NCBI GenBank assembly: GCA_036874045.1
Contig: CM072343.1
Coordinates: 10,002,001-10,066,000 of the forward strand
DNA from: Cymodocea nodosa
Lineage: Eukaryota > Streptophyta > Magnoliopsida > Alismatales > Cymodoceaceae
Direction of reading: 5' to 3'
Length of the DNA: 64,000 nt
Below are positions 1-64,000 of this stretch, piece after piece; the first letter of the stretch is position 1; every line of letters begins with the position of its first letter. The notes under the pieces are model-generated. The model searched no databases. It was not told the origin of the DNA and was given only the letters and a program-made list of their open reading frames with translations. The position numbers were made by a program, and so were the translations under genes.

Positions 1-1059
1 GAAATTGTTGTTTCTCCAAGATAAATTCGGGTGATTTCTCCAATTAGGATTATAAGAATTTCCCAAGTTATCTCTCTAGTTTCTAGCATAAATAATATCT
101 AAGTCATTTATGTTTGTATTCTTTTCTGTTAGCTTTTGATTTAATGATAACTCTTCTATTTTCTTTGTTAATTCATTTAATTTCACGTCAAGCATAGTAT
201 TGGAATCTATTTCATGCATTTCTCTTGACAATAATCTTTTATCTGCAATAGCTTCAGCCGAATTTTCCCACTTTGCAGTTCTTTTTGCAAAATTTTCTAA
301 ATATGCCCATGCTTCTTCACTACATAATTTTAAAAATCCATTTTGACAAGTAGATTCTAATAAAGATTTTGTTGAAACATCTATGCCTTCATAAATTATG
401 CCTATTAATTGTGCTTTACTCATTGCATGATGTAGACATTGAGTCAGTAAATCTTTAAATCTTTCAAAATATTTCCAGAATGATTCACCCTATTTTTGGC
501 TACACATTAATATTTCTTTCTTCTTTTTAATCGTTTGATGTGTTGGATAGTATTTTTCCAGAAAAACAGAGCAAAATTCAGTCCATGTAGAAATTGAATC
601 AGGCGATAGAGTATATAACCATCTCTTAGTTGTATCTTTTAAAGCAAAAGGGATATATATAAGTTTAATAGCATCTATACTCATGTTCGGCATTCTCATC
701 ATTTGACAAACTTCGTTAAATTCTCTAAGGAAATAATAGGCATCCTCTCTTTCTAATCCATGAAAATGTGGCAATTGACTAATATAATTAGATTTCAGTT
801 CAAACCTATCTCCCTCAAAGTTTGGCAATCGAATACATGAAGGTTCATCAATTAATTCAGGATACAGAATCTCTCCTAATGGTTTTTCTACTGGAGTAGC
901 CATCTCTACGTTCTCTTTTAAAGAAAGGTTAGCTACACCCCAAAGAATTTCGTTAAAGTTTAGTTCAGAAAATTTTTCAGTACTCCTCTGCAATGAAAAT
1001 TCCTGGGTAGGTGTTCTTACTAATCGTTTAGTGCTTAGAGAATGAGTCCATGTGCTCAT
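1..1059 (-). pseudogene. gag: Athila gag (capsid part), partial, two premature stops
   Basis: The ATG is at 1059, giving MSTWTHSLSTKRLV. The Athila capsid signature follows: LPNFEGDRFELK, then FHGLEREDAYYFLREF and the retrotransposon-gag core FALKDTTKRWLYTL with FLEKYYPTHQT. In-frame amber codons near 490 and 76 replace CAG codons (compare the intact codons in element C). Otherwise the frame is open to the window edge. No zinc knuckle occurs in this gag: the CCHC motif sits near the primer site instead (6250-6564). The protein would form the virus-like particle shell. It lies immediately downstream of the promoter-like block and splice donor at 1083-1283. Confidence 0.85.
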
Positions 1060-1082
1060 AAACAAATAGTAGAAGATTAATT

Positions 1083-1089
1083 ACATACC
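1083..1089 (-). other. Conserved splice-donor-like site before gag
   Basis: On the minus strand the sequence reads CAGACTG then GTATGTAAT, a good plant 5' splice site, 30 nt before the gag ATG. The same site occurs at the equivalent place in copies C (49208), G (24737) and D (36923). In the three copies where the F-box is visible it pairs with an acceptor just before that ORF. Confidence 0.5.
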
Positions 1090-1223
1090 AGTCTGAAGCT
1101 TTCCATTCTATAAATATTGGTTGTCGGATGAAGGTTGAATCAGTTGCTTCTCCTTCCAGTTCCTCTAACGCTTTCTCCTTTCTTTTAAAAGTGTTGGTAA
1201 CTCGTAAATAACATTTTGTTTCA

Positions 1224-1283
1224 TATATATACTGTGCATCCATAAAGTGAATAAATCTCGTTGCAAGAACGTGGCTTGCAACG
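1224..1283 (-). promoter_or_regulatory. Internal promoter-like block upstream of gag
   Basis: TATATATA at 1224-1231 lies exactly 27 nt from a 25-bp inverted repeat at 1259-1283. The repeat has arms CGTTGCAAGC and TCTTGCAACG around a CACGT centre, with one mismatch. The same inverted repeat, spacing and TATA box occur in copies G, D and C. A transcript starting about 30 nt downstream would carry a leader of roughly 100 nt and then the donor at 1089. Confidence 0.5.
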
Positions 1284-1384
1284 TGCATCGTGGTTCCTAT
1301 TTTTATGGGTACGTGTACCACTACTAATTTCAAATTTTGGTAACTGCTAAACCGACGAAGTTTCGTTTGTGGTTAAAAGAATAA

Positions 1385-1595
1385 CCATTCTACTTAATCC
1401 ACGAACTAACCTCATTGAGTTACAGATTACTCAACAGAACACAGTCGGTTACTGTTGCTAACTCCACGGACTAACTTCGTTGAGTTACATGTAAATCAAC
1501 GGAGTGACCTTATATTATATTACTGACCTTGTGGAGTTACGGTTCACTCAACGGACTTACTTCGTTGAGTTAACACTTGGCAATATCTAAGTTTC
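1385..1595. repeat. AACTCAACG palindromic array, element 1
   Basis: Alternating copies of TAACTCAACGGA and its complement TCCGTTGAGTTA (with CCACGAGG variants) form a run of potential hairpins between the integrase end and the gag promoter. The same array type occurs upstream of gag in C, D and G, in Athila LTRs and in the copia LTRs of this window. Confidence 0.75.
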
Positions 1596-1619
1596 ACTCT
1601 CGTAAGTTTTCTATTCTGT

Positions 1620-1850
1620 TTTTTGACCGGTTTAACCGATAATATGCTTCGGTCAGACCTAAATATTTTTTATTTTTTTATTTTTCTTTCGGTTGAGCCG
1701 ATATTATGTTTCGGTAAAACCAATATTTTTTTCTGAAAATTAATATACAATTTCTTTTTCGGTTTAACCAATAGTACACTTCGGTTAGACCTAAATATTT
1801 TTTAATTTCTCGGTCATACCGATGGATCTAGTCGGTTGAACCGCAATTAT
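1620..1850. repeat. CGGTTTAACCG palindromic tandem array
   Basis: Three to four degenerate units of about 70 bp each contain CGGTTTAACCGATA, then ATGCTTCGGTCAGACC, then a T-rich stretch. Each unit can fold on itself. It starts just after the integrase C-terminus. D has the homologous array at 40420-40580. Function unknown. Confidence 0.7.
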
Positions 1851-1924
1851 TTTTATGTTTTATATATATTTTTAATGTTGTTTTTTTTTTATATATATAA
1901 ATAAACATAAAAACTGATTTTTTA

Positions 1925-3300
1925 CTAAATAAAGCTCGAGTAGTCCTCTACTCTAACTTCTTCTATAATTCCAAAGAAGCTTTTTGGTGTTTTCAGAATA
2001 GGTTTAAGTCTTTGTCCATTTATTTTAAATATATTCTGATTTTTAGGATTTTCAATTTCAATAGCTCCATAAGGATAAACATTTCGAACTATGTAAGGTC
2101 CTGCCCATCTAGATCTTAATTTTCCTGGATGGTTATGGAGTCTAGCCAGATAAAGATATACTTCTTGTCCTATTTCAAAGCTTTTAGGCATAATTTTTCT
2201 ATGCTATAATTTAATTTTCTCTTTTTCTCTTACACTCTTCGAAAAAGCTTCATTTCTAAATTCTTCTAATTCAATTAGTTGCATTTTCCTATTTTCAACA
2301 GCTTGATTTAAATTAGTGTTCAGAGTTTTTAATGCCCAATAAGCTTTATGTTCTATTTCAGTAGGTAAATGACAACTTTTTCCATATACTAGCCTAAAAG
2401 GTGACATACCTAAGCTCGTTTTATAAGCAGTTCTATAAGCCCAAAGTGCATCTATCAATCTATTAACCTAATCTGTTCTAGTAGGATTTACTACTTTTTC
2501 CAAGATTAATTTAATTTGTTTGTTTGCACTTTCTACTTGTCCACTTGTTTGCGGATGATATGATGTTGCAATTTTGTGGTTTACTCCATATTTCTTCATT
2601 AACGATTCAAAACTTCTATTATAGAAATGAGTTCCTTTATCATTGATAATAGCTTTAGGTATTCCAAATCTTGCAAATATATTTGTTCTTATAAATTATA
2701 TTATCACTTTATTATCATTAGTTTTTGTAAGAATAGCTTCTATGCATTTAGATACATAATCCACCCCCAACAATTTGTAATTAAATTAATTAGACATAAG
2801 AATTGGACCCATAAAATCTATTCCCCATACATCAAAGATTTCAACCTCAACAATAGGATTAAGATGCATCATATTCCTCTTTGATATTCTTCCTATTTGT
2901 TGACATCTTAAACAACTTAAGCAATATTTATGAGCATCTTTGAATAGTGTTGGCCAATAAAACCCACATTGCTGAATTTTTGCAGTAGTTTTCCCTGAAC
3001 CAAAATGTCCTCCATAAGCTTGGTCATGACAGAAAGACAATATGCTTGAATATTCAGTTTCTGGAACACACCTCCTTAAAACCAGATCAGGACATTTCTT
3101 AAATAAGGGTCTTCCCAATAGTAATATTTTACTCTTGAGAAAAACAATTTCTTATCCTGTCTATTCCAATCCTTAGGTGTTAAACCAGTAACTAAGTAAT
3201 TAACTATGTCTGCATACCAAGGCATTGTGTTGATGGTCATTAATTGTTCATCAAGAAAATTATCCTTAATTTCAATATTTGATTTTTCTATTTGTAATCT
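1925..3300 (-). pseudogene. pol (INT): Athila integrase, frameshifted
   Basis: The N-terminal HHCC zinc motif is visible (FCHDQAYGGHFGSG, then [11 protein letters not shown]), followed by the first catalytic region WGIDFMGP near 2830 and the GPY/F-type C-terminal module [17 protein letters not shown] near 2090. The end EVRVEDYSSFI matches D. Frameshifts lie near 3110 and 2790, and several stops fall in the catalytic core. The family function is insertion of the cDNA into host DNA. No chromodomain is seen, which is consistent with Athila. Confidence 0.85.
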
Positions 3301-4008
3301 TCATAAATGATCTGCTACTACATTCTCACAACCTTTTTTATCTTTAATTTTTAAATCAAATTCTTGCAATAATAATATCCATCGGATCAATCTAGGTTTA
3401 GTCTCTTTTTTCTTTATTAGATGTTTTAGAGCTAAATGATCCGTGTATACTATTACTTTAGCTCCAATCAGATATGATCTAAACTTTTCTAAAGCAAACA
3501 CAATAGCTAATAATTCTTTTTCAGTAGCTATGTAAATTAACTTGAGCATCATTTAAGGTTTTGTTTGCATAATGAATCACTCTAGGAGATTTTTCTATCT
3601 TCTGTCCTAACACTACTCCTACAGTAAAATCAAAAGCATTGCACATTAATTCAAATGGATGGTTCCAATTAGGTGCTTGAATTATAGGAGTTGAAATTAA
3701 GCTAGTCTTAAGTCTGAAAAATGCTTCTTGCAATTTTTATCAAAGTTAAATGGAACATCTTTTAATAGATTAGTTAAAGGTCTAGCTATCTTGCTAAAGT
3801 CTTTAATAAATCTTCTATAAAAACCAGCATGTCCTAGAAATGATCTAATATCTTTTACTGATTTAGGTTCTGGTAGATTAGAAATTACTTCTATTTTAGC
3901 TTTATCTACTTCCAACCCATTTTTAGAAACAACATGCCCTAAGACTATTCCTTGTTTAACCATGAAGTGACATTTTTCCCAATTTAAAACCAGATTTTTT
4001 TTCCACAC
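3301..4008 (-). pseudogene. pol (RH): Athila RT connection and RNase H, frameshifted
   Basis: The segment runs from the RT thumb ([20 protein letters not shown]) through [20 protein letters not shown] to the RNase H start WNHPFELMC, and on to [20 protein letters not shown] and [11 protein letters not shown]. Frameshifts near 3735 and 3535 divide it into three frames. The first RNase H acidic residue is changed: CDASDF in copy C reads CNAFDF here. Confidence 0.85.
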
Positions 4009-5836
4009 AGCGTTTTAATATTTGGTCTAAATTGCTTAAACACACTTCATATGAGTTGCCATATACAGTAAAATCATTCATAAATATTTCTAAAAATTCT
4101 TCAGTCATTCCAGTAAATATGCCCTGCACACACCTTTGAAAGGTAGCTGGCGCATTGCATAATCCAAATGGCATTCTTTTAAAAGCATAAGTTCCATTAG
4201 GACAGGTGAAAGTTGTTTTCTCTTGATCCTCTAATGCTACTGGAATTTGATTATACCTTGAATACCCATCTAGGAAACAAAAATATTCTTACCCTGCTAA
4301 TCTTTCCAGCATTTGATCTATAAAAGGTAAGGGAAAATGATCTTTCCTAGTTACAGTATTCAGCTTTCTATAATCTATACATACTCTCCAGCCTGATTGA
4401 ATTCTAGTAGGTATCAAGTCTTGACTTTCATTCCTAATAACTGTTAATCCTGATTTCTTGGGAACTACATGGATTGGACTAACCCACGAGCTATCAGAAA
4501 TCAGATAAATTATATCATTATCTAACCATTTAACTATTTCCTTCCTGACTACTTCCTTAAGGTTTGGATTTAATCTCCTCTCAAGAATTCTAACAGGTTT
4601 AGCATTCTCTTCTAAATATATGTGGTGACAGCATAAAGTTGAACTTAACCCTTTTATATCAGTCATAGTCCATCCTATTGCTTCTTTATAACTTTTTACT
4701 ACATCTTTTAATTTAGCTATTTGATCCTCTTTTAAATCTGAAGCAATATTGATTGGACAGGTCCGTCTATCTTCCAGAAATATATAGGTTAATTCAGGAG
4801 GTAAATGTTTTAATTCTAAATGTTGCCCATCAGAAGCTAGAGCTCCTAATTGAGCATCATCATTTTTTAAATTAATTTCTTCCTGATCTCCTTCTATATT
4901 TATGCTTTCACTTTCTTCTAAAGTTTCAGAATTGTTTTGCCTATTTAATTCTTCTTGAATCACATCATCTAACATATCTCCTTCATCCTCTAAAAAGTCT
5001 ATGGTATGTAAGGACATTTCTAACTCCTCAAACCTTTCTGGTTTGAAAATATTTAATTGAGTATCCTCATTACCATATGCTAACTTCATTACTCCAGTTT
5101 TACAATTTATAACAGCCCCTGATGTTGCTAAAAATGGCCTTCCCAAAATTAAAGATGTATCACTATTTTTATGCTTAATTTGTTGGGAATCCAAAATTAC
5201 AATATCAATAGGATATATAAAATTCTTGATTTTAATTAAGACATCCTCTATTTTTCCTCTAGGGTATCTTATACTTCTATCAGCTAATTGAATAACCGTA
5301 CTAGTAGGAGTTAATCCTTCTAATCCTAAGGATGCAAATATATCACTTGGCATAACATTTATACCTGCACCTAAGTCTATTAAGGTTCTTTCTATAATGG
5401 TATTTCCTATGGTGCATGATATAACAGGGATTCTAGGATCAGATAACTTTTTAGGAATTTGTGGCAGAAATAGGGAACTACTTTGCTCAGCTAAAAAGAC
5501 CTTTCTAAGAACTTTTCGCTCTCTTTTCTTAGTACACCTATCCTTCAGAAATTTAGCACAAGGTGGCATATTCTGCAATAGATCTAACAAAGGAATGTTA
5601 ACTTGTACTTTTTCAAAAATTTCTCTGATTTTTTCTTGTTTTTTAGGAATTGTTTGTTGTAATCTTTCAGAATAGGGTGCTAAAGATTTTGATTTCAAAG
5701 ACTCTTTTTCTTTTAGTTGATTTGTTTGATCATTTTTAGCTTCAATTGCAGATTCAGATTGTTCTTCAGTGATATCTAGATTTTCAACTATTACGTTTTC
5801 ATTATCATTTTGATTTTTACTCTTGTCCACCTTCAT
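4009..5836 (-). pseudogene. pol (PR-RT): Athila protease and reverse transcriptase, stops and active-site change
   Basis: A long frame (5836-4289) carries a basic linker, then a retropepsin-like protease with the DLGA active site (LIDLGAGINVMPSDIFASLGL, about residues 155-175 of this frame). The RT N-terminal half follows, ending PLPFIDQMLERLAG. A TAA at 4289 replaces the CAA codon kept in D. RT continues as CPNGTYAFKRMPFGLCNAPATFQR. The polymerase box reads FMND instead of FMDD, which would remove a metal-binding aspartate. A frameshift in a T-run near 4000 ends this part. Confidence 0.9.
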
Positions 5837-6564
5837 ATATTTTCATTTTGAGTTCTTGGTGGTATATCAGTTCCAAATCTTAATGTTACACATACATCTT
5901 CCAGATTTTCGTTACTTTCATGATGTTTTTGTATATCGTTTTTGTGATTATGATCTTCAATTGTTTTTAGATTTAAAGTGCATTCTTTAAATTCTCTTAC
6001 ATTAGTGTTTTCTGTTTGCTGTATATTTTGCAAGTTGTGCAGGTTTATAACATTATAATTTTCATTGTCTTGTTGCAAAACTTGTATTTTCATTGCATTT
6101 TTGTCTAATGCTTTTAATTTTGTTTCCAGATCATCTAATTTCATTACATTCAATTTTTGATCAATTTTCTTTATGGCTTTTTCAGTTTCATAAATTATAT
6201 CCTGTTTAGGTTCTGAATATGCCTCCTTATAGTTTAACCGGTTGACTTCTTATTGTTGACACACAAAGTATTCCAGTTTGTCCAGATTTTGCTCTATACT
6301 ATGCTCCAGTCTGTCATAGCTATCCCTAACTTCAGTGTCTCTCATCATATTACACATTCTATACTGACCATCAGTTGGGTAAACTATAGGATTCTCATAC
6401 TCGGCTCTATTATATTGAGGATAATTCATTTGTTGTTCATGGGATCTAACAATCTGTAAATGTCTCAATTTCAAACAATCAGAAATGTCGTGTCCTTTAG
6501 AATTGCAGAATTCACATATGCTAATTAAAGGTTTCAGAAATCTTTGAGCATAAGCATATGCCAT
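5837..6564 (-). pseudogene. Nucleocapsid-like zinc knuckle and linker at the start of pol
   Basis: Starting at the ATG at 6564 (MAYAYAQRFLKP), this has one CCHC knuckle, CEFCNSKGHDISDC, then a Tyr/Asn-rich linker, a coiled-coil-like stretch (ETKLKALDKNAMKIQVLQQD) and LRFGTDIPPRTQ. The last matches the LRSGT motif that normally joins gag to protease in Athila. So the nucleocapsid end of gag lies here, about 110 nt from the primer site, while capsid lies after pol. A stop at 6250 and a frameshift at about 5836 break it. Confidence 0.75.
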
Positions 6565-6673
6565 ATTCTCAATTACAAAAGAAAACACACAACTCTGGGA
6601 AACGAAACAGCTCTAATAGTTGCTTATATCTATTCAATTCAATTCAATTCACTTTGACTCAATTCAATTCAAT

Positions 6674-6691
6674 TCCCCGGCAACGGCGCCA
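6674..6691 (-). other. Primer binding site, tRNA-Asp
   Basis: On the minus strand the sequence reads TGGCGCCGTTGCCGGGGA, an apparently perfect 18-nt complement to the 3' end of plant tRNA-Asp. It lies 7 nt inside the LTR end (AACA then AGTTTTA), as usual for Athila/Tat elements. Confidence 0.9.
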
Positions 6692-6698
6692 TAAAACT

Positions 6699-8494
6699 TG
6701 TTTGGGTTTTCGCAGCACTACACTAGAAAAACTTGGATTTGTTACTTCTATTTTTACTTAGTTAATTTATCTTTACGCCTATTCTTTCTTTTAGAAGTAA
6801 ACAAACAACCTTTAATACAATTTAGATATTAATTCCAATTTGTACTTTAACTGCAAGTGCACAGTGTCTATTATATCATTGTGCAAGTACAGGTTGATCC
6901 CATTGGGAATTGCTGACGAATTTAAGAAATGTTTGATTGTGAACAATTCAAATTTATATTCCATAAGCACTCCGTTGAGTTAGAATTAACTCAACGGACT
7001 AAGTTCGTTGAGTTATGGCTAACTCAACGGACTATCCTCGTGGACTTAAGTTAACTCCACAAGCCTGTCTCTTCTTTATAATACTGCTATTTACAAAGGA
7101 ATTCGGCCAACCATTGGGCGATTCCACAGATTGTAAATAACATCAATTAAGCTTTTTAATGCTAGTTAACATTGGATTTATCATTAAGCAATACTAACAT
7201 TCAGATGATTCAAATAGTCACCATTAAAATCTTTAAGTTTTTTGTATGAACCAATTTCAGTAAACTGTAAAATTAAAACTAACATAAAACAATCATAAAA
7301 CTGATACAGATAACATTAATCACGATACAACACAAACAATACAACACTCAAATACAACATACAAACAAAGATAAATTGTTTTTGGTATTTTTGTTTTGAT
7401 GTGAACATGGAAATGGGCGAAAGGTGAAATGTAAAGTAATCTCACTTGACAGTAAATACTTCCGACACTACTTGCAATGCGATTACACCATTGAAAATTA
7501 AACCACTTACAATTTTGTCTCCTCTCCCTATAGAATCACGAGTCCAGAATTGCAAGATGATCTCCTTTTCAGCATGTAGGCATCAACCCGAAGCCAAGGC
7601 TAAAAGCTTTACGATCTCTTGAAATATGAGTCGGCGCTTGGTGAAAATGGCTTCCCTTCCTACGACGCGATCACTCCTCACATTGGTTGTCAGGCACTGT
7701 GTTTGGCTCGGAATCGACCCGACATCAAGTAAGTATTCTCACAGACCTCTGATGGTTGGTGATTGTGGTGGTGGTAACGATGGTTGGTGTGATACTTTGG
7801 AGAATCGCCGATACTGTCTGCAGAAAGCTCGGTGTTCCTCCTTTGTATACACTGGCCATCCATCGTCACACCTTTTTTTCTTCTTTTCTTTTCTATTTCT
7901 TCAGTAGTAACTACTTCTGCTTGAATGATCGGTTGGATTTCCTTCATTCAGATCAACGGCGATGCTTCCTTCTCCATGTGCAATTGAATTCCTGCATGAT
8001 ATGTGCAAACGTGGTTTTTCCTTCCAACTGTTTGTTCCTGCAACCGCTATAGTGGCATTTTGGAAAATAACTATAAAATACATGTAATAAAGAAATAAGC
8101 CGCTAACCTAACGCGTTACCTTAGTGTATTTTCGTGTAACTCAACGCGTATAGTTATGCTAAATTAACGAGTTATAACTTAAGTAAATCTACCAGATCTC
8201 GACACGTGTCAAGAGTAGTTTGAACATAAAATAACATTTCGGAGAGTTACAGGTCTAACTATCCGATGCTCAGATGCATTTTCGGATACTTAAGAATTTC
8301 ACAGCCTGCAACTTACCGACAGTTCATAAATGTACTAAATTAACATTAATTCCCCAAAATTAAGTAGATTCTTCAATTAAAGCATATAATAGTGCAATTA
8401 TAACATAATGACTTAATTCTCATATGATAAGCTAAATATTATGCAATTAACCATCATTTAACCGTTAATAATATGCACTTTTTCATTCTAAACA
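6699..8494 (-). repeat. 5' LTR of element 1 (1796 bp)
   Basis: It starts TGTTTAGAATG (8494) and ends CCCAAACA (6699), a TGTT/AACA inverted end. It aligns along its length with the C and D LTRs. Its U5 carries the AACTCAACG array at 6965-7065. Its U3 carries part of the module shared with copia LTRs at 8098-8185 (AACCTAACGCGTT and neighbours). The open frames inside it (around 7626-8083) are not conserved as coding. Confidence 0.9.
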
Positions 8495-8569
8495 AGGGTC
8501 ATTAATTGTTCATTAGGAAAATTATCCTTAATTTCAATGTTTTATTTTTCTATTTGTAATATTGATAAA
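8495..8569 (-). pseudogene. Older Athila pol fragment, left piece
   Basis: Seventy-five bases of the RNase H-integrase linker (sense strand reads about TTATCAATATTACAAATAG), matching D near 56150-56200. Element 1 is inserted at its left edge and copia A at its right edge. It resumes at 12976 after copia A. The last five bases, ATAAA, are copia A's target duplication. Confidence 0.8.
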
Positions 8570-10142
8570 TGTAGGATCGTATGGCTACATAAGAGGGGGG
8601 TGAATTGTGTTTTTCAACTTTTTCGATTATAATTGATACTTCAAAATTAAAAACAAGTCGAGACACTATTTTCATAAAATCATTTTTATTCAAGGTTTCA
8701 ATTATAATAGACAATTCAATTCTCCTTAGAAATTGTAGATGCAATTATATATTGATATCATGTTCCATCTATACAATTTCATAACTATAAACAGAGAAAA
8801 CTAATTTGCATAATTTAAAACATTTCTCCTTGTTTGAGATCTTTCTTCTTCTTCTTCTTCTTTTTCTTCTTCAGCAATTCTTCAGTGATGAATATCTAAC
8901 TTTCTCTACTTCACCGAATTTGCTTTCTTCTAATACTTCAGATCTTCAGTGACATAAATCTGACCTTTTCTGCTGCACTGAATTTTCTTCCACCTAAGAG
9001 CTTTTCCCCAAAGAGGTATTTTTGATCCCTAAAAAGATTTTTCATTTGGTGTGCAGGGATAATTGATCAACGAGAATTCTATGCCTTTTATATTGTATCT
9101 TCATTTCATGCATATCTTCCATGTTTAATCACTACTAGTTTTCCACTTCTTCATGTCTTCTCTTTTCCTTCATCGAAATACACACGTTCTGACCCACATT
9201 TACATTTCGAATTTTCTTTAATTGTTAATCCTGGATCTCTAAAAATTTTCCTACAAAATAAACTTTCTCGTCCAAAATTTTTCATCAAGTGTAATAAGAA
9301 GTCATTACTTTAATGTTAACTAAACGAGTAACACAAGTAGATATATAACTTAATGTTTCTAACTTAACGAGTTCCTCATGTGCCAACTCACATGACAAGT
9401 ATTTTAGCTAACTCAACGAACTAAGACTGTGGTGTTAAAACTAACTCAATGAACCAACTTTGTGGTGTTATGATAACTCAATGAACCAACTCTGTTGTGT
9501 TATAGATAACTCAACGAACTAGTAATAAACAAATGTTTTTATAATAAGAATTTACCACGTGCAAAAATAACAACTTAAGTTTATAATGCTAACCTAACAC
9601 GTTGCCTTAGTGTTCAATATGGCAACTCAACGTGTTTAGTTATGTTAACTTAATGAGTTAAACATGTGCAATTCACATGATACAATATAATATTCGTAAC
9701 CTTTAATTTCACCACGTGTACAACACTAACTTAACGAGTTCGTCTCTTCTTTTACTCACTAACTTAACGAGTTTTCACGTGACCTATTTTAACCTTTAAG
9801 CCTCTAACTTAACAAGTTCTCACATGACCTCTATACGAATAAAACTCTAACTTAACAAGTTGTCTAAACATGCACTGTTCATGATACAGAAAATATAACT
9901 TTAAAACATATCATGCTTTTTAATAAAACACACGTTAACTTAACGTTTAGTTAAATGAGAAATTAATGCAATGAAATGACTAGTTATTTAACTTTTTCTA
10001 TGATCCAATACAGACAAATATTTATATTAGTAATTTTTTTTTGTATTAATTAATGTTCTTAATTTCCTTTCACAAGCAATAGTAATTGAGAAAATATGAT
10101 TACTTTCATTCAGTACACATCATCAAAAAAAAATACTCAACA
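8570..10142 (-). repeat. 3' LTR of copia A (1573 bp)
   Basis: On the minus strand it starts TGTTGAGTATT (10142) and ends GATCCTACA (8570). It contains a long AACTCAACG-type array (about 9300-9900) and, at 9556-9665, the module shared with Athila LTRs. A TTC-rich microsatellite lies at about 8842-8873. Confidence 0.9.
9556..9665 (-). promoter_or_regulatory. U3 module shared by copia and Athila LTRs (copia A 3' LTR copy)
   Basis: It starts CACGTGCAAAAATAACAACT on the plus strand. By eye the first 31 bases are identical to the complement of 54067-54037 in Athila C, and about 90 of 108 positions match overall. The orientation relative to LTR sense is the same in both superfamilies. CACGTG is a G-box core. 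Other copia copies are at about 12384-12492, 16722-16830 and 30711-30785 (truncated). Confidence 0.75.
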
Positions 10143-10650
10143 ATCTCTCCCTTTTTGATGATGACAAAACCATATTAAATCAATTATGAAATATATATAA
10201 CTCAACAAAGCACCTTTGTTGGTTTGTTGACTTAAGTTCACTTAAGGTTATTTCTATTGTTTGTGTAAAATTCACCTCTCAGAAATAAAACTTTCAGATG
10301 TCAATAATTACATAAGTATCTTTAACCACATATTTATCTTTCAGATTATATTATCATTTGTCAGATTACAATAACCACTTAAATATCATCTCCCTTTATA
10401 AGATATGCAATTAAAATCATAATCATCTTCTTCTTTTGAATTTATAACATCTCCCCCTTTTCGTCATTAATCAAAAAGATGATTATATAGTATATAAGTT
10501 GAGATATATATTTACAACTAAACTTTCTGTAAACAATAATAAGAATTGTAACCTCTTACAAAAAAAATGTATTATTCAAATAATCAAATAATAAATACAA
10601 ACATTACATTTTGTATTCAGATACAAGCAAACAGACAAATGACTTGACAT
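10143..10650 (-). other. Copia A 3' noncoding region with polypurine tract
   Basis: On the minus strand AAAAAGGGAGAGAT directly precedes the 3' LTR, as expected for the plus-strand priming tract. The rest is AT-rich and matches 17322-17766 of copia B. I see no gene in it. Confidence 0.75.
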
Positions 10651-10935
10651 TTATCTATTCCTCTTAAAGATATCACTAATAGCAATACATATTTTATCTC
10701 CTAGATGGCTAATATCATTTTTGATTTCGTTAAGTACATCATCTAGGGAAGGAGGTAGCTGGGGTTGCTATTCTACTCGAATTGGGGGTGGACTAGCCGT
10801 TAGTGGTGAACCACCAAAAACCTTGTGTGCATTCATTTTATTCTATGCTTGCAATTTTGATTTATTAATTAATCATCCATTTACAAAGAAACAAATTTTA
10901 TTACCATTCACCCTCCCTTTGGTAAGCCATTAGAT
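10651..10935 (-). pseudogene. Accessory ORF C-terminus (copia A)
   Basis: The frame closes at 10651-10653 with LGDKICIAISDIFKRNR, matching LGDKICNVIGNIIRGNR of copia B. It is preceded by a Pro-rich stretch and one stop. It is joined at about 10935 directly to gag sequence, marking the internal deletion. It shows that the accessory gene belongs to this copia family and is not unique to copia B. Confidence 0.65.
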
Positions 10936-11211
10936 CCTAACAAACTATTCATAACTCAATGCACAAAATAAAATATTTAAGCCCTTAGCATTTAGAGTTT
11001 CATTTTCTTTTTCAGTAATTGTCCAAGTATTATGAGGGGTAGTTAATAGAGTATATGGTTTAGAAATCATGAACCACAACTTATGATTTATACTTTGAAG
11101 AAAAACTGTCATCCTATATTTCCAATATTCAAAATGTATTCCATCAAATAAAGAAGGATGATTAAGATTTTGGCCTTCATACAAAGAAAAATTACTATTT
11201 CGAGTAGCCAT
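10936..11211 (-). pseudogene. gag: Copia gag N-terminus (copia A), truncated
   Basis: MATRNSNFSLYEGQNLNHPS leads into LFDGIHFEYWKYRMTVFLQS and LWFMIS, the conserved start of SIRE-like copia gag (DUF4219/UBN2 type). About 88 codons remain before the deletion junction. The start lies about 190 nt from the primer site. Confidence 0.85.
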
Positions 11212-11397
11212 CTTACCTTAGATTTTTCAACCTATTTGATTTTAAATAGTTTACAAACTTTAAAACAACTTGAGCCTTAAATCAAGAAGGTTAAACGTAT
11301 GTTCAGATATTAATTTTTGGTTAAAAACAAGGAAGGTAGAATAAGCAATGATATTAAATAAGTTGGTATCGATTTTATATCAAAGATTATTAACAAA

Positions 11398-11409
11398 GCT
11401 CTGATATCA
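11398..11409 (-). other. Primer binding site of copia A (initiator Met tRNA)
   Basis: On the minus strand TGATATCAGAGC lies 2 nt inside the LTR end. It differs at one position from the consensus TGGTATCAGAGC used by most copia elements. Confidence 0.8.
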
Positions 11410-11411
11410 CT

Positions 11412-12970
11412 TGTAGGATCGTATGGCTGCACAAGATGGGGGTGAATTGTGTTTTTCAACTTTTTTGATTATAATTGAAACTTCAAAATTAAAAATAAGT
11501 CGAGACACTGTTTTCATAAAATCATTTTTATTCAAGGTTTCAATTACAATATACAATTCAATTCTCCTCAGAAATTGTAGATGTAATTACATATTGATAC
11601 CATGTTTCATCTATATAATTTCATAACTACAAATAGAGAAAACTAATTTACGGAATTTAAAGCATTTCTCTCTATTTGAGATCTTTCTTTTTCTTCTTCT
11701 TCTTTTTCTTCTTCTGCAATTCTTCAGTGAGGAATATCTGACTTTCTCTGCTTCACCAAATTTACTTTCTTCTGATACTTCAGATCTTCAGTGACATAAA
11801 TCTAACCTTTTTTGCTTCACTGAATTTTCTTCCACCTAAGCGCTTTTCCCCGAAGAGGTGTTTTTGATCCCTGAAAAGATTTTTCGTTTGGTGTGTAGGG
11901 ATAATTGATTAATGAGAATTCTATGTCTTTTATACTGTATCTTCATTTCATGCATATCCTCTATGTTTAATCACTACTAGTTTTCCACTTCTTCATGTCT
12001 TCTCTTTTTTCTTCATCGAAATACACATGTTCTGACCCACGTTTACATTTCGAATTTTCTTTAATCATCAATCTTGGATCTCTGAAAATTTTCCTGCAAA
12101 ATAAACTTTCTTGTCCAAAATTTTTCATCATGTGTAATAAGAAGTCGTTACTTTAATGTTAACTAAACAAGTAACACAAGTAGATATATAACTTAATGAG
12201 TTTCTCATGTGCCAACTCACATGACAAGTACTGTAGCTAACTCAATGAACTAAGTCTGTGGTGTTACGCTAACTCAACGAACCAACTTCATGGTGTTACG
12301 ATAACTCAATGAACCAACTCCGTTGTATTACAGATAACTCAACGAACCAGCAATAAACAAATGTTTTTATAATAAGAATTTACCACATGCAAAAATAACA
12401 ACTTAAGTTTATAACACTAACCTAACGCGTTGCCTTAGAGTTTAATATAGCAACTCAATGCGTTTAGTTATGTTAACTTAACAAGTTAAACATGTGCAAT
12501 TCACGTGATACAATATAACATTCATAACCTTTAATTTCACCATGTGTACAACACTAACTTAACGAGTTTGTCTCTTCTTTTACTCACTAACTTAATGAGT
12601 TCTCACGTGACCTATTTTAACCTTTAAGCCTCTAACTTAACGAGTTCTCACGTGACCTCTATACAAATAAAACTCTAACTTAACAAATTGTTTAAATGTG
12701 CACTGTTCATGATACAAAAAATATAACTTTAAAACATATTATACTTTTCAATAAAACACACGTTAACTTAACGTTTAGTTAAATGAGAAATTACTGCAAT
12801 GAAATGACTAGTTATTTTACTTTTTCTATGATATAATACAGATAAGTATTTATATTAGTAAACTTTTTCTGTATTAATTGATGTTCTTAATTTCCTTTCA
12901 CAAGCAATAGTAATTGAGCAAATATGATTACTTTCATTTAGCACACATCATCAAAACAAAATACTCAACA
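11412..12970 (-). repeat. 5' LTR of copia A (1559 bp)
   Basis: A co-linear copy of 8570-10142, with many differences that are mostly transitions. It ends CCTACA at 11412 next to the primer site and starts TGTTGAGTATT at 12970, followed by ATAAA. It carries the AACTCAACG array (12170-12700) and the shared U3 module (12384-12492). Confidence 0.9.
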
Positions 12971-12975
12971 ATAAA

Positions 12976-13958
12976 TGATCTACTACTACATTCTCATAAC
13001 CTTTTTTATCTTTAATTTCTAGATCAAATTTTTGTAATAACAATATACACTAGATCAATCTAGGTTTAGTCTCTTTCTTTGCTATTGGGTGTTTTAAAGC
13101 TGAATGATCCGTGTATACTATCACTTTAGCTCCTATTAGATATGATCTAAACTTTTCTAAGGCAAATACAATAGCTAATAGTTCTTTTTTAGTAGTTGTA
13201 TCGTTAACTTGAGCATCATTTAAAGTTTTGCTTGCATAATGAATCACTCTAGGAGATTTTTCTATCTTTTGTCCAAACACTGCCCCTACAACAAAATCAA
13301 ATGCATCACACATTAATCCAAACGGATGGTTCCAATTAGGTACTTGTATTATAGGAGTTGAAATAAAGCTAGTTTTAAGCTTGAAAAATGCTTCTTTGCA
13401 ATTTTTATCAAAGTTAAATGGGACATCTTTTAATAAATTAGTTAAAGGTCTAGCTATTTTGCTAAAATCTTTAATGAATCTTCTATAAAATCCTACATGT
13501 CCTAGAAATGATCTAGCATCTTTTATCGATTTAGGTTTTTGTAGATTAAAAATTACTTCTATTTTAGCTTTATCTACTTCCAACCATTTCATTGAAACAT
13601 GTTCCAAGAGTATTCCTTGTTTAACTATGAAGTGACATTTTTCCCAATTTAGAACCAGATTTTTTTCCACACAACGTTTTAATACTCAGTCTAGATTATT
13701 TAAACACACTTCATATGAAGTTTCATATATAGTAAAATCATTCATAAATATTTTAAAAAAATCTTCAGTCATTCCAATGAATATGCCTTACATACACCTT
13801 TGAAAGGTAGTTGGTGCGTTGCATAATCCAAATGGCATCCTCTTAAAAGCATAAGTTCCATTAGGACATGTGAAAGCTGTTTTCTCTTGATCCTCTAATG
13901 CTACTAGAACTTGGTTATATCCTGAATACTCGTCTAGGGAACAAAAATATTCTTGACA
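12976..13958 (-). pseudogene. pol: Older Athila pol fragment, right piece (RT-RNase H)
   Basis: It continues the fragment at 8495-8569 after copia A. It contains RT motif MPFGLCNAPTTFQRCM (frame 13991-13788), [38 protein letters not shown], the RNase H start and [12 protein letters not shown] (frame 13670-13050). The polymerase-box codons lie between the two frames (13680-13790) with stops. The RT end joins unrelated sequence at about 13958 (after CQEYFC on the protein). Confidence 0.85.
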
Positions 13959-14655
13959 AGCATTTGGAGGGAATTCAAGAGTTGAAGTCAAAGTTCGTTA
14001 CCTTGACAAAGTAAAGAATTAGAGTAAAGGTTAGAGACATCTTCAACCTAAGCTAGTTTTGAAGGGTGAAGTGATTTCTTGGAAAATTAGATGTTCATCT
14101 CCCTTTTTTCTTCTTTTTATTATGTTCTACTATGTTTAATTTATCAAAGATGTGAAGATCTATGTTGTTACATTTGCTTGAATTATTTTGTTATAAGAAA
14201 AACCTATGTTCTTATGTGAAAAGACAAAACTATGCATGTATGTGTTGATTATTAATGTGACTTGTTATTTGTGATGTTATGTACGTTTTTTATGGTGAAT
14301 GTATGTGTATTCTTTTCATTTTAGTAAGAATTAAAGTAGATTAGTAAGAATAATCAAGTTATGGTGCATGTAGTTAAAAATTTAAAAGCAGATAGATAGG
14401 ATTAATTGGATGTATGCTTTAATTTCTAGGTTTTTAGAGAATAATCCAGAAATTCACTAAAAATCCCTTATAATTCCAATGAAAATTAGGATTTAGATTT
14501 TGTAATTGAAGATAAAGGAACAAGTTAATTAGCTATGTAAGAAATTAGTAATTCTCAATCTCCATTGATCAACTTGTACTTGCATGATATACCATTGTTG
14601 ATACCGTGCACTAGTAGCTATGAATTAAAGCACAAACAAGTGTTAAACAAGAAGT
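13959..14655. repeat. Probable LTR remnant of another gypsy family
   Basis: No ORF is present. On the plus strand, the stretch at 14555-14620 (CTCAATCTCCATTGATCAAC, then a pyrimidine-rich part and CCGTGCACTAG) resembles the U5 pattern of the Athila LTRs here (AATTCCCTGTGGGATCGACC, then CACTGTGCACTTG), but the rest does not align. It may be the U5 part of a different LTR. Confidence 0.4.
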
Positions 14656-15746
14656 CACTTATGACCTCTTGTTAATAAAACTCCTTTTGAAATCATATAT
14701 GGGAGGGTTCCAAAAATTTCCTATACGAAACCATTTGGTTGTAAATGTTTTATTCTTAACACTAAGGATAAAAGGGATAAATTTCAAGTCAAAGTGGATG
14801 AAGGAATTTTTGTAGGTTACTCAACTAGAAGTAAAGCCTATAGAGTTTATAATAAGACTTCTAGAATCATAGAAGAAACCCTTCATGTAAGCTTTAACGA
14901 AAATTCATTTAGTGAATCAAAATCTAAAGTTGATAATGATGATATCATTTATTCTTAAAAAGATTTGGAGATTGAAGACTTATTTGAGAAAATCAAAGAT
15001 ATGAACTTGAATGATCAAACTGATGATTAAAGTGATGTACTTCTACATGTTCATGAGAATAAGAGAAAAATCATAGAAATTGGCATTATTTTTCATCACA
15101 TCCCTTCACTCAAGTCATTGGTGATATTAATGAAGGAATTAAAACCAGAGCTTTAGTAAATTTAAATAATATGTGTATGTTTATTTCTATGGTGAAACCA
15201 AAGAATATAGAGGAAGCCTTATCTAATGAAAATTGGATATTGACAATGCAAGATGAGTTGAATTAATTCATTAGAAATGATGTTTGAGATTTAGTCTCTC
15301 CACTAGAAGATTAGTCAATAATTGATACAAAATGGATCTTCAGAAACAAAACTAATGAGGTTGGTCAAGTTATTAGGAATAAAACTAGATTAGTTGTACA
15401 AGGGTATACATAGGAAGAAGGACTCGATTATGATGAAACATTTGCTCCTATGGCTAGGTTGAAAAGTATTAGAATATTATTGGCCTATGCTTGTTATATG
15501 GATTTTAAAGTTAGCTATTGATGACATAGGAAAATCACTAGATCAAAAAAAATACAGAAGTATGATTAGTTCTTTACTTTATTTAACGACTAGTAGGCCT
15601 GATATTATGTTTGTTACATGTGCTTGTGCTAGATTTCAATCTAATCTGAAAGAATCACGCTTAACTACTGTTAAAACAATTTTTAGATATATACAATGAA
15701 CTAAAAATTTTGGATTGTATTATTCTAAGGATAGTTCAATAGATCC
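14656..15746 (+). pseudogene. pol: Copia pol relic: integrase end and RT with internal deletion
   Basis: On the plus strand, TPFEIIYGRVPKISYTKPFG and DEGIFVGYSTRSKAYRVYNK are the copia integrase C-terminal region. Broken RT follows (NENWILTMQDELN, IDTKWIFRNKTNEVGQVIRN, DYDETFAPMARLKSIR). RT then jumps from YACYMDFK straight to LAIDDIGKSLDQKKYRSMIS and SRPDIMFVTCACARFQSN, so the RT palm with the catalytic box is deleted. Copia B's 3' LTR is inserted at 15747. Confidence 0.8.
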
Positions 15747-17321
15747 TGTAGGATCAAATGACTACACAAGAGGGGGGTGAATTGTGTTTTTCAATAATTT
15801 CAATTGCAATTGAAACTTTAAAATTAAAAATAAACAAGTCGAGATACTATTTTAATCAAATCATTTTATACACGGTTTTAATTACAATAGACAATTCAAT
15901 TCTTCTCAAAAATTGTAGATGCAATTATATAATGATACCATGTTTCATCCAATCAATTTCATAATTACAAACAGAGAAAACTAATTTGCGAAATTTAAAA
16001 CATTTCTCCCTGTTTAAGATTTTCTCCTTCTTCTTTTATAAATCTTCAATGATAAATATTTGTCCTTCTCTACTTCACTGAATTTGCTTTCTTCTGATTC
16101 TTCAAATCTTTAGTGACATATATTTGACTTTCTCTTCTTCATTGAATTTTCTTCTATCTGAAAGCTTTTCCCTGGAGAGGTGTTTAAACCTTGAAAATAT
16201 ATTTCATTTGGTGTGCAAGTATGATTGATCAACAAGAATTCTATGCCTTTTATTTTGTATTTCAATTTCATGCATATCTTCCACGTTTATCCACAATTAG
16301 TCTTCCACTCTTCATGTCTTCTCTTTTTCCTTCATCGAAATACACACGTTCTAATCCATGTTTTCCTCTCGAATTTTCTTTAATCATCAATATTGAATCT
16401 TTGAAAAATTTCCTACAAAATAAACTTTCTTGTCCAAAATGATTTTCATCAAGTGTAATAATAAGTCATTGTGTTAATGTTAACTAAATGAGTAAAACTA
16501 GTAGATTTATAACTTAATGTATCTAACTTAACGAGTTCATCATGTGCCAATTCATGTGACATGTATTATAGCTAACTTAACGAACTAAGTCTGTGGTGTT
16601 ACGCTAACTCAACGAACTAGCTTCATGGTGTTACAATTAACTCAATGAACTAACTCTGTTGTGTTACTGATAACTCAATGAACCAGTAATAAATAAATAT
16701 TTTAAACAATAAAGTATTTACCACGTGTAAGAATAATAACTTTAAGTTTATAATCCTAACCTAACACGTTGCCTTAGTGTTCAATATAGCAACTCAATGC
16801 ATGCAGTTATGTTAACTTAACAAATTAAACATGTGCAACTCACATGATACAATATAACATTCATAAACTTTAAATTCACCACGTGCATAATACTAACTTA
16901 ACAAGTTCATCCTTTCGACTTAACATTTTGTTCACTAACTCAATGAGTTCTCACGTGACCTATTTTAACTTGTAAGCTTATAACTCTAGTTCTCTTGTGA
17001 CCCTTTTACAAATAAAGCACTAACTCAATGAGTTGTCTTAACGTGCACTATACATGATATAGAAATATAACTTTTAAAATATATCATGTTTTACAATAAA
17101 AACACATGTTAACTTAACGTTTAGTTAAATGAAAAGTTAGTATAACTTAACAACTAGTTATTTAACTTAGCATAATTTCAAATCCATCATAGACAAGTAT
17201 ATATATCAGTAAACTTTTTCTTTATTAATTGATGTTCTTAATTTACTTTCACAAATAATAGTAATTGATTAAATATGATTACATTCATTTAAAACATATC
17301 ATCAAAACATAATCCTCAATA
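15747..17321 (-). repeat. 3' LTR of copia B (1575 bp)
   Basis: It ends GATCCTACA on the minus strand (15747) and starts TATTGAGGATT (17321), a decayed form of TGTTGAGTATT. It is co-linear with the copia A LTRs. It carries an AACTCAACG array (about 16480-17060). The shared U3 module is at 16722-16830. Part of that module (AACTCAATGCATGCAGTTAT) is closer to Athila C than the copia A copies are. Confidence 0.9.
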
Positions 17322-17766
17322 ATCTCCCCCTTTTGATGATGACAAAACCATATTAAGTCAATTATGAAATATGTTTAACTCAATGAAGCACCTCTGTTGG
17401 GTTAAGTTTTAGTTCCACAAACAAGTTTGTTGACTTAAGTAAACTTAAGCTTATTTTTGTTGTTTGTGAAAAAAAATCTCTTAGAAGTAAAATTTTCAGA
17501 AAAATTTCAACAAACACATAATCATCTCCCCCTTTTAAAAATATACATTTAAAATCATAATCATCTCCCCCTTTTTGTCATTAATTAAAAAGATGATTAC
17601 AAAGTATTAAAATGAGGGACAAGTATGTACAACTAAATTTTCTGTAAACTTTAATAAAAATTGAAATACATTTATAGTAAAATGTATTGTTCAAATAGGC
17701 AATCAATAAATACAAACATTACATTTTGTATTCAGAAGATAAGTAAACAGACAAATGGTAGTACAT
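17322..17766 (-). other. Copia B 3' noncoding region and polypurine tract
   Basis: CAAAAGGGGGAGAT on the minus strand lies next to the 3' LTR. Further similar purine runs occur at about 17523-17533 and 17565-17575 (CTCCCCCTTTT on the plus strand). Multiple polypurine tracts are described for Sireviruses. No gene seen. Confidence 0.7.
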
Positions 17767-20033
17767 TTATCTATTTCCCCTAATAATATTTCCTATGACA
17801 TTACAAATCTTATCTCCTAGATGACTAATATCATTTCTAATGTCATTCAGTACTACATCTAAGTTAGGAGATAGCTCGAGTTGGTGTTGTATTTGATCTG
17901 AATAATTTTGCTACTGTTGTTGTTGAAAATCAGGTTGTTGTTGTTATTATTGCTTCGATTGGTATTTTTGCAAATCTATAATACTAAATGCTCTCATGCC
18001 TTTAACTTTAGAGGGCTAGTCAGATAAATTCAGTTGGCTTGTAATAAGTCAACATACAACATCACTAAAAAATAACTTTAAACTCATATGCTGTAGTTGA
18101 TATGTGAAAACATCAAACCAATTTATTTATATTCTATTTAGTATGCCATAAGTTGCATATAAAAAATTTCTACTTACTTCTAGATTATGTCCAATTCTCT
18201 AAAATAAATTTGCATGCAGAATATTTGCAATAAACCTAGCTTCGACATTAAGATTTTCCATTAATCTTATTTCTGAATATACATCTGGAATCTGTGATAA
18301 AGACTGAATGTCCCATTCCAGTTGTCTAACTATGTCAAATTTGTTGGTAACAACAACACCTTCATTCCATAATCTCAAAACTTCAAAAATTAATTTAGGA
18401 GATAAAGTAACCTCTTGTTGAGTTATTTGAGTTTTCATAAGACTTTCATTCTGTACCAGATTGCTATAAAAAGCTTATGTAGCTTTTTATATTGTCTCCA
18501 TTTTGTTCCAACTGGTAAGAATTGTATTAAGCCTTGAAACTCAAATAGATCTTTAATTTCTATTAAACTTCTAAACTTTATTGGTCTAGAATGCAGAATT
18601 TAATATGTAATCAAACTATTGTATTTCTACAATGCTTCTTTAGATCTAAAATGAATTGAATTACCTTGAATGTGTAGGGTCCTATGATTAGAAGGTGATA
18701 CTTGAAGCCTTGATTCAGAATTTAATTCTTCTTCAAGAATCACTTCTTCAAAATGAATGTTATTTTGCTCCTCTTTCAAAATATTTTCTTGAAGCTACTC
18801 AAGTAAGCTTGATTCTTCAGCTTCAGTAGTGTAAGGAACATCTTCAATATCCGCAACATCCATAAATTTAGTTTCTATAGAATGTTCAAAGTTCAAATTT
18901 TCCACAAATTCAACAACCCTTGTATCTATCTGTAAATCTTCATTTTCTTCAACAGATAGGCCCATGTCTACATATTGTGAATTCTCAGACTTTGTTTCTA
19001 TAGATTCTAAAATAGGCTGATCAATTTTAATCTCTTCTAGAGTCTTATCTTGTTCAATAGATGCTACTCTAGACAATCCAACCTTTGAATTAGTTACTAC
19101 CTTAATATTTTCAAGCACTTCTATAATAACTTTTTCAATTTTGTTTGCTTGATGCTCTGATTATTCAATTTCCTTATCATCAAGGCTTGATTCCATAGAA
19201 AAACTTGAACTAATTTGTTGCTTTGGTCTCTTTTCAAGTTTTCTAGAAAATGATAATAATGTCTCATTATCATCATTAGTTTCAGTGTGTTCTAAACTAA
19301 TCACCTTGTCAGATGTAATGTAAGATATAATGTCTAGACATACATTGTCCTTTGGAATTAAATCCTCATTTGATTTTTCCTTTTCAACTAAATTTGTTTC
19401 CTCAAAAACAATTTCCTTTTGTTTCATTGTTCTAACTATTTTTCTTTTATAACAAGTCAGCTAATCTTTTGCTTGAATTATTGCTATTTTCTTATGAATT
19501 TGTTCCAAAAAAGTTTTTTGTTTCAATTCTTCTAAAGCACTTTCTATAGCTATTACTTTTTGAAGACCTTCAACTTTTTCTTGATCTACAACAATATTTG
19601 TATGTTTTTCCTTTGTAATTAAAGGAGTAGGTATAGCAAATTCATGTTCTTCCTCAAATGATTTAAGTCATGTTCCATTTATAGGTGTTTAAGGAATTCT
19701 ATTTGATGAACCTATTCCTTTTTCCAAGTATTGTGCATACTGTTTTAAAAATTCTATCTCAACACATTTCATACGATACTCTCTATAAAATTTACTTCTA
19801 ATGCCCATATATTGTATACTTTCAGTAGTATGTTTTAGTTTTAACCGAACTTCATCAAGAATTTCTTCTAAAAAGAAATATTCATTGTATATTTCAGTTA
19901 ACCTTTTGTCAACTTGAAGTATCTTCTTAAACCATGAACCTGGAACTTCATTTTCATCTATCTATTTTCCTTTTCCATTTCCTCTACCTCTTCCTTTACC
20001 TCTACCATGCCCTTTGTAGAACTTTGAATACAT
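17767..20033 (-). pseudogene. Copia B accessory ORF (plant-transposon-protein-like, env position)
   Basis: The likely start is at 20033 (MYSKFYKGHGRGKGRGRGNG), a Gly/Arg/Lys-rich N-terminus, and the end is at 17767. The span is 2267 bp, about 755 codons, with several stops and frame changes. A long acidic, low-complexity middle (Glu/Ser/Asn-rich, 19427-18795) leads to a conserved part with HSRPIKF, then EIKDLFEFQGLIQFL near 18530 and TLSPKLIFEVLRLWNEGVVV, ending ARFIANILHANLF near 18200. Elements C and D carry the same motifs (EIKDLFEFQGLLQF; ITPELLHNIFGLKNEG; AHMVANILIKNVY) in an ORF of 2270 bp. The pattern recalls the plant transposon protein domain PF20167, by memory only. Function unknown. 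Confidence 0.65.
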
Positions 20034-20439
20034 CGTTGTAGGTAGTTATAGGAACAAACAAGTGAGAAATTTTTTCTAGAAAGATGTTACAAGATAACCT
20101 AAACTTCCCATGTAATAAGAGTTTAAATAGGGTTTCTGTAGCAATAACTTAACGAGTCTTTTATTCGGGTTTGAATTTTAAATCCATATTAAATAAACTT
20201 TATTCAATCAAGGTACCCAAAAATTTAAGCATAATTCGTTGAGTTACATAACTTAACGAATAAAACGCTGTCTAGGGGCAGTTTTACATGTTACCTTACA
20301 TAACATAACGTCCAATTAGTATACTTAAACTAAACTCTTGAGAACACCGTAAACTATTATAATATATATATACCCAAAATAATTTGTCTTTTAAATTATT
20401 TCTTCAAGATTTTAAGAGGACTAAACTCAGATTAACTAA
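20034..20439 (-). promoter_or_regulatory. Region upstream of copia accessory ORF, possible promoter
   Basis: No gene. On the minus strand a TATATATATTA run near 20350-20365 lies about 320 nt before the accessory ATG. Two AACTCAACG-like palindromes (about 20225-20265) lie between them. This could support separate transcription of the accessory ORF, but AT-rich sequence often gives such matches by chance. Confidence 0.3.
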
Positions 20440-21510
20440 GATTTATATTTTAAATGATATTAATTTATTTTAGACATTGTTATTCCACCCCCTACAAATA
20501 TACTTCAAATATATTCAATAACATACAAAATATACAAGTATAAGATAGGTTTTAATTATAACTATACTTTAAATTTTTTAGAAACTTCTGTTATCCTGAA
20601 TTTATCAAGAGTGAATTCTAGAATCAACTCTAACTATATATGAATCAAAACATAACTTTAAAATTAATATGATTAACACAAGAAGAATAAAGAAATGTAT
20701 CTCAGATAAACATTTTCAAAATTACTAGTTTAGATTCAACAAATCAATTGTTATATTGGTAGAAACTATATTCGATTCAAAGATATCTATATTTAATGAA
20801 ACCACTTTTATCTTTTCAAAACAGTAAATATAAATAATTTTCTTTAAAAGTTAGTTTGAAAAGCTTGAATCATACAAGAGATTTCTAATGTACTTATGTA
20901 ATGAGCTTTCAATCAACAATCTCAGGTCTGATTAGGACCTTAGGTTGCTAGATTTAAAGAGTCCTTTTTTAGGACAATAATCCTTACATACCTATTTGCT
21001 CAAGTACAAGAGTCTCATGATTTAATGATCAATAAATTCTCAAAGATTTTCACTTTGTAAGCACTTTTTATTTTAAGCATAGTATATATGTATTTCATTA
21101 ATATAGATGTAATAACACACAAATCTCATATACTTTTTACTTCTATGATTTTACTAAAAATATGAATCAATTTCAATAAGCTCATACTTTTGACTAATAG
21201 TTTAATATGATTTACATATAAATTATTCTATAAGTTTAATCAAACAAGTCAAACTCATTCTTGATCATATGCACTTTCATTGATAAGAAAAAAAACACTT
21301 AATCAAAATTTTAGGATTTCAGAGGTATTTAAAGTTTTCCATTAACATTTCCACTTAAAATTTTAAAAACCATTAAACTTAGAAAAATAAGTAAAATCAA
21401 TAAGATACTATAATAATTTCATCGTAAATACATAGTATCTTATGCAGTAGTTTAAATATTACTTAGATATTTATGATAAGTATATAATATCTATGAGGTA
21501 AACAACATCA
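20440..21510 (-). repeat. Noncoding block homologous to the Athila 3' region
   Basis: No ORF. On the plus strand it aligns co-linearly with D at 33850-34510 and with E at 61800-62870. Shared landmarks include AAGATATCTATATTT, TTGAATCATACAAGAG then TTTCTAATGTAC, CAACAATC, TCCTTACATACCTAT and TAAGATACTATA, with spacing kept. In Athila the block lies between two polypurine-like tracts. In copia B it lies between RNase H and the accessory ORF. I judge identity to be roughly two thirds. Confidence 0.7.
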
Positions 21511-21545
21511 TCAACAACATTTATCTTTTGTGGAGTTTAAGCATT

Positions 21546-21902
21546 TTACACATCACATAGCCTACAAATACCTAAATTTAATCTTATATTGCAGAATGTA
21601 TTTTCATCTAAAGGTTTTGTAAATATATCAGCTAATTGATTTTTGCTAGACACAAATCCTAATTTAATTTTTCCATTAATTATGTTATCTATTAGAAAAT
21701 GATGTCTAACGTCTATATGTTTTGCTCTAGAATGTAATATAGGATTTTTGGAAAGATTTATTGTATAATTAATGTTATAGTAAATCTCATTTGTATCATA
21801 AGATAATCCAAAATCTTTTAAAGTTTGCCTTATCCACAAAATTTGAGTAAGCATAGTGTAGCAGCAACATATTCAGCCTTAGTGGTTGAAAGTGCTACAT
21901 AG
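21546..21902 (-). pseudogene. pol (RH): Copia RNase H C-terminal part (copia B)
   Basis: VALSTTKAEYVAAATL near 21870, then LTQILWIRQTLKDFGLSYDT, INLSKNPILHSRAKHIDVRH, HFLIDNIINGKIKLGFVSSK and QLADIFTKPLDENTFCNIRL. This is the classic end of copia pol. The upstream part of the same frame continues at 23586 after the inserted piece. One frame break near 21855. Confidence 0.9.
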
Positions 21903-23585
21903 TTGAAAGGTTAGGAGACCTAACCATCCGAAATTTTTTATGTGCAGTTTTTCTGGTGTTGAATAGTTTTATCTAAACTTTTATATTTGAAACTGCAGAT
22001 ACATTTTTGAATAAAACTTATTTTTGAAATTTTTTCATGAATCTACAAGAGTGTCCCTTTCCAACAAGGTATTATACGTTATATTTGGAATTATATACAT
22101 TTCTATAGAATTTTTCTAAGATGATGTGTTCTGCAGATTACGAGTTTGAGTTGTCTGAGGTTTTACATAATTTTGATAATACTTCAGTTTTAGAAATTTT
22201 TGTCTCTGATTTTTCTTAGAAACTAGAAGTAATTAACTTTAAGACAAGCATTTATTTGAAAATTTTGGAGCTGTATAAATTTCTGTGTGATTTTTTCAAG
22301 TTGAGATATTAAGCTTTCAACCAAATCGAAAGGTTTCCCTCTAACCTTCCGAATTTTTTTTGCCATTTCGGAAGGTTAGGTAGTTAACCTTCCGAAATCT
22401 TCATATTTTTCTATTCTTCGGAAGGTTAACCAGTTAACCAGTTAACCTTCCAAAAATTTTGCCTTTCCGGAAGGTTAGGTGGCTAACCTTCCAAACTCTC
22501 TATGGATACAGTTTTTCTGGTATTTTTTTATCTGCATTCTTATAATCGAAACTGCAATTAAATGTTGATTTAAAAATTATTTTTGTAAATTTTCTATAAA
22601 ACTACATGAGTTTATCTTTTAAACAAGGTATTTCACGTTATATTTGGATTTATATACATTTCTAGGGAATTTTTCTAAGATGAGATGTTCTACAGATTAT
22701 GAATTCTGAGCTATCTGAGTTTCACATGATTTTGACAATACTTCAGTTTTGGAAATTTTTGTCTGTAATTTTTCTTAGAAACTAGAAGTAATTACCTTTT
22801 CAGAAGAGTATTTATTTGTGAATTTACAAGCTATATGAATTTCTGTAGAAATTTTTTTTAGCCAAGGTAGCACAGTTTAATTTCTGAAATTTTGTGTGTG
22901 CTTGTTATATTTAAAACTTTGGATGAAGTTGATGTTTTGTTGATAAAATACATTGTATTTTTATGATGATCATAGTGGCATGAATGTAGGATCTTGTAAT
23001 TTAATGAGTTAAGGAAAATGAGGTCTTAAGTGGAATTAAAAATGATTGCTTTTCAATTCTTTTATAGTATTGCAAATTGCTAGTACTACTAAAGACCTAA
23101 ATGCATGAATTAATTATCTTTGCTCATTTAATCAATTTTGCATGTCATTATGGATAACTAATAATAATAATAATAATAAATATAATTATTAAAAAAATTA
23201 ATTTAAAAAAAAAATAATTAATTTTGTTGTTTGTGTGCTTTATATATTTTTTCTTTTCTGTTTTGATATGTTTATTAGTTTTGTAGTTGAGTCTTTTATT
23301 CATCAAGCAAGATACGCACTCTTAACCTTATTTCTTTATGATGCATTTAAAGGATACATATATTGAACATTATTTCTTTAGCATACTACTCAATCTCCAT
23401 TGTATATTTTAGGAATAATACAATTTACATTTATAAAGTGCATATGGATTGCATGTTAGGTATGGGGGTGTAATCTTTCCTTACTTGTCATAGTTTGTTT
23501 CTTTTGTTTTTGTCATCTTCATGCTTTTTATCTTATTGCCTAAATGATAAGATATGATTCAGCAAAATTTATACAATAATTCAGT
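21903..23585. mobile_element. Unrelated insertion in copia B RNase H (solo LTR or gypsy 3' end)
   Basis: It splits the RNase H frame between NNLMS and VALSTTKAEY. There is no ORF. Two diverged copies of a roughly 0.55-kb unit (from about 21950 and 22509) share TATACATTTCTA then GAATTTTTCTAAGATGA, and ACTAGAAGTAATTA. Palindromes of TTCGGAAGGTTAAC and its complement cluster at 22320-22500. GGTATGGGGGTGTAATC at 23460 looks like a polypurine tract plus LTR start, suggesting a gypsy 3' end on the plus strand. Exact borders and target duplication not resolved. Confidence 0.5.
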
Positions 23586-23968
23586 AAAATTACAAAATTC
23601 TATTCTATGACATTAAATTATTTCCCAATAATTGACATGTGCCACTAGTACTCTTTCTATCAGATTTAGATCTTGTATATCTTATAAGATCTATTAAACT
23701 ATCCTTAGAATAATACAATCCAAAATTTTTAGTTCCTTATATATATCTATATATTCTTTTAACAGCAATTGAGTGTGATTTTTTAGGATTAGATTGAAAT
23801 CTAGTACAAGCACATACAACAAACATAATATCAGGTCTACTAGCTATTAAATAAAGTAAAAAATCAATCATACTTCTATATTTTATTTGATCTATTGATT
23901 TTTTTATGTCATCAATATCTAACTTTAAAGAAGTACATATAGTAGTTCTTTTTATCTTTAAACGAAAC
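23586..23968 (-). pseudogene. pol: Copia RT end and RNase H start (copia B)
   Basis: LDIDDIKKSIDQIKYRSMID, ASRPDIMFVVCACTRFQSNP, GTKNFGLYYSKDS, SKSDRKSTSGTCQLLGNNLM. This is the conserved copia region after the RT palm. It ends at about 23968 where Athila relic G begins, so protease, integrase and the RT palm are lost. Confidence 0.85.
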
Positions 23969-24184
23969 ACCTGAATATGTTTACAGATTACAAAAACTCT
24001 AAATTCTACATAACAAGAAAAGGAATGTAAGTTAAATATGCATATTATGTTCAGATTTAAATGAGTTTAAATTGGAACACGACATTAATGTAATGTATTT
24101 AACTTTATTTAAGTTGATAAAATGTAGGAGGAAAATATATAGAAGTTAAGATGAGAAGTAAGTTTTTTAGAAAAATTTGCTAAG

Positions 24185-24445
24185 TGTTAACTCAATGAGA
24201 TTAGTTCATGGAGTTAACCTTAACTCCACGAGGTCAATAATAAAATATAAGGTCACTCCGTTGAGTTATCTGTAACTCAACGAAGTTAGTCCATGGAGTT
24301 AGCAAATAAGAGACGAAGCTAGTCCATTGAGTTAGCTATAACTCAACGAGATTAGTTCATTGAGTTAGGAATAGTAACTGAGGCTAGTCCATTGAGTTAT
24401 CTGTAACTCAATGAGGTTAGTTTGTAGAGTTAGTATAACAGTTAT
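24185..24445. repeat. AACTCAACG palindromic array, relic G
   Basis: Several alternating motifs (GTTAACTCAATGAG, GGAGTTAACC, TAACTCAACGAAGTTAGTCC, GAGTTA) as in the other copies, immediately upstream of the gag promoter-like block. Confidence 0.75.
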
Positions 24446-24542
24446 TTTTTTATCCATGAACGAAACTTCGTGGGTTTAGCGGTTATTGAAATTTAAAAAT
24501 TATAAGTGGAACACGTATCCATTAAAATAGAACCATACTACA

Positions 24543-24602
24543 CGTTACAAGACACGTTCTTGCAACGAGATTCATTTGCATTAGGGATGTGCATTATAAA
24601 TA
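24543..24602 (+). promoter_or_regulatory. Internal promoter-like block, relic G
   Basis: An inverted repeat at 24543-24567 (arms CGTTACAAGA and TCTTGCAACG, centre CACGT) lies 27 nt before TATAAATA at 24595-24602, the canonical plant TATA box. This is the best TATA match among the four copies. The splice donor GTATGT follows at 24737. Confidence 0.55.
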
Positions 24603-24780
24603 TAGAACAGAATGTTATTTACTAGTTACCAGTACTTGAGGAGAGAAAAGAAAATTCGTTGGGGAACTAGAAGGAGAAGCAGTTGATTCAACTTCATCCG
24701 TCAACAACTTTTTATTGAGAACAAAACTTCAGATTGGTATGTAATTAATCTTCTAGAATTTTACTTTATGTTAAGAGTTT

Positions 24781-26124
24781 ATGAGCACATGGACTCGTTC
24801 TCCTAACACTAAACGATTAGTAAGAACACCTACACAGGATTATTCAACATAGAGGCGTACTGAAATATTTTCTGAAGTAGGCTTTAATGAAATCCTTAGG
24901 GGTATAGCTAACCTTTCTTTAAAGGAGAAAGAAGATATGGCTACTCTAGTAGAAAAACCATTAGGGGAAATTCTATATCTTGAATTAGTTGATGAACCTT
25001 TATGTATTTGATTGCCAAACTTTGAGGGAGATAGGTTTGAACTGAAATCTAATTATATTAGTCAATTGCCACACTTTCATGGATTAGAAAGAGAAGATGT
25101 CTATTATTTTCTTAGAGAATTTAATGAAGTTTGTCAAATGATGAAAATGTCGAACACGAGTATAGATGCTATTAAACTTAGATATATTCCTTTTGCTATA
25201 AAAGACACAGCTAAGAGATGGTTATATACTCTATCACTTGATTCAATTTATGCATGGATTGAATTTTGCTCTATTTTTCTGGAAAAATATTATCCAACCA
25301 TCAAACGATTAAAAAGAAAAAGGAAATATTAATGTGTAGTCAAAAATAGAGAGAATCATTTTGGAAATATTTTGAACGATTTAAAGATTTACTAACTCAA
25401 TGTCCACATCATGTAATGAGTAAAGCACAATTAATAGGTATAATTTATGAAGGCATAGATGTTTGAACTAAATCTTTATTAGAATCTACTTGTTAGAATG
25501 GATTTTTAAAACTATGTAGTGAAGAAGCATGGGCATACTTAGAAAACTTTGCAAAAAGAACTACTTAGTGGGAAAACTTGATTGAAGCTATTATAGATAA
25601 AAGAATATTGTCAAGGGGAATGCATGAAATAGACTCAAGCACTATGCTTGAAGTTAAATTAACTGAGTTAACAAAGAAAATAGAGGAGTTATCATTAAAT
25701 CAAAAACTAGTAGAAAAGAATGCAAATATTGTTGATTTAGATATTATTTATGCTAAAAACCAGAAAGATAACTTTGGAAATTCTTATAACCCTAATTGGA
25801 GAAAACACCTGAACCTATCTTAGAGAAATAACAATTTCCAGGGAGGAGAAAATATAAATGACAAAAATATAAGTTATGAAGCATTAATTGAATAAGGATC
25901 TAGAATAGAGAAGTTAGAAAAGATAATTCAATAATTAAACAGTCATCTAGATCATGTATTTGGAAGTGCTGCCAATCAAAATATGAATAGAAATATACCC
26001 TATAGACAAAAGGAATCAATAGAAGTTAGACCTACTAGAGGATTGCCAATGCAAGCAATGTTTAACCTTATCAACAGAATTGTTAATGAAATTGATACCT
26101 CCTATGGGAGGGAAGCTGAATGAA
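24781..26124 (+). pseudogene. gag: Athila gag (capsid part), relic G
   Basis: 1344 bp from ATG to TGA, the same length as gag of C. It contains LPNFEGDRFELKSNYISQLP, FHGLEREDVYYFLREFNEVC, FAIKDTAKRWLYTL and NSYNPNWRKHLNLS, the Athila tail motif that normally follows the zinc knuckle. Several stops and a small indel near 25295 break it. No zinc knuckle. Confidence 0.85.
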
Positions 26125-26327
26125 GTAGCACAAGTATTAGTAACTATGTATAATATAGTAAGTAGAAAAATATAAAAAGAAAATGAAAGTTTAATTATAG
26201 TTAGTAGTCCGTAGAGTTATTACTTAACTCAACGAACTTAGTCTATTGAGTTATGACCTAACTCCATAGAGGCATGTAAGTAGCTATGTTAATTTTATCT
26301 CTACTAAATTTTGTTTATGTTATACAG

Positions 26328-26600
26328 AATCACTATAGATGGAATTGATGAAATTATCCCTAGATGCACTAAGGGAAGTACTAAGTAACTTATTAGCTAA
26401 AGATTTATACAGATTGTGTTGTGTGTCAAAAGAAATTAAAGAATGTGTCAGAGAAAAATATTTTCATAGACTACAAATTGTAAAGATGACTAATATTAGA
26501 GATGGAGTTTTATGGAAGTCATTTAATTGTAGTTAAATCAGCTATGAATATTTGAATATAGAAGAAAATGTTAGAATTCCAACTATGAATCAATGTTAAG
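26328..26600 (+). pseudogene. F-box-like gene N-terminus, relic G, truncated
   Basis: It follows an acceptor-like TTATACAG at 26327. From the ATG at 26339 it reads MELMKLSLDALREVLSNLLA, KDLYRLCCVSKEIKECV, then IRDGVLWKSFNCS and a stop. This is the F-box motif (leucine-rich start, CVSKE core). The sequence joins LTR sequence at about 26600, so the substrate-binding part is lost. Confidence 0.75.
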
Positions 26601-28556
26601 TTAGAATTATGCACATGTTTTATAGTTAAATCAACGAAGTAAGTTTGTTGAGTTACACTAACTCCACAGACCATTTATTTTCTAACATGCCACTATAGTA
26701 GTTACAAAAACAGGAAATTTAGAGGAAAATCATGATTGCACGTATCACGCAGGAATTAACTCATGGAATGAAGAAGAAATCACTATTGTTGATATCAATG
26801 AAGGAAATCCAACTGATCATTTAAGTAGAAATAGTTATTACTAAAAGAAATATAAAAAAATAGGAGAAAGACAAAGAAAGTGTGATGTCGAGGACCGTGC
26901 TAACTACAGGAAGTGTCGTAAGTTCCTTGAAGCTCCACCACACCACCAAAATCACCAACCATTGGAGGTCTGTAAGGATACTTTCCGGATGTCGGGTTGA
27001 TTCCAAGCCTAGGACAGTGACTGACAACCACTGTGAGGAATGATCGCATCGCAGGAAGAGAAGTCATTTTCACGAAGCACCGACTCATATCTTAGGAGAT
27101 CGTAAAGCTTCTAGCCTTCGTTTCGGGTTGATGCCAGTATACTGAAGAGGAGATCAACTTACAAGTCTTGGTTTGCGATTCTATAGGGAGAGGAGGCAAG
27201 ACTGTAAGTGATTAAGTTTTCAATAGTGTAATTGTGTCGTCACATGTAGTGACAAAAGTTCTTATTATCGATAGAGATTTTTACATTTCACCTTTCGCTC
27301 ATCTTCAGGAACATATCAAAACAAAAATACCAAAAATAATTAATTATCTCTATTTACATTTAGTATTAGAGTGTTGTATTGTTTGTTTTGTATCGTGATT
27401 AATGTTATCATTGTTTGTAATGTGAATGTTTTATATTTGTTTGATTTAGAAAAGAGAAAATAGTTTTATTGTTTACTGAAATTGATTCGTAGAGAATACT
27501 AAAAATCTTAATGGTTATTATTTAGAATATTTGAATGTTAGTATTGCTTAATGACAAATCTCAGATTAACTAACATTAAAGAGCTTAATTGATGTTATTT
27601 ACATTCTATGGAACCGCCTAATGGTTGGCTGAATTCCTTTGTGAATAGTAGTATTTAATTGGAAAGGTAGACTCATGGAGATAACTTAAGTCCATGAGGT
27701 TAGTTCGTTGAGTTAACTATGACTCCATGAACTAGGCCTGTTGAGTTAACTGTAACTCAATGAAGTGCTTAACTAAACACATATAAACTCCAATTTAAAA
27801 ATCAAAATAGTGCACAATTCTTACTCAATCTCTATGGGATCGACCTGTACTTGTACATAAATACAATATATATTGTGCACTTGTAGTTAAAATACAAATT
27901 GGACTTAATATCTAATTTGTGTGAAAAGTTGTTTGTTTACTTCTAAAAGAATTTATTAATACAAGCATAAAAACAAATCAAACAAGATTTTCACATCGAA
28001 TAGTTATTGTTTGAAATATCTGAATGTTAGTGTTGCTTAATGACAAATCTTAAATTAACTAACATTAAAAAGCTTAATTGATATTATTTACATTTTGTCG
28101 AACCGCCCAATAGATGGACGAATTCCTTTATGAATAGTAGTATTTAACTGGAAAGGTAGGCTTGTGGAGTTAACTTAAATCCACGAGGTTAGTCCGTTGA
28201 GTTAACTATAACTCCATGAACTAAGTTCATTGAGTTAACTGTAACTCAACGAAGTGTTTAACTGAACACATATAAACTTCAATATAAAAATCAAAATAGT
28301 AGATAATTCTTACTCAATCTCTATGAGATCAACCTATACTTGCACACAAATACAATATACACTATGCACTTGCAATTAAAGATACAAATTGGACTTAATA
28401 TCTAATTTGTGTGAAAAGTTGTTTGTTTACTTCTGAAAGAATTTATTAATATAAGCATAAAAACAAATCAAACAAGTTTTCCAACCTAAACAAGTTTTCT
28501 AGCACCATTGCCAAGGAAACAATCAAGTTTTCTAGCACCACCGAATAGACAAGTTT
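26601..28556 (+). repeat. Athila LTR fragment with duplicated U5 and primer-site-like end
   Basis: From 26605 it follows the LTR of C (from GCACGTGTTTTATAG onwards) to AAATCAAACA at about 27990. It then repeats the U5 part (28010-28491), including the AACTCAACG array and GAACCGCCCAATAG. After AACAAGTTTTCTAGCACCAT at about 28487 comes a primer-site-like segment (CATTGCCAAGGAAA), then a second partial copy of that boundary. The U3 start is missing. Confidence 0.7.
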
Positions 28557-29556
28557 TTTGATTTAACTTTTCACACAAAACACATTTTTCTTGTAAAACT
28601 TTTTTTGAGTTTTCTAAGCCTTCTTCTTCTGATTTGTCCTACTATATTTTTCATTTATCCTTAAAGGACAATCTAGAGAAAGATGTCTAGGTTTCTTGCA
28701 ATTGTAACATATATACTTTTTAGATGAAGAATTCTTTTCATTCAGTGACTTTAACATTGAGGGTTTGTCATTTCTATTCCTTTGTTGTCTCCTAGCTTTC
28801 CATGTTTTCTTCAATTTCCTAGTCAGCAAAGTTAAATCCTTGTTAGAATCAGTTGATATTCAGAATTTGAATTAATTTCGAAGGTTATTTCTTTCTTTAT
28901 TTTTAATTTATTGTGACTTAGTGAATCATTTAATTGAACTTTATAAGCAATTAAATTTCCTATAAGTTCATTTATGGTATAACACATTTAAGTCTTGTGA
29001 TTCTTGAATTGATGTCACTTTTTGAGACCATTTAGAACTTAGGGATCTGAGAACTTTTCTCACCAAATCCTTCTGTTCAAAATTCTTTCCTAAGAATTTT
29101 AAAGAATTTATGATATCTAGGAATTTGAAAAATATTTCAGAAATACTTTCGTCTTCATGCATCTTAAAAATCATATTTATGAATTAACATATTAATCTTA
29201 ATCTCTTTAACTTGAGAAGTACCTTCATATGAAACTTCTAATACATGTCACACCTCATAAGCAGATTCATATGCTGACACTTTACTGAATTGTTCATAAC
29301 TTAATGCACAAAATAAGATATTTAAGTCTTTTGCATTTAGAGTTTCATTTTCTTTTTCAATAACTGTCTAAGTATTATAAGGAGTAGTTAACAGATTATA
29401 TGGTTTAGAAATCATGAACCATAACTTGTGATCTATACTTTGAAGAAAGTCTATCATCCTATATTTCCAATATTCAAAATGTATTCCATCAAATAAAGGA
29501 GGACGGTTAATATTTTGGCCTTCATATAAAGAAAGATTACCATTTCTAGTAGCCAT
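28557..29556 (-). pseudogene. gag: Copia gag (copia B), frameshifted
   Basis: It starts MATRNGNLSLYEGQNINRPP (29556), with LFDGIHFEYWKYRMIDFLQS, then the UBN2-like middle MHEDESISEIFFKFLDIINS with KVLRSLSSKWSQKVTSIQES, then the zinc knuckle CYNCKKPRHLSLDC near 28700. These are SIRE-type gag landmarks in the usual order. Frames break near 29370, 29180 and 28850. It would form the capsid and bind RNA. Confidence 0.85.
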
Positions 29557-29690
29557 CTTACCTTAAATTTTTCAACTTATAAGATTTTAAATAGTTTAAA
29601 ACTTTCGAAAACAACTTGAGTCTAAAATCAACGAAGTTAAACTTATGCTCAGATATTAATTTTTGCTTAAAAATAAGGAAGGTAAAACAA

Positions 29691-29702
29691 ACTTTGATAC
29701 CA
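29691..29702 (-). other. Primer binding site of copia B
   Basis: On the minus strand TGGTATCAAAGT lies 2 nt from the LTR end CCTACA. It matches the initiator-Met consensus TGGTATCAGAGC at ten of twelve positions. Confidence 0.75.
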
Positions 29703-29704
29703 CT

Positions 29705-30785
29705 TGTAGGATTGAATGGCTATATAAGAGGAGGGTAAATTGTGTTTTTCAATAATTTCAATTGCAATTGAAACTTTAAAATTAAAAATAAACAAGTCAA
29801 GACATTATTTTAATCAAATCATTTTATTCAAGGTTTCAATTATAATAGACAATTCAATTCTCCTTAGAAATTGTAGATACAATTATATAATGATACCATG
29901 TTTCATTTAATCGATTTCATAACTACAAATAGGGAAAATTAATTTGCAGAATTTAAAACATTTCTCCCTGTTTGAGATTTTCTTCTTATTCTTCTACAAA
30001 TCTTTAGTGACAAATATCTGATTATCTCTACTTCACTGAATTTTCTTTCTTCTGATTCTTCAAATCTTCAATGACATATATTTTACTTTCTCTTCTTCAT
30101 TGAATTTTCTTCTATCTGAGAGCTTTTCCTTAGAGAGGTGTTTCATTCCTAAAAATATATTTTATTTGGTGTGCAGGGATTATTGATCAATGAGAATTCT
30201 ATGCCTTTTATTCTATATTTCCATTTCATGCATATCTTCCATGTTTATCCACAATCAGTCTTCCACTCTTCACATCTTCTCTTTTTCCTTCATTGAAATA
30301 CACACATTTTGATCCACGTTTTCCTCTTGAATTTTCTTTAATCATCAATTCTGAATCTTTGAAAAATTTCTTGCAAAATAAACTTTCTCGTCCAAAATTT
30401 TTTTCATCAAGTGTAATAACAAGTCGTTGTGTTAGTGTTAACTAAACATGTAGAACAAGTAAATTTATAACTTAATGTATCTAACTTAACGAGTTCATTA
30501 TGTGTCAATTTACGTAACATGTACTATAGTTAACTTAATGAACTAAGTCCATTCTATTATGCTAACTCAACGAACCAACTTTGTGGTGTTACAGTTAACT
30601 CAATGAACTAGCTTCGTGGTGTTACAATTAACTCAATGAACTAACTCCATTGTGTTACTGATAACTCAACAAACCAATAATAAATAAATATTTTAAACAA
30701 TAAAGTATTTACCATGTGCAAGAATAATAACTTTAAGTTTATAATGCTAACTTAATGTGTTACCTTAGTGTTCAATATAGCAACT
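29705..30785 (-). repeat. 5' LTR of copia B, truncated (1081 bp)
   Basis: Co-linear with the copia B 3' LTR from its end CAATCCTACA (29705). The start is cut at 30785, in the middle of the shared U3 module after AATATAGCAACT, where an Athila LTR end TGTTTGG begins. The bases CAACT at the junction are probably that Athila insertion's target site. Confidence 0.85.
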
Positions 30786-31503
30786 TGTTTGGTTAGTTAC
30801 TTTTAAATGTATATTTATAAGTTTTGCTAAAAGTAATAAACAATTTCTGCAAATTAGATATTAAATCTAATTTATTTAACTGCAAGTGCACAATGTCTAT
30901 TGTATTTGTGTGCAAGTACAAGTCGATCTCATAGAGATTGAGTAAGAATTATGTACTATTTTGATTTTTACATTCAGAGTTTTATGTGTTAAATTAAGCA
31001 CTCCGTTGAGTTACTACTAACTCGACCGACTTAGTTCGTTGAGTTATAGTTAATTCAATGGACTATCCTCATAGACTTAAGTTAACTCCACGAGCCTTAC
31101 TAATAACTTCCAATTAAGATTTGCTATTCGTAGAGGAATTCGGCCATCCATTAGGCAGTTCGACATAATGTAAATAACATCAATTAAGCTTTTTAATGTT
31201 AGATTATCTAGTATTTATCATTAATCAACACTAGTATTCAGATATTTCAAATAGTAACCATTAAGATTTTTGGGTATTCTGTATAAATCAATTTCAATAA
31301 TCAATAAAACTATTTTCTTTACTCTAAATCAACTAAACATAAAACATTTACAATACTAACATTAATCACAATATAAAACAAACAATACAACACATAAATG
31401 TTAACTATAAACATAAATAATTAGTTTTGTTTTTGGTATTTTTGTTTTGATATATTCCTGAAGATGAATAAGAGGTGAAATGTGAAAATTCTCAATTGAC
31501 AAT
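30786..31503 (-). repeat. Athila LTR fragment (U5 side)
   Basis: It begins TGTTTGGTTAG on the plus strand, the complement of an LTR end CCAAACA, and carries GTGCACTTGCAG-type U5 sequence and an AACTCAACG array (31005-31100). It stops at 31503, where the LTR of D begins. So D (or the E-D array) appears to have inserted into an LTR that had itself inserted into the copia B LTR. Confidence 0.75.
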
Positions 31504-33702
31504 TGTTCGCTTGGCTAGCACGACACCAAAAAACTTGTTTGGATCTCCAGCAATGCACTAGAAAAACTTGGATTTGTTAACTTCTATTTTTACTTAGTTA
31601 ATTTATCTTTATGCCTATTCTATATTTTTTTATATAGAAGTAAACAAACAACCTTTAATACAAGTTAGATATTAATTCCAATTTGTATTTTAACTGCAAG
31701 TGCACAGTGTCTATTGTATTAGTGTGCAAGTACAGGTCAATCCCACAAGGAATTGCTTAAGAATTGAGAACTGTTCCGTTTTTAACAATCAAATTTATAT
31801 ATTCAATAAGCTCTCCGTTGAATTACAGTTAACTCAACGAACAAAGTACGTTGAGTTATGGCTAACTCAACGAACTAACCTCGTGGACTTAAGTTAACTC
31901 CACGAGCCTACATTTCCTATTTAATACTACTATTTATAGAGGAATTTGGCTAACCATTGGGCGGTTCCACAGATTGTAAATAACATCAATTAAGCTATTT
32001 AATGTTAGTAAATACTAGATTTATCATTAGGCAATACTAACATTCAGATAATTCAAACAGTAACCATTAAAATCTTTAAGTCTTTTGAACGAACCAATTT
32101 CAGTAAACTGTAAAATTAAAACAAACATAAAACAATCACAACACTGACAAAGATAACATTAACCACGATACAACACAAATAATACAACACTCAAATACAA
32201 AATACAAACACAAATAAATTGTTTTTGGTATTTTTGTTTTAATATGAACATGGAAATGGGTGAAATGTAAAGTAATCTCAGTCGACAGTAAATACTTTCG
32301 TCACTACATGTGACATGATTACACCACTAAAAATTAAACCACTTACAATTCTGTCTCCTCTCCCTATAGAATCGCGAGTCCAGAATTGCAAGATAATCTC
32401 TTCTTCAGCATATAGGCATCAACCTGAAACCAAGGCTAGAAGCTTTACGATCTCCTAAAATATGAGTCGGCACTTGGTGAAAATGGCTTCCCTTCCCGTG
32501 ACGTGATCACTCCTTACAATGGTTGTCAAGCACTATGTTTGGCTCGGAATCGACCCGACATCAGGAAAGTATCCTCACAGACCTCCAATGGTTGGTGATT
32601 ATGGTGGTGATAATGGTTGGTGTGGTACTTCAGAGAATTGCCGACACTGTTTGTAGAAAGCTCGATGCTCCTCCTCTATACACACTAGCCATACCCATCA
32701 ATCACATACACTTCTTCTCCTCTTTTTTTCTTTTATATTTCTTTAGTGGTAATTGCTTTTGCTTGAATGGTCTGTTGGATTTCCTTCATTCATATCAACG
32801 ATGATGATTTCTTCTCCCTGCGCGATACGTGCGATCGTGGTTTTTCCTTCCAATTGTCCTGTTTCTGCAACCGCTACAACGGCATATTAGAAAATAAATA
32901 GTCCGTGGAGTTACAGATAACACAACGGACTTACCTCGTTAATTTAACTATAAAACACATGCATAAATTTAACTATTTGATGCTCAGGTGCATTTCAGAT
33001 ACTTAAAAACTTAACTATCCGATGCCTAGATGCATTTCGAATACTTACAGATAACTCACTGATATATAACTTAAGTAAATCTACCAGATCTCAACACGTG
33101 TCAACAGCAGTTTAATAATAAAAGAAACATTTCGGAGAGTTACAAGTCTAACTATCCAATGCTTAGATGCATTTCAGATAGTTACAGATAACTCACTGAA
33201 AATCCACTTAAGTCACTTTCCCAGAACATGACACGTGTTCACAGCTATTTTATAAATAAAAGGAGATTTCGGAGAGTTACACATATAACTATCTGATGCC
33301 CAGCTGCAATTTCGGATAGTTATAGATAACTCACCGAAAGTTCACTTAAGACATGCATTATGGTTTCGACACGTGTACTTCAGGAAATAATAAAGTATTC
33401 TTTTAAAACATAACTGTTCGGCAATTTAAACATAACTCTTCGATACATGTTCGGTATGTTAAACATAACTATCCGAAATATCAGAAAATTCAGATACTTA
33501 AGGATTTCACAGCCTGCAACTTACTGACAGTTCAGAAATGTACTAAATTAACATTAATTCACCGAAATTAAGCAGATTCTTTAATTAAAGCATATAATAG
33601 TGCAATTATGATATAATGGCTTAATTCTCATATGATAAGCTAAATATTATGCAATTAATCATCATTTAACCGTTAATAATATGCACTTTTTCATTCTAAA
33701 CA
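31504..33702 (-). repeat. 3' LTR of D (2199 bp)
   Basis: It starts TGTTTAGAATG at 33702 next to the polypurine tract and ends CCAAGCGAACA at 31504. It is longer than the C LTR because of U3 tandem repeats at 33098-33371. The end carries an extra primer-like tail (TTTTGGTGTCGTGCTAGCC) beyond the C-type end AAACA, so its last roughly 40 bp look like a copy of a boundary. Confidence 0.85.
33098..33371 (-). repeat. U3 tandem repeats with ACACGTGT boxes (D 3' LTR)
   Basis: Two adjacent units (about 33098-33228 and 33229-33371), followed by the start of a third. Each opens with ACACGTGT and then carries TTTCGGAGAGTTACA, AACTATCCGATG-type sequence, TTTCGGATAGTTA and AACTCACCGAAA. AACTATCCGA with TTTCGGATAGTT is itself an inverted repeat. 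The 5' LTR of D has one unit fewer (about 61150-61300), which accounts for most of its 129-bp shorter length. Confidence 0.7.
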
Positions 33703-33714
33703 CTTCCCCCATAC
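33703..33714 (-). other. Polypurine tract of D
   Basis: GGTATGGGGGAAG on the minus strand directly precedes TGTTTAG. Upstream lies the hairpin TTTGCTAAGGGACTAGCAAA (about 33726-33745), also present in C and E. Confidence 0.85.
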
Positions 33715-34527
33715 CTAAATTTTGCTAGTCCCTTAGCAAACTAAGATCTAATTAATTGGTCTTCCTAAAAGTGCTAGAATTAATTCTTCCCTTTTTTTCT
33801 TCTATTCAGCATAAGAACTAGTATATAGATATTCTATATGTTTCAGCAATCAACCTGCAAATATACTTAAAATATATGCAAATTACATACAAAGTATATC
33901 ATCATCACATAGGTATTAATTATATTATCGTTTGTTCTTTTTTTCATCATCTATCATCTTGAATTTTCCAATAAGATTTCTAGAAGAAATTTCAACAACA
34001 TACGAATCAAAGTACAATCCAATTGAATATGATTAAGACAAATAGAATAAAGAATTGTATCTCCATTAAACAACTTCAAAAGTCAATTCTAGATTCATAT
34101 TTCAGCAATTTTAGATAACAAAAAATATACTCGATTTATAAGATATCTATATTTCACAAAACACTTGTATCTTTTTAGAACAGTATATGTGTTTTTTTTT
34201 TTTGTACTTTAAAAGTTAATTTGACAAGCTTGAATCATACAAGAGCTTTCTAATGTACCCATGTAATGAACTTTCAGTCAACAATCCTAGATCTGATTAA
34301 GATCTTAGGTTGCCAGATTTCAAGAGTCATTTTTCAAGTCAACAATCCTTACATACCTATCTGCAAAAGGCTCGTGATCAAACAAGTAAACAAACTCTCA
34401 AAGTTTTTTTTTTTTCTCTTTTTTTTTCATTCAAAACAATCAACATTAATCACATGTTGTATATGTATGTATTTCATTAATACAGATGCAATAAAATACC
34501 AATCTCATATAGTCCTGCTTCTATCAT
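33715..34527 (-). other. Noncoding 3' region of D, deleted relative to E
   Basis: No gene. It matches 61642-62513 of E and 20440-21130 of copia B. A T-run lies at about 34405-34428. Compared with E, the bases matching 62514-63757 are missing at about 34528, removing the first polypurine-like tract and the F-box C-terminus. Confidence 0.75.
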
Positions 34528-35363
34528 TTACTTCAATTCATTCCACCATCTTATCAAACATAAAGTAGGATCATCATATTCATTATACCACATCCCTATT
34601 TGAATTTTATCAAATTCTGCAGATGGTGGTTTAGCTATTTCACTCGGTATAGGTAATATTTCTACAAATTCATCATCATAACTATCTATGCTTACTATGT
34701 ATAAATCAGATCTAAATGCAACTGATATATCTGTGACTAGATATATGTATCCATCAAGTATGACATGCATGCTGTTAATTAATGATTTCTGTCCTAGATA
34801 TATCATAGTATTTTTAGTCTAAGATTTATTCAGAAAATTATACACACTTAAGCATAAATCTTCATCCCAATTTCCTGTAGGTCTCCAATAATATAATTTT
34901 TTAGGAATGGTCAAATTTTTATTAGAAAATATTAAAGCTGACCCACAATTTACAGTTGGTACTTCATATCTATTAGGACTTCCTATATTCCATTCTTCTC
35001 TTGTTATAGGATTTCTTATCAAAATATTAGGTAATAGACTTGCATACATTGGTCTGGTTCTGTATATGATTAATCGTTCATCCATCCTCATAATATGATC
35101 TATTCCTTCTAATGTATTGGGTGGAATTCCAGTAGTTTCTTCCATATTCATATATTCATGGGTAATTGAACTACGATTAAATGACTTCCATATGAATCCA
35201 TCTCTAATCTTAGTCATTTTGCAGCTTGTAGTCCCTGAAAATATTTTTCTTCAATACAGTCTTTAATTTCCTTTGATACACAACATAGCCTACACAGATC
35301 TTTAGCTGACAAGTTACTTAGTACTTCCCTTAGTGCATCCAACGGTAATTGCATCAATTTCAT
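34528..35363 (-). pseudogene. F-box-like gene of D, frameshifted and truncated
   Basis: The ATG at 35363 follows an acceptor-like GTTATACAG (35373-35381). The N-terminus is a good F-box: LDALREVLSNLSAKDLCRLC then CVSKEIKDCIEEKYF. Then come KIRDGFIWKSFNRSSITHEY, ILIRNPITREEWNIG, LYYWRPTGNWDEDLCLSVYN, VILDGYIYLVTDISVAF and IGMWYNEYDDPTLCLIRWW, which resemble the beta-propeller-like F-box-associated region that binds substrates. A one-base deletion in an A-run near 35218 shifts the frame. A stop lies at about 34816. The last roughly 100 codons are lost. It sits directly after gag. Confidence 0.75.
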
Positions 35364-35556
35364 TTGTTGATTCTGTATAACACAAACAAAAATTTAGCAG
35401 AGACAAAAATTAGCATAACTACTGCACACCCTCGTGGAGTTAGGGCATAACTCAACGGACTAAGTTCGTTGAGTTAAGGACTAATTCTACGATACAACTA
35501 ACTATAAATAAACTTATATATACATATATATATATAGCTACTTCAGTTATACTACT

Positions 35557-36894
35557 TCATTCAGTTATTCTCCCAGAAGAGGTATCAATTTCATTAACAA
35601 TTCTATTGATAGGGTTAGGTATTGCTTGCATTGGCAATCCTCCAGTTGGTCTAACTTCCATTGATTCTTTCTATCTAAGGGGTATATTTCTATTTATATT
35701 TTGATTTGCAGTATTTTCAAATACAAAATCTAGATGATCGTTTAATTGTTGGATTATCTTTTCTAATTTCTCTATTCTAGATCCTTGTTCAAGTAATGCT
35801 TCATAACTTATATTCTTCTCATTTAAATTTTCTCCTCCCAGGAAATTGTTTCTCCAAGACAAATTCGAGTGATTTCTCCAATTAGGATAATAAGAATTTC
35901 CAAAGTTATCTTTCTGGTTTCTAGCATAAATAATATCTAGATCATTTATGTTTGCATTCTTTTCTACTAGCTTTTGATTTAATGATAACTCTTCTATTTT
36001 CTTTGTTAATTTAGTTAATTTCACTTCTAGCATAGTACTTGAATCTATTTCATGCATTCCTCTTGGCAATATTCTTTTATCTGCAATAACTTCAGCCGAC
36101 TTTTCCCACTATGTAGTTCTTTTTGCAAAGTTTTCTAAATATGCCCATGCTTCTTCACTAAGTTTTAAAAATCCATTTTGACAAGTAGATTCTAATAAAG
36201 ATTTCGTTGAAACATCTATGCCTTCATAAATTATACCTATTAATTGTGCTTTACTCATTGCATGATGTGGACATTGAGTCAGTAAATCTTTAATTCTTTC
36301 AAAATATTTCTAGAATGATTCACCCTGTTTTTGGCTAGATATTAATATTTCCTTTTTCTTTTTAATCGTTTGATGTGTTGGATAATATTTTTCCAGAAAA
36401 ATAGAGCAAAATTCAGTCCATGTAGAAATTGAATAAGGTGATAGAGTATATAACCATCTCTTAGCTGTGTCTTTTAAAGCAAAAGGGATATATCTAAGTT
36501 TAACAGCATCTATACTCATGTTCGACATTTTCATCATTTGACAAACTTTGTTAAATTCTCTAATGAAATAATAGGCATCCTCTCTTTCTAACCCATGAAA
36601 ATGTGGCAATTGACTAATATAATTAGATTTCAATTCAAACCTATCTCCCTCAAAGTTTGGCAATCAAATACATGAAGGTTCATCAACTAATTCCAGATAC
36701 AAAATTTCTCCTAATGGTTTTTCTACTAGAGCAGCCATCTCTACGTTCTCTTTTAAAGAAAGGTTAGCTACACCCCAAAGGATTTCGTTAAAGTCCAATT
36801 CAGAAAATGTTTCAGTGTGCCTCTATGTTGAATATTCTTGGGTAGGTATTCTTAATAATCGATTAGTGCTAAGTGAACGAGTCCATGTGCTCAT
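35557..36894 (-). pseudogene. gag: Athila gag (capsid part) of D
   Basis: 1338 bp from ATG (36894) to TGA, six fewer than C and G, explained by an in-frame 6-bp loss near 36158. It contains LPNFEGDRFELKSNYISQLP, FHGLEREDAYYFIREFNKVC, FALKDTAKRWLYTL, the SLNQKLVEKNANINDLDIIY linker where Athila gag normally has a zinc knuckle, and NSYYPNWRNHSNLSW. Stops include one near 36310 and one at 36663. Confidence 0.85.
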
Positions 36895-36917
36895 AAATAA
36901 ATAGCAGAAGATTAATT

Positions 36918-36923
36918 ACATAC
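36918..36923 (-). other. Splice-donor-like site before gag of D
   Basis: GTATGT on the minus strand after CGGACTA. The last exon base is A instead of G, otherwise identical to C. The implied intron to the acceptor at 35373 is 1551 nt and removes gag. Confidence 0.45.
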
Positions 36924-37056
36924 TAGTCCGAAGCTTTCCATTCAGTAAATATTTGTTGACGGATGAAGTTGAATCAGCTGCTTCTCCTTCCAGCTCCTCC
37001 AATGCTTTTCTCCTTTCTTTTAAAAGTACTAGTAACTCGTAAATAACATTCCGTTT

Positions 37057-37118
37057 TATATATATAATGCACATCCATAAAGTGAATAAATCTCGTTGCA
37101 AGAATGTGTCTTGCAACG
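37057..37118 (-). promoter_or_regulatory. Internal promoter-like block of D
   Basis: A TATATATATA run (37057-37066) lies 27 nt from the 25-bp inverted repeat at 37094-37118 (arms CGTTGCAAGA and TCTTGCAACG, centre CACAT). Both arms are perfect here. Confidence 0.5.
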
Positions 37119-37194
37119 TGCATCTAGTTCCTATTTTTATGGGTACGTGTACTACTATTAATTTCAAATTTTGGTAATCGCTAAGCCGATGAAG

Positions 37195-37420
37195 TTTCGT
37201 TCATGGTTAAAAGAATAACCGTTCTGCTTAATCCACGAACTAACCTCGTTGAGTTACAGATAACTTAACGGAACAATGTCGGTTACTATTGCTTACTCCA
37301 CGGACTAACTTCGTTGAGTTACAGATAACTCAACGGAGTGACCTTATATTATATTACTGACCTTGTGGAGTTAAGTTTAACTCAACGAACTTACTTCGTT
37401 GAGTTAACACTTGGCAACTT
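37195..37420. repeat. AACTCAACG palindromic array upstream of D gag
   Basis: Alternating CGTTGAGTTACAGATAACTT, CTCCACGGACTAACTTCG and related units, as in C at 48722-48905. Potential for several hairpins of 10-12 bp. Confidence 0.75.
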
Positions 37421-37828
37421 CTAAGTTTACTCTTGTAAGTACCTCTCTATTTTTTTTTTCTCTCTACATTCTGCTAACTGAAATAAAGTTAAATCTATGT
37501 CATTAATGCTTCATTGTAATCAAAATTCGTTTAAATCTGAACATTATATAAATATTTAACTTGTAGGTCATTTTATGTCATGCAGAATTTACATTTTACC
37601 TTGCAACATGTAGAAATTTTCAAACATCTATCTTGTCATTCAGCAAATTGTAAATGTGTTAAACTTTCATTCATACTGTTCCACAAATTATATAACATTC
37701 AATATATTCCATTCATTTCACATTCAAAACACATATGAAATTTATAGTCATTCATATGAATCAATTTACATTACAACCAATTCAGATATTTTTCATACAA
37801 TTATATACAAGTAGACGAACAATACAAT

Positions 37829-40098
37829 TTAGTCTCTATTCCTAAGTTCATCTACTTCCTTCTAGAGTTTTTCTAATTGTTGCTCTAATTGATTAATCCT
37901 CTCTAGAGCTCCTGTAATGCCTCTAAAAGGTTCAGCAATCTCTACAGCTACAAAATTTCTATACTCTTTCACTGAAATGATTCTTGATTTGATCCTTTTT
38001 GATGCCCATTTAGTGAAATCGAAACAATCCACCATCAGCAGTGGAATCAAATCTCCATAAAACAATTTCTTCTTTACTGTTCTCAGCTTGGAGATAAAAA
38101 CTACAGACCAATTTATTTGAATTCTCTTTACAACTGCAAACATGGCCCATTTGACAAATTGACTCAGTTCTATGTCATGGCCTTGTCGTTGATAGACATT
38201 CTTAATCAAAATGTTAGCTATCATGTGTGTTTTACCATTTAAATGCTTCAGTCTATTTAATAGAGGCACACTAGGATTGATAGCCAAACTGTCCTTGATT
38301 TCCTATTCTATCCATTCAACGATAGTTGTACTTTCTAATATTTTCTTTCCTTCATTCTTCAATCCAAAAATGTTGTAGAGAGCTCTGGTGTTATCTGTAC
38401 ATCAGCTTCCTCTATGTTGGAAATTAATCATTCTCCTTCTCTTAAGTTTGCATAAAAGCAGGGCACTAAATTTTCATATATTGCATGCCCTCTTTCTTGA
38501 GAAATAAAATTCAGTAGACCTTGGAATTCAAATAATTCTTTGATTTCTTGCATTCCGCCCCAATTTACTAGTCTACTGTATATAACATCATAACCCCTAA
38601 TTTCTTGGTATTTATGATATACTTCCTAACTCCAAAAATGTACTTCATTTAAAATTGTTGTTTCAGTCGGGTCAGGAATTTGACTTTGTTGTTCTAGAGG
38701 GGTTTGTTCTTGATCTTCCTCTACCATAGGCTGCACTTGAACATGTTCTATAGATTCTGGAATTTTTGATTTTGCCTTTGTCTATGGTGGTGAGCCAGCA
38801 GAACTCTCTACTCTGTCTTGAATTCTTTCCATAAATTGCTGAAGAGTTTCTTGCTCTTCAATGGAATCTGTAAAGTCATTTTTGTCCAAATGGCTTCATT
38901 CAGCTTCTTCTTCATTTTCGGTTCTTTCTTCTTCCTCCTAACTACTAATCTGCATTGTCACTGTTCTTTCTGATTTTGTGGCAGATTGGGATGGAGTCAC
39001 GAGCAATTTAGTTTCTACCCTAATTTCTGTTTCTTCTTCTTGTACAGGCTGTAGACTAATTTCAACCTATTTTTCTTCTTCTCTTTGCTCTTGTTGCTGC
39101 TGCTGCTGCTCGTCCTCAGAATCGGATAGCAGGTTTATAAAAATTGGCTCCACAGGCCCTGTTGCTATTGGTGCTTCAGATTTAATCTCTTTTTGACATT
39201 CAGGCACTATCTCTTTTCCTTTCCTTCGTGTAATTAATTGTGCCTGGTCTTCCTCTTCTTCTTCTGAAATTAAATCTAAAAACAAAGGCTCTACACACCT
39301 TTGAGCCACATGTACTAGCTCTTCTTGTTTAACTTTTTCTATAATTATTGGCCTCGAAGGACTAGCTTCATCTCCTTTTGCAGTAGGTTTGACAGTAGTT
39401 CTAGCAGTAGTTTCTTGATGCTATTCCACTTTAATTTTATATTGGGCTTGCAATTTTTTTGCAGCCCTTCTCTTACGTAGTGCATCAAACACTAGATGTG
39501 CTTTGGCTACTGCTAAATCTTCTAGTTCTCCTTGGTTTTTTCCAACTTGAACTAGTCCTTGAAATTCTTTTAATTCTTCTTCAATCGAAGGCCCCAACAT
39601 TTCTGCTCATGTCAATGGCTTAAATGGTGGAACTGAAGGTCTTGGCTGTTGTTCCTCAGGAACAGGTCTTTCAGCAGTTGGCTTGTCTTGTCCTTTAGTT
39701 GCCTCTTCTTCATTTTCTTTCCTTTCTTGCTCCCAGATCGCCCATTTAGCTCGTCTACAGATTCGTCTTTTGAACCAGAGCCGGGACTTACGTTGGATTA
39801 ATTCTAGGGCAACTTCGTTGTTTGGCCTTATTTTTCTTTCCTTGCTTACAACAATTTCCGTAGCAACCTTTATTCTTATTTCCATTATTTGAGGTATTTG
39901 TATACCCAAATCTACTAAAACTCTTCTAAAGTTAAAAAGTTCAGATTCTACCTTCTGTAGCTCTTTTTCTCTTGTCGTATTTCTGATTTTTTGTCGCGTG
40001 TGCCATTCCTCTAACTCTTTCAGAAATTCTGATGTGTCAACAGCATCTTCCTAGAACTCATGTGTCATCTTCCTCATCATGGAATTACACAACGACAT
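37829..40098 (-). pseudogene. Accessory ORF of Athila D (plant-transposon-protein-like)
   Basis: From the ATG at 40098 (MSLCNSMMRKMTHEF, then an amber stop) to a TAA at 37829-37831: 2270 bp, about 756 codons, with stops and one net frameshift. Coiled-coil-like N-terminus (KELEEWHTRQKIRNTTREKE), Glu/Gln-rich acidic middle including a poly-Gln run from a CAG/CTG repeat at 39091-39112, then the conserved part: EIKELFEFQGLLNF, ENLVPCFYANLREGE, PSVPLLNRLKHLNGKTHMIA, RQGHDIELSQFVKWAMFAVV, KLFYGDLIPLLMVDCFDF, and a C-terminal coiled coil ERINQLEQQLEKL. Homologous to the copia B ORF. It sits where Athila elements carry an env-like ORF. No signal peptide or membrane span seen. Confidence 0.65.
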
Positions 40099-40254
40099 GG
40101 AGTCACTCTGATCTCTACTGTTCTAAGTTCTAAATGATCTGTCGGATAACGCCCCCAAAACCCTAGGTTTAAAATAAATAAGCCCTAAGTTTAGGTGGGT
40201 AATCGGGTCATTTCTCGAACCAAATCTCAATCTCTCATCCGCAGTCTTAGCTAC

Positions 40255-40580
40255 AGTACTCCGTTAAGATAACTGTAACTCAACGGAATAAGCTCGTTGA
40301 CTAACTCAAGACTCAACGGAGTAAGCTCGTTGAGTTAAGCGTAACTCAACGGACTTCCCGTACAAATAGATATATATAAAAAAATACTTAAGATAATATA
40401 TTTTTTTTCTTTTTTGTTTTTACCGGTTTAACCGATACTATGTTTCGGTCAGACCTAATTTTTTTTCCGGTTGAACTGATACTATGTTTCGGTTAGACCT
40501 AATTTTTTTCTAAAAGCTAAATATCGATATTTTACGTTCTGGTCATACCGATGGATCCGGTCGATTGAATCGCAACGATT
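40255..40580. repeat. Two palindromic arrays between integrase and accessory ORF of D
   Basis: 40255-40365 holds AACTCAACGG-type units. 40420-40580 holds CGGTTTAACCGATA units with TTTCGGTCAGACC, as in element 1 at 1620-1850. A TATATATA run lies between them (about 40370-40377). No gene. Confidence 0.65.
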
Positions 40581-40643
40581 TTTATATTTTATAATAATAA
40601 TTTTTTTTTTATATATGAAAAATAAAATAAAACTGATTTCCTA

Positions 40644-41323
40644 CTAAGTAAAACTCGAGTAGTCCTCTACTTTGACTTCTTCTATAATTCCAAAGGAGCT
40701 TTTTGGTATTTTGAGAATAGGTCTAGGTCTTTGTCCATTTACTTTAAATATATTCTGATTTTTAGGATTTTCAATTTCAATAGCTCCATAAGGATAAATA
40801 TTTCGAACTATGTAAGGTCCTGCCCATCTAGATCTTAATTTTCTTGGATGGTTATGGAGTCTAGCCATGTAAAGATATACTTCTTGTCCTATTTCAAAGC
40901 TTTTTGGAATAATTTTCCTATCATGCCAGAATTTCATTTTCTCTTTTTCTCTTATAGTCTTCGAATAAGCTTCATTTCTAAATTCTTCTAATTCAATTAA
41001 TTTCATTTTTCTATTTTCAAAAGCTTGATTTAAATTAGTATTCAAAGTTTTTAATGCCCAATAAGCTTTATGTTCTATTTCAGCAAGTAAATGACAAATT
41101 TTTCCATATACTAGCCTAAAAGGTGACATACCTAAGTTTGTCTTATAAGCAGTTCTATAAACCCAAAGTGCATCTATCAATCTATTAGCCCAATCTGTTC
41201 TGGTAGGATTTACTACTTTTTCTTAGATTAACTTAATTTGTTTGTTAGCACTTTCTACTTGTCCACTTGTTTGCGGATGATATGATGTTGCAATTTTGTG
41301 GTTTACTCCATATTTCTTCATTA
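40644..41323 (-). pseudogene. pol (INT): Integrase C-terminal half of D
   Basis: It resumes after element C with the [20 protein letters not shown] segment followed by VES, where the glutamate is the third catalytic acid of the D,D-35-E triad. Then come [39 protein letters not shown] (GPY/F) and the end [11 protein letters not shown] at 40644. One stop near 41226. The insertion of C falls between the second aspartate and this glutamate. Confidence 0.85.
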
Positions 41324-41328
41324 AGGCT
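41324..41328. other. Target duplication of element C (left copy AGGCT)
   Basis: AGGCT here and again at 55498-55502. Removing C and one copy restores a continuous integrase reading (F, E, A, L, M, K, K, Y) across the join. This proves the nesting order. Confidence 0.95.
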
Positions 41329-41644
41329 TGTTTAGAATGAAAAAGTGCATATTATTAACGGTTAAATGATGGTTAATTGCATAATATTTAGCTTATCATA
41401 TGAGAATTAAGCCATTAGGTTATAATTGCACTGTTATATGCTTTAATTGAAGAATCTGCTTAATTTTGGGGAATTAATGTTAATTTAGCACATTTATGAA
41501 CTGTCGGTAAATTGCAGGCTGTGAAATTCTTAAGTATCCAAAAATGCATCTGAGCATTGGATAGTTATACCTGTAACTCTCCGGAATGTTATTTTATGTT
41601 TAAACTACTGCTGACACGTGTTGAGAGCTGGTAGATTTACTTAC

Positions 41645-41753
41645 GTTATAACTCGTTAAGTTAGTATAACTGCACGCATTGAGTTACATGAAAATACATT
41701 AAGGCAACGCATTAGGTTAGCGTTATAAACTTAAGTTATTATTTTTGCACATG
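41645..41753 (+). promoter_or_regulatory. U3 module shared with copia LTRs (C 5' LTR copy)
   Basis: Complement of the copia module, with landmarks TTAAGGCAACGCATTAGGTT and AACTTAAG then TTTTTGCACATG. The 3' LTR copy at 53959-54067 keeps CACGTG at its end, and by eye its first 31 bases match copia A exactly. Confidence 0.75.
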
Positions 41754-41987
41754 TTTTATAGTTAAATCAGCGAAGGAAGTCCGTTGAGTTATCTATAACT
41801 CCACGAACTATATATTTTCTAATATGCCACTGTAGCGGTTGCAGGAACAGACAGTTAGAAGGAAAAACCACGTTTGCACGTATCATGCAGGAATTCAATC
41901 GTGCAAGGAGAAAGAAATCATCGCCGTTGATCTGAAGGAAGGAAATCCAACCGACCATTCAAGCAGAAGCAGTTACCACTGAAGAAA

Positions 41988-41994
41988 TATAAAA
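41988..41994 (+). promoter_or_regulatory. LTR TATA box
   Basis: TATAAAA, 660 bp into the LTR, followed by a purine-rich GAAAAGAAG stretch. The 3' LTR has the same at 54302-54308. Transcripts would begin near 42020, giving a long R-U5 leader. Confidence 0.6.
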
Positions 41995-43189
41995 GAAAAG
42001 AAGAAAAAGAAAGAAAGAGTGTGATCGATGGACAACCAATGTATATAGAGGAGGAGCACCGAGCTTTCTGCAGACAGTATCGGCGATTCTCTAAAGTATC
42101 ACACCAACCATCGTATCACCACCATAATCACCAATCATCGGAGGTCTGTGAGGATACTTGCCTGATGTCGGGTCGATTCCGAGCCAAACACAGTGCTTGA
42201 CAACCACTATGAGGAGTGATCACGTCGCGGGAAGGGAAGACATTTTCACCAAGCGCCGACTCATATTTTAGGAGATCGTAAAGCTTTTAGCTTTGGCTTC
42301 AGGTTGATGCCTGTATGCTGAAGAGGAGATCATCTTGCAATTCTGGACTCGCAATTCTATAGGGAGAGGAGACAGAATTGTAAGTGGTTCAATTTTCAGT
42401 AGTGTAATCGCGTTGCAAGTAGTGTCGGAAGTATTTACTGTCAAGTGAAATTACTTTACATTTCACCTTTCGCCCATCACATCAAAACAAAAATATCAAA
42501 AACAATTTATCTTTGTTTGTATGTTGTATTTGAGTGTTGTATTGTTGGTGTTGTATCGTGATTAATGTTATCTGTATCAATTTTATGATTGTTTTATGTT
42601 AGTTTCAATTTTACAGTTTACTGAAATTGGTTCGTACAAAACAACTTAAAGATTTTAATGGTTATTGTTTGAATCATCTGAATGTTAGTATTGCATATGA
42701 TAAATCCAATGTTAACTAGCATTAAAAAGCTTAATTGATGTTATTTACAATCTGTGGAATCGCCCAATGGTTGGCTGAATTTCTCTGTAATTAGCAGTAT
42801 TATAAAGAAAAGACAAGCTCATGGAGTTAACTTAAGTCCATGAGGATAGTCCATTGAGTTATCAATAACTCAACGAACTTAGTCTGTTGAGTTAACTGTA
42901 ACTCAACGGAGTGCTTATTGAATATAAATTTGAATTGTTCACAATCAAACATTTCTTAAATTTGTCAGCAATTCCCTGTGGGATCGACCTGTACTTGCAC
43001 ACTAATACAATAGACACTGTGCACTTGTAGTTAAAGTACAAATTGGAATTAATATCTAAATTGTATTAAAGCTTGTTTGTTTACTTCTAAAAGAAAGAAT
43101 AGGCATAAAGATAAATTAACTAAGTAAAAATAGAAGTAACAAATCCAAATTTTTCTAGTGTAGTGCTGGGAAAACACAAACAAGTTTTA

Positions 43190-43207
43190 TGGCGCCGTTG
43201 CCAGGGA
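43190..43207 (+). other. Primer binding site of C, tRNA-Asp
   Basis: TGGCGCCGTTGCCAGGGA differs from the tRNA-Asp complement by one G-to-A change. It lies 7 nt after the LTR end. Confidence 0.9.
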
Positions 43208-43291
43208 TCTGAATTGAATAGATATAAGCAACTGTTAGAGCTGTTTCAAATTAATAGTCAGAGTTGTGTGTTTTCTTCTGTAATTGAGAAT

Positions 43292-44253
43292 ATGGCATAT
43301 GCTTATGCTCAAAGATTTCTGAAACCTTTAATTAGCATATGTGAATTCTGCAATTCTGAAGGACACGACATTTCTGATTGTTTGAAATTGAGACATTTAC
43401 AGATTGATTGATCCCATGAACAACAAATGAATTATCCTCAATACAATAGAGCCGAGTATGAGAATCCTATAGTTTACCCAACTGATGGTCAGTATAGAAT
43501 GTGTAATATGATGAGAGACACTGAAGTTTGGGATAGCTATGACAGATTGGAGCATAGTATAGAGCAAAATCTGGACAAACTGGAATACTTTGTGTGTCAA
43601 CAACAAGAAGTCAACCAACTAAACTATAAGGAGGCATATTCAGAACCTAAACAGGATATAATTTACGAAACTGAAAAAGCCATAAAGAAAATTGATCAAA
43701 AATTGAATGCAATGAAATTAAATGATCTGGAAACAAAATTAAAAGCATTAGATAAAAATGCAATGAAAATACAAGTTTTGCAATAGGACAATGAAAATTA
43801 TAATGTTATAAACTTGCACAACTTGCAAAATATACAACAAACAGAAAACACAAATGTAAGAGAATTTAAAGAATGCACTTTAAAACTAAAAACAATTTAA
43901 GATCATAATCACGAAAATGATATACAAAAACATCATGAAAGTAACGAAAATCTAGAAGATGTATGTGTAACATTAAGATCTGGAACTAATATACCACCAA
44001 GAACTCAAAATGAAAATGATATGAAGGTGGACAAGAGTAAAAATCAAAATGGTAATGAAAATGTAATAGCTGAAAATCTAGAAATCACTGAAAAACAATC
44101 TGAATCTGCAATTGAAGCTAAAAATGATCAAACAAATCAACTGAAAGAAAAAGAGTCTTTGAAATCAAAATCTTTAGCACCCTATCCTGAAAGATTACAA
44201 CAAACAATTCCTGAAAAACAAGAAAAAATAAGAGAAATTTTTGAAAAAGTACC
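43292..44253 (+). pseudogene. Nucleocapsid-like zinc knuckle and linker of C
   Basis: MAYAYAQRFLKP then CEFCNSEGHDISDC (CCHC), a Tyr/Asn-rich linker, the coiled-coil-like KIDQKLNAMKLNDLETKLKA segment and LRSGTNIPPRTQ, then NQLKEKESLKSKSLAPYPER and IREIFEKV. Stops at 43409, 43784 and about 43900. It is joined at 44254 to protease sequence by a deletion of about 210 bp at short shared bases (TACC), removing the PPCAKFLKD-type region. Confidence 0.75.
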
Positions 44254-45522
44254 ATTCTAGAAAGAACCTTAATAGACTTAGGTGCAGGTATAAATGTTAT
44301 GCCAAGTGATATATTTGCATCCTTAGGATTAGAAGGCTTAACTCTTACTAGTACGGTTATTCAATTGGCTGATAGAAGCATAAGATACCCTAGAGGAAAA
44401 ATAGAGGATGTCTTAATTAAAATCAAGAATTTTATATATCCTATTGATATTGTAATTCTGGATTCCCAACAAATTAAGCATAAAAATAGTGATACATCTT
44501 TAATTTTGGGAAGGCCATTTTTAGCAACATCAAGGGATGTTATAAATTGTAAAACTAGAGTAATGAAATTAGCATATGGTAATGAGGATACTGAATTAAA
44601 TATTTTTAAACTAGAAAGGTTTTAGGAGTTAGAAATGTCCTTACATACCATAGACTTTTTAGAGGATGAAGGAGATATGTTAGATGATGTGATTCAAGAA
44701 GAATTAAATAGGCAAATCAATTTTGAAACTTTAGAAGAAAGTGAAAGCATAAATATAGAAGGAGATCAGGAAGAAATTAATTTAAAAAATGATGATGTTC
44801 AATTAGGAGCTCTAGAATTAAAACCTTTACCTTCTGAATTAACCTATATATTTCTAGAAGATAAACGGACATGTCCAATCATTATTGCTTCAGATTTGAA
44901 AGAGGATCAAATAGCTAAATTAAAAGAGGTAATAAAAAGTTATAAAGAAGCAATAGGATAGACTATGACTGATATAAAAGGATTAAGTTCAACTTTATGC
45001 TGTCACCACATATATTTAGAAGAGAATGCTAAACCTGTTAAAATTCCTGAGAGGAGATTAAATCCAAACCTTAAGGAAGTAGTCAGGAAGGAAATAGTTA
45101 AATGGTTAGATAATGATATAATATATCCGATTTCTGATAGCTCGTGGGTTAGTCCAATCCATGTAGTTCCCAAGAAATCAAGATTAACAGTTATTAGGAA
45201 TGAAAGTCAAGACTTGATACCTACTAGAATTCAATCAGGTTGGAGAGTATGTATAGACTATAGAAAGCTGAATGCTGTGACTAGGAAAGATCATTTTCCC
45301 TTACCTTTTATAGATCAAATGTTGGAAAGATTAGCAGGGTAAGAATATTTTTGTTTCTTAGACGGGTATTCAGGGTATACTCAAATTCCAGTAGCATTAG
45401 ACGATCAAGAGAAAACAACTTTCACCTGTCCTAATGGAACTTATGCCTTTAAAAGAATGCCATTCAAATTATGCAATGCACCAGCTACCTTTCAAAGGTG
45501 TGTGTAGGGCATATTTACTAGA
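44254..45522 (+). pseudogene. pol (PR-RT): Protease and RT (first part) of C
   Basis: Protease active site DLGAGINVMPSDIFASLGL near 44277, flap-side VIQLADRSIRYPRGKIEDVL, then LILGRPFLATS. RT follows with SSWVSPIHVVPKKSRLTVIR, WRVCIDYRKLNAVTRKDHFP, PLPFIDQMLERLAG, then RMPFKLCNAPATFQRC. Stops at 44623, 44960, 45340 and about 45507 are single-base changes of the codons in D. Confidence 0.9.
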
Positions 45523-46330
45523 ATGACTGATGAATTTTTAGAAATATTTATGGATGATTTTATTGTATATGGCAACTCATATGAAGTGTGTTTAAGCAAT
45601 TTAGACCAAATATTAAAACGCTGTGTGGAAAAAAATCTAGTTTTAAATTGGGAAAAATGTCACTTCATGGTTAAACAAGGAATAGTCTTAGGGCATGTTG
45701 TTTCTAAAAAAGGGTTGGAAGTAGATAAAGCTAAAATAGATGTAATTTCTAATCTACCAGAACCTAAATCAGTAAAAGATATTAGATCATTTCTAGGACA
45801 TGCTGGTTTTTATAGAAGATTTATTAAAGACTTTTGCAAGATAATTAGACCTTTAACTAATATATTAAAAGATGTTCCATTTAACTTTGATAAAAATTGC
45901 AAGGAAGCATTTTTTGGACTTAAGACTAGCTTAATTTCAACTCCTATAATTCAAGCACCTAATTGGAACCATCCATTTGAATTAATGTGCGATGCTTCTG
46001 ATTTTGCTGTAGGAGCAATGTTAGGACAGAAAATAGAAAAATCTCCTAGAGTGATTCATTATGCAAGCAAAACCTTAAATGATGTTCAAGTTAATTACAC
46101 AACTACTGAAAAGAATTATTAGCTGTTGTGTTTGCTTTAGAAAAGTTTAGATCATATTTGATTGGAGCTAAAGTAATAGTATACATGGATCATTCAGCTC
46201 TAAAACATCTAATAAAGAAAAAAGAAACTAAACCTAGATTGATCCGATGGATATTATTATTGCAAGAATTTGATCTAGAAATTAAAGATAAAAAAGGTTG
46301 TGAGAATGTAGTAGCAGATCATTTATCAAG
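45523..46330 (+). pseudogene. pol (RT-RH): RT palm end and RNase H of C
   Basis: FLEIFMDDFIVYGNSYEVCL keeps the FMDD polymerase box. Then [40 protein letters not shown], RNase H start [20 protein letters not shown] and [20 protein letters not shown] with [15 protein letters not shown]. One frameshift near 46118 ([10 protein letters not shown]). The active-site acids look intact. Confidence 0.9.
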
Positions 46331-46960
46331 ATTACAAATAGAAAAATCAAATATTGAAATTAAGGATAATTTTCCTGATGAACAATTAATGACCATCAAC
46401 ACAATGCCTTGGTATGCAGACATAGTTAATTACTTAGTTACTGGTTTAACACCTAAGGATTGGAATAGACAGGATAAGAAATTGTTTTTCTCAAGAGTAA
46501 AATATTACTATTGGGAAAACCCTTACTTATTTAAGAAATGTCCTGATCTGGTTTTAAGGAGGTGTGTTCCAGAAATTGAATATTCGAGCATATTGTCTTT
46601 CTGCCATGACCAAGCTTGTGGAGGACATTTTGGTTCAGGGAAAACTACTGCAAAAATTCTACAATGTGGGTTTTATTGGCCAACACTATTCAAAGATGCT
46701 CATAAATATTGCTTAAGTTGTTTAAGATGTCAACAAATAGGAATAATATCAAAGAGGAATATGATGCCTCTTAATCCTATTGTTGAGGTTGAAATCTTTG
46801 ATGTGTGGGGAATAGATTTTATGGGTCCATTTCCTATATCTAATCAATTTAATTACATATTGTTGGGAGTGGATTATGTATCTAAATGGATAGAAGCTAT
46901 TCCTACAAAAACTAACGATAACAAAGTGGTAATACAATTTATAAGAACAAATATATTTGC
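46331..46960 (+). pseudogene. pol (INT): Integrase N-terminal half of C, fused in frame to accessory ORF
   Basis: HHCC motif ([25 protein letters not shown]) and the first catalytic aspartate in [20 protein letters not shown]. After [11 protein letters not shown] the frame runs directly into [17 protein letters not shown] of the accessory ORF, all within one open frame (46128-47120). The second aspartate, the glutamate and the C-terminal module are missing, so this copy could not integrate itself. Confidence 0.85.
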
Positions 46961-48279
46961 AGGGCCTGTGGAGCAGATTTTTATTAACCTGCTATCCAAT
47001 TCTAAGGAGGAGCAAGAGGTGCAAAGAAAAGAAAAAAATCAAGCTGAAATTAGTCTGCAGCCTATACAAGAAGAAACAGAAATTAGGGTAGAAATTGAAC
47101 TGCCCGTGACTCCATCCTAATCTGTTACAGAATCAGAAAGAACAGTAATAGATCAGATTGGTAGTCAGGAGGAAGAAGAAAGAGTAGAAAATGAAGAGGC
47201 TGAAAGAAGCCATTTGGACAAAAATAATTTCACAGATTCCACTGAAGAGCAAGAAACTCTTCAGCAAATTATGGAAAGAATTCAAGACAGAGTGGAGAGT
47301 TCTGCCGGCTCACCACCACAGACAGAAGCAAAAGCAAAAATTCAGGAATCTGAAGAGAATGTCCAAATGCAGCCTATGCTAGAGGAAGAGCAAGAGCAAA
47401 CCCCTCTGGAGCAACAAAGTCACCTTCCTGACCCGACTGAAACAACAATTTCGAATGAAGTACATTTTTGTAGTTAGGAAGCTTATATCAAATACTAAGA
47501 AATAAGGGGTTACGATATTATTTATAGTAGACCAGTAAATTGGGATGGAATGCAAGAAATCAAAGATCTATTTGAATTCCAAGGTCTACTGCAATTTATT
47601 ATCTCAAGATAGAGGGCATGCAGTATATGAGAATTTAGTGCCCTGTTTCTATGTAAATTTAAGAGAAGGAGAAGGAGAATTAATTTCAAATGTGGAGGAA
47701 GCTGATGTATAGATAACACCAGAGCTTCTCCACAACATATTTGGTTTAAAGAATGAAGGAACAAAAATTTTGGAGGATACAACTGCAATTGAATGGACTG
47801 AGCAGCAAATTAAGGACTGTTTAGCTATCAATCCTGGTGTGCCATTATTAAACAGATTGAAGCATTTAAATGGTAAAGCACACATGGTAGCTAACATTCT
47901 GATTAAGAATGTCTATCAATGACAGGGCCATGACATAGAATTAAGTCAATTTGTCAAATGGGCCACGTATGTAGTTGTAAATAAGATCCAAATAAATTGG
48001 TCTGCAGTTTTTACCTCCAAGCTGAAAATAGTAAAGAAGAAATTATTTTATGGAGATTTGATTCCACTACTGATGGTGGATAGTATTGATTTCACTAAAT
48101 GGACATCAAAAAGGATAAGATGTAGAACCATTTCGGTGAAAGAATACAGAAATTTTTTAGCTGTAGAACTAGCAGTACCTTCTGGAGGAATTGCAGGAGC
48201 AGTAGAGAGGATAAATCAATTAGAGCAGCAATTAGAAAAACTCCAGAAGGAAGTAGATGAACTTAGGCATAGAGATTAA
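46961..48279 (+). pseudogene. Accessory ORF of C (N-terminus deleted)
   Basis: Matches D from GPVEPIFINLLS onwards. It has the acidic middle, then IIYSRPVNWDGMQ, EIKDLFEFQGLLQFI, LAINPGVPLLNRLKHLNGKA, HMVANILIKNVYQ, KKLFYGDLIPLLMVD and the C-terminal coiled coil ERINQLEQQLEKLQKEVDEL ending RHRD at 48279. Stops at about 47118, 47476, 47608 and 47922 plus frame changes. Confidence 0.7.
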
Positions 48280-48721
48280 ATTGTATTGTTCGTCTACTTG
48301 TGTAAAATTGTATGAAATTGTATGATGTACTTGTAATGTAATTGATTCATATTAATGAATATAATTTTTCAGATGCAATTTTCATACTTATTTGAATGTG
48401 AAATGAATAGAATTTATTGAATATTATGTACTTTGTGGAACTTTATGAATATGTAACAAATTTACAATTTGATGAATGACAGGATAACTGCTTAAAAATT
48501 TCTACATGTTATAAGGTAAAATGTAAATTCTGCATAACATAAAATGACCTGCAATTTAAATCTTTATATAATGTTCAGATTTAAATGTATTTTAATCAAA
48601 ATGAGGCATTAATGACAAAGATTTAACTTTATTACAGTTAGCAGAATGACAAAGAAAAAAAAAAAAAAAAAAAAAAACAGAATAGAAAACTTACGAGAGT
48701 GAAACTTAGAAGTTGCTAAGT
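48280..48721 (+). other. Noncoding spacer between accessory ORF and array
   Basis: AT-rich with no ORF. A 26-bp A-run lies at about 48653-48678. It is conserved in D (37440-37828) and partly in G (23969-24180). Element 1 has only the last 50 bases, joined to the CGGTTTAACCG array. Confidence 0.6.
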
Positions 48722-48905
48722 GTTAACTCAACGAAGTAAGTCCGTTGAGTTAACCGTAACTCCACGAGGTCAGTAATATAATATAAGGTCACTCCATTGA
48801 GTTATCTGTAACTCAACGAAGTTAGTCCGTGGAGTTAGCAACAGTAACCGACTGTGTTTTGTTGAGTAATCTATAACTCAACGAGGTTAGTTCGTGGATT
48901 AAGCA
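48722..48905. repeat. AACTCAACG palindromic array of C
   Basis: Alternating GTTAACTCAACGAAGTAAG, TCCGTTGAGTTAACCG and TAACTCCACGAGG units, then TAACTCAACGAAGTTAGTCC. Adjacent units are inverted copies, so hairpins of 10-12 bp can form in DNA or RNA. Confidence 0.75.
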
Positions 48906-49012
48906 GAACGGTTATTCTTTTAACCACAAATGAAACTTCGTCGGTTTAGTGGTTACCAAAATTTGAAATTAGTAGTGGTACACGTACCCATTAAAATAGG
49001 AACCACGATGCA

Positions 49013-49073
49013 CGTTGCAAGACACGTTCTTGCAACGAGATTTATTCACTTTAGGGATGCGTAGTATATATAT
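49013..49073 (+). promoter_or_regulatory. Internal promoter-like block of C
   Basis: A 25-bp perfect inverted repeat (49013-49037; arms CGTTGCAAGA and TCTTGCAACG, centre CACGT) is 27 nt from TATATATAT (49065-49073). Spacing is identical in all four copies. A start about 30 nt downstream leaves a leader of about 100 nt before the splice donor. Confidence 0.55.
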
Positions 49074-49203
49074 GAAACAGAATGTTATTTACGAGTTACC
49101 AGCACTTTTAAGAGAAAGGAGAAAGCGTTGGAGAAACTGGAAGGAGAAGCAGTTGATTCAACCTTCATCCGACAACAAATATTTATAGAATGGAAAGCTT
49201 CAG

Positions 49204-49213
49204 ACTGGTATGT
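49204..49213 (+). other. Splice-donor-like site of C
   Basis: ACTG then GTATGT, with the exon ending at 49207, 30 nt before the gag ATG. Together with the acceptor at 50766 it defines a 1559-nt intron containing all of gag. Confidence 0.5.
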
Positions 49214-49236
49214 AATTAATCTTCTGTTATTTATTT

Positions 49237-50580
49237 ATGAGCACATGGACTCGTTCTCTAAGCACTAAACGATTAGTAAGAACATCTATCCAAGAATTTT
49301 CATTGTAGAGGGGTATTGAAAATTTTTCTGAACTGAACTTTAACGAAATTCTTTGGGGTGTAGCTAACCTTTCTTGAAAAAAGAACGTAGAGATGACTGC
49401 TCCAGTAGAAAAACCATTAGGAGAGATTCTATATCCTGAATTAATTGATGAACCTTCATGTATTCGATTGCCAAACTTTGAGGGAGATAGGTTTGAACTG
49501 AAATCTAATTATATTAGTCACTTGCCACATTTTCATGGATTAGAAAGAGAGGATGCCTATTATTTCCTTAGAGAATTTAACGAAGTTTGTCAAATGATGA
49601 GAATGCCGAACATGAGTATAGATGCTATTAAACTTAGATATATCCCTTTTGCTTTAAAAGATACAACTAAGAGATGGTTATATACTCTGTCGCTTGATTC
49701 AATTTCTACATGGACTGAATTTTGCTCTATTTTTCTAGAAAAATACTATCCAACACATCAAACGATTAAAAAGAAGAAAGAAATATTAATGCGTAGCCAA
49801 AAACAGGGTGAATCATTCTAGAAATATTTTGAAAGATTTAAAGATTTACTGACTCAATGTCCACATCATGCAATGAGTAAAGCACAATTAATAGGCATAA
49901 TTTATGAAGGCATAGATGTTTCAACGAAATCTTTATTAGAATCTACTTGTCAAAATGGATTTTTAAAATTATGTAGTGAAGAAGCATGGGCATATTTAGA
50001 AAATTTTGCAAAAAGAACTGCACAGTGGGAAAATTCGGCTAAAGCTATTGCAGATAAAAGATTATTGCCAAAAGGAATGCATGAAATAGATTCCAATACT
50101 ATGCTTGACGTGAAATTAAATGAATTAACAAAGAAAATAGAAGAGTTATCATTAAATCAAAAGCTAGCAGAAAAGAATACAAACATAAATGACTTAGATA
50201 TTATTTATGCTAGAAACCAGAGAGATAACTTGGGAAATTATTATAATTCTAATTGGAGAAATCACCCGAATTTATCTTGGAGAAATAACAATTTCCAGGG
50301 AGGAGAAAATATAAATGAGAAGAACATAAGTTATGAAGTATTAATTGAACAAGGAGCTAGAATAGAGAAATTAGAAAAGATAATCGAACAAGTAAACAAT
50401 TGTCTAGAATTTATATTTGGAAATGCGGTAAATCAAAATCAGAATAGAAATATACCACTTAGATAGAAGGAACCAATGGAAGTTAGACCTACTGGAGGAT
50501 TGCCAATACAAGCTATACCTAATCCTGTCAATAGAATGGTTAATGAAATTGATACCTCTTCTAGGAGGGCAGCTGAATGA
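49237..50580 (+). pseudogene. gag: Athila gag (capsid part) of C
   Basis: 1344 bp, 447 codons plus stop. LPNFEGDRFELKSNYISHLP, FHGLEREDAYYFLREFNEVC, FALKDTTKRWLYTL, KAQLIGIIYEGIDVSTKSLL, LTKKIEELSLNQKLAEKNTN, WRNHPNLSWRNNNFQGGENI, then a coiled-coil-like ARIEKLEKIIEQVNNCLEF. One frame throughout, with single-base stops near 49306, 49374, 49819 and 50464. It has the capsid and the NHPNLSW tail of Athila gag but no zinc knuckle, and it lies downstream of pol. How the particle gets its nucleocapsid function is unclear. Confidence 0.85.
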
Positions 50581-50744
50581 AGCAGCATATCTGAAACAAC
50601 TATCTGTATGTATATATGTTTTTATTTTTATTTTAAGTTAATAGTATTGTAGAGTTAATTTTTAACTCAACGAACTTAGTCCGTTGAGTTATGCCTTAAC
50701 TCCACGAGGGTGTGCAGTAGTTATGTTAATTTTTGTCTTTGCTA

Positions 50745-50766
50745 AATTTTTGTTTTTATTTTACAG
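50745..50766 (+). other. Splice-acceptor-like site before the F-box gene
   Basis: A T-rich tract TTTTTGTTTTTATTTTACAG ends at 50766, 9 nt before the ATG at 50776. Equivalent acceptors end in TTATACAG in G (26327) and D (35373). Confidence 0.5.
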
Positions 50767-50775
50767 AATCGACAA

Positions 50776-51914
50776 ATGGAATTAATGCAATTACTGTTGG
50801 ATGCACAAAGGGAAATACTAAGTAACTTGTCAGCTAAAGATCTGTGTAGGATGTGTTGTGTATCAAATGAAATTAAAGACTGTATTGAAGAAAAATATTT
50901 TCAGGGACTACAAGCTGCAAAAATGACTAAGATTAGAGATGGATTCATATGGAGGTCATTTAATCGTAGTTCAAATACCCATGAATATCTGGCTATGGAA
51001 GAAACTACTGGAATTCCAACTAATGCATTAGAAGAAATGAGTCATATTATGGGGATAGATGAAGGATTAATCATATACAAGACGAGACCAAGGTATGCAA
51101 GTTTATCATTACTTGAGATTTTGATAAGAAATCCTATAACAGGAGAAGAATGTAATATAGGAAGACCTAATATATTTGAAGCACCAACTGAAAATTGTGG
51201 GTCAGCTTTAATATTTTTTGATAAAAATTTTGCAATTCCTGAAAAATTATATTATTGGAGACCTACAGGAAATTGGGGTAAAGATTTACGCTTAAGTGTG
51301 TATAATTTTCTGAACAGATCTTGGAATGAAAACATTATAATATATCTAGGACAGAAATCATTAATTAACCAAACACATGTCATACTTGATGGTTATATTT
51401 ATTTAGTCACAGAGATATCAATAGCATATAAATCTGATTTATACAGAGTGAGCATAGACAGTTATGATGATTATACAGAAATTTTACCTGTCCCGAGTGA
51501 AATAGCTAAACCACCATCTGAAAAATTTAATAAAATTCAAATAGGAATGTGGTATAATGAAAAGATGATCCTACTTTATGTCTGATAAGATGGTGGGATA
51601 AACTGATGAAATTTCAAATATGGATTATGGAAGACATGAATGAATGGAAGTGGGAAGAGGAGTATATTGAAATAGATGTAGAAATAGAAACTGCTACATT
51701 ACCCTGGAACTAGAAAGGATCCCTTTCTGCATTACATATCATTAATGGTAATACACTCGTATTTGGAATTTATAATATATTGCATGTTTACAAATTAAAA
51801 AGGACCAAGAACTGCATTAAAACATAATTAATAGCAAGAAGAACTATGCCTAAAAAGTTTGCTTGGACTGATACATTTATTCCATTTGTTTCTACTTTTC
51901 AATCATGTTCTTAA
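50776..51914 (+). pseudogene. F-box-like gene carried by element C (one frameshift)
   Basis: About 378 codons. Residues 5-50 form an F-box (LLLDAQREILSNLSAKDLCR, MCCVSNEIKDCIEEKYF), the Skp1-binding part of SCF ubiquitin ligases. The rest has F-box-associated-type strands: LEILIRNPITGEECNIGRPN, LYYWRPTGNWGKDLRLSVYN, VILDGYIYLVTEISIAYKSD, KIQIGMWYNE, then after a small indel at about 51560 DDPTLCLIRWW, and SALHIINGNTLVFGIYNILH. The frame is otherwise open for 269 codons, longer than most ORFs nearby. It follows gag by 196 bp and precedes the 3' noncoding region. It is probably a captured host gene. The target is unknown. Confidence 0.75.
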
Positions 51915-53628
51915 GTTGTGATTTTGTGTGTTTAATGTTGTGTATTCTGCATTTATTTAAAAAAAAAAACAAAAAAAAAATAAAACAAAATATCAATCCA
52001 GTTTGTTGGTATCTGTTCTGGGAAACCAACTGGCTTGCTTGTGAGCCACCAAAGGCATAGAAGCCTGGGTTCCACACAAGACACTGATTTATTAATACCT
52101 GTTAAATGTTATTTTGTTTTATATTCTGTGTTTATCTGGGAATGAACAGTTTTTCAGAATCAAAAATCAGAATATGCAGAAAGAGATACAAATGGAACAA
52201 GGTATGTAACCAATTACTTATCCTGAATTTTAAATCAAACAAAACTTTATTCATGCCTGCTACAATTACTATACTTATTGTCAAATCTTTTACATTGAGG
52301 ACAATGCAAAATGTAGGTATGGGGGGGAGGTAATTAAAGTAACAACCATGCAAGTTTGTTAATTAAAGGAATTAAAATGGTACTGCAAAGTTTTGAGGAA
52401 ATTGAAAATTTTTATGAACTTGCTATAACTATCCGATAATTGAGATTGTAAAATTTTTATAAACTGCTTGAATGTTATATTTAGAAGGCTATAGAAGATG
52501 CTATAGAATTTATTATTTATGTAAATCTAGATATAGTATCTTATGATTTTTCTGAATTTCATGAGTTTAACAGTTTCACGATTTTAAAATGAAATCAGAA
52601 TATTTAATGCTTAATCAGAAAATTATCTAAAGTCCTGAAGGAGCTGAGATGTGAATTCTAGATTAAATGAAACACATATGATGAAAGATACATTTACTTT
52701 GACTGATTGAACTTGTAGAATGACTTTTGTGTAGATCTTATTAAACTACAGATAAAGTATGAACTTATTGTTATGGATTGATATCTTTAGTAAATGATAG
52801 AAGCAGGATTATATGAGATTGGTGTTTTATTGCATCTGTATTAATGAAATACATGCATATATAGTATGTGATTAATGCTTTGTTTTGTGTGTGCATTTAT
52901 TTTTAGAAAAAAAAAAAAAAACCTTGAGAGTTTATTGACTTGTTTGATCACGAGCCTTTTGTACTTGAGCAGATAGGTATGTAAGGATTGTTGACCTAAA
53001 AAAGGACTCTGAAAATCTGGCAACCTAAGATCTTGATCAGATCTGGGATTGTTGACTGAAAGCTCGTTACATGGGTACATTAGAAAGCTCTTGCATGATT
53101 CAAGCTTGTCAAATTAACTTTTAAAGTACACAAAAAAAAAAAAAAAAAAACATATACTGTTCTGAAAAGATACAAGTATTTTGTGAAATACAGATATCTT
53201 ATGAATCGAGTATATTTTCTGTTATCTAGAATTGCTGAAATATGAATCTGGAATTAACTTTTGAAGTTGTTTAATGGAAATACAATTCTTTATTCTACTT
53301 GTCTTAATCAGATTGAATTGGATTGTACTTTGATTCGTATGTTGTTGAAATTTCTTCTGGAAAAACTTATTGGAAAATTTAGGATTACAGATGATGAAAA
53401 GAAGAACAAACGATAATATAATTAACACCTATATGAAGATGATATACTTTGCATGTAATTTACATATATTCTAAATATCTTTGCAGGTTGATTACTGAAA
53501 CATACAGAATATATGTTTATGCTAAACAGAAGAAAAAGAAAAGAAAACAAAAGGGGGAGAATTAATTCTAGCACTTTTTGAAAGACCAATTAATTAAATC
53601 TTAGTTTGCTAAGGGACTAGCAAAATTT
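51915..53628 (+). other. Noncoding 3' region of C with two polypurine-like tracts
   Basis: No gene. GGTATGGGGGGGAGG (52317-52330), preceded by TTGAGGACAATGCAAAATG, looks like a complete Athila 3' end signal but lies 1.3 kb before the true one. The region between (52331-53628) is the block shared with copia B. A-runs at 51960-51980, 52907-52920 and about 53132-53150. Hairpin TTTGCTAAGGGACTAGCAAA at about 53605-53624. Confidence 0.75.
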
Positions 53629-53642
53629 AGGTATGGGGGAAG
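53629..53642 (+). other. Polypurine tract of C
   Basis: AGGTATGGGGGAAG directly before the LTR start TGTTTAG. Confidence 0.9.
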
Positions 53643-55497
53643 TGTTTAGAATGAAAAAGTGCATATTATTAACGGTTAAATGATGGTTAATTGCATAATA
53701 TTTAGCTTATCCTATGAGAATTAAGCCATTATGTTATAATTGCACTGTTATATGTTTTAATTGAAGAATCTGCTTAATTTTGGGGAATTAATGTTAATTT
53801 AGCACATTTATGAACTGTTAGTAAATTGCAGACTGTGAAATTCTTAAGTATCCAAAAATGCATCTGAGCATCGGATAGTTATACCTGTAACTCTCCGGAA
53901 TGTTATTTTATGTTTAAACTACTGCTGACACGTGTTGAGAGCTGGTAGATTTACTTACATTATAACTCGTTAAGTTAGTATAACTACACGCGTTGAGTTA
54001 CATGAAAATACACTAAGGCAATGCGTTAGGTTAGCGTTATAAACTTAAGTTGTTATTTTTGCACGTGTTTTATAGTTAAATCAACGAAGGAAGTCCGTTG
54101 AGTTATCTATAACTCCATGGACTACATATTTTCTAATATGCCACTATAGCGGTTGCAGGAACAGACAGTTGGAAGGAAAAACCACGTTTGCACGTATCAC
54201 ATAGGAATTCAATCGCGTAGGGAGAAAGAAATCATCGCCGTTGATCTGAAGGAAGGAAATCTAATCGACCATTCAAGCAGAAGCAGTTACCACTGAAGAA
54301 ATATAAAAGAAAAGAAGAAAAAAAAAGAAAGAGTGTGATCGATGGACGACCAGTGTATATAGAGGAGGAGCACCGAGCTTTCTGCAAACAGTATCGGCGA
54401 TTCTCCGAAGTATCACACCAACCATCGTATCACCACCATAATCACCAATCATCGGAGGTCTGTGAGGATACTTGCCTGATGTCGGGTCGATTTCGAGCCA
54501 AACACAATGCCTGACAACCACTGTGAGGAGTGATCGCATCGTAGGAAGGGAAGACATTTTCACCAAGCGCCGACTCATATTTCAGGAGATCGTAAAGCTT
54601 TTAGCCTTGGCTTCGGGTTGATGCCTGTATGCTGAAGAGGAGATCATCTTGCAATTCTGGACTCGCGATTCTATAGGGAGAGGAGACAGAATTGTAAGTG
54701 GTTCAATTTTCAGTGGTGTAATCGCGTTGCAAGTAGTGTCGAAAGTATTTACTATCAAGTGAAATTACTTTACATTTCACCTTTCGCCCATCACATCAAA
54801 ACAAAAATACCAAAAACAATTTATCTTTGTTTGTATGTTGTATTTGAGTGTTGTATTGTTGGTGTTGTATCGTGATTAATGTTATCTGTTTCAATTTTAT
54901 GATTGTTTTATGTTAGTTTTAATTTTACAGTTTACTGAAATTGGTTCGTACAAAACAACTTAAAGATTTTAATGTTTACTGTTTGAATCATCTGAATGTT
55001 AGTATTGCATAATGATAAATCCAATGTTAACTAGCATTAAAAAGCTTAATTGATGTTATTTACAATCTATGGAATCACCCAATGGTTGGCCGAATTCCTC
55101 TGTAATTAGCAGTATTATAAAGAAGAGACAGGCTCGTGGAGTTAACTTAAGTCCACGAGGATAGTCCGTTGAGTTATCAATAACTCAACGAACTTAGTCT
55201 GTTGAGTTAACTGTAACTCAACGGAGTGCTTATTGAATATAAATTTGAATTGTTCACAATCAAACATTTCTTAAATTCGTTAGTAATTCCCTATGGGATC
55301 GACCTATACTTGCACACTGATACAATAGACATTGTGCACTTACAGTTAAAGTACAAATTGGAATTAATATCTAAATTGTATTAAAGGTTGTTTGTTTACT
55401 TCTAAAAGAAAGAATAGGCATAAAGATAAATTAACTAAGTAAAAATAGAAGTAACAAATCCAAGTTTTTCTAGTGTAGTGCTGGGAAAACACGAACA
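53643..55497 (+). repeat. 3' LTR of C (1855 bp)
   Basis: Co-linear with 41329-43182. It ends ACGAACA, followed by the target duplication AGGCT (55498-55502). Differences from the 5' LTR are nearly all G/A or C/T, often at CG (for example GCATTGAG versus GCGTTGAG). Confidence 0.95.
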
Positions 55498-55502
55498 AGG
55501 CT

Positions 55503-56190
55503 TCAAAACTTCTATTACAGAAATGAGTTCCTCTATCATTGATAATAGCTTTAGGTATTCCAAATCTAGCAAATATATTGGTTCTTATAAATTGTATTAC
55601 CACTTTGTTGTCATTAGTTTTTGTAGGAATAGCTTCTATCCACTTAGATACATAATCCACCACCAACAATATGTAATTAAATTGATTAGACATAGGAAAT
55701 GGACCCATAAAATATATTCCCCACACATCAAAGATTTCAACCTCAACAATAGGATTAAGAGGCATCATATTCCTCTTTGATATTCTTCCTATTTGTTGAC
55801 ATCTTAAACAACTTAAGCAATATTTATGAGCATCTTTGAATAGTGTTGGCCAATAAAATTCACATTGCAGAATTTTTGCAGTAGTTTTCCCTAAACCAAA
55901 ATGCCCTCCACAAGCTTGGTCATGATAGAAAGACAATATGCTCTGATATTCAGTTTTTGGAACACACCTCCTTAAAACCAAATCAAGACATTTCTTAAAT
56001 AAGTATGGGTCTTCCCAATAGTAATATTTTACTCTTGAGAAAAATAATTTCTTATCCTGTCTATTCCAATCCTTAGGTGTTAAACCAGTAACTAAGTAAT
56101 TAACTATGTCTGCATATCAAGGCATTGTGTTGATGGTCATTAATTGTTCATTAGGAAAATTATCCTAAATTTCAATATTTGATTTTTGTA
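55503..56190 (-). pseudogene. pol (INT): Integrase N-terminal half of D
   Basis: HHCC motif ([29 protein letters not shown]), first catalytic region [20 protein letters not shown] (the aspartate of WGIDF is tyrosine here), RTNIFARFGIPKAI and the second aspartate in INDRGTHFCNRSFEAL. It is cut there by element C. A stop near 56165 and the D-to-Y change disable it. Confidence 0.85.
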
Positions 56191-57100
56191 TTTATAATCT
56201 TGATAAATGATCTGCTACTACATTCTCACAACCTTTTTTATCTTTAATTTCTAGATCAAATTCTTGTAATAATAATATCCATCGGATCAATCTAGGCTTA
56301 GTTTCTTTTTTTTTTATTAGATGTTTTAAAGCTACATGATCCATGTATACTATTACTTTAGCTCCAATCAGATATGATCTAAACTTTTCTAAGGCAAACA
56401 CAATAGCTAATAGTTCTTTTTCAGTAGTCGTGTAATTAACTTGAGTATCATTTAAGGTTTTGCTTGCATAATGAATCACTCTAGGAGATTTTTCTATCTT
56501 CTGTCCCAACACTGCTCCTACAGCAAAATTAGATGCATCGCACATTAATTCAAATGGATGGCTCCAATCAGGTGCTTGAATTATAGGAGTTGAAATTAAG
56601 CTAGTTTTAAGTCTGAAAAATGCTTCCTTGCAATTTTTATCAAAGTTGAATGAGACATCTTTTAATAGATTAGTTAAAGGTCTAGCTATTTTGCTAAAGT
56701 CTTTAATAAATCTTTTATAAAAACCAGCATGTCCTAGAAATGATCTAATAACTTTTACTGATTTAGGTTCTGGTAGATTAGAAATTACTTCTATTTTAGC
56801 TTTATCTACTTCCAACCCTTTCTTAGAAACAACATGCCCTAAGACTATTCCTTGTTTAACCATGAAGTCACATTTTTCCCAATTTAAAATAAGATTTTTT
56901 TCCTCATATCATTTTAATATTTGGTCTAAATTGCTTAAACAAACTTCATATGAGTTGCCATATACAGTAAAATCATCCATAAATATTTCCAAAAAATCTT
57001 CAGTCATTCTAGTAAATATGCCTTGCATACACCTTTGAAAGGTAGCTGGTGCATTGCATAATCCGAATGGCATTCTCTTAAAAGCATAAGTTCCATTAGG
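56191..57100 (-). pseudogene. pol (RT-RH): RT palm and RNase H of D
   Basis: RMPFGLCNAPATFQRCMQGI, FLEIFMDDFTVYGNSYEVCL (FMDD box intact), then an open frame 56863-56192 from [20 protein letters not shown] through RNase H to [15 protein letters not shown] reads MDHVALKHL here. A stop lies near 56910. A stop replaces the cysteine codon of TFTCPNGTY at 57101. Confidence 0.9.
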
Positions 57101-58315
57101 TTAGGTGAAAGTTGTTTTCTCTTGATCCTCTAATGCTACTGAAATTTGATTATAACTTGAATATCTGTCTAGGAAACAAAAATATTCTTGCCCTGCTAAT
57201 CTTTCCAGCATTTGATCTATAAAAGGTAAGAGAAAATGATCTTTCCTAGTCACAGCATTTAGCTTTCTATAGTCTATACATACTCTCCGGCCTGATTGAA
57301 TTCTAGTAGGTATCAAGTCTTGACTTTCATTCCTAATAACTGTTAATCCTGATTTCTTGGGAACTACATGGATTGGGCTAACCCACGAGCTATCAGAAAT
57401 CGGATAAATTATGTCATTATCTAACCATTTCACTATTTCCTTCCTGACTACTTCTTTAAGATTTGGATTTAATCTCCTCTCAAGAATTCTAACAGGTTTA
57501 GCATTTTCTTCTAAATATATGTGGTGACAGCATAAAGTTGAACTTAAACCTTTTATATCAGTCATAGTCCATCCTATGGCTTCTTTATAACTTTTCACTA
57601 CATCTTTTAATTTAGCTATTTCATCCTCTTTTAAATCTAAAGCAATAATGATTGAACAGGTTCGTTTCTCTTCCAGAAATATATAGGTTAATTCAGGAGG
57701 TAAAGGTTTTAATTCTAAATGTTGGGCATCAGAAGCAAGAGCTCCTAATTGAACATCATCATTTTCTAAATTAATTTCTTCCAGATCTCCTTCTATATTT
57801 ATGCTTTCACTTTCTTCTAAAGTTTCAGAATTGATTTGCCTATTTAATTCTTCTTGAATCACATCATCTAACACATCTCCTTCATCCTCTAAAAAATCTA
57901 TGGTATGTAAGGACATTTCTAATTCCTCAAACCTTTCTAGTTTGAAAATATTTAAGTGAGTATCCTCATTACCATATGCTAACTTCATTTCTCCAGTTTT
58001 ACAATTTATAACAGCCCCTGATGTTGCTAAAAATGGTCTTCCCAAAATTAAAGATGTATCACTATTTCTATGCTTAATTTGTTGGGAATCCAAAATTACA
58101 ATATCAATAGGATATATAAAATTTTTGATTTTAATTAAAACATCCTCTATTTTTCCTCTAGGGTATCTTATACTTCTATCAGCTAATTGAATAACCATAC
58201 TAGTAGGAGTTAAGCCTTCTAATCCAAAGGATGCAAATATATCACTTGGCCTAACATTTATACTTGCACCTAAGTCTATTAAGGTTCTTTCTAGAATGGT
58301 ATTCCTATAGTGCAT
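57101..58315 (-). pseudogene. pol (PR-RT): Protease and RT first part of D
   Basis: One open frame of 404 codons: protease TLIDLGASINVRPSDIFASF, LILGRPFLATSGAVINCKTG, an acidic linker, then RT with WVSPIHVVPKKSGLTVIR, RVCIDYRKLNAVTRKDHFLL, IDQMLERLAGQEYFCFLDRY. The longest intact RT segment in the window and a good one for lineage trees. A one-base loss at about 58300 separates it from the upstream frame. Confidence 0.9.
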
Positions 58316-59457
58316 GATACAATAGGGATTCCAGGATCAGATAACTTTTTAGGAATTTGTGGCAGAAATAGGAAACTACTTTGCTCAACTAAAAAGACCT
58401 TTCTAAGAACTTTTCGCTCTCTTTTCTTAGTACACCAATCCTTCAGAAATTTAGCACAAGGTAGCATTTTCTGCAATAGATCTAACAAAATAATGTTAAC
58501 TTGTACTTTTTCAAAAATTTCTCTAATTTTTTCTTGTTTTTCAGGTATTGTTTGTTGTAATCTTTTAGGATAGGGTGCTAAGGATTGTGACTTAAAAGAT
58601 TCTTTTTCTTTCAGTTGATTTGTTTGATCATTTTTAGCTTCATTAGCATATTCAGATTGTTCTTCAGTGATTTCTAGATTTTCAGCTATTACATTATCAT
58701 TTTGATTTTTACTCTTATTCACCTTCATATCATTTTCATTTTGAGTTCTTGGTGGTATATCAGTTCCAGATCTTAATGTTACACATACATCTTCCAGATT
58801 TTCATTACTCTCATGATGTTTTTGTATATCATTTTCGTGATTACGATCTTCAATTGTTTTTAGTTTTAAAGTGCATTCTTTAAATTCTATTGCATTAGAA
58901 ATTTCTGTTTGCTGTATATTTTGCAAATTATGCAGATCTATAACATTATAATTTTCATTGTCTTGTTGCATAACTTGTATTTTCATTGTATATTCGTCAA
59001 ATGCTTTTAATTTTCTTTCCAAATCATCTAATCTCATTGCATTCAATTTTTGATCAATTTTCATTATGGTTTTTTCAGTTTCGTAAATTATATCCATTTT
59101 AGGTTCTAAATATGCTTCCTTATAATTTAATTGGTTGACTTCTTGTTCCTAACACATAAAGTATTCTAGTTTGTCCAGGTTTTGCTCTATACTACGCTCT
59201 AGTCTGTCATACCTATCCCAAACTTCTGTGTCTCTCAACATATTACACATTCTATACTGACCATCAGTTGGGTAAACTATAGGATTCTCATACTCAGCTC
59301 TATTATACTGAGGATAATTCATTTGTTGTTCATGGGATCAAACCATCTGTAAACGTCTTAGTTTCAAATAGTCAGAAATGTCGTGACCTTCAAAATTGCA
59401 GAATTCACATATGCCAACTACAAGTTTCAGAAATCTTTGGGCATAAGCATATGCCAT
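58291..59457 (-). pseudogene. Zinc-knuckle ORF and linker of D
   Basis: From the ATG at 59457: MAYAYAQRFLKLVVG, then CEFCNFEGHDISDY, where the last zinc cysteine has become tyrosine. Two stops, then an open frame 59097-58291 with LERKLKAFDEYTMKIQVMQQ, LRSGTDIPPRTQNENDMKVN, APYPKRLQQTIPEKQEKIRE, MLPCAKFLKDWCTKKRERKV and the start of protease. The LRSGT and PCAKFLKD motifs are those that usually join gag to protease in Athila. Confidence 0.8.
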
Positions 59458-59533
59458 ATTCTCAATTATAAAAGAAAACACACAACACTCTAGCTATTAA
59501 AACAAAACAGCTCTAACAGTTGCTTATATTAAC

Positions 59534-59551
59534 TCCCCGGCAATGACACCA
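59534..59551 (-). other. Decayed primer binding site of D
   Basis: TGGTGTCATTGCCGGGGA on the minus strand differs from TGGCGCCGTTGCCGGGGA only by changes expected from methylated CG decay. A second primer-like motif (TAGTGTCATGCTAGCC) lies inside the LTR end at about 59567-59583. Confidence 0.8.
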
Positions 59552-59558
59552 TAAAACT

Positions 59559-61628
59559 TATTCGCTTGGCTAGCATGACACTAGAAAACTTGTTTTGATC
59601 TCCAGCAACGCATTAGAAAAACTTGGATTTGTTAACTTCTGTTTTTACTTAGTCAATTTATCTTTATGCCTATTCCTTTTTTTTAGAAGTAAACAAACAA
59701 CCTTTCACACAAATTAGATATTAATTTCAATTTGTATTTTAACTGCAAGTGTACAATTTATATTGTATTAGTGTGCAAGTACAGGTCGATCCCATAGGGA
59801 ATTGCTTAAGAATTGAGAACTGTTCCATTTTTATATATTCAATAAGCTCTCCGTTGAATTACAGTTAACTCAACGGACGAAGTTCGTTGAGTTATGACTA
59901 ACTCAACAGACTAATCTCGTGGACTTAAGTTAACTCCATGAGTCTGCATTTCCTATTTAATGCTGCTATTTACAGAGGAATTCGGCCAATCATTGGGCGG
60001 CTCCACAGATTGTAAATAACATCAATTAAGCTCTTTAATGTTAGTAAATATTGGATTTATCATTAGGCAATACTAACATTCAGATAATTCAAACAGTAAC
60101 GATTAAAATCTTTAAGTCTTTTGAACGAACCAATTTCAGTAAATTGTAAAACTAAAACAAACATAAAATAATCACAACACTGACAAAGATAACATTAATC
60201 ACGATACAATAAAAACAATACAACACTCAAATACAAAATACAAACACAGATAAGTTGTTTTGGGTATTTTTGTTTTAATATGAACATGGAAATGGGCGAA
60301 AGGTGAAATGTAAAGTAATCTTAGTCGACAATAAATACTTCCGTCACTACATGCGACGCGATTACACCACTGAAAATTAAACCACTTACAATTCTGTCTC
60401 CTCTCCCTATAGAATCGTGAGTCTAAAATTGCAAGATAATCTCCTCTTCAACATACAGGCATCAACCTGAAACCAAGGCTAGAAGCTTTACAATCTCCTA
60501 AAATATTAGTCGACGCTTGGTGAAAATGGCTTCCCTTCCCGCGACGCGATCACTTATCACAGTGGTTGTCAGACACTGTGTTTGGCTTGGAATCAACTCG
60601 ACATTAGGAAAGTATCCTCACAGACCTCCGATGGTTGGTGATTATGGTGGTGGTGGTGATAATGGTTGGTGTGGTACTTCAGAGAATTACCGACACTATC
60701 TGCAGAAAGCTCGGTGCTCCTCCTCTGTACACATTGGCCATACCCATCGATCACACACTCTTCTTTTTCTTGTTTTCTTTTATATTTCTTTAGTGGTACT
60801 GCTTTTGCTTGAATGGTCGGTTGGATTTCCTTCATTCATATCAACGACGATGATTTCTTCTCCCTTCGATGAGTGAATTCCTACATGATACGTGCGATCG
60901 TGGTTTTTCCTTCCAACTATCCTGTTTCTACAATCGCTATAGTGGCATATTAGAAAATAAATAGTCCGTGGAGTTACAGATAACTCAACGAACTTTCTTC
61001 GTTGATTTAACTATAAAACACGTGCATAACTTTAACTATCTGATGCTTAGGTGCATTTTGGATACTTAAAAACTTAACTATCTGATGCCTAGATGCATTT
61101 CGAATACTTACAGATAACTCATCGATATATAACTTAAGTAAATCTACCAGATCTTGACACATGTCAGCAGTAGTTTAATAATAAAAGAAACATTTCAGAG
61201 AGTTACAGGTCTAACTATCCGATGCTCAGCTACAATTTCGGATAGTTATAGATAACTCACTGAATGTTCACTTAAGACATGCATTATGGTTTCGACACGT
61301 GTACTTCGGGAAATAATAAACTATTCTTTTAGAACATAACTGTTCGGCAGTTTAAACATAACTATCCGATATATATTCGGTATGTTAAACATAACTGTCT
61401 GAAATATCAGAAAATTTGGATACTTAAGAATTTCACAACCTACAACTTACCAACAGTTCAAAAATGTACTAAATTAACATTAATTCCCCCAAATTAAGCA
61501 GATTCTTTAATTAAAGCTTATAACAGTGCAATTATAACATAATGGCTTAATTCTTATATGATAAGCTAAATATTATGTAATTAACCATCATTTGACCATT
61601 AATAATATGCACTTTTTCATTCTAAACA
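59559..61628 (-). repeat. LTR shared by D (5') and E (3') (2070 bp)
   Basis: It starts TGTTTAGAATG at 61628 with a polypurine tract of E on its outside, and ends AAGCGAATA at 59559 next to D's primer site. It contains an AACTCAACG array (59850-59945) and one ACACGTGT-type U3 unit (about 61150-61300). It is 129 bp shorter than D's 3' LTR. Confidence 0.85.
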
Positions 61629-61641
61629 CTTCCCCCATACC

Positions 61642-63449
61642 TAAATTTTGCTAGTCCCTTAGCAAAGTAAGATCTAATTAATTGATCTTTCTAAAAGTGC
61701 TAGAATTAATTCTTTCCCCCTTTTTTTTCTTATGTTCAGCATAAGAACTAGTATTATCATATAAATATTCTTTATGTTTCAGTAATATTGTTTTCTCCTC
61801 TTCAACCTGCAAATATACTTAGAATATATGCAAATTACATACAAAGTATATCATCATCACATTGGTGTTAATTATATTATCGTTTGTTCTTCTTTTCATC
61901 ATCTGTCATCCTGAATTTTCCAATAAGATTTCTAGAAGAAATTTCAACAACATACGAATCAAAGTACAATCCAATTAAATATGATTAAGACAAGTAGAAT
62001 AAAGAATTGTATCTCCATTAAACAACTTCAAAAGTCAATTCCAGATTCATATTTCAGCAATTCTAGATAACAGAAAATATACTCGATTCGTAAGATATCT
62101 ATATTTCACAAAACACTTGTATCTTTTCAGAACAGTATATGTATTTTTTTGTTTGTACTTTAAAAGTTAATTTGACAAGCTTGAATCATACAAGAGCTTT
62201 CTAATGTACCCATGTAACGAGCTTTCAGTCAACAATCTCAGATCTGATCAGGATCTTAGGTTGCTAGATTTCAAGAGTCCTTTTTCAAGTCAACAATCCT
62301 TACATACTTATTTGCTCAAGTACAAAAGGCTCGTGATCAAACAAGTCAATAAACTCTCAATTTTTTTTTTTTCTTTCTCTTTTTTTTTTTTTTTTTTTTT
62401 CATTCAAAACAATCAACATTAATCACATATTGTATATGTACGTATTTCATTAATACAGATGCAATAAAACACTAATCTCATATAGTCCTGCTTCTATCAT
62501 TTACTGATAATATGAATCTATAACAATAAGCACATACTTTTTCTTTAGTTTAATAAGATCTACACATAAATCATTCTACAAGTTTAGTTAGTTAAATTAA
62601 ATGTATCTTTAATCATATGTATTTCATTTAATCTTGAATTCACATTTCAGCTCCTTCAAGACTTCAGATAATTTTTTTCATTAAACATTTTGATTTCATT
62701 TTAAAATCGTGAAACTGTTAAACTCAAGAAATTCAGAAAAAAACATAAGATACTATATCTAGATTAGCATAAATAGTAAATTCTATAGCATCTTATATAG
62801 CCTTCTAAATACAACATTCAAGCAGCTACAATTTATAAAAAAATTTACAATCTCAATTATCAGATAGTTATAGCAAGTTCATTAAAATTTTCACTTTTCA
62901 CAAAACTTTGTAGTACCATTTTAATTCCTTTAGTTAACAAACTTACATGGCTATTACTTTAATTACCTCCCCCCATACTTACATTTTGCATTGTCCTCAA
63001 TGTAAAAGATTTGACAATAAATACAGTAATTGTAGCAGGCATGAATACAGTTTCGTTGATTTAGCACCTAACTCAACGAATGAGTTTAAATTTAAATTCA
63101 GGATAAGTAATCAGTTACATACCTTGTTTCGTTTGTATCTCCTTCTGCATATTCCGATTTTTGATTCTGAAAAACTTTTCATTCACAGATAAAAGCAGAA
63201 TATAAAACAAAATAACATTTAACAAATATTGATAAATTAGTGTCTTGTGTGGAACCTAGGCTCCTATGCCTCTAGTGGCTCACAAGCAAGCCAATTGGTT
63301 TCCCAAAACAGATACCAACAAACTAGATTGATATTTTGTTTTTTTTTTTTTTCTTATAAAATAAAATTAAACTAAATTTTTTTTCTCTTTTTTATTTATT
63401 TTAAAATAACTATAGAATACACACAACATTAAACACACAAAATCACATC
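61642..63449 (-). other. Noncoding 3' region of E
   Basis: No gene. Full-length equivalent of 51915-53628 in C. A T-run of about 48 bp with two C interruptions lies at 62360-62400. Landmarks shared with copia B (20440-21510) are kept in the same order. Confidence 0.75.
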
Positions 63450-64000
63450 TTAAGAACATGATTGAAAAGTAGAAACAAATGGAATAAATGTGTCAGTCCA
63501 AGCAAACTTTTTAGGCATAATTCTTCTTGCTATTAATTCTATTTTAATGCAGTTCTTGTTCCTTCTTAATTTGTAAACTTGCAGTATATTATCAATGCTA
63601 AAGACAAGTGTATTACCATTAATGAAATGAAATGCAGAAAGGGATCCTTTTCGATGCTAGGATAATGTAGTAGTTTCTATTTCTACATCTATTTCAATAT
63701 ACTCCTCTTCCCGCTTCCATTCATTTATGTCTTTCATAATCTATATTTGAAATTTCATCAATTCATCCCATCATCTTATCAGACATAAAGTAGGATCATC
63801 ATATTCATTATACCACATCCCTATTTGAATTTTATTAAATTCTGTAGATGGTGGTTTAGCTATTTCACTCGGTATAAGTAATATTTCTACAAATTCATCA
63901 TCATAACTATCTATGCTTACTATGTATAAATCATATCTAAATGCAACTGATATATCTGTGACTAGATATATATATCCATCAAGTATGACATGCATGCTGT
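63450..64000 (-). pseudogene. F-box-like gene of E, C-terminal part
   Basis: From the window edge: VILDGYIYLVTDISVAFRYD, VSIDSYDDEFVEILLIPSEI, KIQIGMWYNEYDDPTLCLIR then a stop replacing Trp, WKREEEYIEIDVEIETTTLS, SAFHFINGNTLVF, MPKKFAWTDTFIPFVSTFQS and a stop at 63450. It keeps the C-terminus missing in D and shows that NEYDDPTLC, not the NEKMILL of C, is the family reading. Confidence 0.75.

What the first reader, a model, noticed from the sequence alone, without database searches (positions are those of the whole stretch)
41329..55497. Athila family with pol before gag: capsid encoded downstream of integrase
In C and D the order is primer site, zinc knuckle, protease, RT, RNase H, integrase, accessory ORF, capsid gag, F-box. 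Element 1 shows pol then gag. The classic Athila gag is split: knuckle and LRSGT linker stay at the 5' end, while capsid and the NHPNLSW tail sit 3' of pol with the knuckle replaced by a linker. Three copies with the same order argue against a chance rearrangement in one copy. LTR retroelements almost always have gag first. I know of no described element with this layout, but I could not search.
Basis: partly seen in the sequence, partly recalled or inferred. Interest (0 to 1): 0.92.

Follow-up and report, generated by a model that had tools for sequence, protein, structure and literature searches.

The report
Retrotransposons with capsid gene after pol
This plant-like genome holds many LTR retrotransposons whose genes run in swapped order, with the enzyme gene (pol) first and the capsid gene (gag) behind it, whereas such elements normally put gag first; several distinct lineages share the swap, so it looks like an old and workable design rather than a local accident.

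Summary
Element C (41329-55497) is a complete insertion: LTRs 96% identical, 5-bp duplication AGGCT, primer site, then zinc knuckle, protease, RT, RNase H, integrase, accessory ORF, capsid gag, F-box. Elements D and 1 share the order; fragment E shows gag, F-box, LTR. It is not confined to this locus. In the 374.6-Mb assembly, 14 of 20 sampled close relatives have pol domains upstream of gag, and the F-box follows gag in 20 of 20. Divergent lineages (capsid 45-62%, RT 63-79% amino-acid identity) also have pol first: integrase precedes gag in 8 of 8 sampled lineage-2 copies, and 54 of 70 lineage-3 gag rows have a protease about 3.96 kb upstream, 0 of 70 downstream. One lineage-3 copy has its own 5-bp duplication and about 1% LTR divergence. 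No capsid match lies between primer site and knuckle in the 5' ends read. Expression of the 3' gag, and occurrence in other species, remain untested; only the best-scoring candidates were examined.

The parts
41324..41328 (.). target-site duplication AGGCT, left of element C
   Evidence: read; repeated at 55498-55502
41329..43182 (+). 5' LTR of element C (TG...CA)
43190..43209 (+). primer binding site TGGCGCCGTTGCCAGGGATC (tRNA-Asp type, recalled)
43340..43381 (+). CCHC zinc knuckle CEFCNSEGHDISDC near the start of the pol frame; no capsid before it
43427..44222 (+). linker between knuckle and protease, with LRSGT
44299..44625 (+). aspartic protease region
   Evidence: weak Pfam protease match (0.011) in D's frame
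44965..46122 (+). reverse transcriptase and start of RNase H
   Evidence: RVT_1 7.3e-29 in relative L016
46128..46960 (+). RNase H and integrase (H2C2, rve); C-terminal integrase piece missing in C
47824..48243 (+). C-terminal part of the accessory ORF (weak Transposase_32 in relatives)
49393..49821 (+). gag capsid part, PF03732
   Evidence: 2.7e-6; 1.9e-19 in copy L012
49873..50466 (+). gag C-terminal part with NHPNLSW tail, no knuckle in this family
50776..51585 (+). F-box ORF, 269 aa
   Evidence: PF00646 8.8e-7
53632..53642 (+). polypurine tract TATGGGGGAAG
53643..55497 (+). 3' LTR of element C
55498..55502 (.). target-site duplication AGGCT, right of element C
59559..61628 (-). element D, 5' LTR (shared with an upstream copy: polypurine tract precedes it)
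57101..58315 (-). element D, protease and start of RT
55568..56401 (-). element D, RNase H and first part of integrase
40647..41177 (-). element D, C-terminal integrase, beyond the insertion of C
37865..38284 (-). element D, accessory ORF
35674..36738 (-). element D, gag
34579..35363 (-). element D, F-box ORF
31504..33702 (-). element D, 3' LTR
6699..8494 (-). element 1, 5' LTR
1931..6543 (-). element 1, knuckle, linker, protease, RT, RNase H, integrase
1..903 (-). element 1, gag, cut by the window start
24257..26585 (+). fragment E, gag and start of F-box
26596..27951 (+). fragment E, part of an LTR after gag and F-box

Best explanation
The window holds copies of a family within an old group of Athila-like Ty3/gypsy LTR retrotransposons whose gag gene sits behind pol. 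Layout: LTR, primer site, pol frame (zinc knuckle, LRSG linker, protease, RT, RNase H, integrase), in the window family an accessory ORF, then a separate gag frame, in the window family an F-box ORF, polypurine tract, LTR. Shown: the order, separate frames, occurrence in five lineages, movement as a unit in two copies with duplications. Inferred origin: a second gag was gained 3' of pol, probably by template switching, and the 5' capsid was then lost, leaving the 5' knuckle. Inferred working: Pol is translated first from the full-length RNA; Gag comes from a shorter, probably spliced RNA, much as env does; Pol is not made as a Gag-Pol fusion and enters the particle through RNA, perhaps by its knuckle, as foamy virus Pol does. 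Copies with only gag or only pol would be served in trans.
For: Complete insertion C with duplication. 14 of 20 sampled family-1 loci have pol domains before gag, 3 more have the accessory ORF before it, 20 of 20 have the F-box after gag. Lineage 2: in 8 of 8 sampled loci integrase ends about 410-460 bases before gag; 11 of 16 protease hits have gag downstream, 0 upstream, 5 none. Lineage 3: 54 of 70 gag rows have protease upstream, 42 of them at 3900-4020 bases, 0 of 70 reversed; 17 of 125 protease rows lie in frames of 1400 codons or more, and 4 pairs join such a frame with a gag frame of 400 or more. Lineage-3 copy L035/L036: duplication GTTTC on both sides, K 0.011. Primer site to knuckle 150-206 bases in ten 5' ends (window C and 1, L003, L006, L010, L013, L031, L033, L035, L037). 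Of 30 loci (L001-L030), 21 have a protease match and none of these a capsid match upstream of it in the stretch held; that stretch reaches back to the primer site in 7. Pfam gag 1.7e-22 to 7.5e-20 in lineages 2 and 3. Two knuckles, one in pol and one in gag, in lineages 2 and 3. Gag dN/dS 0.23-0.30 between E and the other window copies.
Against: No RNA data: spliced gag RNA and RNA-mediated Pol uptake are inference. The shared deletions of two gag-only copies and of three gag-less copies, read by eye, are not bounded by GT-AG, so they do not show a spliced RNA. 16 of 70 lineage-3 gag rows have no protease row nearby, and 72 of 125 protease rows have no listed gag row; the three read are gag-less. 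L013, L019 and L022 lack recognised family pol domains, L005 and L011 have gag without pol, L010's family-1 gag follows a lineage-3 element. Dating by L031/L032 fails because its 5' LTR is preceded by a polypurine tract. dN/dS is not low everywhere (F-box 0.92 C versus D, gag 0.82 C versus 1; protease 0.76). L028 has 846 bases between primer site and knuckle, still without a capsid match. Only the best 127-150 of several thousand candidates were scored in the gag and protease searches, so usual-order relatives may exist unseen.
Confidence: 0.8

Rival explanations
1. Local rearrangement or nesting: the order arises in this locus from insertions and deletions among ordinary gag-first elements.
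For: The window is heavily nested, C sits inside D, and D is part of a tandem.
Against: C has its own duplication and LTR pair; the same order recurs on many contigs with near-constant spacing and in divergent lineages.
Confidence: 0.02
2. The 3' gag is an extra captured gene of dependent elements; particles are supplied in trans by ordinary gag-first Athila elements elsewhere in the genome, and the pol-gag copies are passengers.
For: Gag-only and pol-only copies exist here. PMC2410132 (sections 5 and 7 read) describes gag-only Athila families and recombination between families in Arabidopsis. The searches here were capped, so gag-first relatives could be missed.
Against: No capsid match upstream of protease in the 21 of 30 loci with a protease match; 0 of 70 and 0 of 16 reversed pairs; the 3' gag is kept across lineages at 45-62% identity, with ratios of 0.23 to 0.82 in pairs of window copies and means of 0.28 and 0.53 over fetched copies.
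Confidence: 0.15
3. The group arose by fusion of a pol-only element with a gag(-F-box) element, that is by recombination of two dependent elements, rather than by duplication of gag inside one element.
For: Both partner types exist today, and gag and F-box lie together at the 3' side in family 1.
Against: Today's gag-only and pol-only copies look like deletion products of pol-gag copies, with shared junctions. It leaves the order itself unchanged, so it is a rival for the origin alone.
Confidence: 0.3
4. Assembly artefact.
For: Only one assembly was available.
Against: Many contigs, near-constant spacing, 5-bp duplications at C and at L035/L036.
Confidence: 0.01

Closest known systems
Athila lineage of plant Ty3/gypsy elements (names Athila4, Calypso, Cyclops, Diaspora; Neumann et al. 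2019, PMC6317226, passages seen; Diaspora, PMC1142308, passages seen)
   Same: RT, RNase H, integrase order; single RNase H; long LTRs; primer site of tRNA-Asp type (recalled); NHPNFSW tail and LRSGK linker (recalled as Athila traits); extra ORF behind pol in the window family
   Different: gag lies behind integrase instead of before protease; pol frame starts with its own knuckle; F-box ORF in the window family
Non-autonomous Athila families of Arabidopsis with gag only or gag plus env (PMC2410132, outline and sections 5 and 7 read)
   Same: gag-only copies and mixing of modules between elements
   Different: there all pol-bearing elements also have gag, and the table lists gag before pol; here gag follows pol
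Foamy viruses (PMC3196705, start of the abstract seen in the listing)
   Same: [quoted passage not shown] uptake through RNA is what I infer here
   Different: foamy viruses keep gag first and make Pol from a spliced RNA (partly recalled); here pol is first
Tat, Ogre and Retand elements with extra ORFs behind pol (PMC11963269, passages seen; PMC7264820, part 1 of 3 read)
   Same: long region between pol and 3' LTR that holds further genes
   Different: no gag behind pol is mentioned in the passages seen; 9 of 63 Retand clusters are said there to lack the GAG domain

Membership tests
LTR retrotransposon | two LTRs TG...CA, primer site, polypurine tract, target-site duplication | tested here: met
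   C; lineage-3 copy L035/L036, whose 3' LTR ends in TA instead of CA
Ty3/gypsy | RT, RNase H before integrase | tested here: met
Ty3/gypsy as stated in PMC6317226 | domain order GAG-PROT-RT-RH-INT | tested here: not met
   gag behind integrase or protease
Athila lineage | RT places with Athila in a reference tree | not testable with these tools
Athila lineage | no second RNase H (Tat has one, PMC6317226) and no chromodomain | tested here: met
   only RT_RNaseH models and no chromodomain in the pol frames of L016, L010 and L030; the L016 and L030 frames stop short of the integrase end
Athila lineage | ORF behind pol with Athila ORF-1 or Transposase_32 similarity (PMC6317226, PMC11728184 passages) | tested here: inconclusive
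   PF20167 at 3.5e-5, below its cut-off, in family 1; no such match in the lineage-3 3' stretches except a weak 33% accessory match in L034, past its 3' LTR
Athila lineage | primer site complementary to tRNA-Asp | tested here: inconclusive
   TGGCGCCGTTGCC found; complementarity to tRNA-Asp is recalled, not computed
Foamy-virus-like Pol expression | Pol not fused to Gag | tested here: met
   separate frames, pol before gag; one lineage-2 copy, L043, has an integrase-gag fusion by deletion
Foamy-virus-like Pol expression | Pol taken up through genomic RNA | not testable with these tools
   needs biochemistry

The most novel reading that the evidence does not exclude
A whole clade of LTR retroelements has given up the gag-first plan: Pol, with its own RNA-binding knuckle, is translated first and alone from the genomic RNA, Gag comes from a downstream subgenomic RNA, and particles take up Pol through RNA instead of through Gag-Pol. 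The swap happened once, long ago, and the clade may make up most of the Athila-like elements of this genome.
Probability: 0.45. Interest if true: 0.92.

Novelty: new variant of a known kind. Interest (0 to 1): 0.82.

Why it matters
Gag before pol is treated as a fixed feature of LTR retroelements; a standard plant classification uses the order GAG-PROT-RT-RH-INT (PMC6317226, passages). A multi-lineage group with pol first would show that the fusion of Gag and Pol is dispensable, would give a second case beside foamy viruses for asking how Pol gets into particles and how the Gag:Pol ratio is set, and warns that elements counted as lacking gag in surveys may carry it behind pol.

Tried and rejected
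Spliced-RNA origin of gag-only copies: L005 and L011 share two deletions, but the junctions, read by eye, are not GT-AG; the same holds for the gag-less lineage-3 copies.

Dating by L031/L032 (99.8% over 1807 bases) was dropped: the match runs 271 bases past the LTR start into polypurine tract and internal sequence, so the LTR is shared with a neighbour. L033/L034 share only 146 bases of LTR because L033's 5' LTR is truncated.

Relatives elsewhere: one protein search with the capsid of element 1 found a single 119-aa match; a scan of IMG/VR with the lineage-3 RT-integrase found none. A usual-order chromovirus control (PF08284) gave no answer: the two stretches read are too decayed. A fragment in L019 that I take for Ty1/copia (motifs recalled) shows gag before RT, n = 1.

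Deep order of the lineages: trees of gag, RT and integrase do not resolve it. Mean dN/dS over fetched copies is biased for gag, because the copies were picked by similarity to gag; the RT value may include a divergent copy (L010).

Literature: in searches no listed title or abstract start reports gag behind pol; only the top 1 to 20 rows of each were shown, and only open-licence PMC papers are held. Search 108 served foamy viruses. Passages of PMC2633040, PMC11728184 and PMC9289625 brought no such report either.
Full report
WHAT IS IN THE WINDOW. Self-comparison and translation give four copies of one family. Element C, 41329-55497, is complete in outline: LTRs 41329-43182 and 53643-55497 with 76 differences in 1854 aligned bases, TG...CA ends, duplication AGGCT on both sides, primer site TGGCGCCGTTGCCAGGGATC seven bases after the 5' LTR, polypurine tract before the 3' LTR. 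Between them, on one strand: knuckle CEFCNSEGHDISDC, linker with LRSGT, protease, RT, RNase H, integrase, accessory ORF, gag, F-box. Pfam supports gag (PF03732, 2.7e-6), F-box (PF00646, 8.8e-7), RNase H (1.2e-12) and integrase zinc domain (3.9e-13). C has in-frame stops and lacks the C-terminal integrase piece. Element D runs on the minus strand from 61628 to 31504 and was split by C at 41323/55503; the uninterrupted counterpart is element 1 near 2602-2606. D and element 1 have the same order, and fragment E shows gag, F-box, LTR.

NO CAPSID AT THE 5' END. In ten 5' ends where primer site and an intact knuckle were both found (window C and 1, L003, L006, L010, L013, L031, L033, L035, L037) they start 150-206 bases apart. 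L028 has 846 bases there. Three gag queries from three lineages were run against L001-L030: 21 of 30 loci have a protease match, and none of these has a capsid match upstream of it in the stretch held. In 7 of them (L003, L006, L010, L013, L020, L021, L028) the stretch reaches back to the primer site; most of the others begin inside the linker. L031, L033 and L035 were tested with family-1 gag queries only, L037 with all, also without a match.

FAMILY 1 ACROSS THE GENOME. The window is part of a 374.6-Mb assembly of 28 contigs. Capsid of C has 5571 first-look candidates; the 150 scored are 92-100% identical. I fetched 20, about every fourth row of the upper half of that list. In 14 of 20, pol domains of this family lie upstream on the same strand; in 3 (L013, L019, L022) the accessory ORF but no recognised pol domain; in 2 (L005, L011) an LTR leads to gag without pol; in 1 (L010) a different element lies upstream. 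In 20 of 20 an F-box match follows gag. In copy L014 the accessory ORF spans about 700 codons between integrase and gag, with one stop inside; its C-terminal part has a weak Transposase_32 match below cut-off.

OTHER LINEAGES. Eight further loci, taken from gag hits that matched profile positions 2-96 (to avoid family 1), are 6-kb stretches L023-L030; L023 and L024 include L001 and L002. In 8 of 8 integrase ends about 410-460 bases before gag; 5 of 8 also show protease and RT. L043, a further copy, has RT, RNase H, integrase and capsid in one frame through a deletion, which shows the order directly. L010 holds a third lineage: primer site 1460, knuckle-linker-protease frame 1576-3204, RT-RNase H-integrase frame 3208-6048, gag frame 6358-7293. 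Its gag and protease were searched genome-wide (127 of 6027 and 143 of 5453 candidates scored). Of 70 gag rows, 54 have a protease row upstream on the same strand (median 3956.5 bases; 42 within 3900-4020), 0 have it downstream, 16 have none within 8 kb; 53 of 125 protease rows are so paired. Of 16 lineage-2 protease rows, 11 have gag downstream, 0 upstream, 5 none. Representatives of the five lineages share 45-62% of capsid and 63-79% of RT residues, so the order is probably old.

MOVEMENT. Lineage-3 copy L035/L036 has duplication GTTTC on both sides and LTR divergence 0.011, about 0.4-0.8 million years at 1.3e-8 or 7e-9 per site per year (rates recalled, organism unknown). Its protease row (with two stops inside) and gag row lie between the two LTRs in the order pol, gag. 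C is about 1.6-3 million years old on the same rates. These units were copied with pol first. In the hit lists 17 of 125 protease rows lie in frames of 1400 codons or more, gag frames are often 454 codons, and 4 pairs combine a pol frame of 1400 or more with a gag frame of 400 or more.

ORIGIN. In lineages 2 and 3 both the start of pol and the gag carry a CCHC knuckle (L024: CTKCMLFDHENDEC and CEGCGLDNHSIDQC; lineage 3: CSYCHVKGHDESIC and CLGCNMVGHIVNEC; L030 pol CSLCKLNNHADTEC and L043 gag CIACGILGHIMEEC). NHPNFSW tails were read in lineage 3 and L043. Two knuckles fit a gag duplication followed by loss of the 5' capsid; the window family then lost the 3' knuckle. The likeness of the gag end to the usual gag-pol joint before LRSGK is recalled, not computed.

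WORKING MODEL. Pol and gag are separate frames. From their place, Pol should be read from the full-length RNA and Gag from a shorter RNA. Pol would then not be made as Gag-Pol. Foamy viruses are the known precedent for Pol made as a separate precursor and packaged through RNA (PMC3196705, abstract start in the listing). The knuckle at the start of Pol is a candidate for that contact. Gag-only copies (L005, L011) and three gag-less lineage-3 copies (L038-L040) with shared junctions suggest supply in trans. None of this is tested at the RNA or protein level, and the deletion junctions give no sign of splicing.

SELECTION. Window gag E against C, 1 and D: dN/dS 0.30, 0.23, 0.30; C against 1: 0.82, C against D: 0.55, 1 against D: 0.47. 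F-box C against D: 0.92. Over fetched copies: capsid 0.28, gag tail 0.53, F-box start 0.46, linker 0.22, protease 0.76, RT 0.22, accessory 0.29 (biased for gag, see the rejected section). E carries 8 in-frame stops in gag, so part of this is decay.

COMPARISON WITH THE KNOWN. Neumann et al. (PMC6317226, passages seen) sort Ty3/gypsy by the order GAG-PROT-RT-RH-INT and could not identify GAG reliably in 159 Ty3/gypsy elements, which they put down to divergence and mutations; such elements deserve a look behind pol. Marco and Marin (PMC2410132, sections 5 and 7 read) report gag-only Athila families and recombination, with gag listed before pol. Eight searches of open PMC text listed no paper whose title or abstract start tells of gag behind pol; only top rows were shown. 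By domain order the elements fail the stated Ty3/gypsy definition, so I file them as a new variant beside Athila, not as ordinary members.

LIMITS. One assembly of an unnamed organism; only best candidates scored; no reference tree; no other species; no RNA.

Noticed in passing
window 50776-51585 and 20 fetched loci: An F-box ORF of 269 codons in C; F-box matches follow gag in 20 of 20 sampled family-1 loci. A retrotransposon-borne F-box protein could act on host proteins, for instance silencing factors (speculation).
   Followed up: partly
window 61629-63992: The '5' LTR' of D is preceded by a polypurine tract and the 3' end of another copy, so D belongs to a tandem with a shared LTR; L031/L032 shows the same.
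   Followed up: partly
L005 and L011 (oriented 6670-8400): Gag-only copies of family 1 with two shared deletions that remove pol and most of the accessory ORF.
   Followed up: yes
L038, L039, L040: Lineage-3 copies without gag share one deletion junction; 72 of 125 protease rows had no listed gag row nearby.
   Followed up: partly
L043 1-2331: RT, RNase H, integrase and capsid in a single open frame through a deletion between integrase and gag.
   Followed up: yes
L019 2-1895: Decayed fragment, apparently Ty1/copia, in usual order: gag with knuckle CYNCKKPGHLSPNC before RT.
   Followed up: no
window 8570-10321, 11412-12972, 15747-17527, 29705-30799: Another repeat family, four copies, about 78-91% identical, not identified.
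   Followed up: no
window 27510-27993 and 27999-28483: Tandem duplication of about 485 bases inside an LTR, 88% identical.
   Followed up: no
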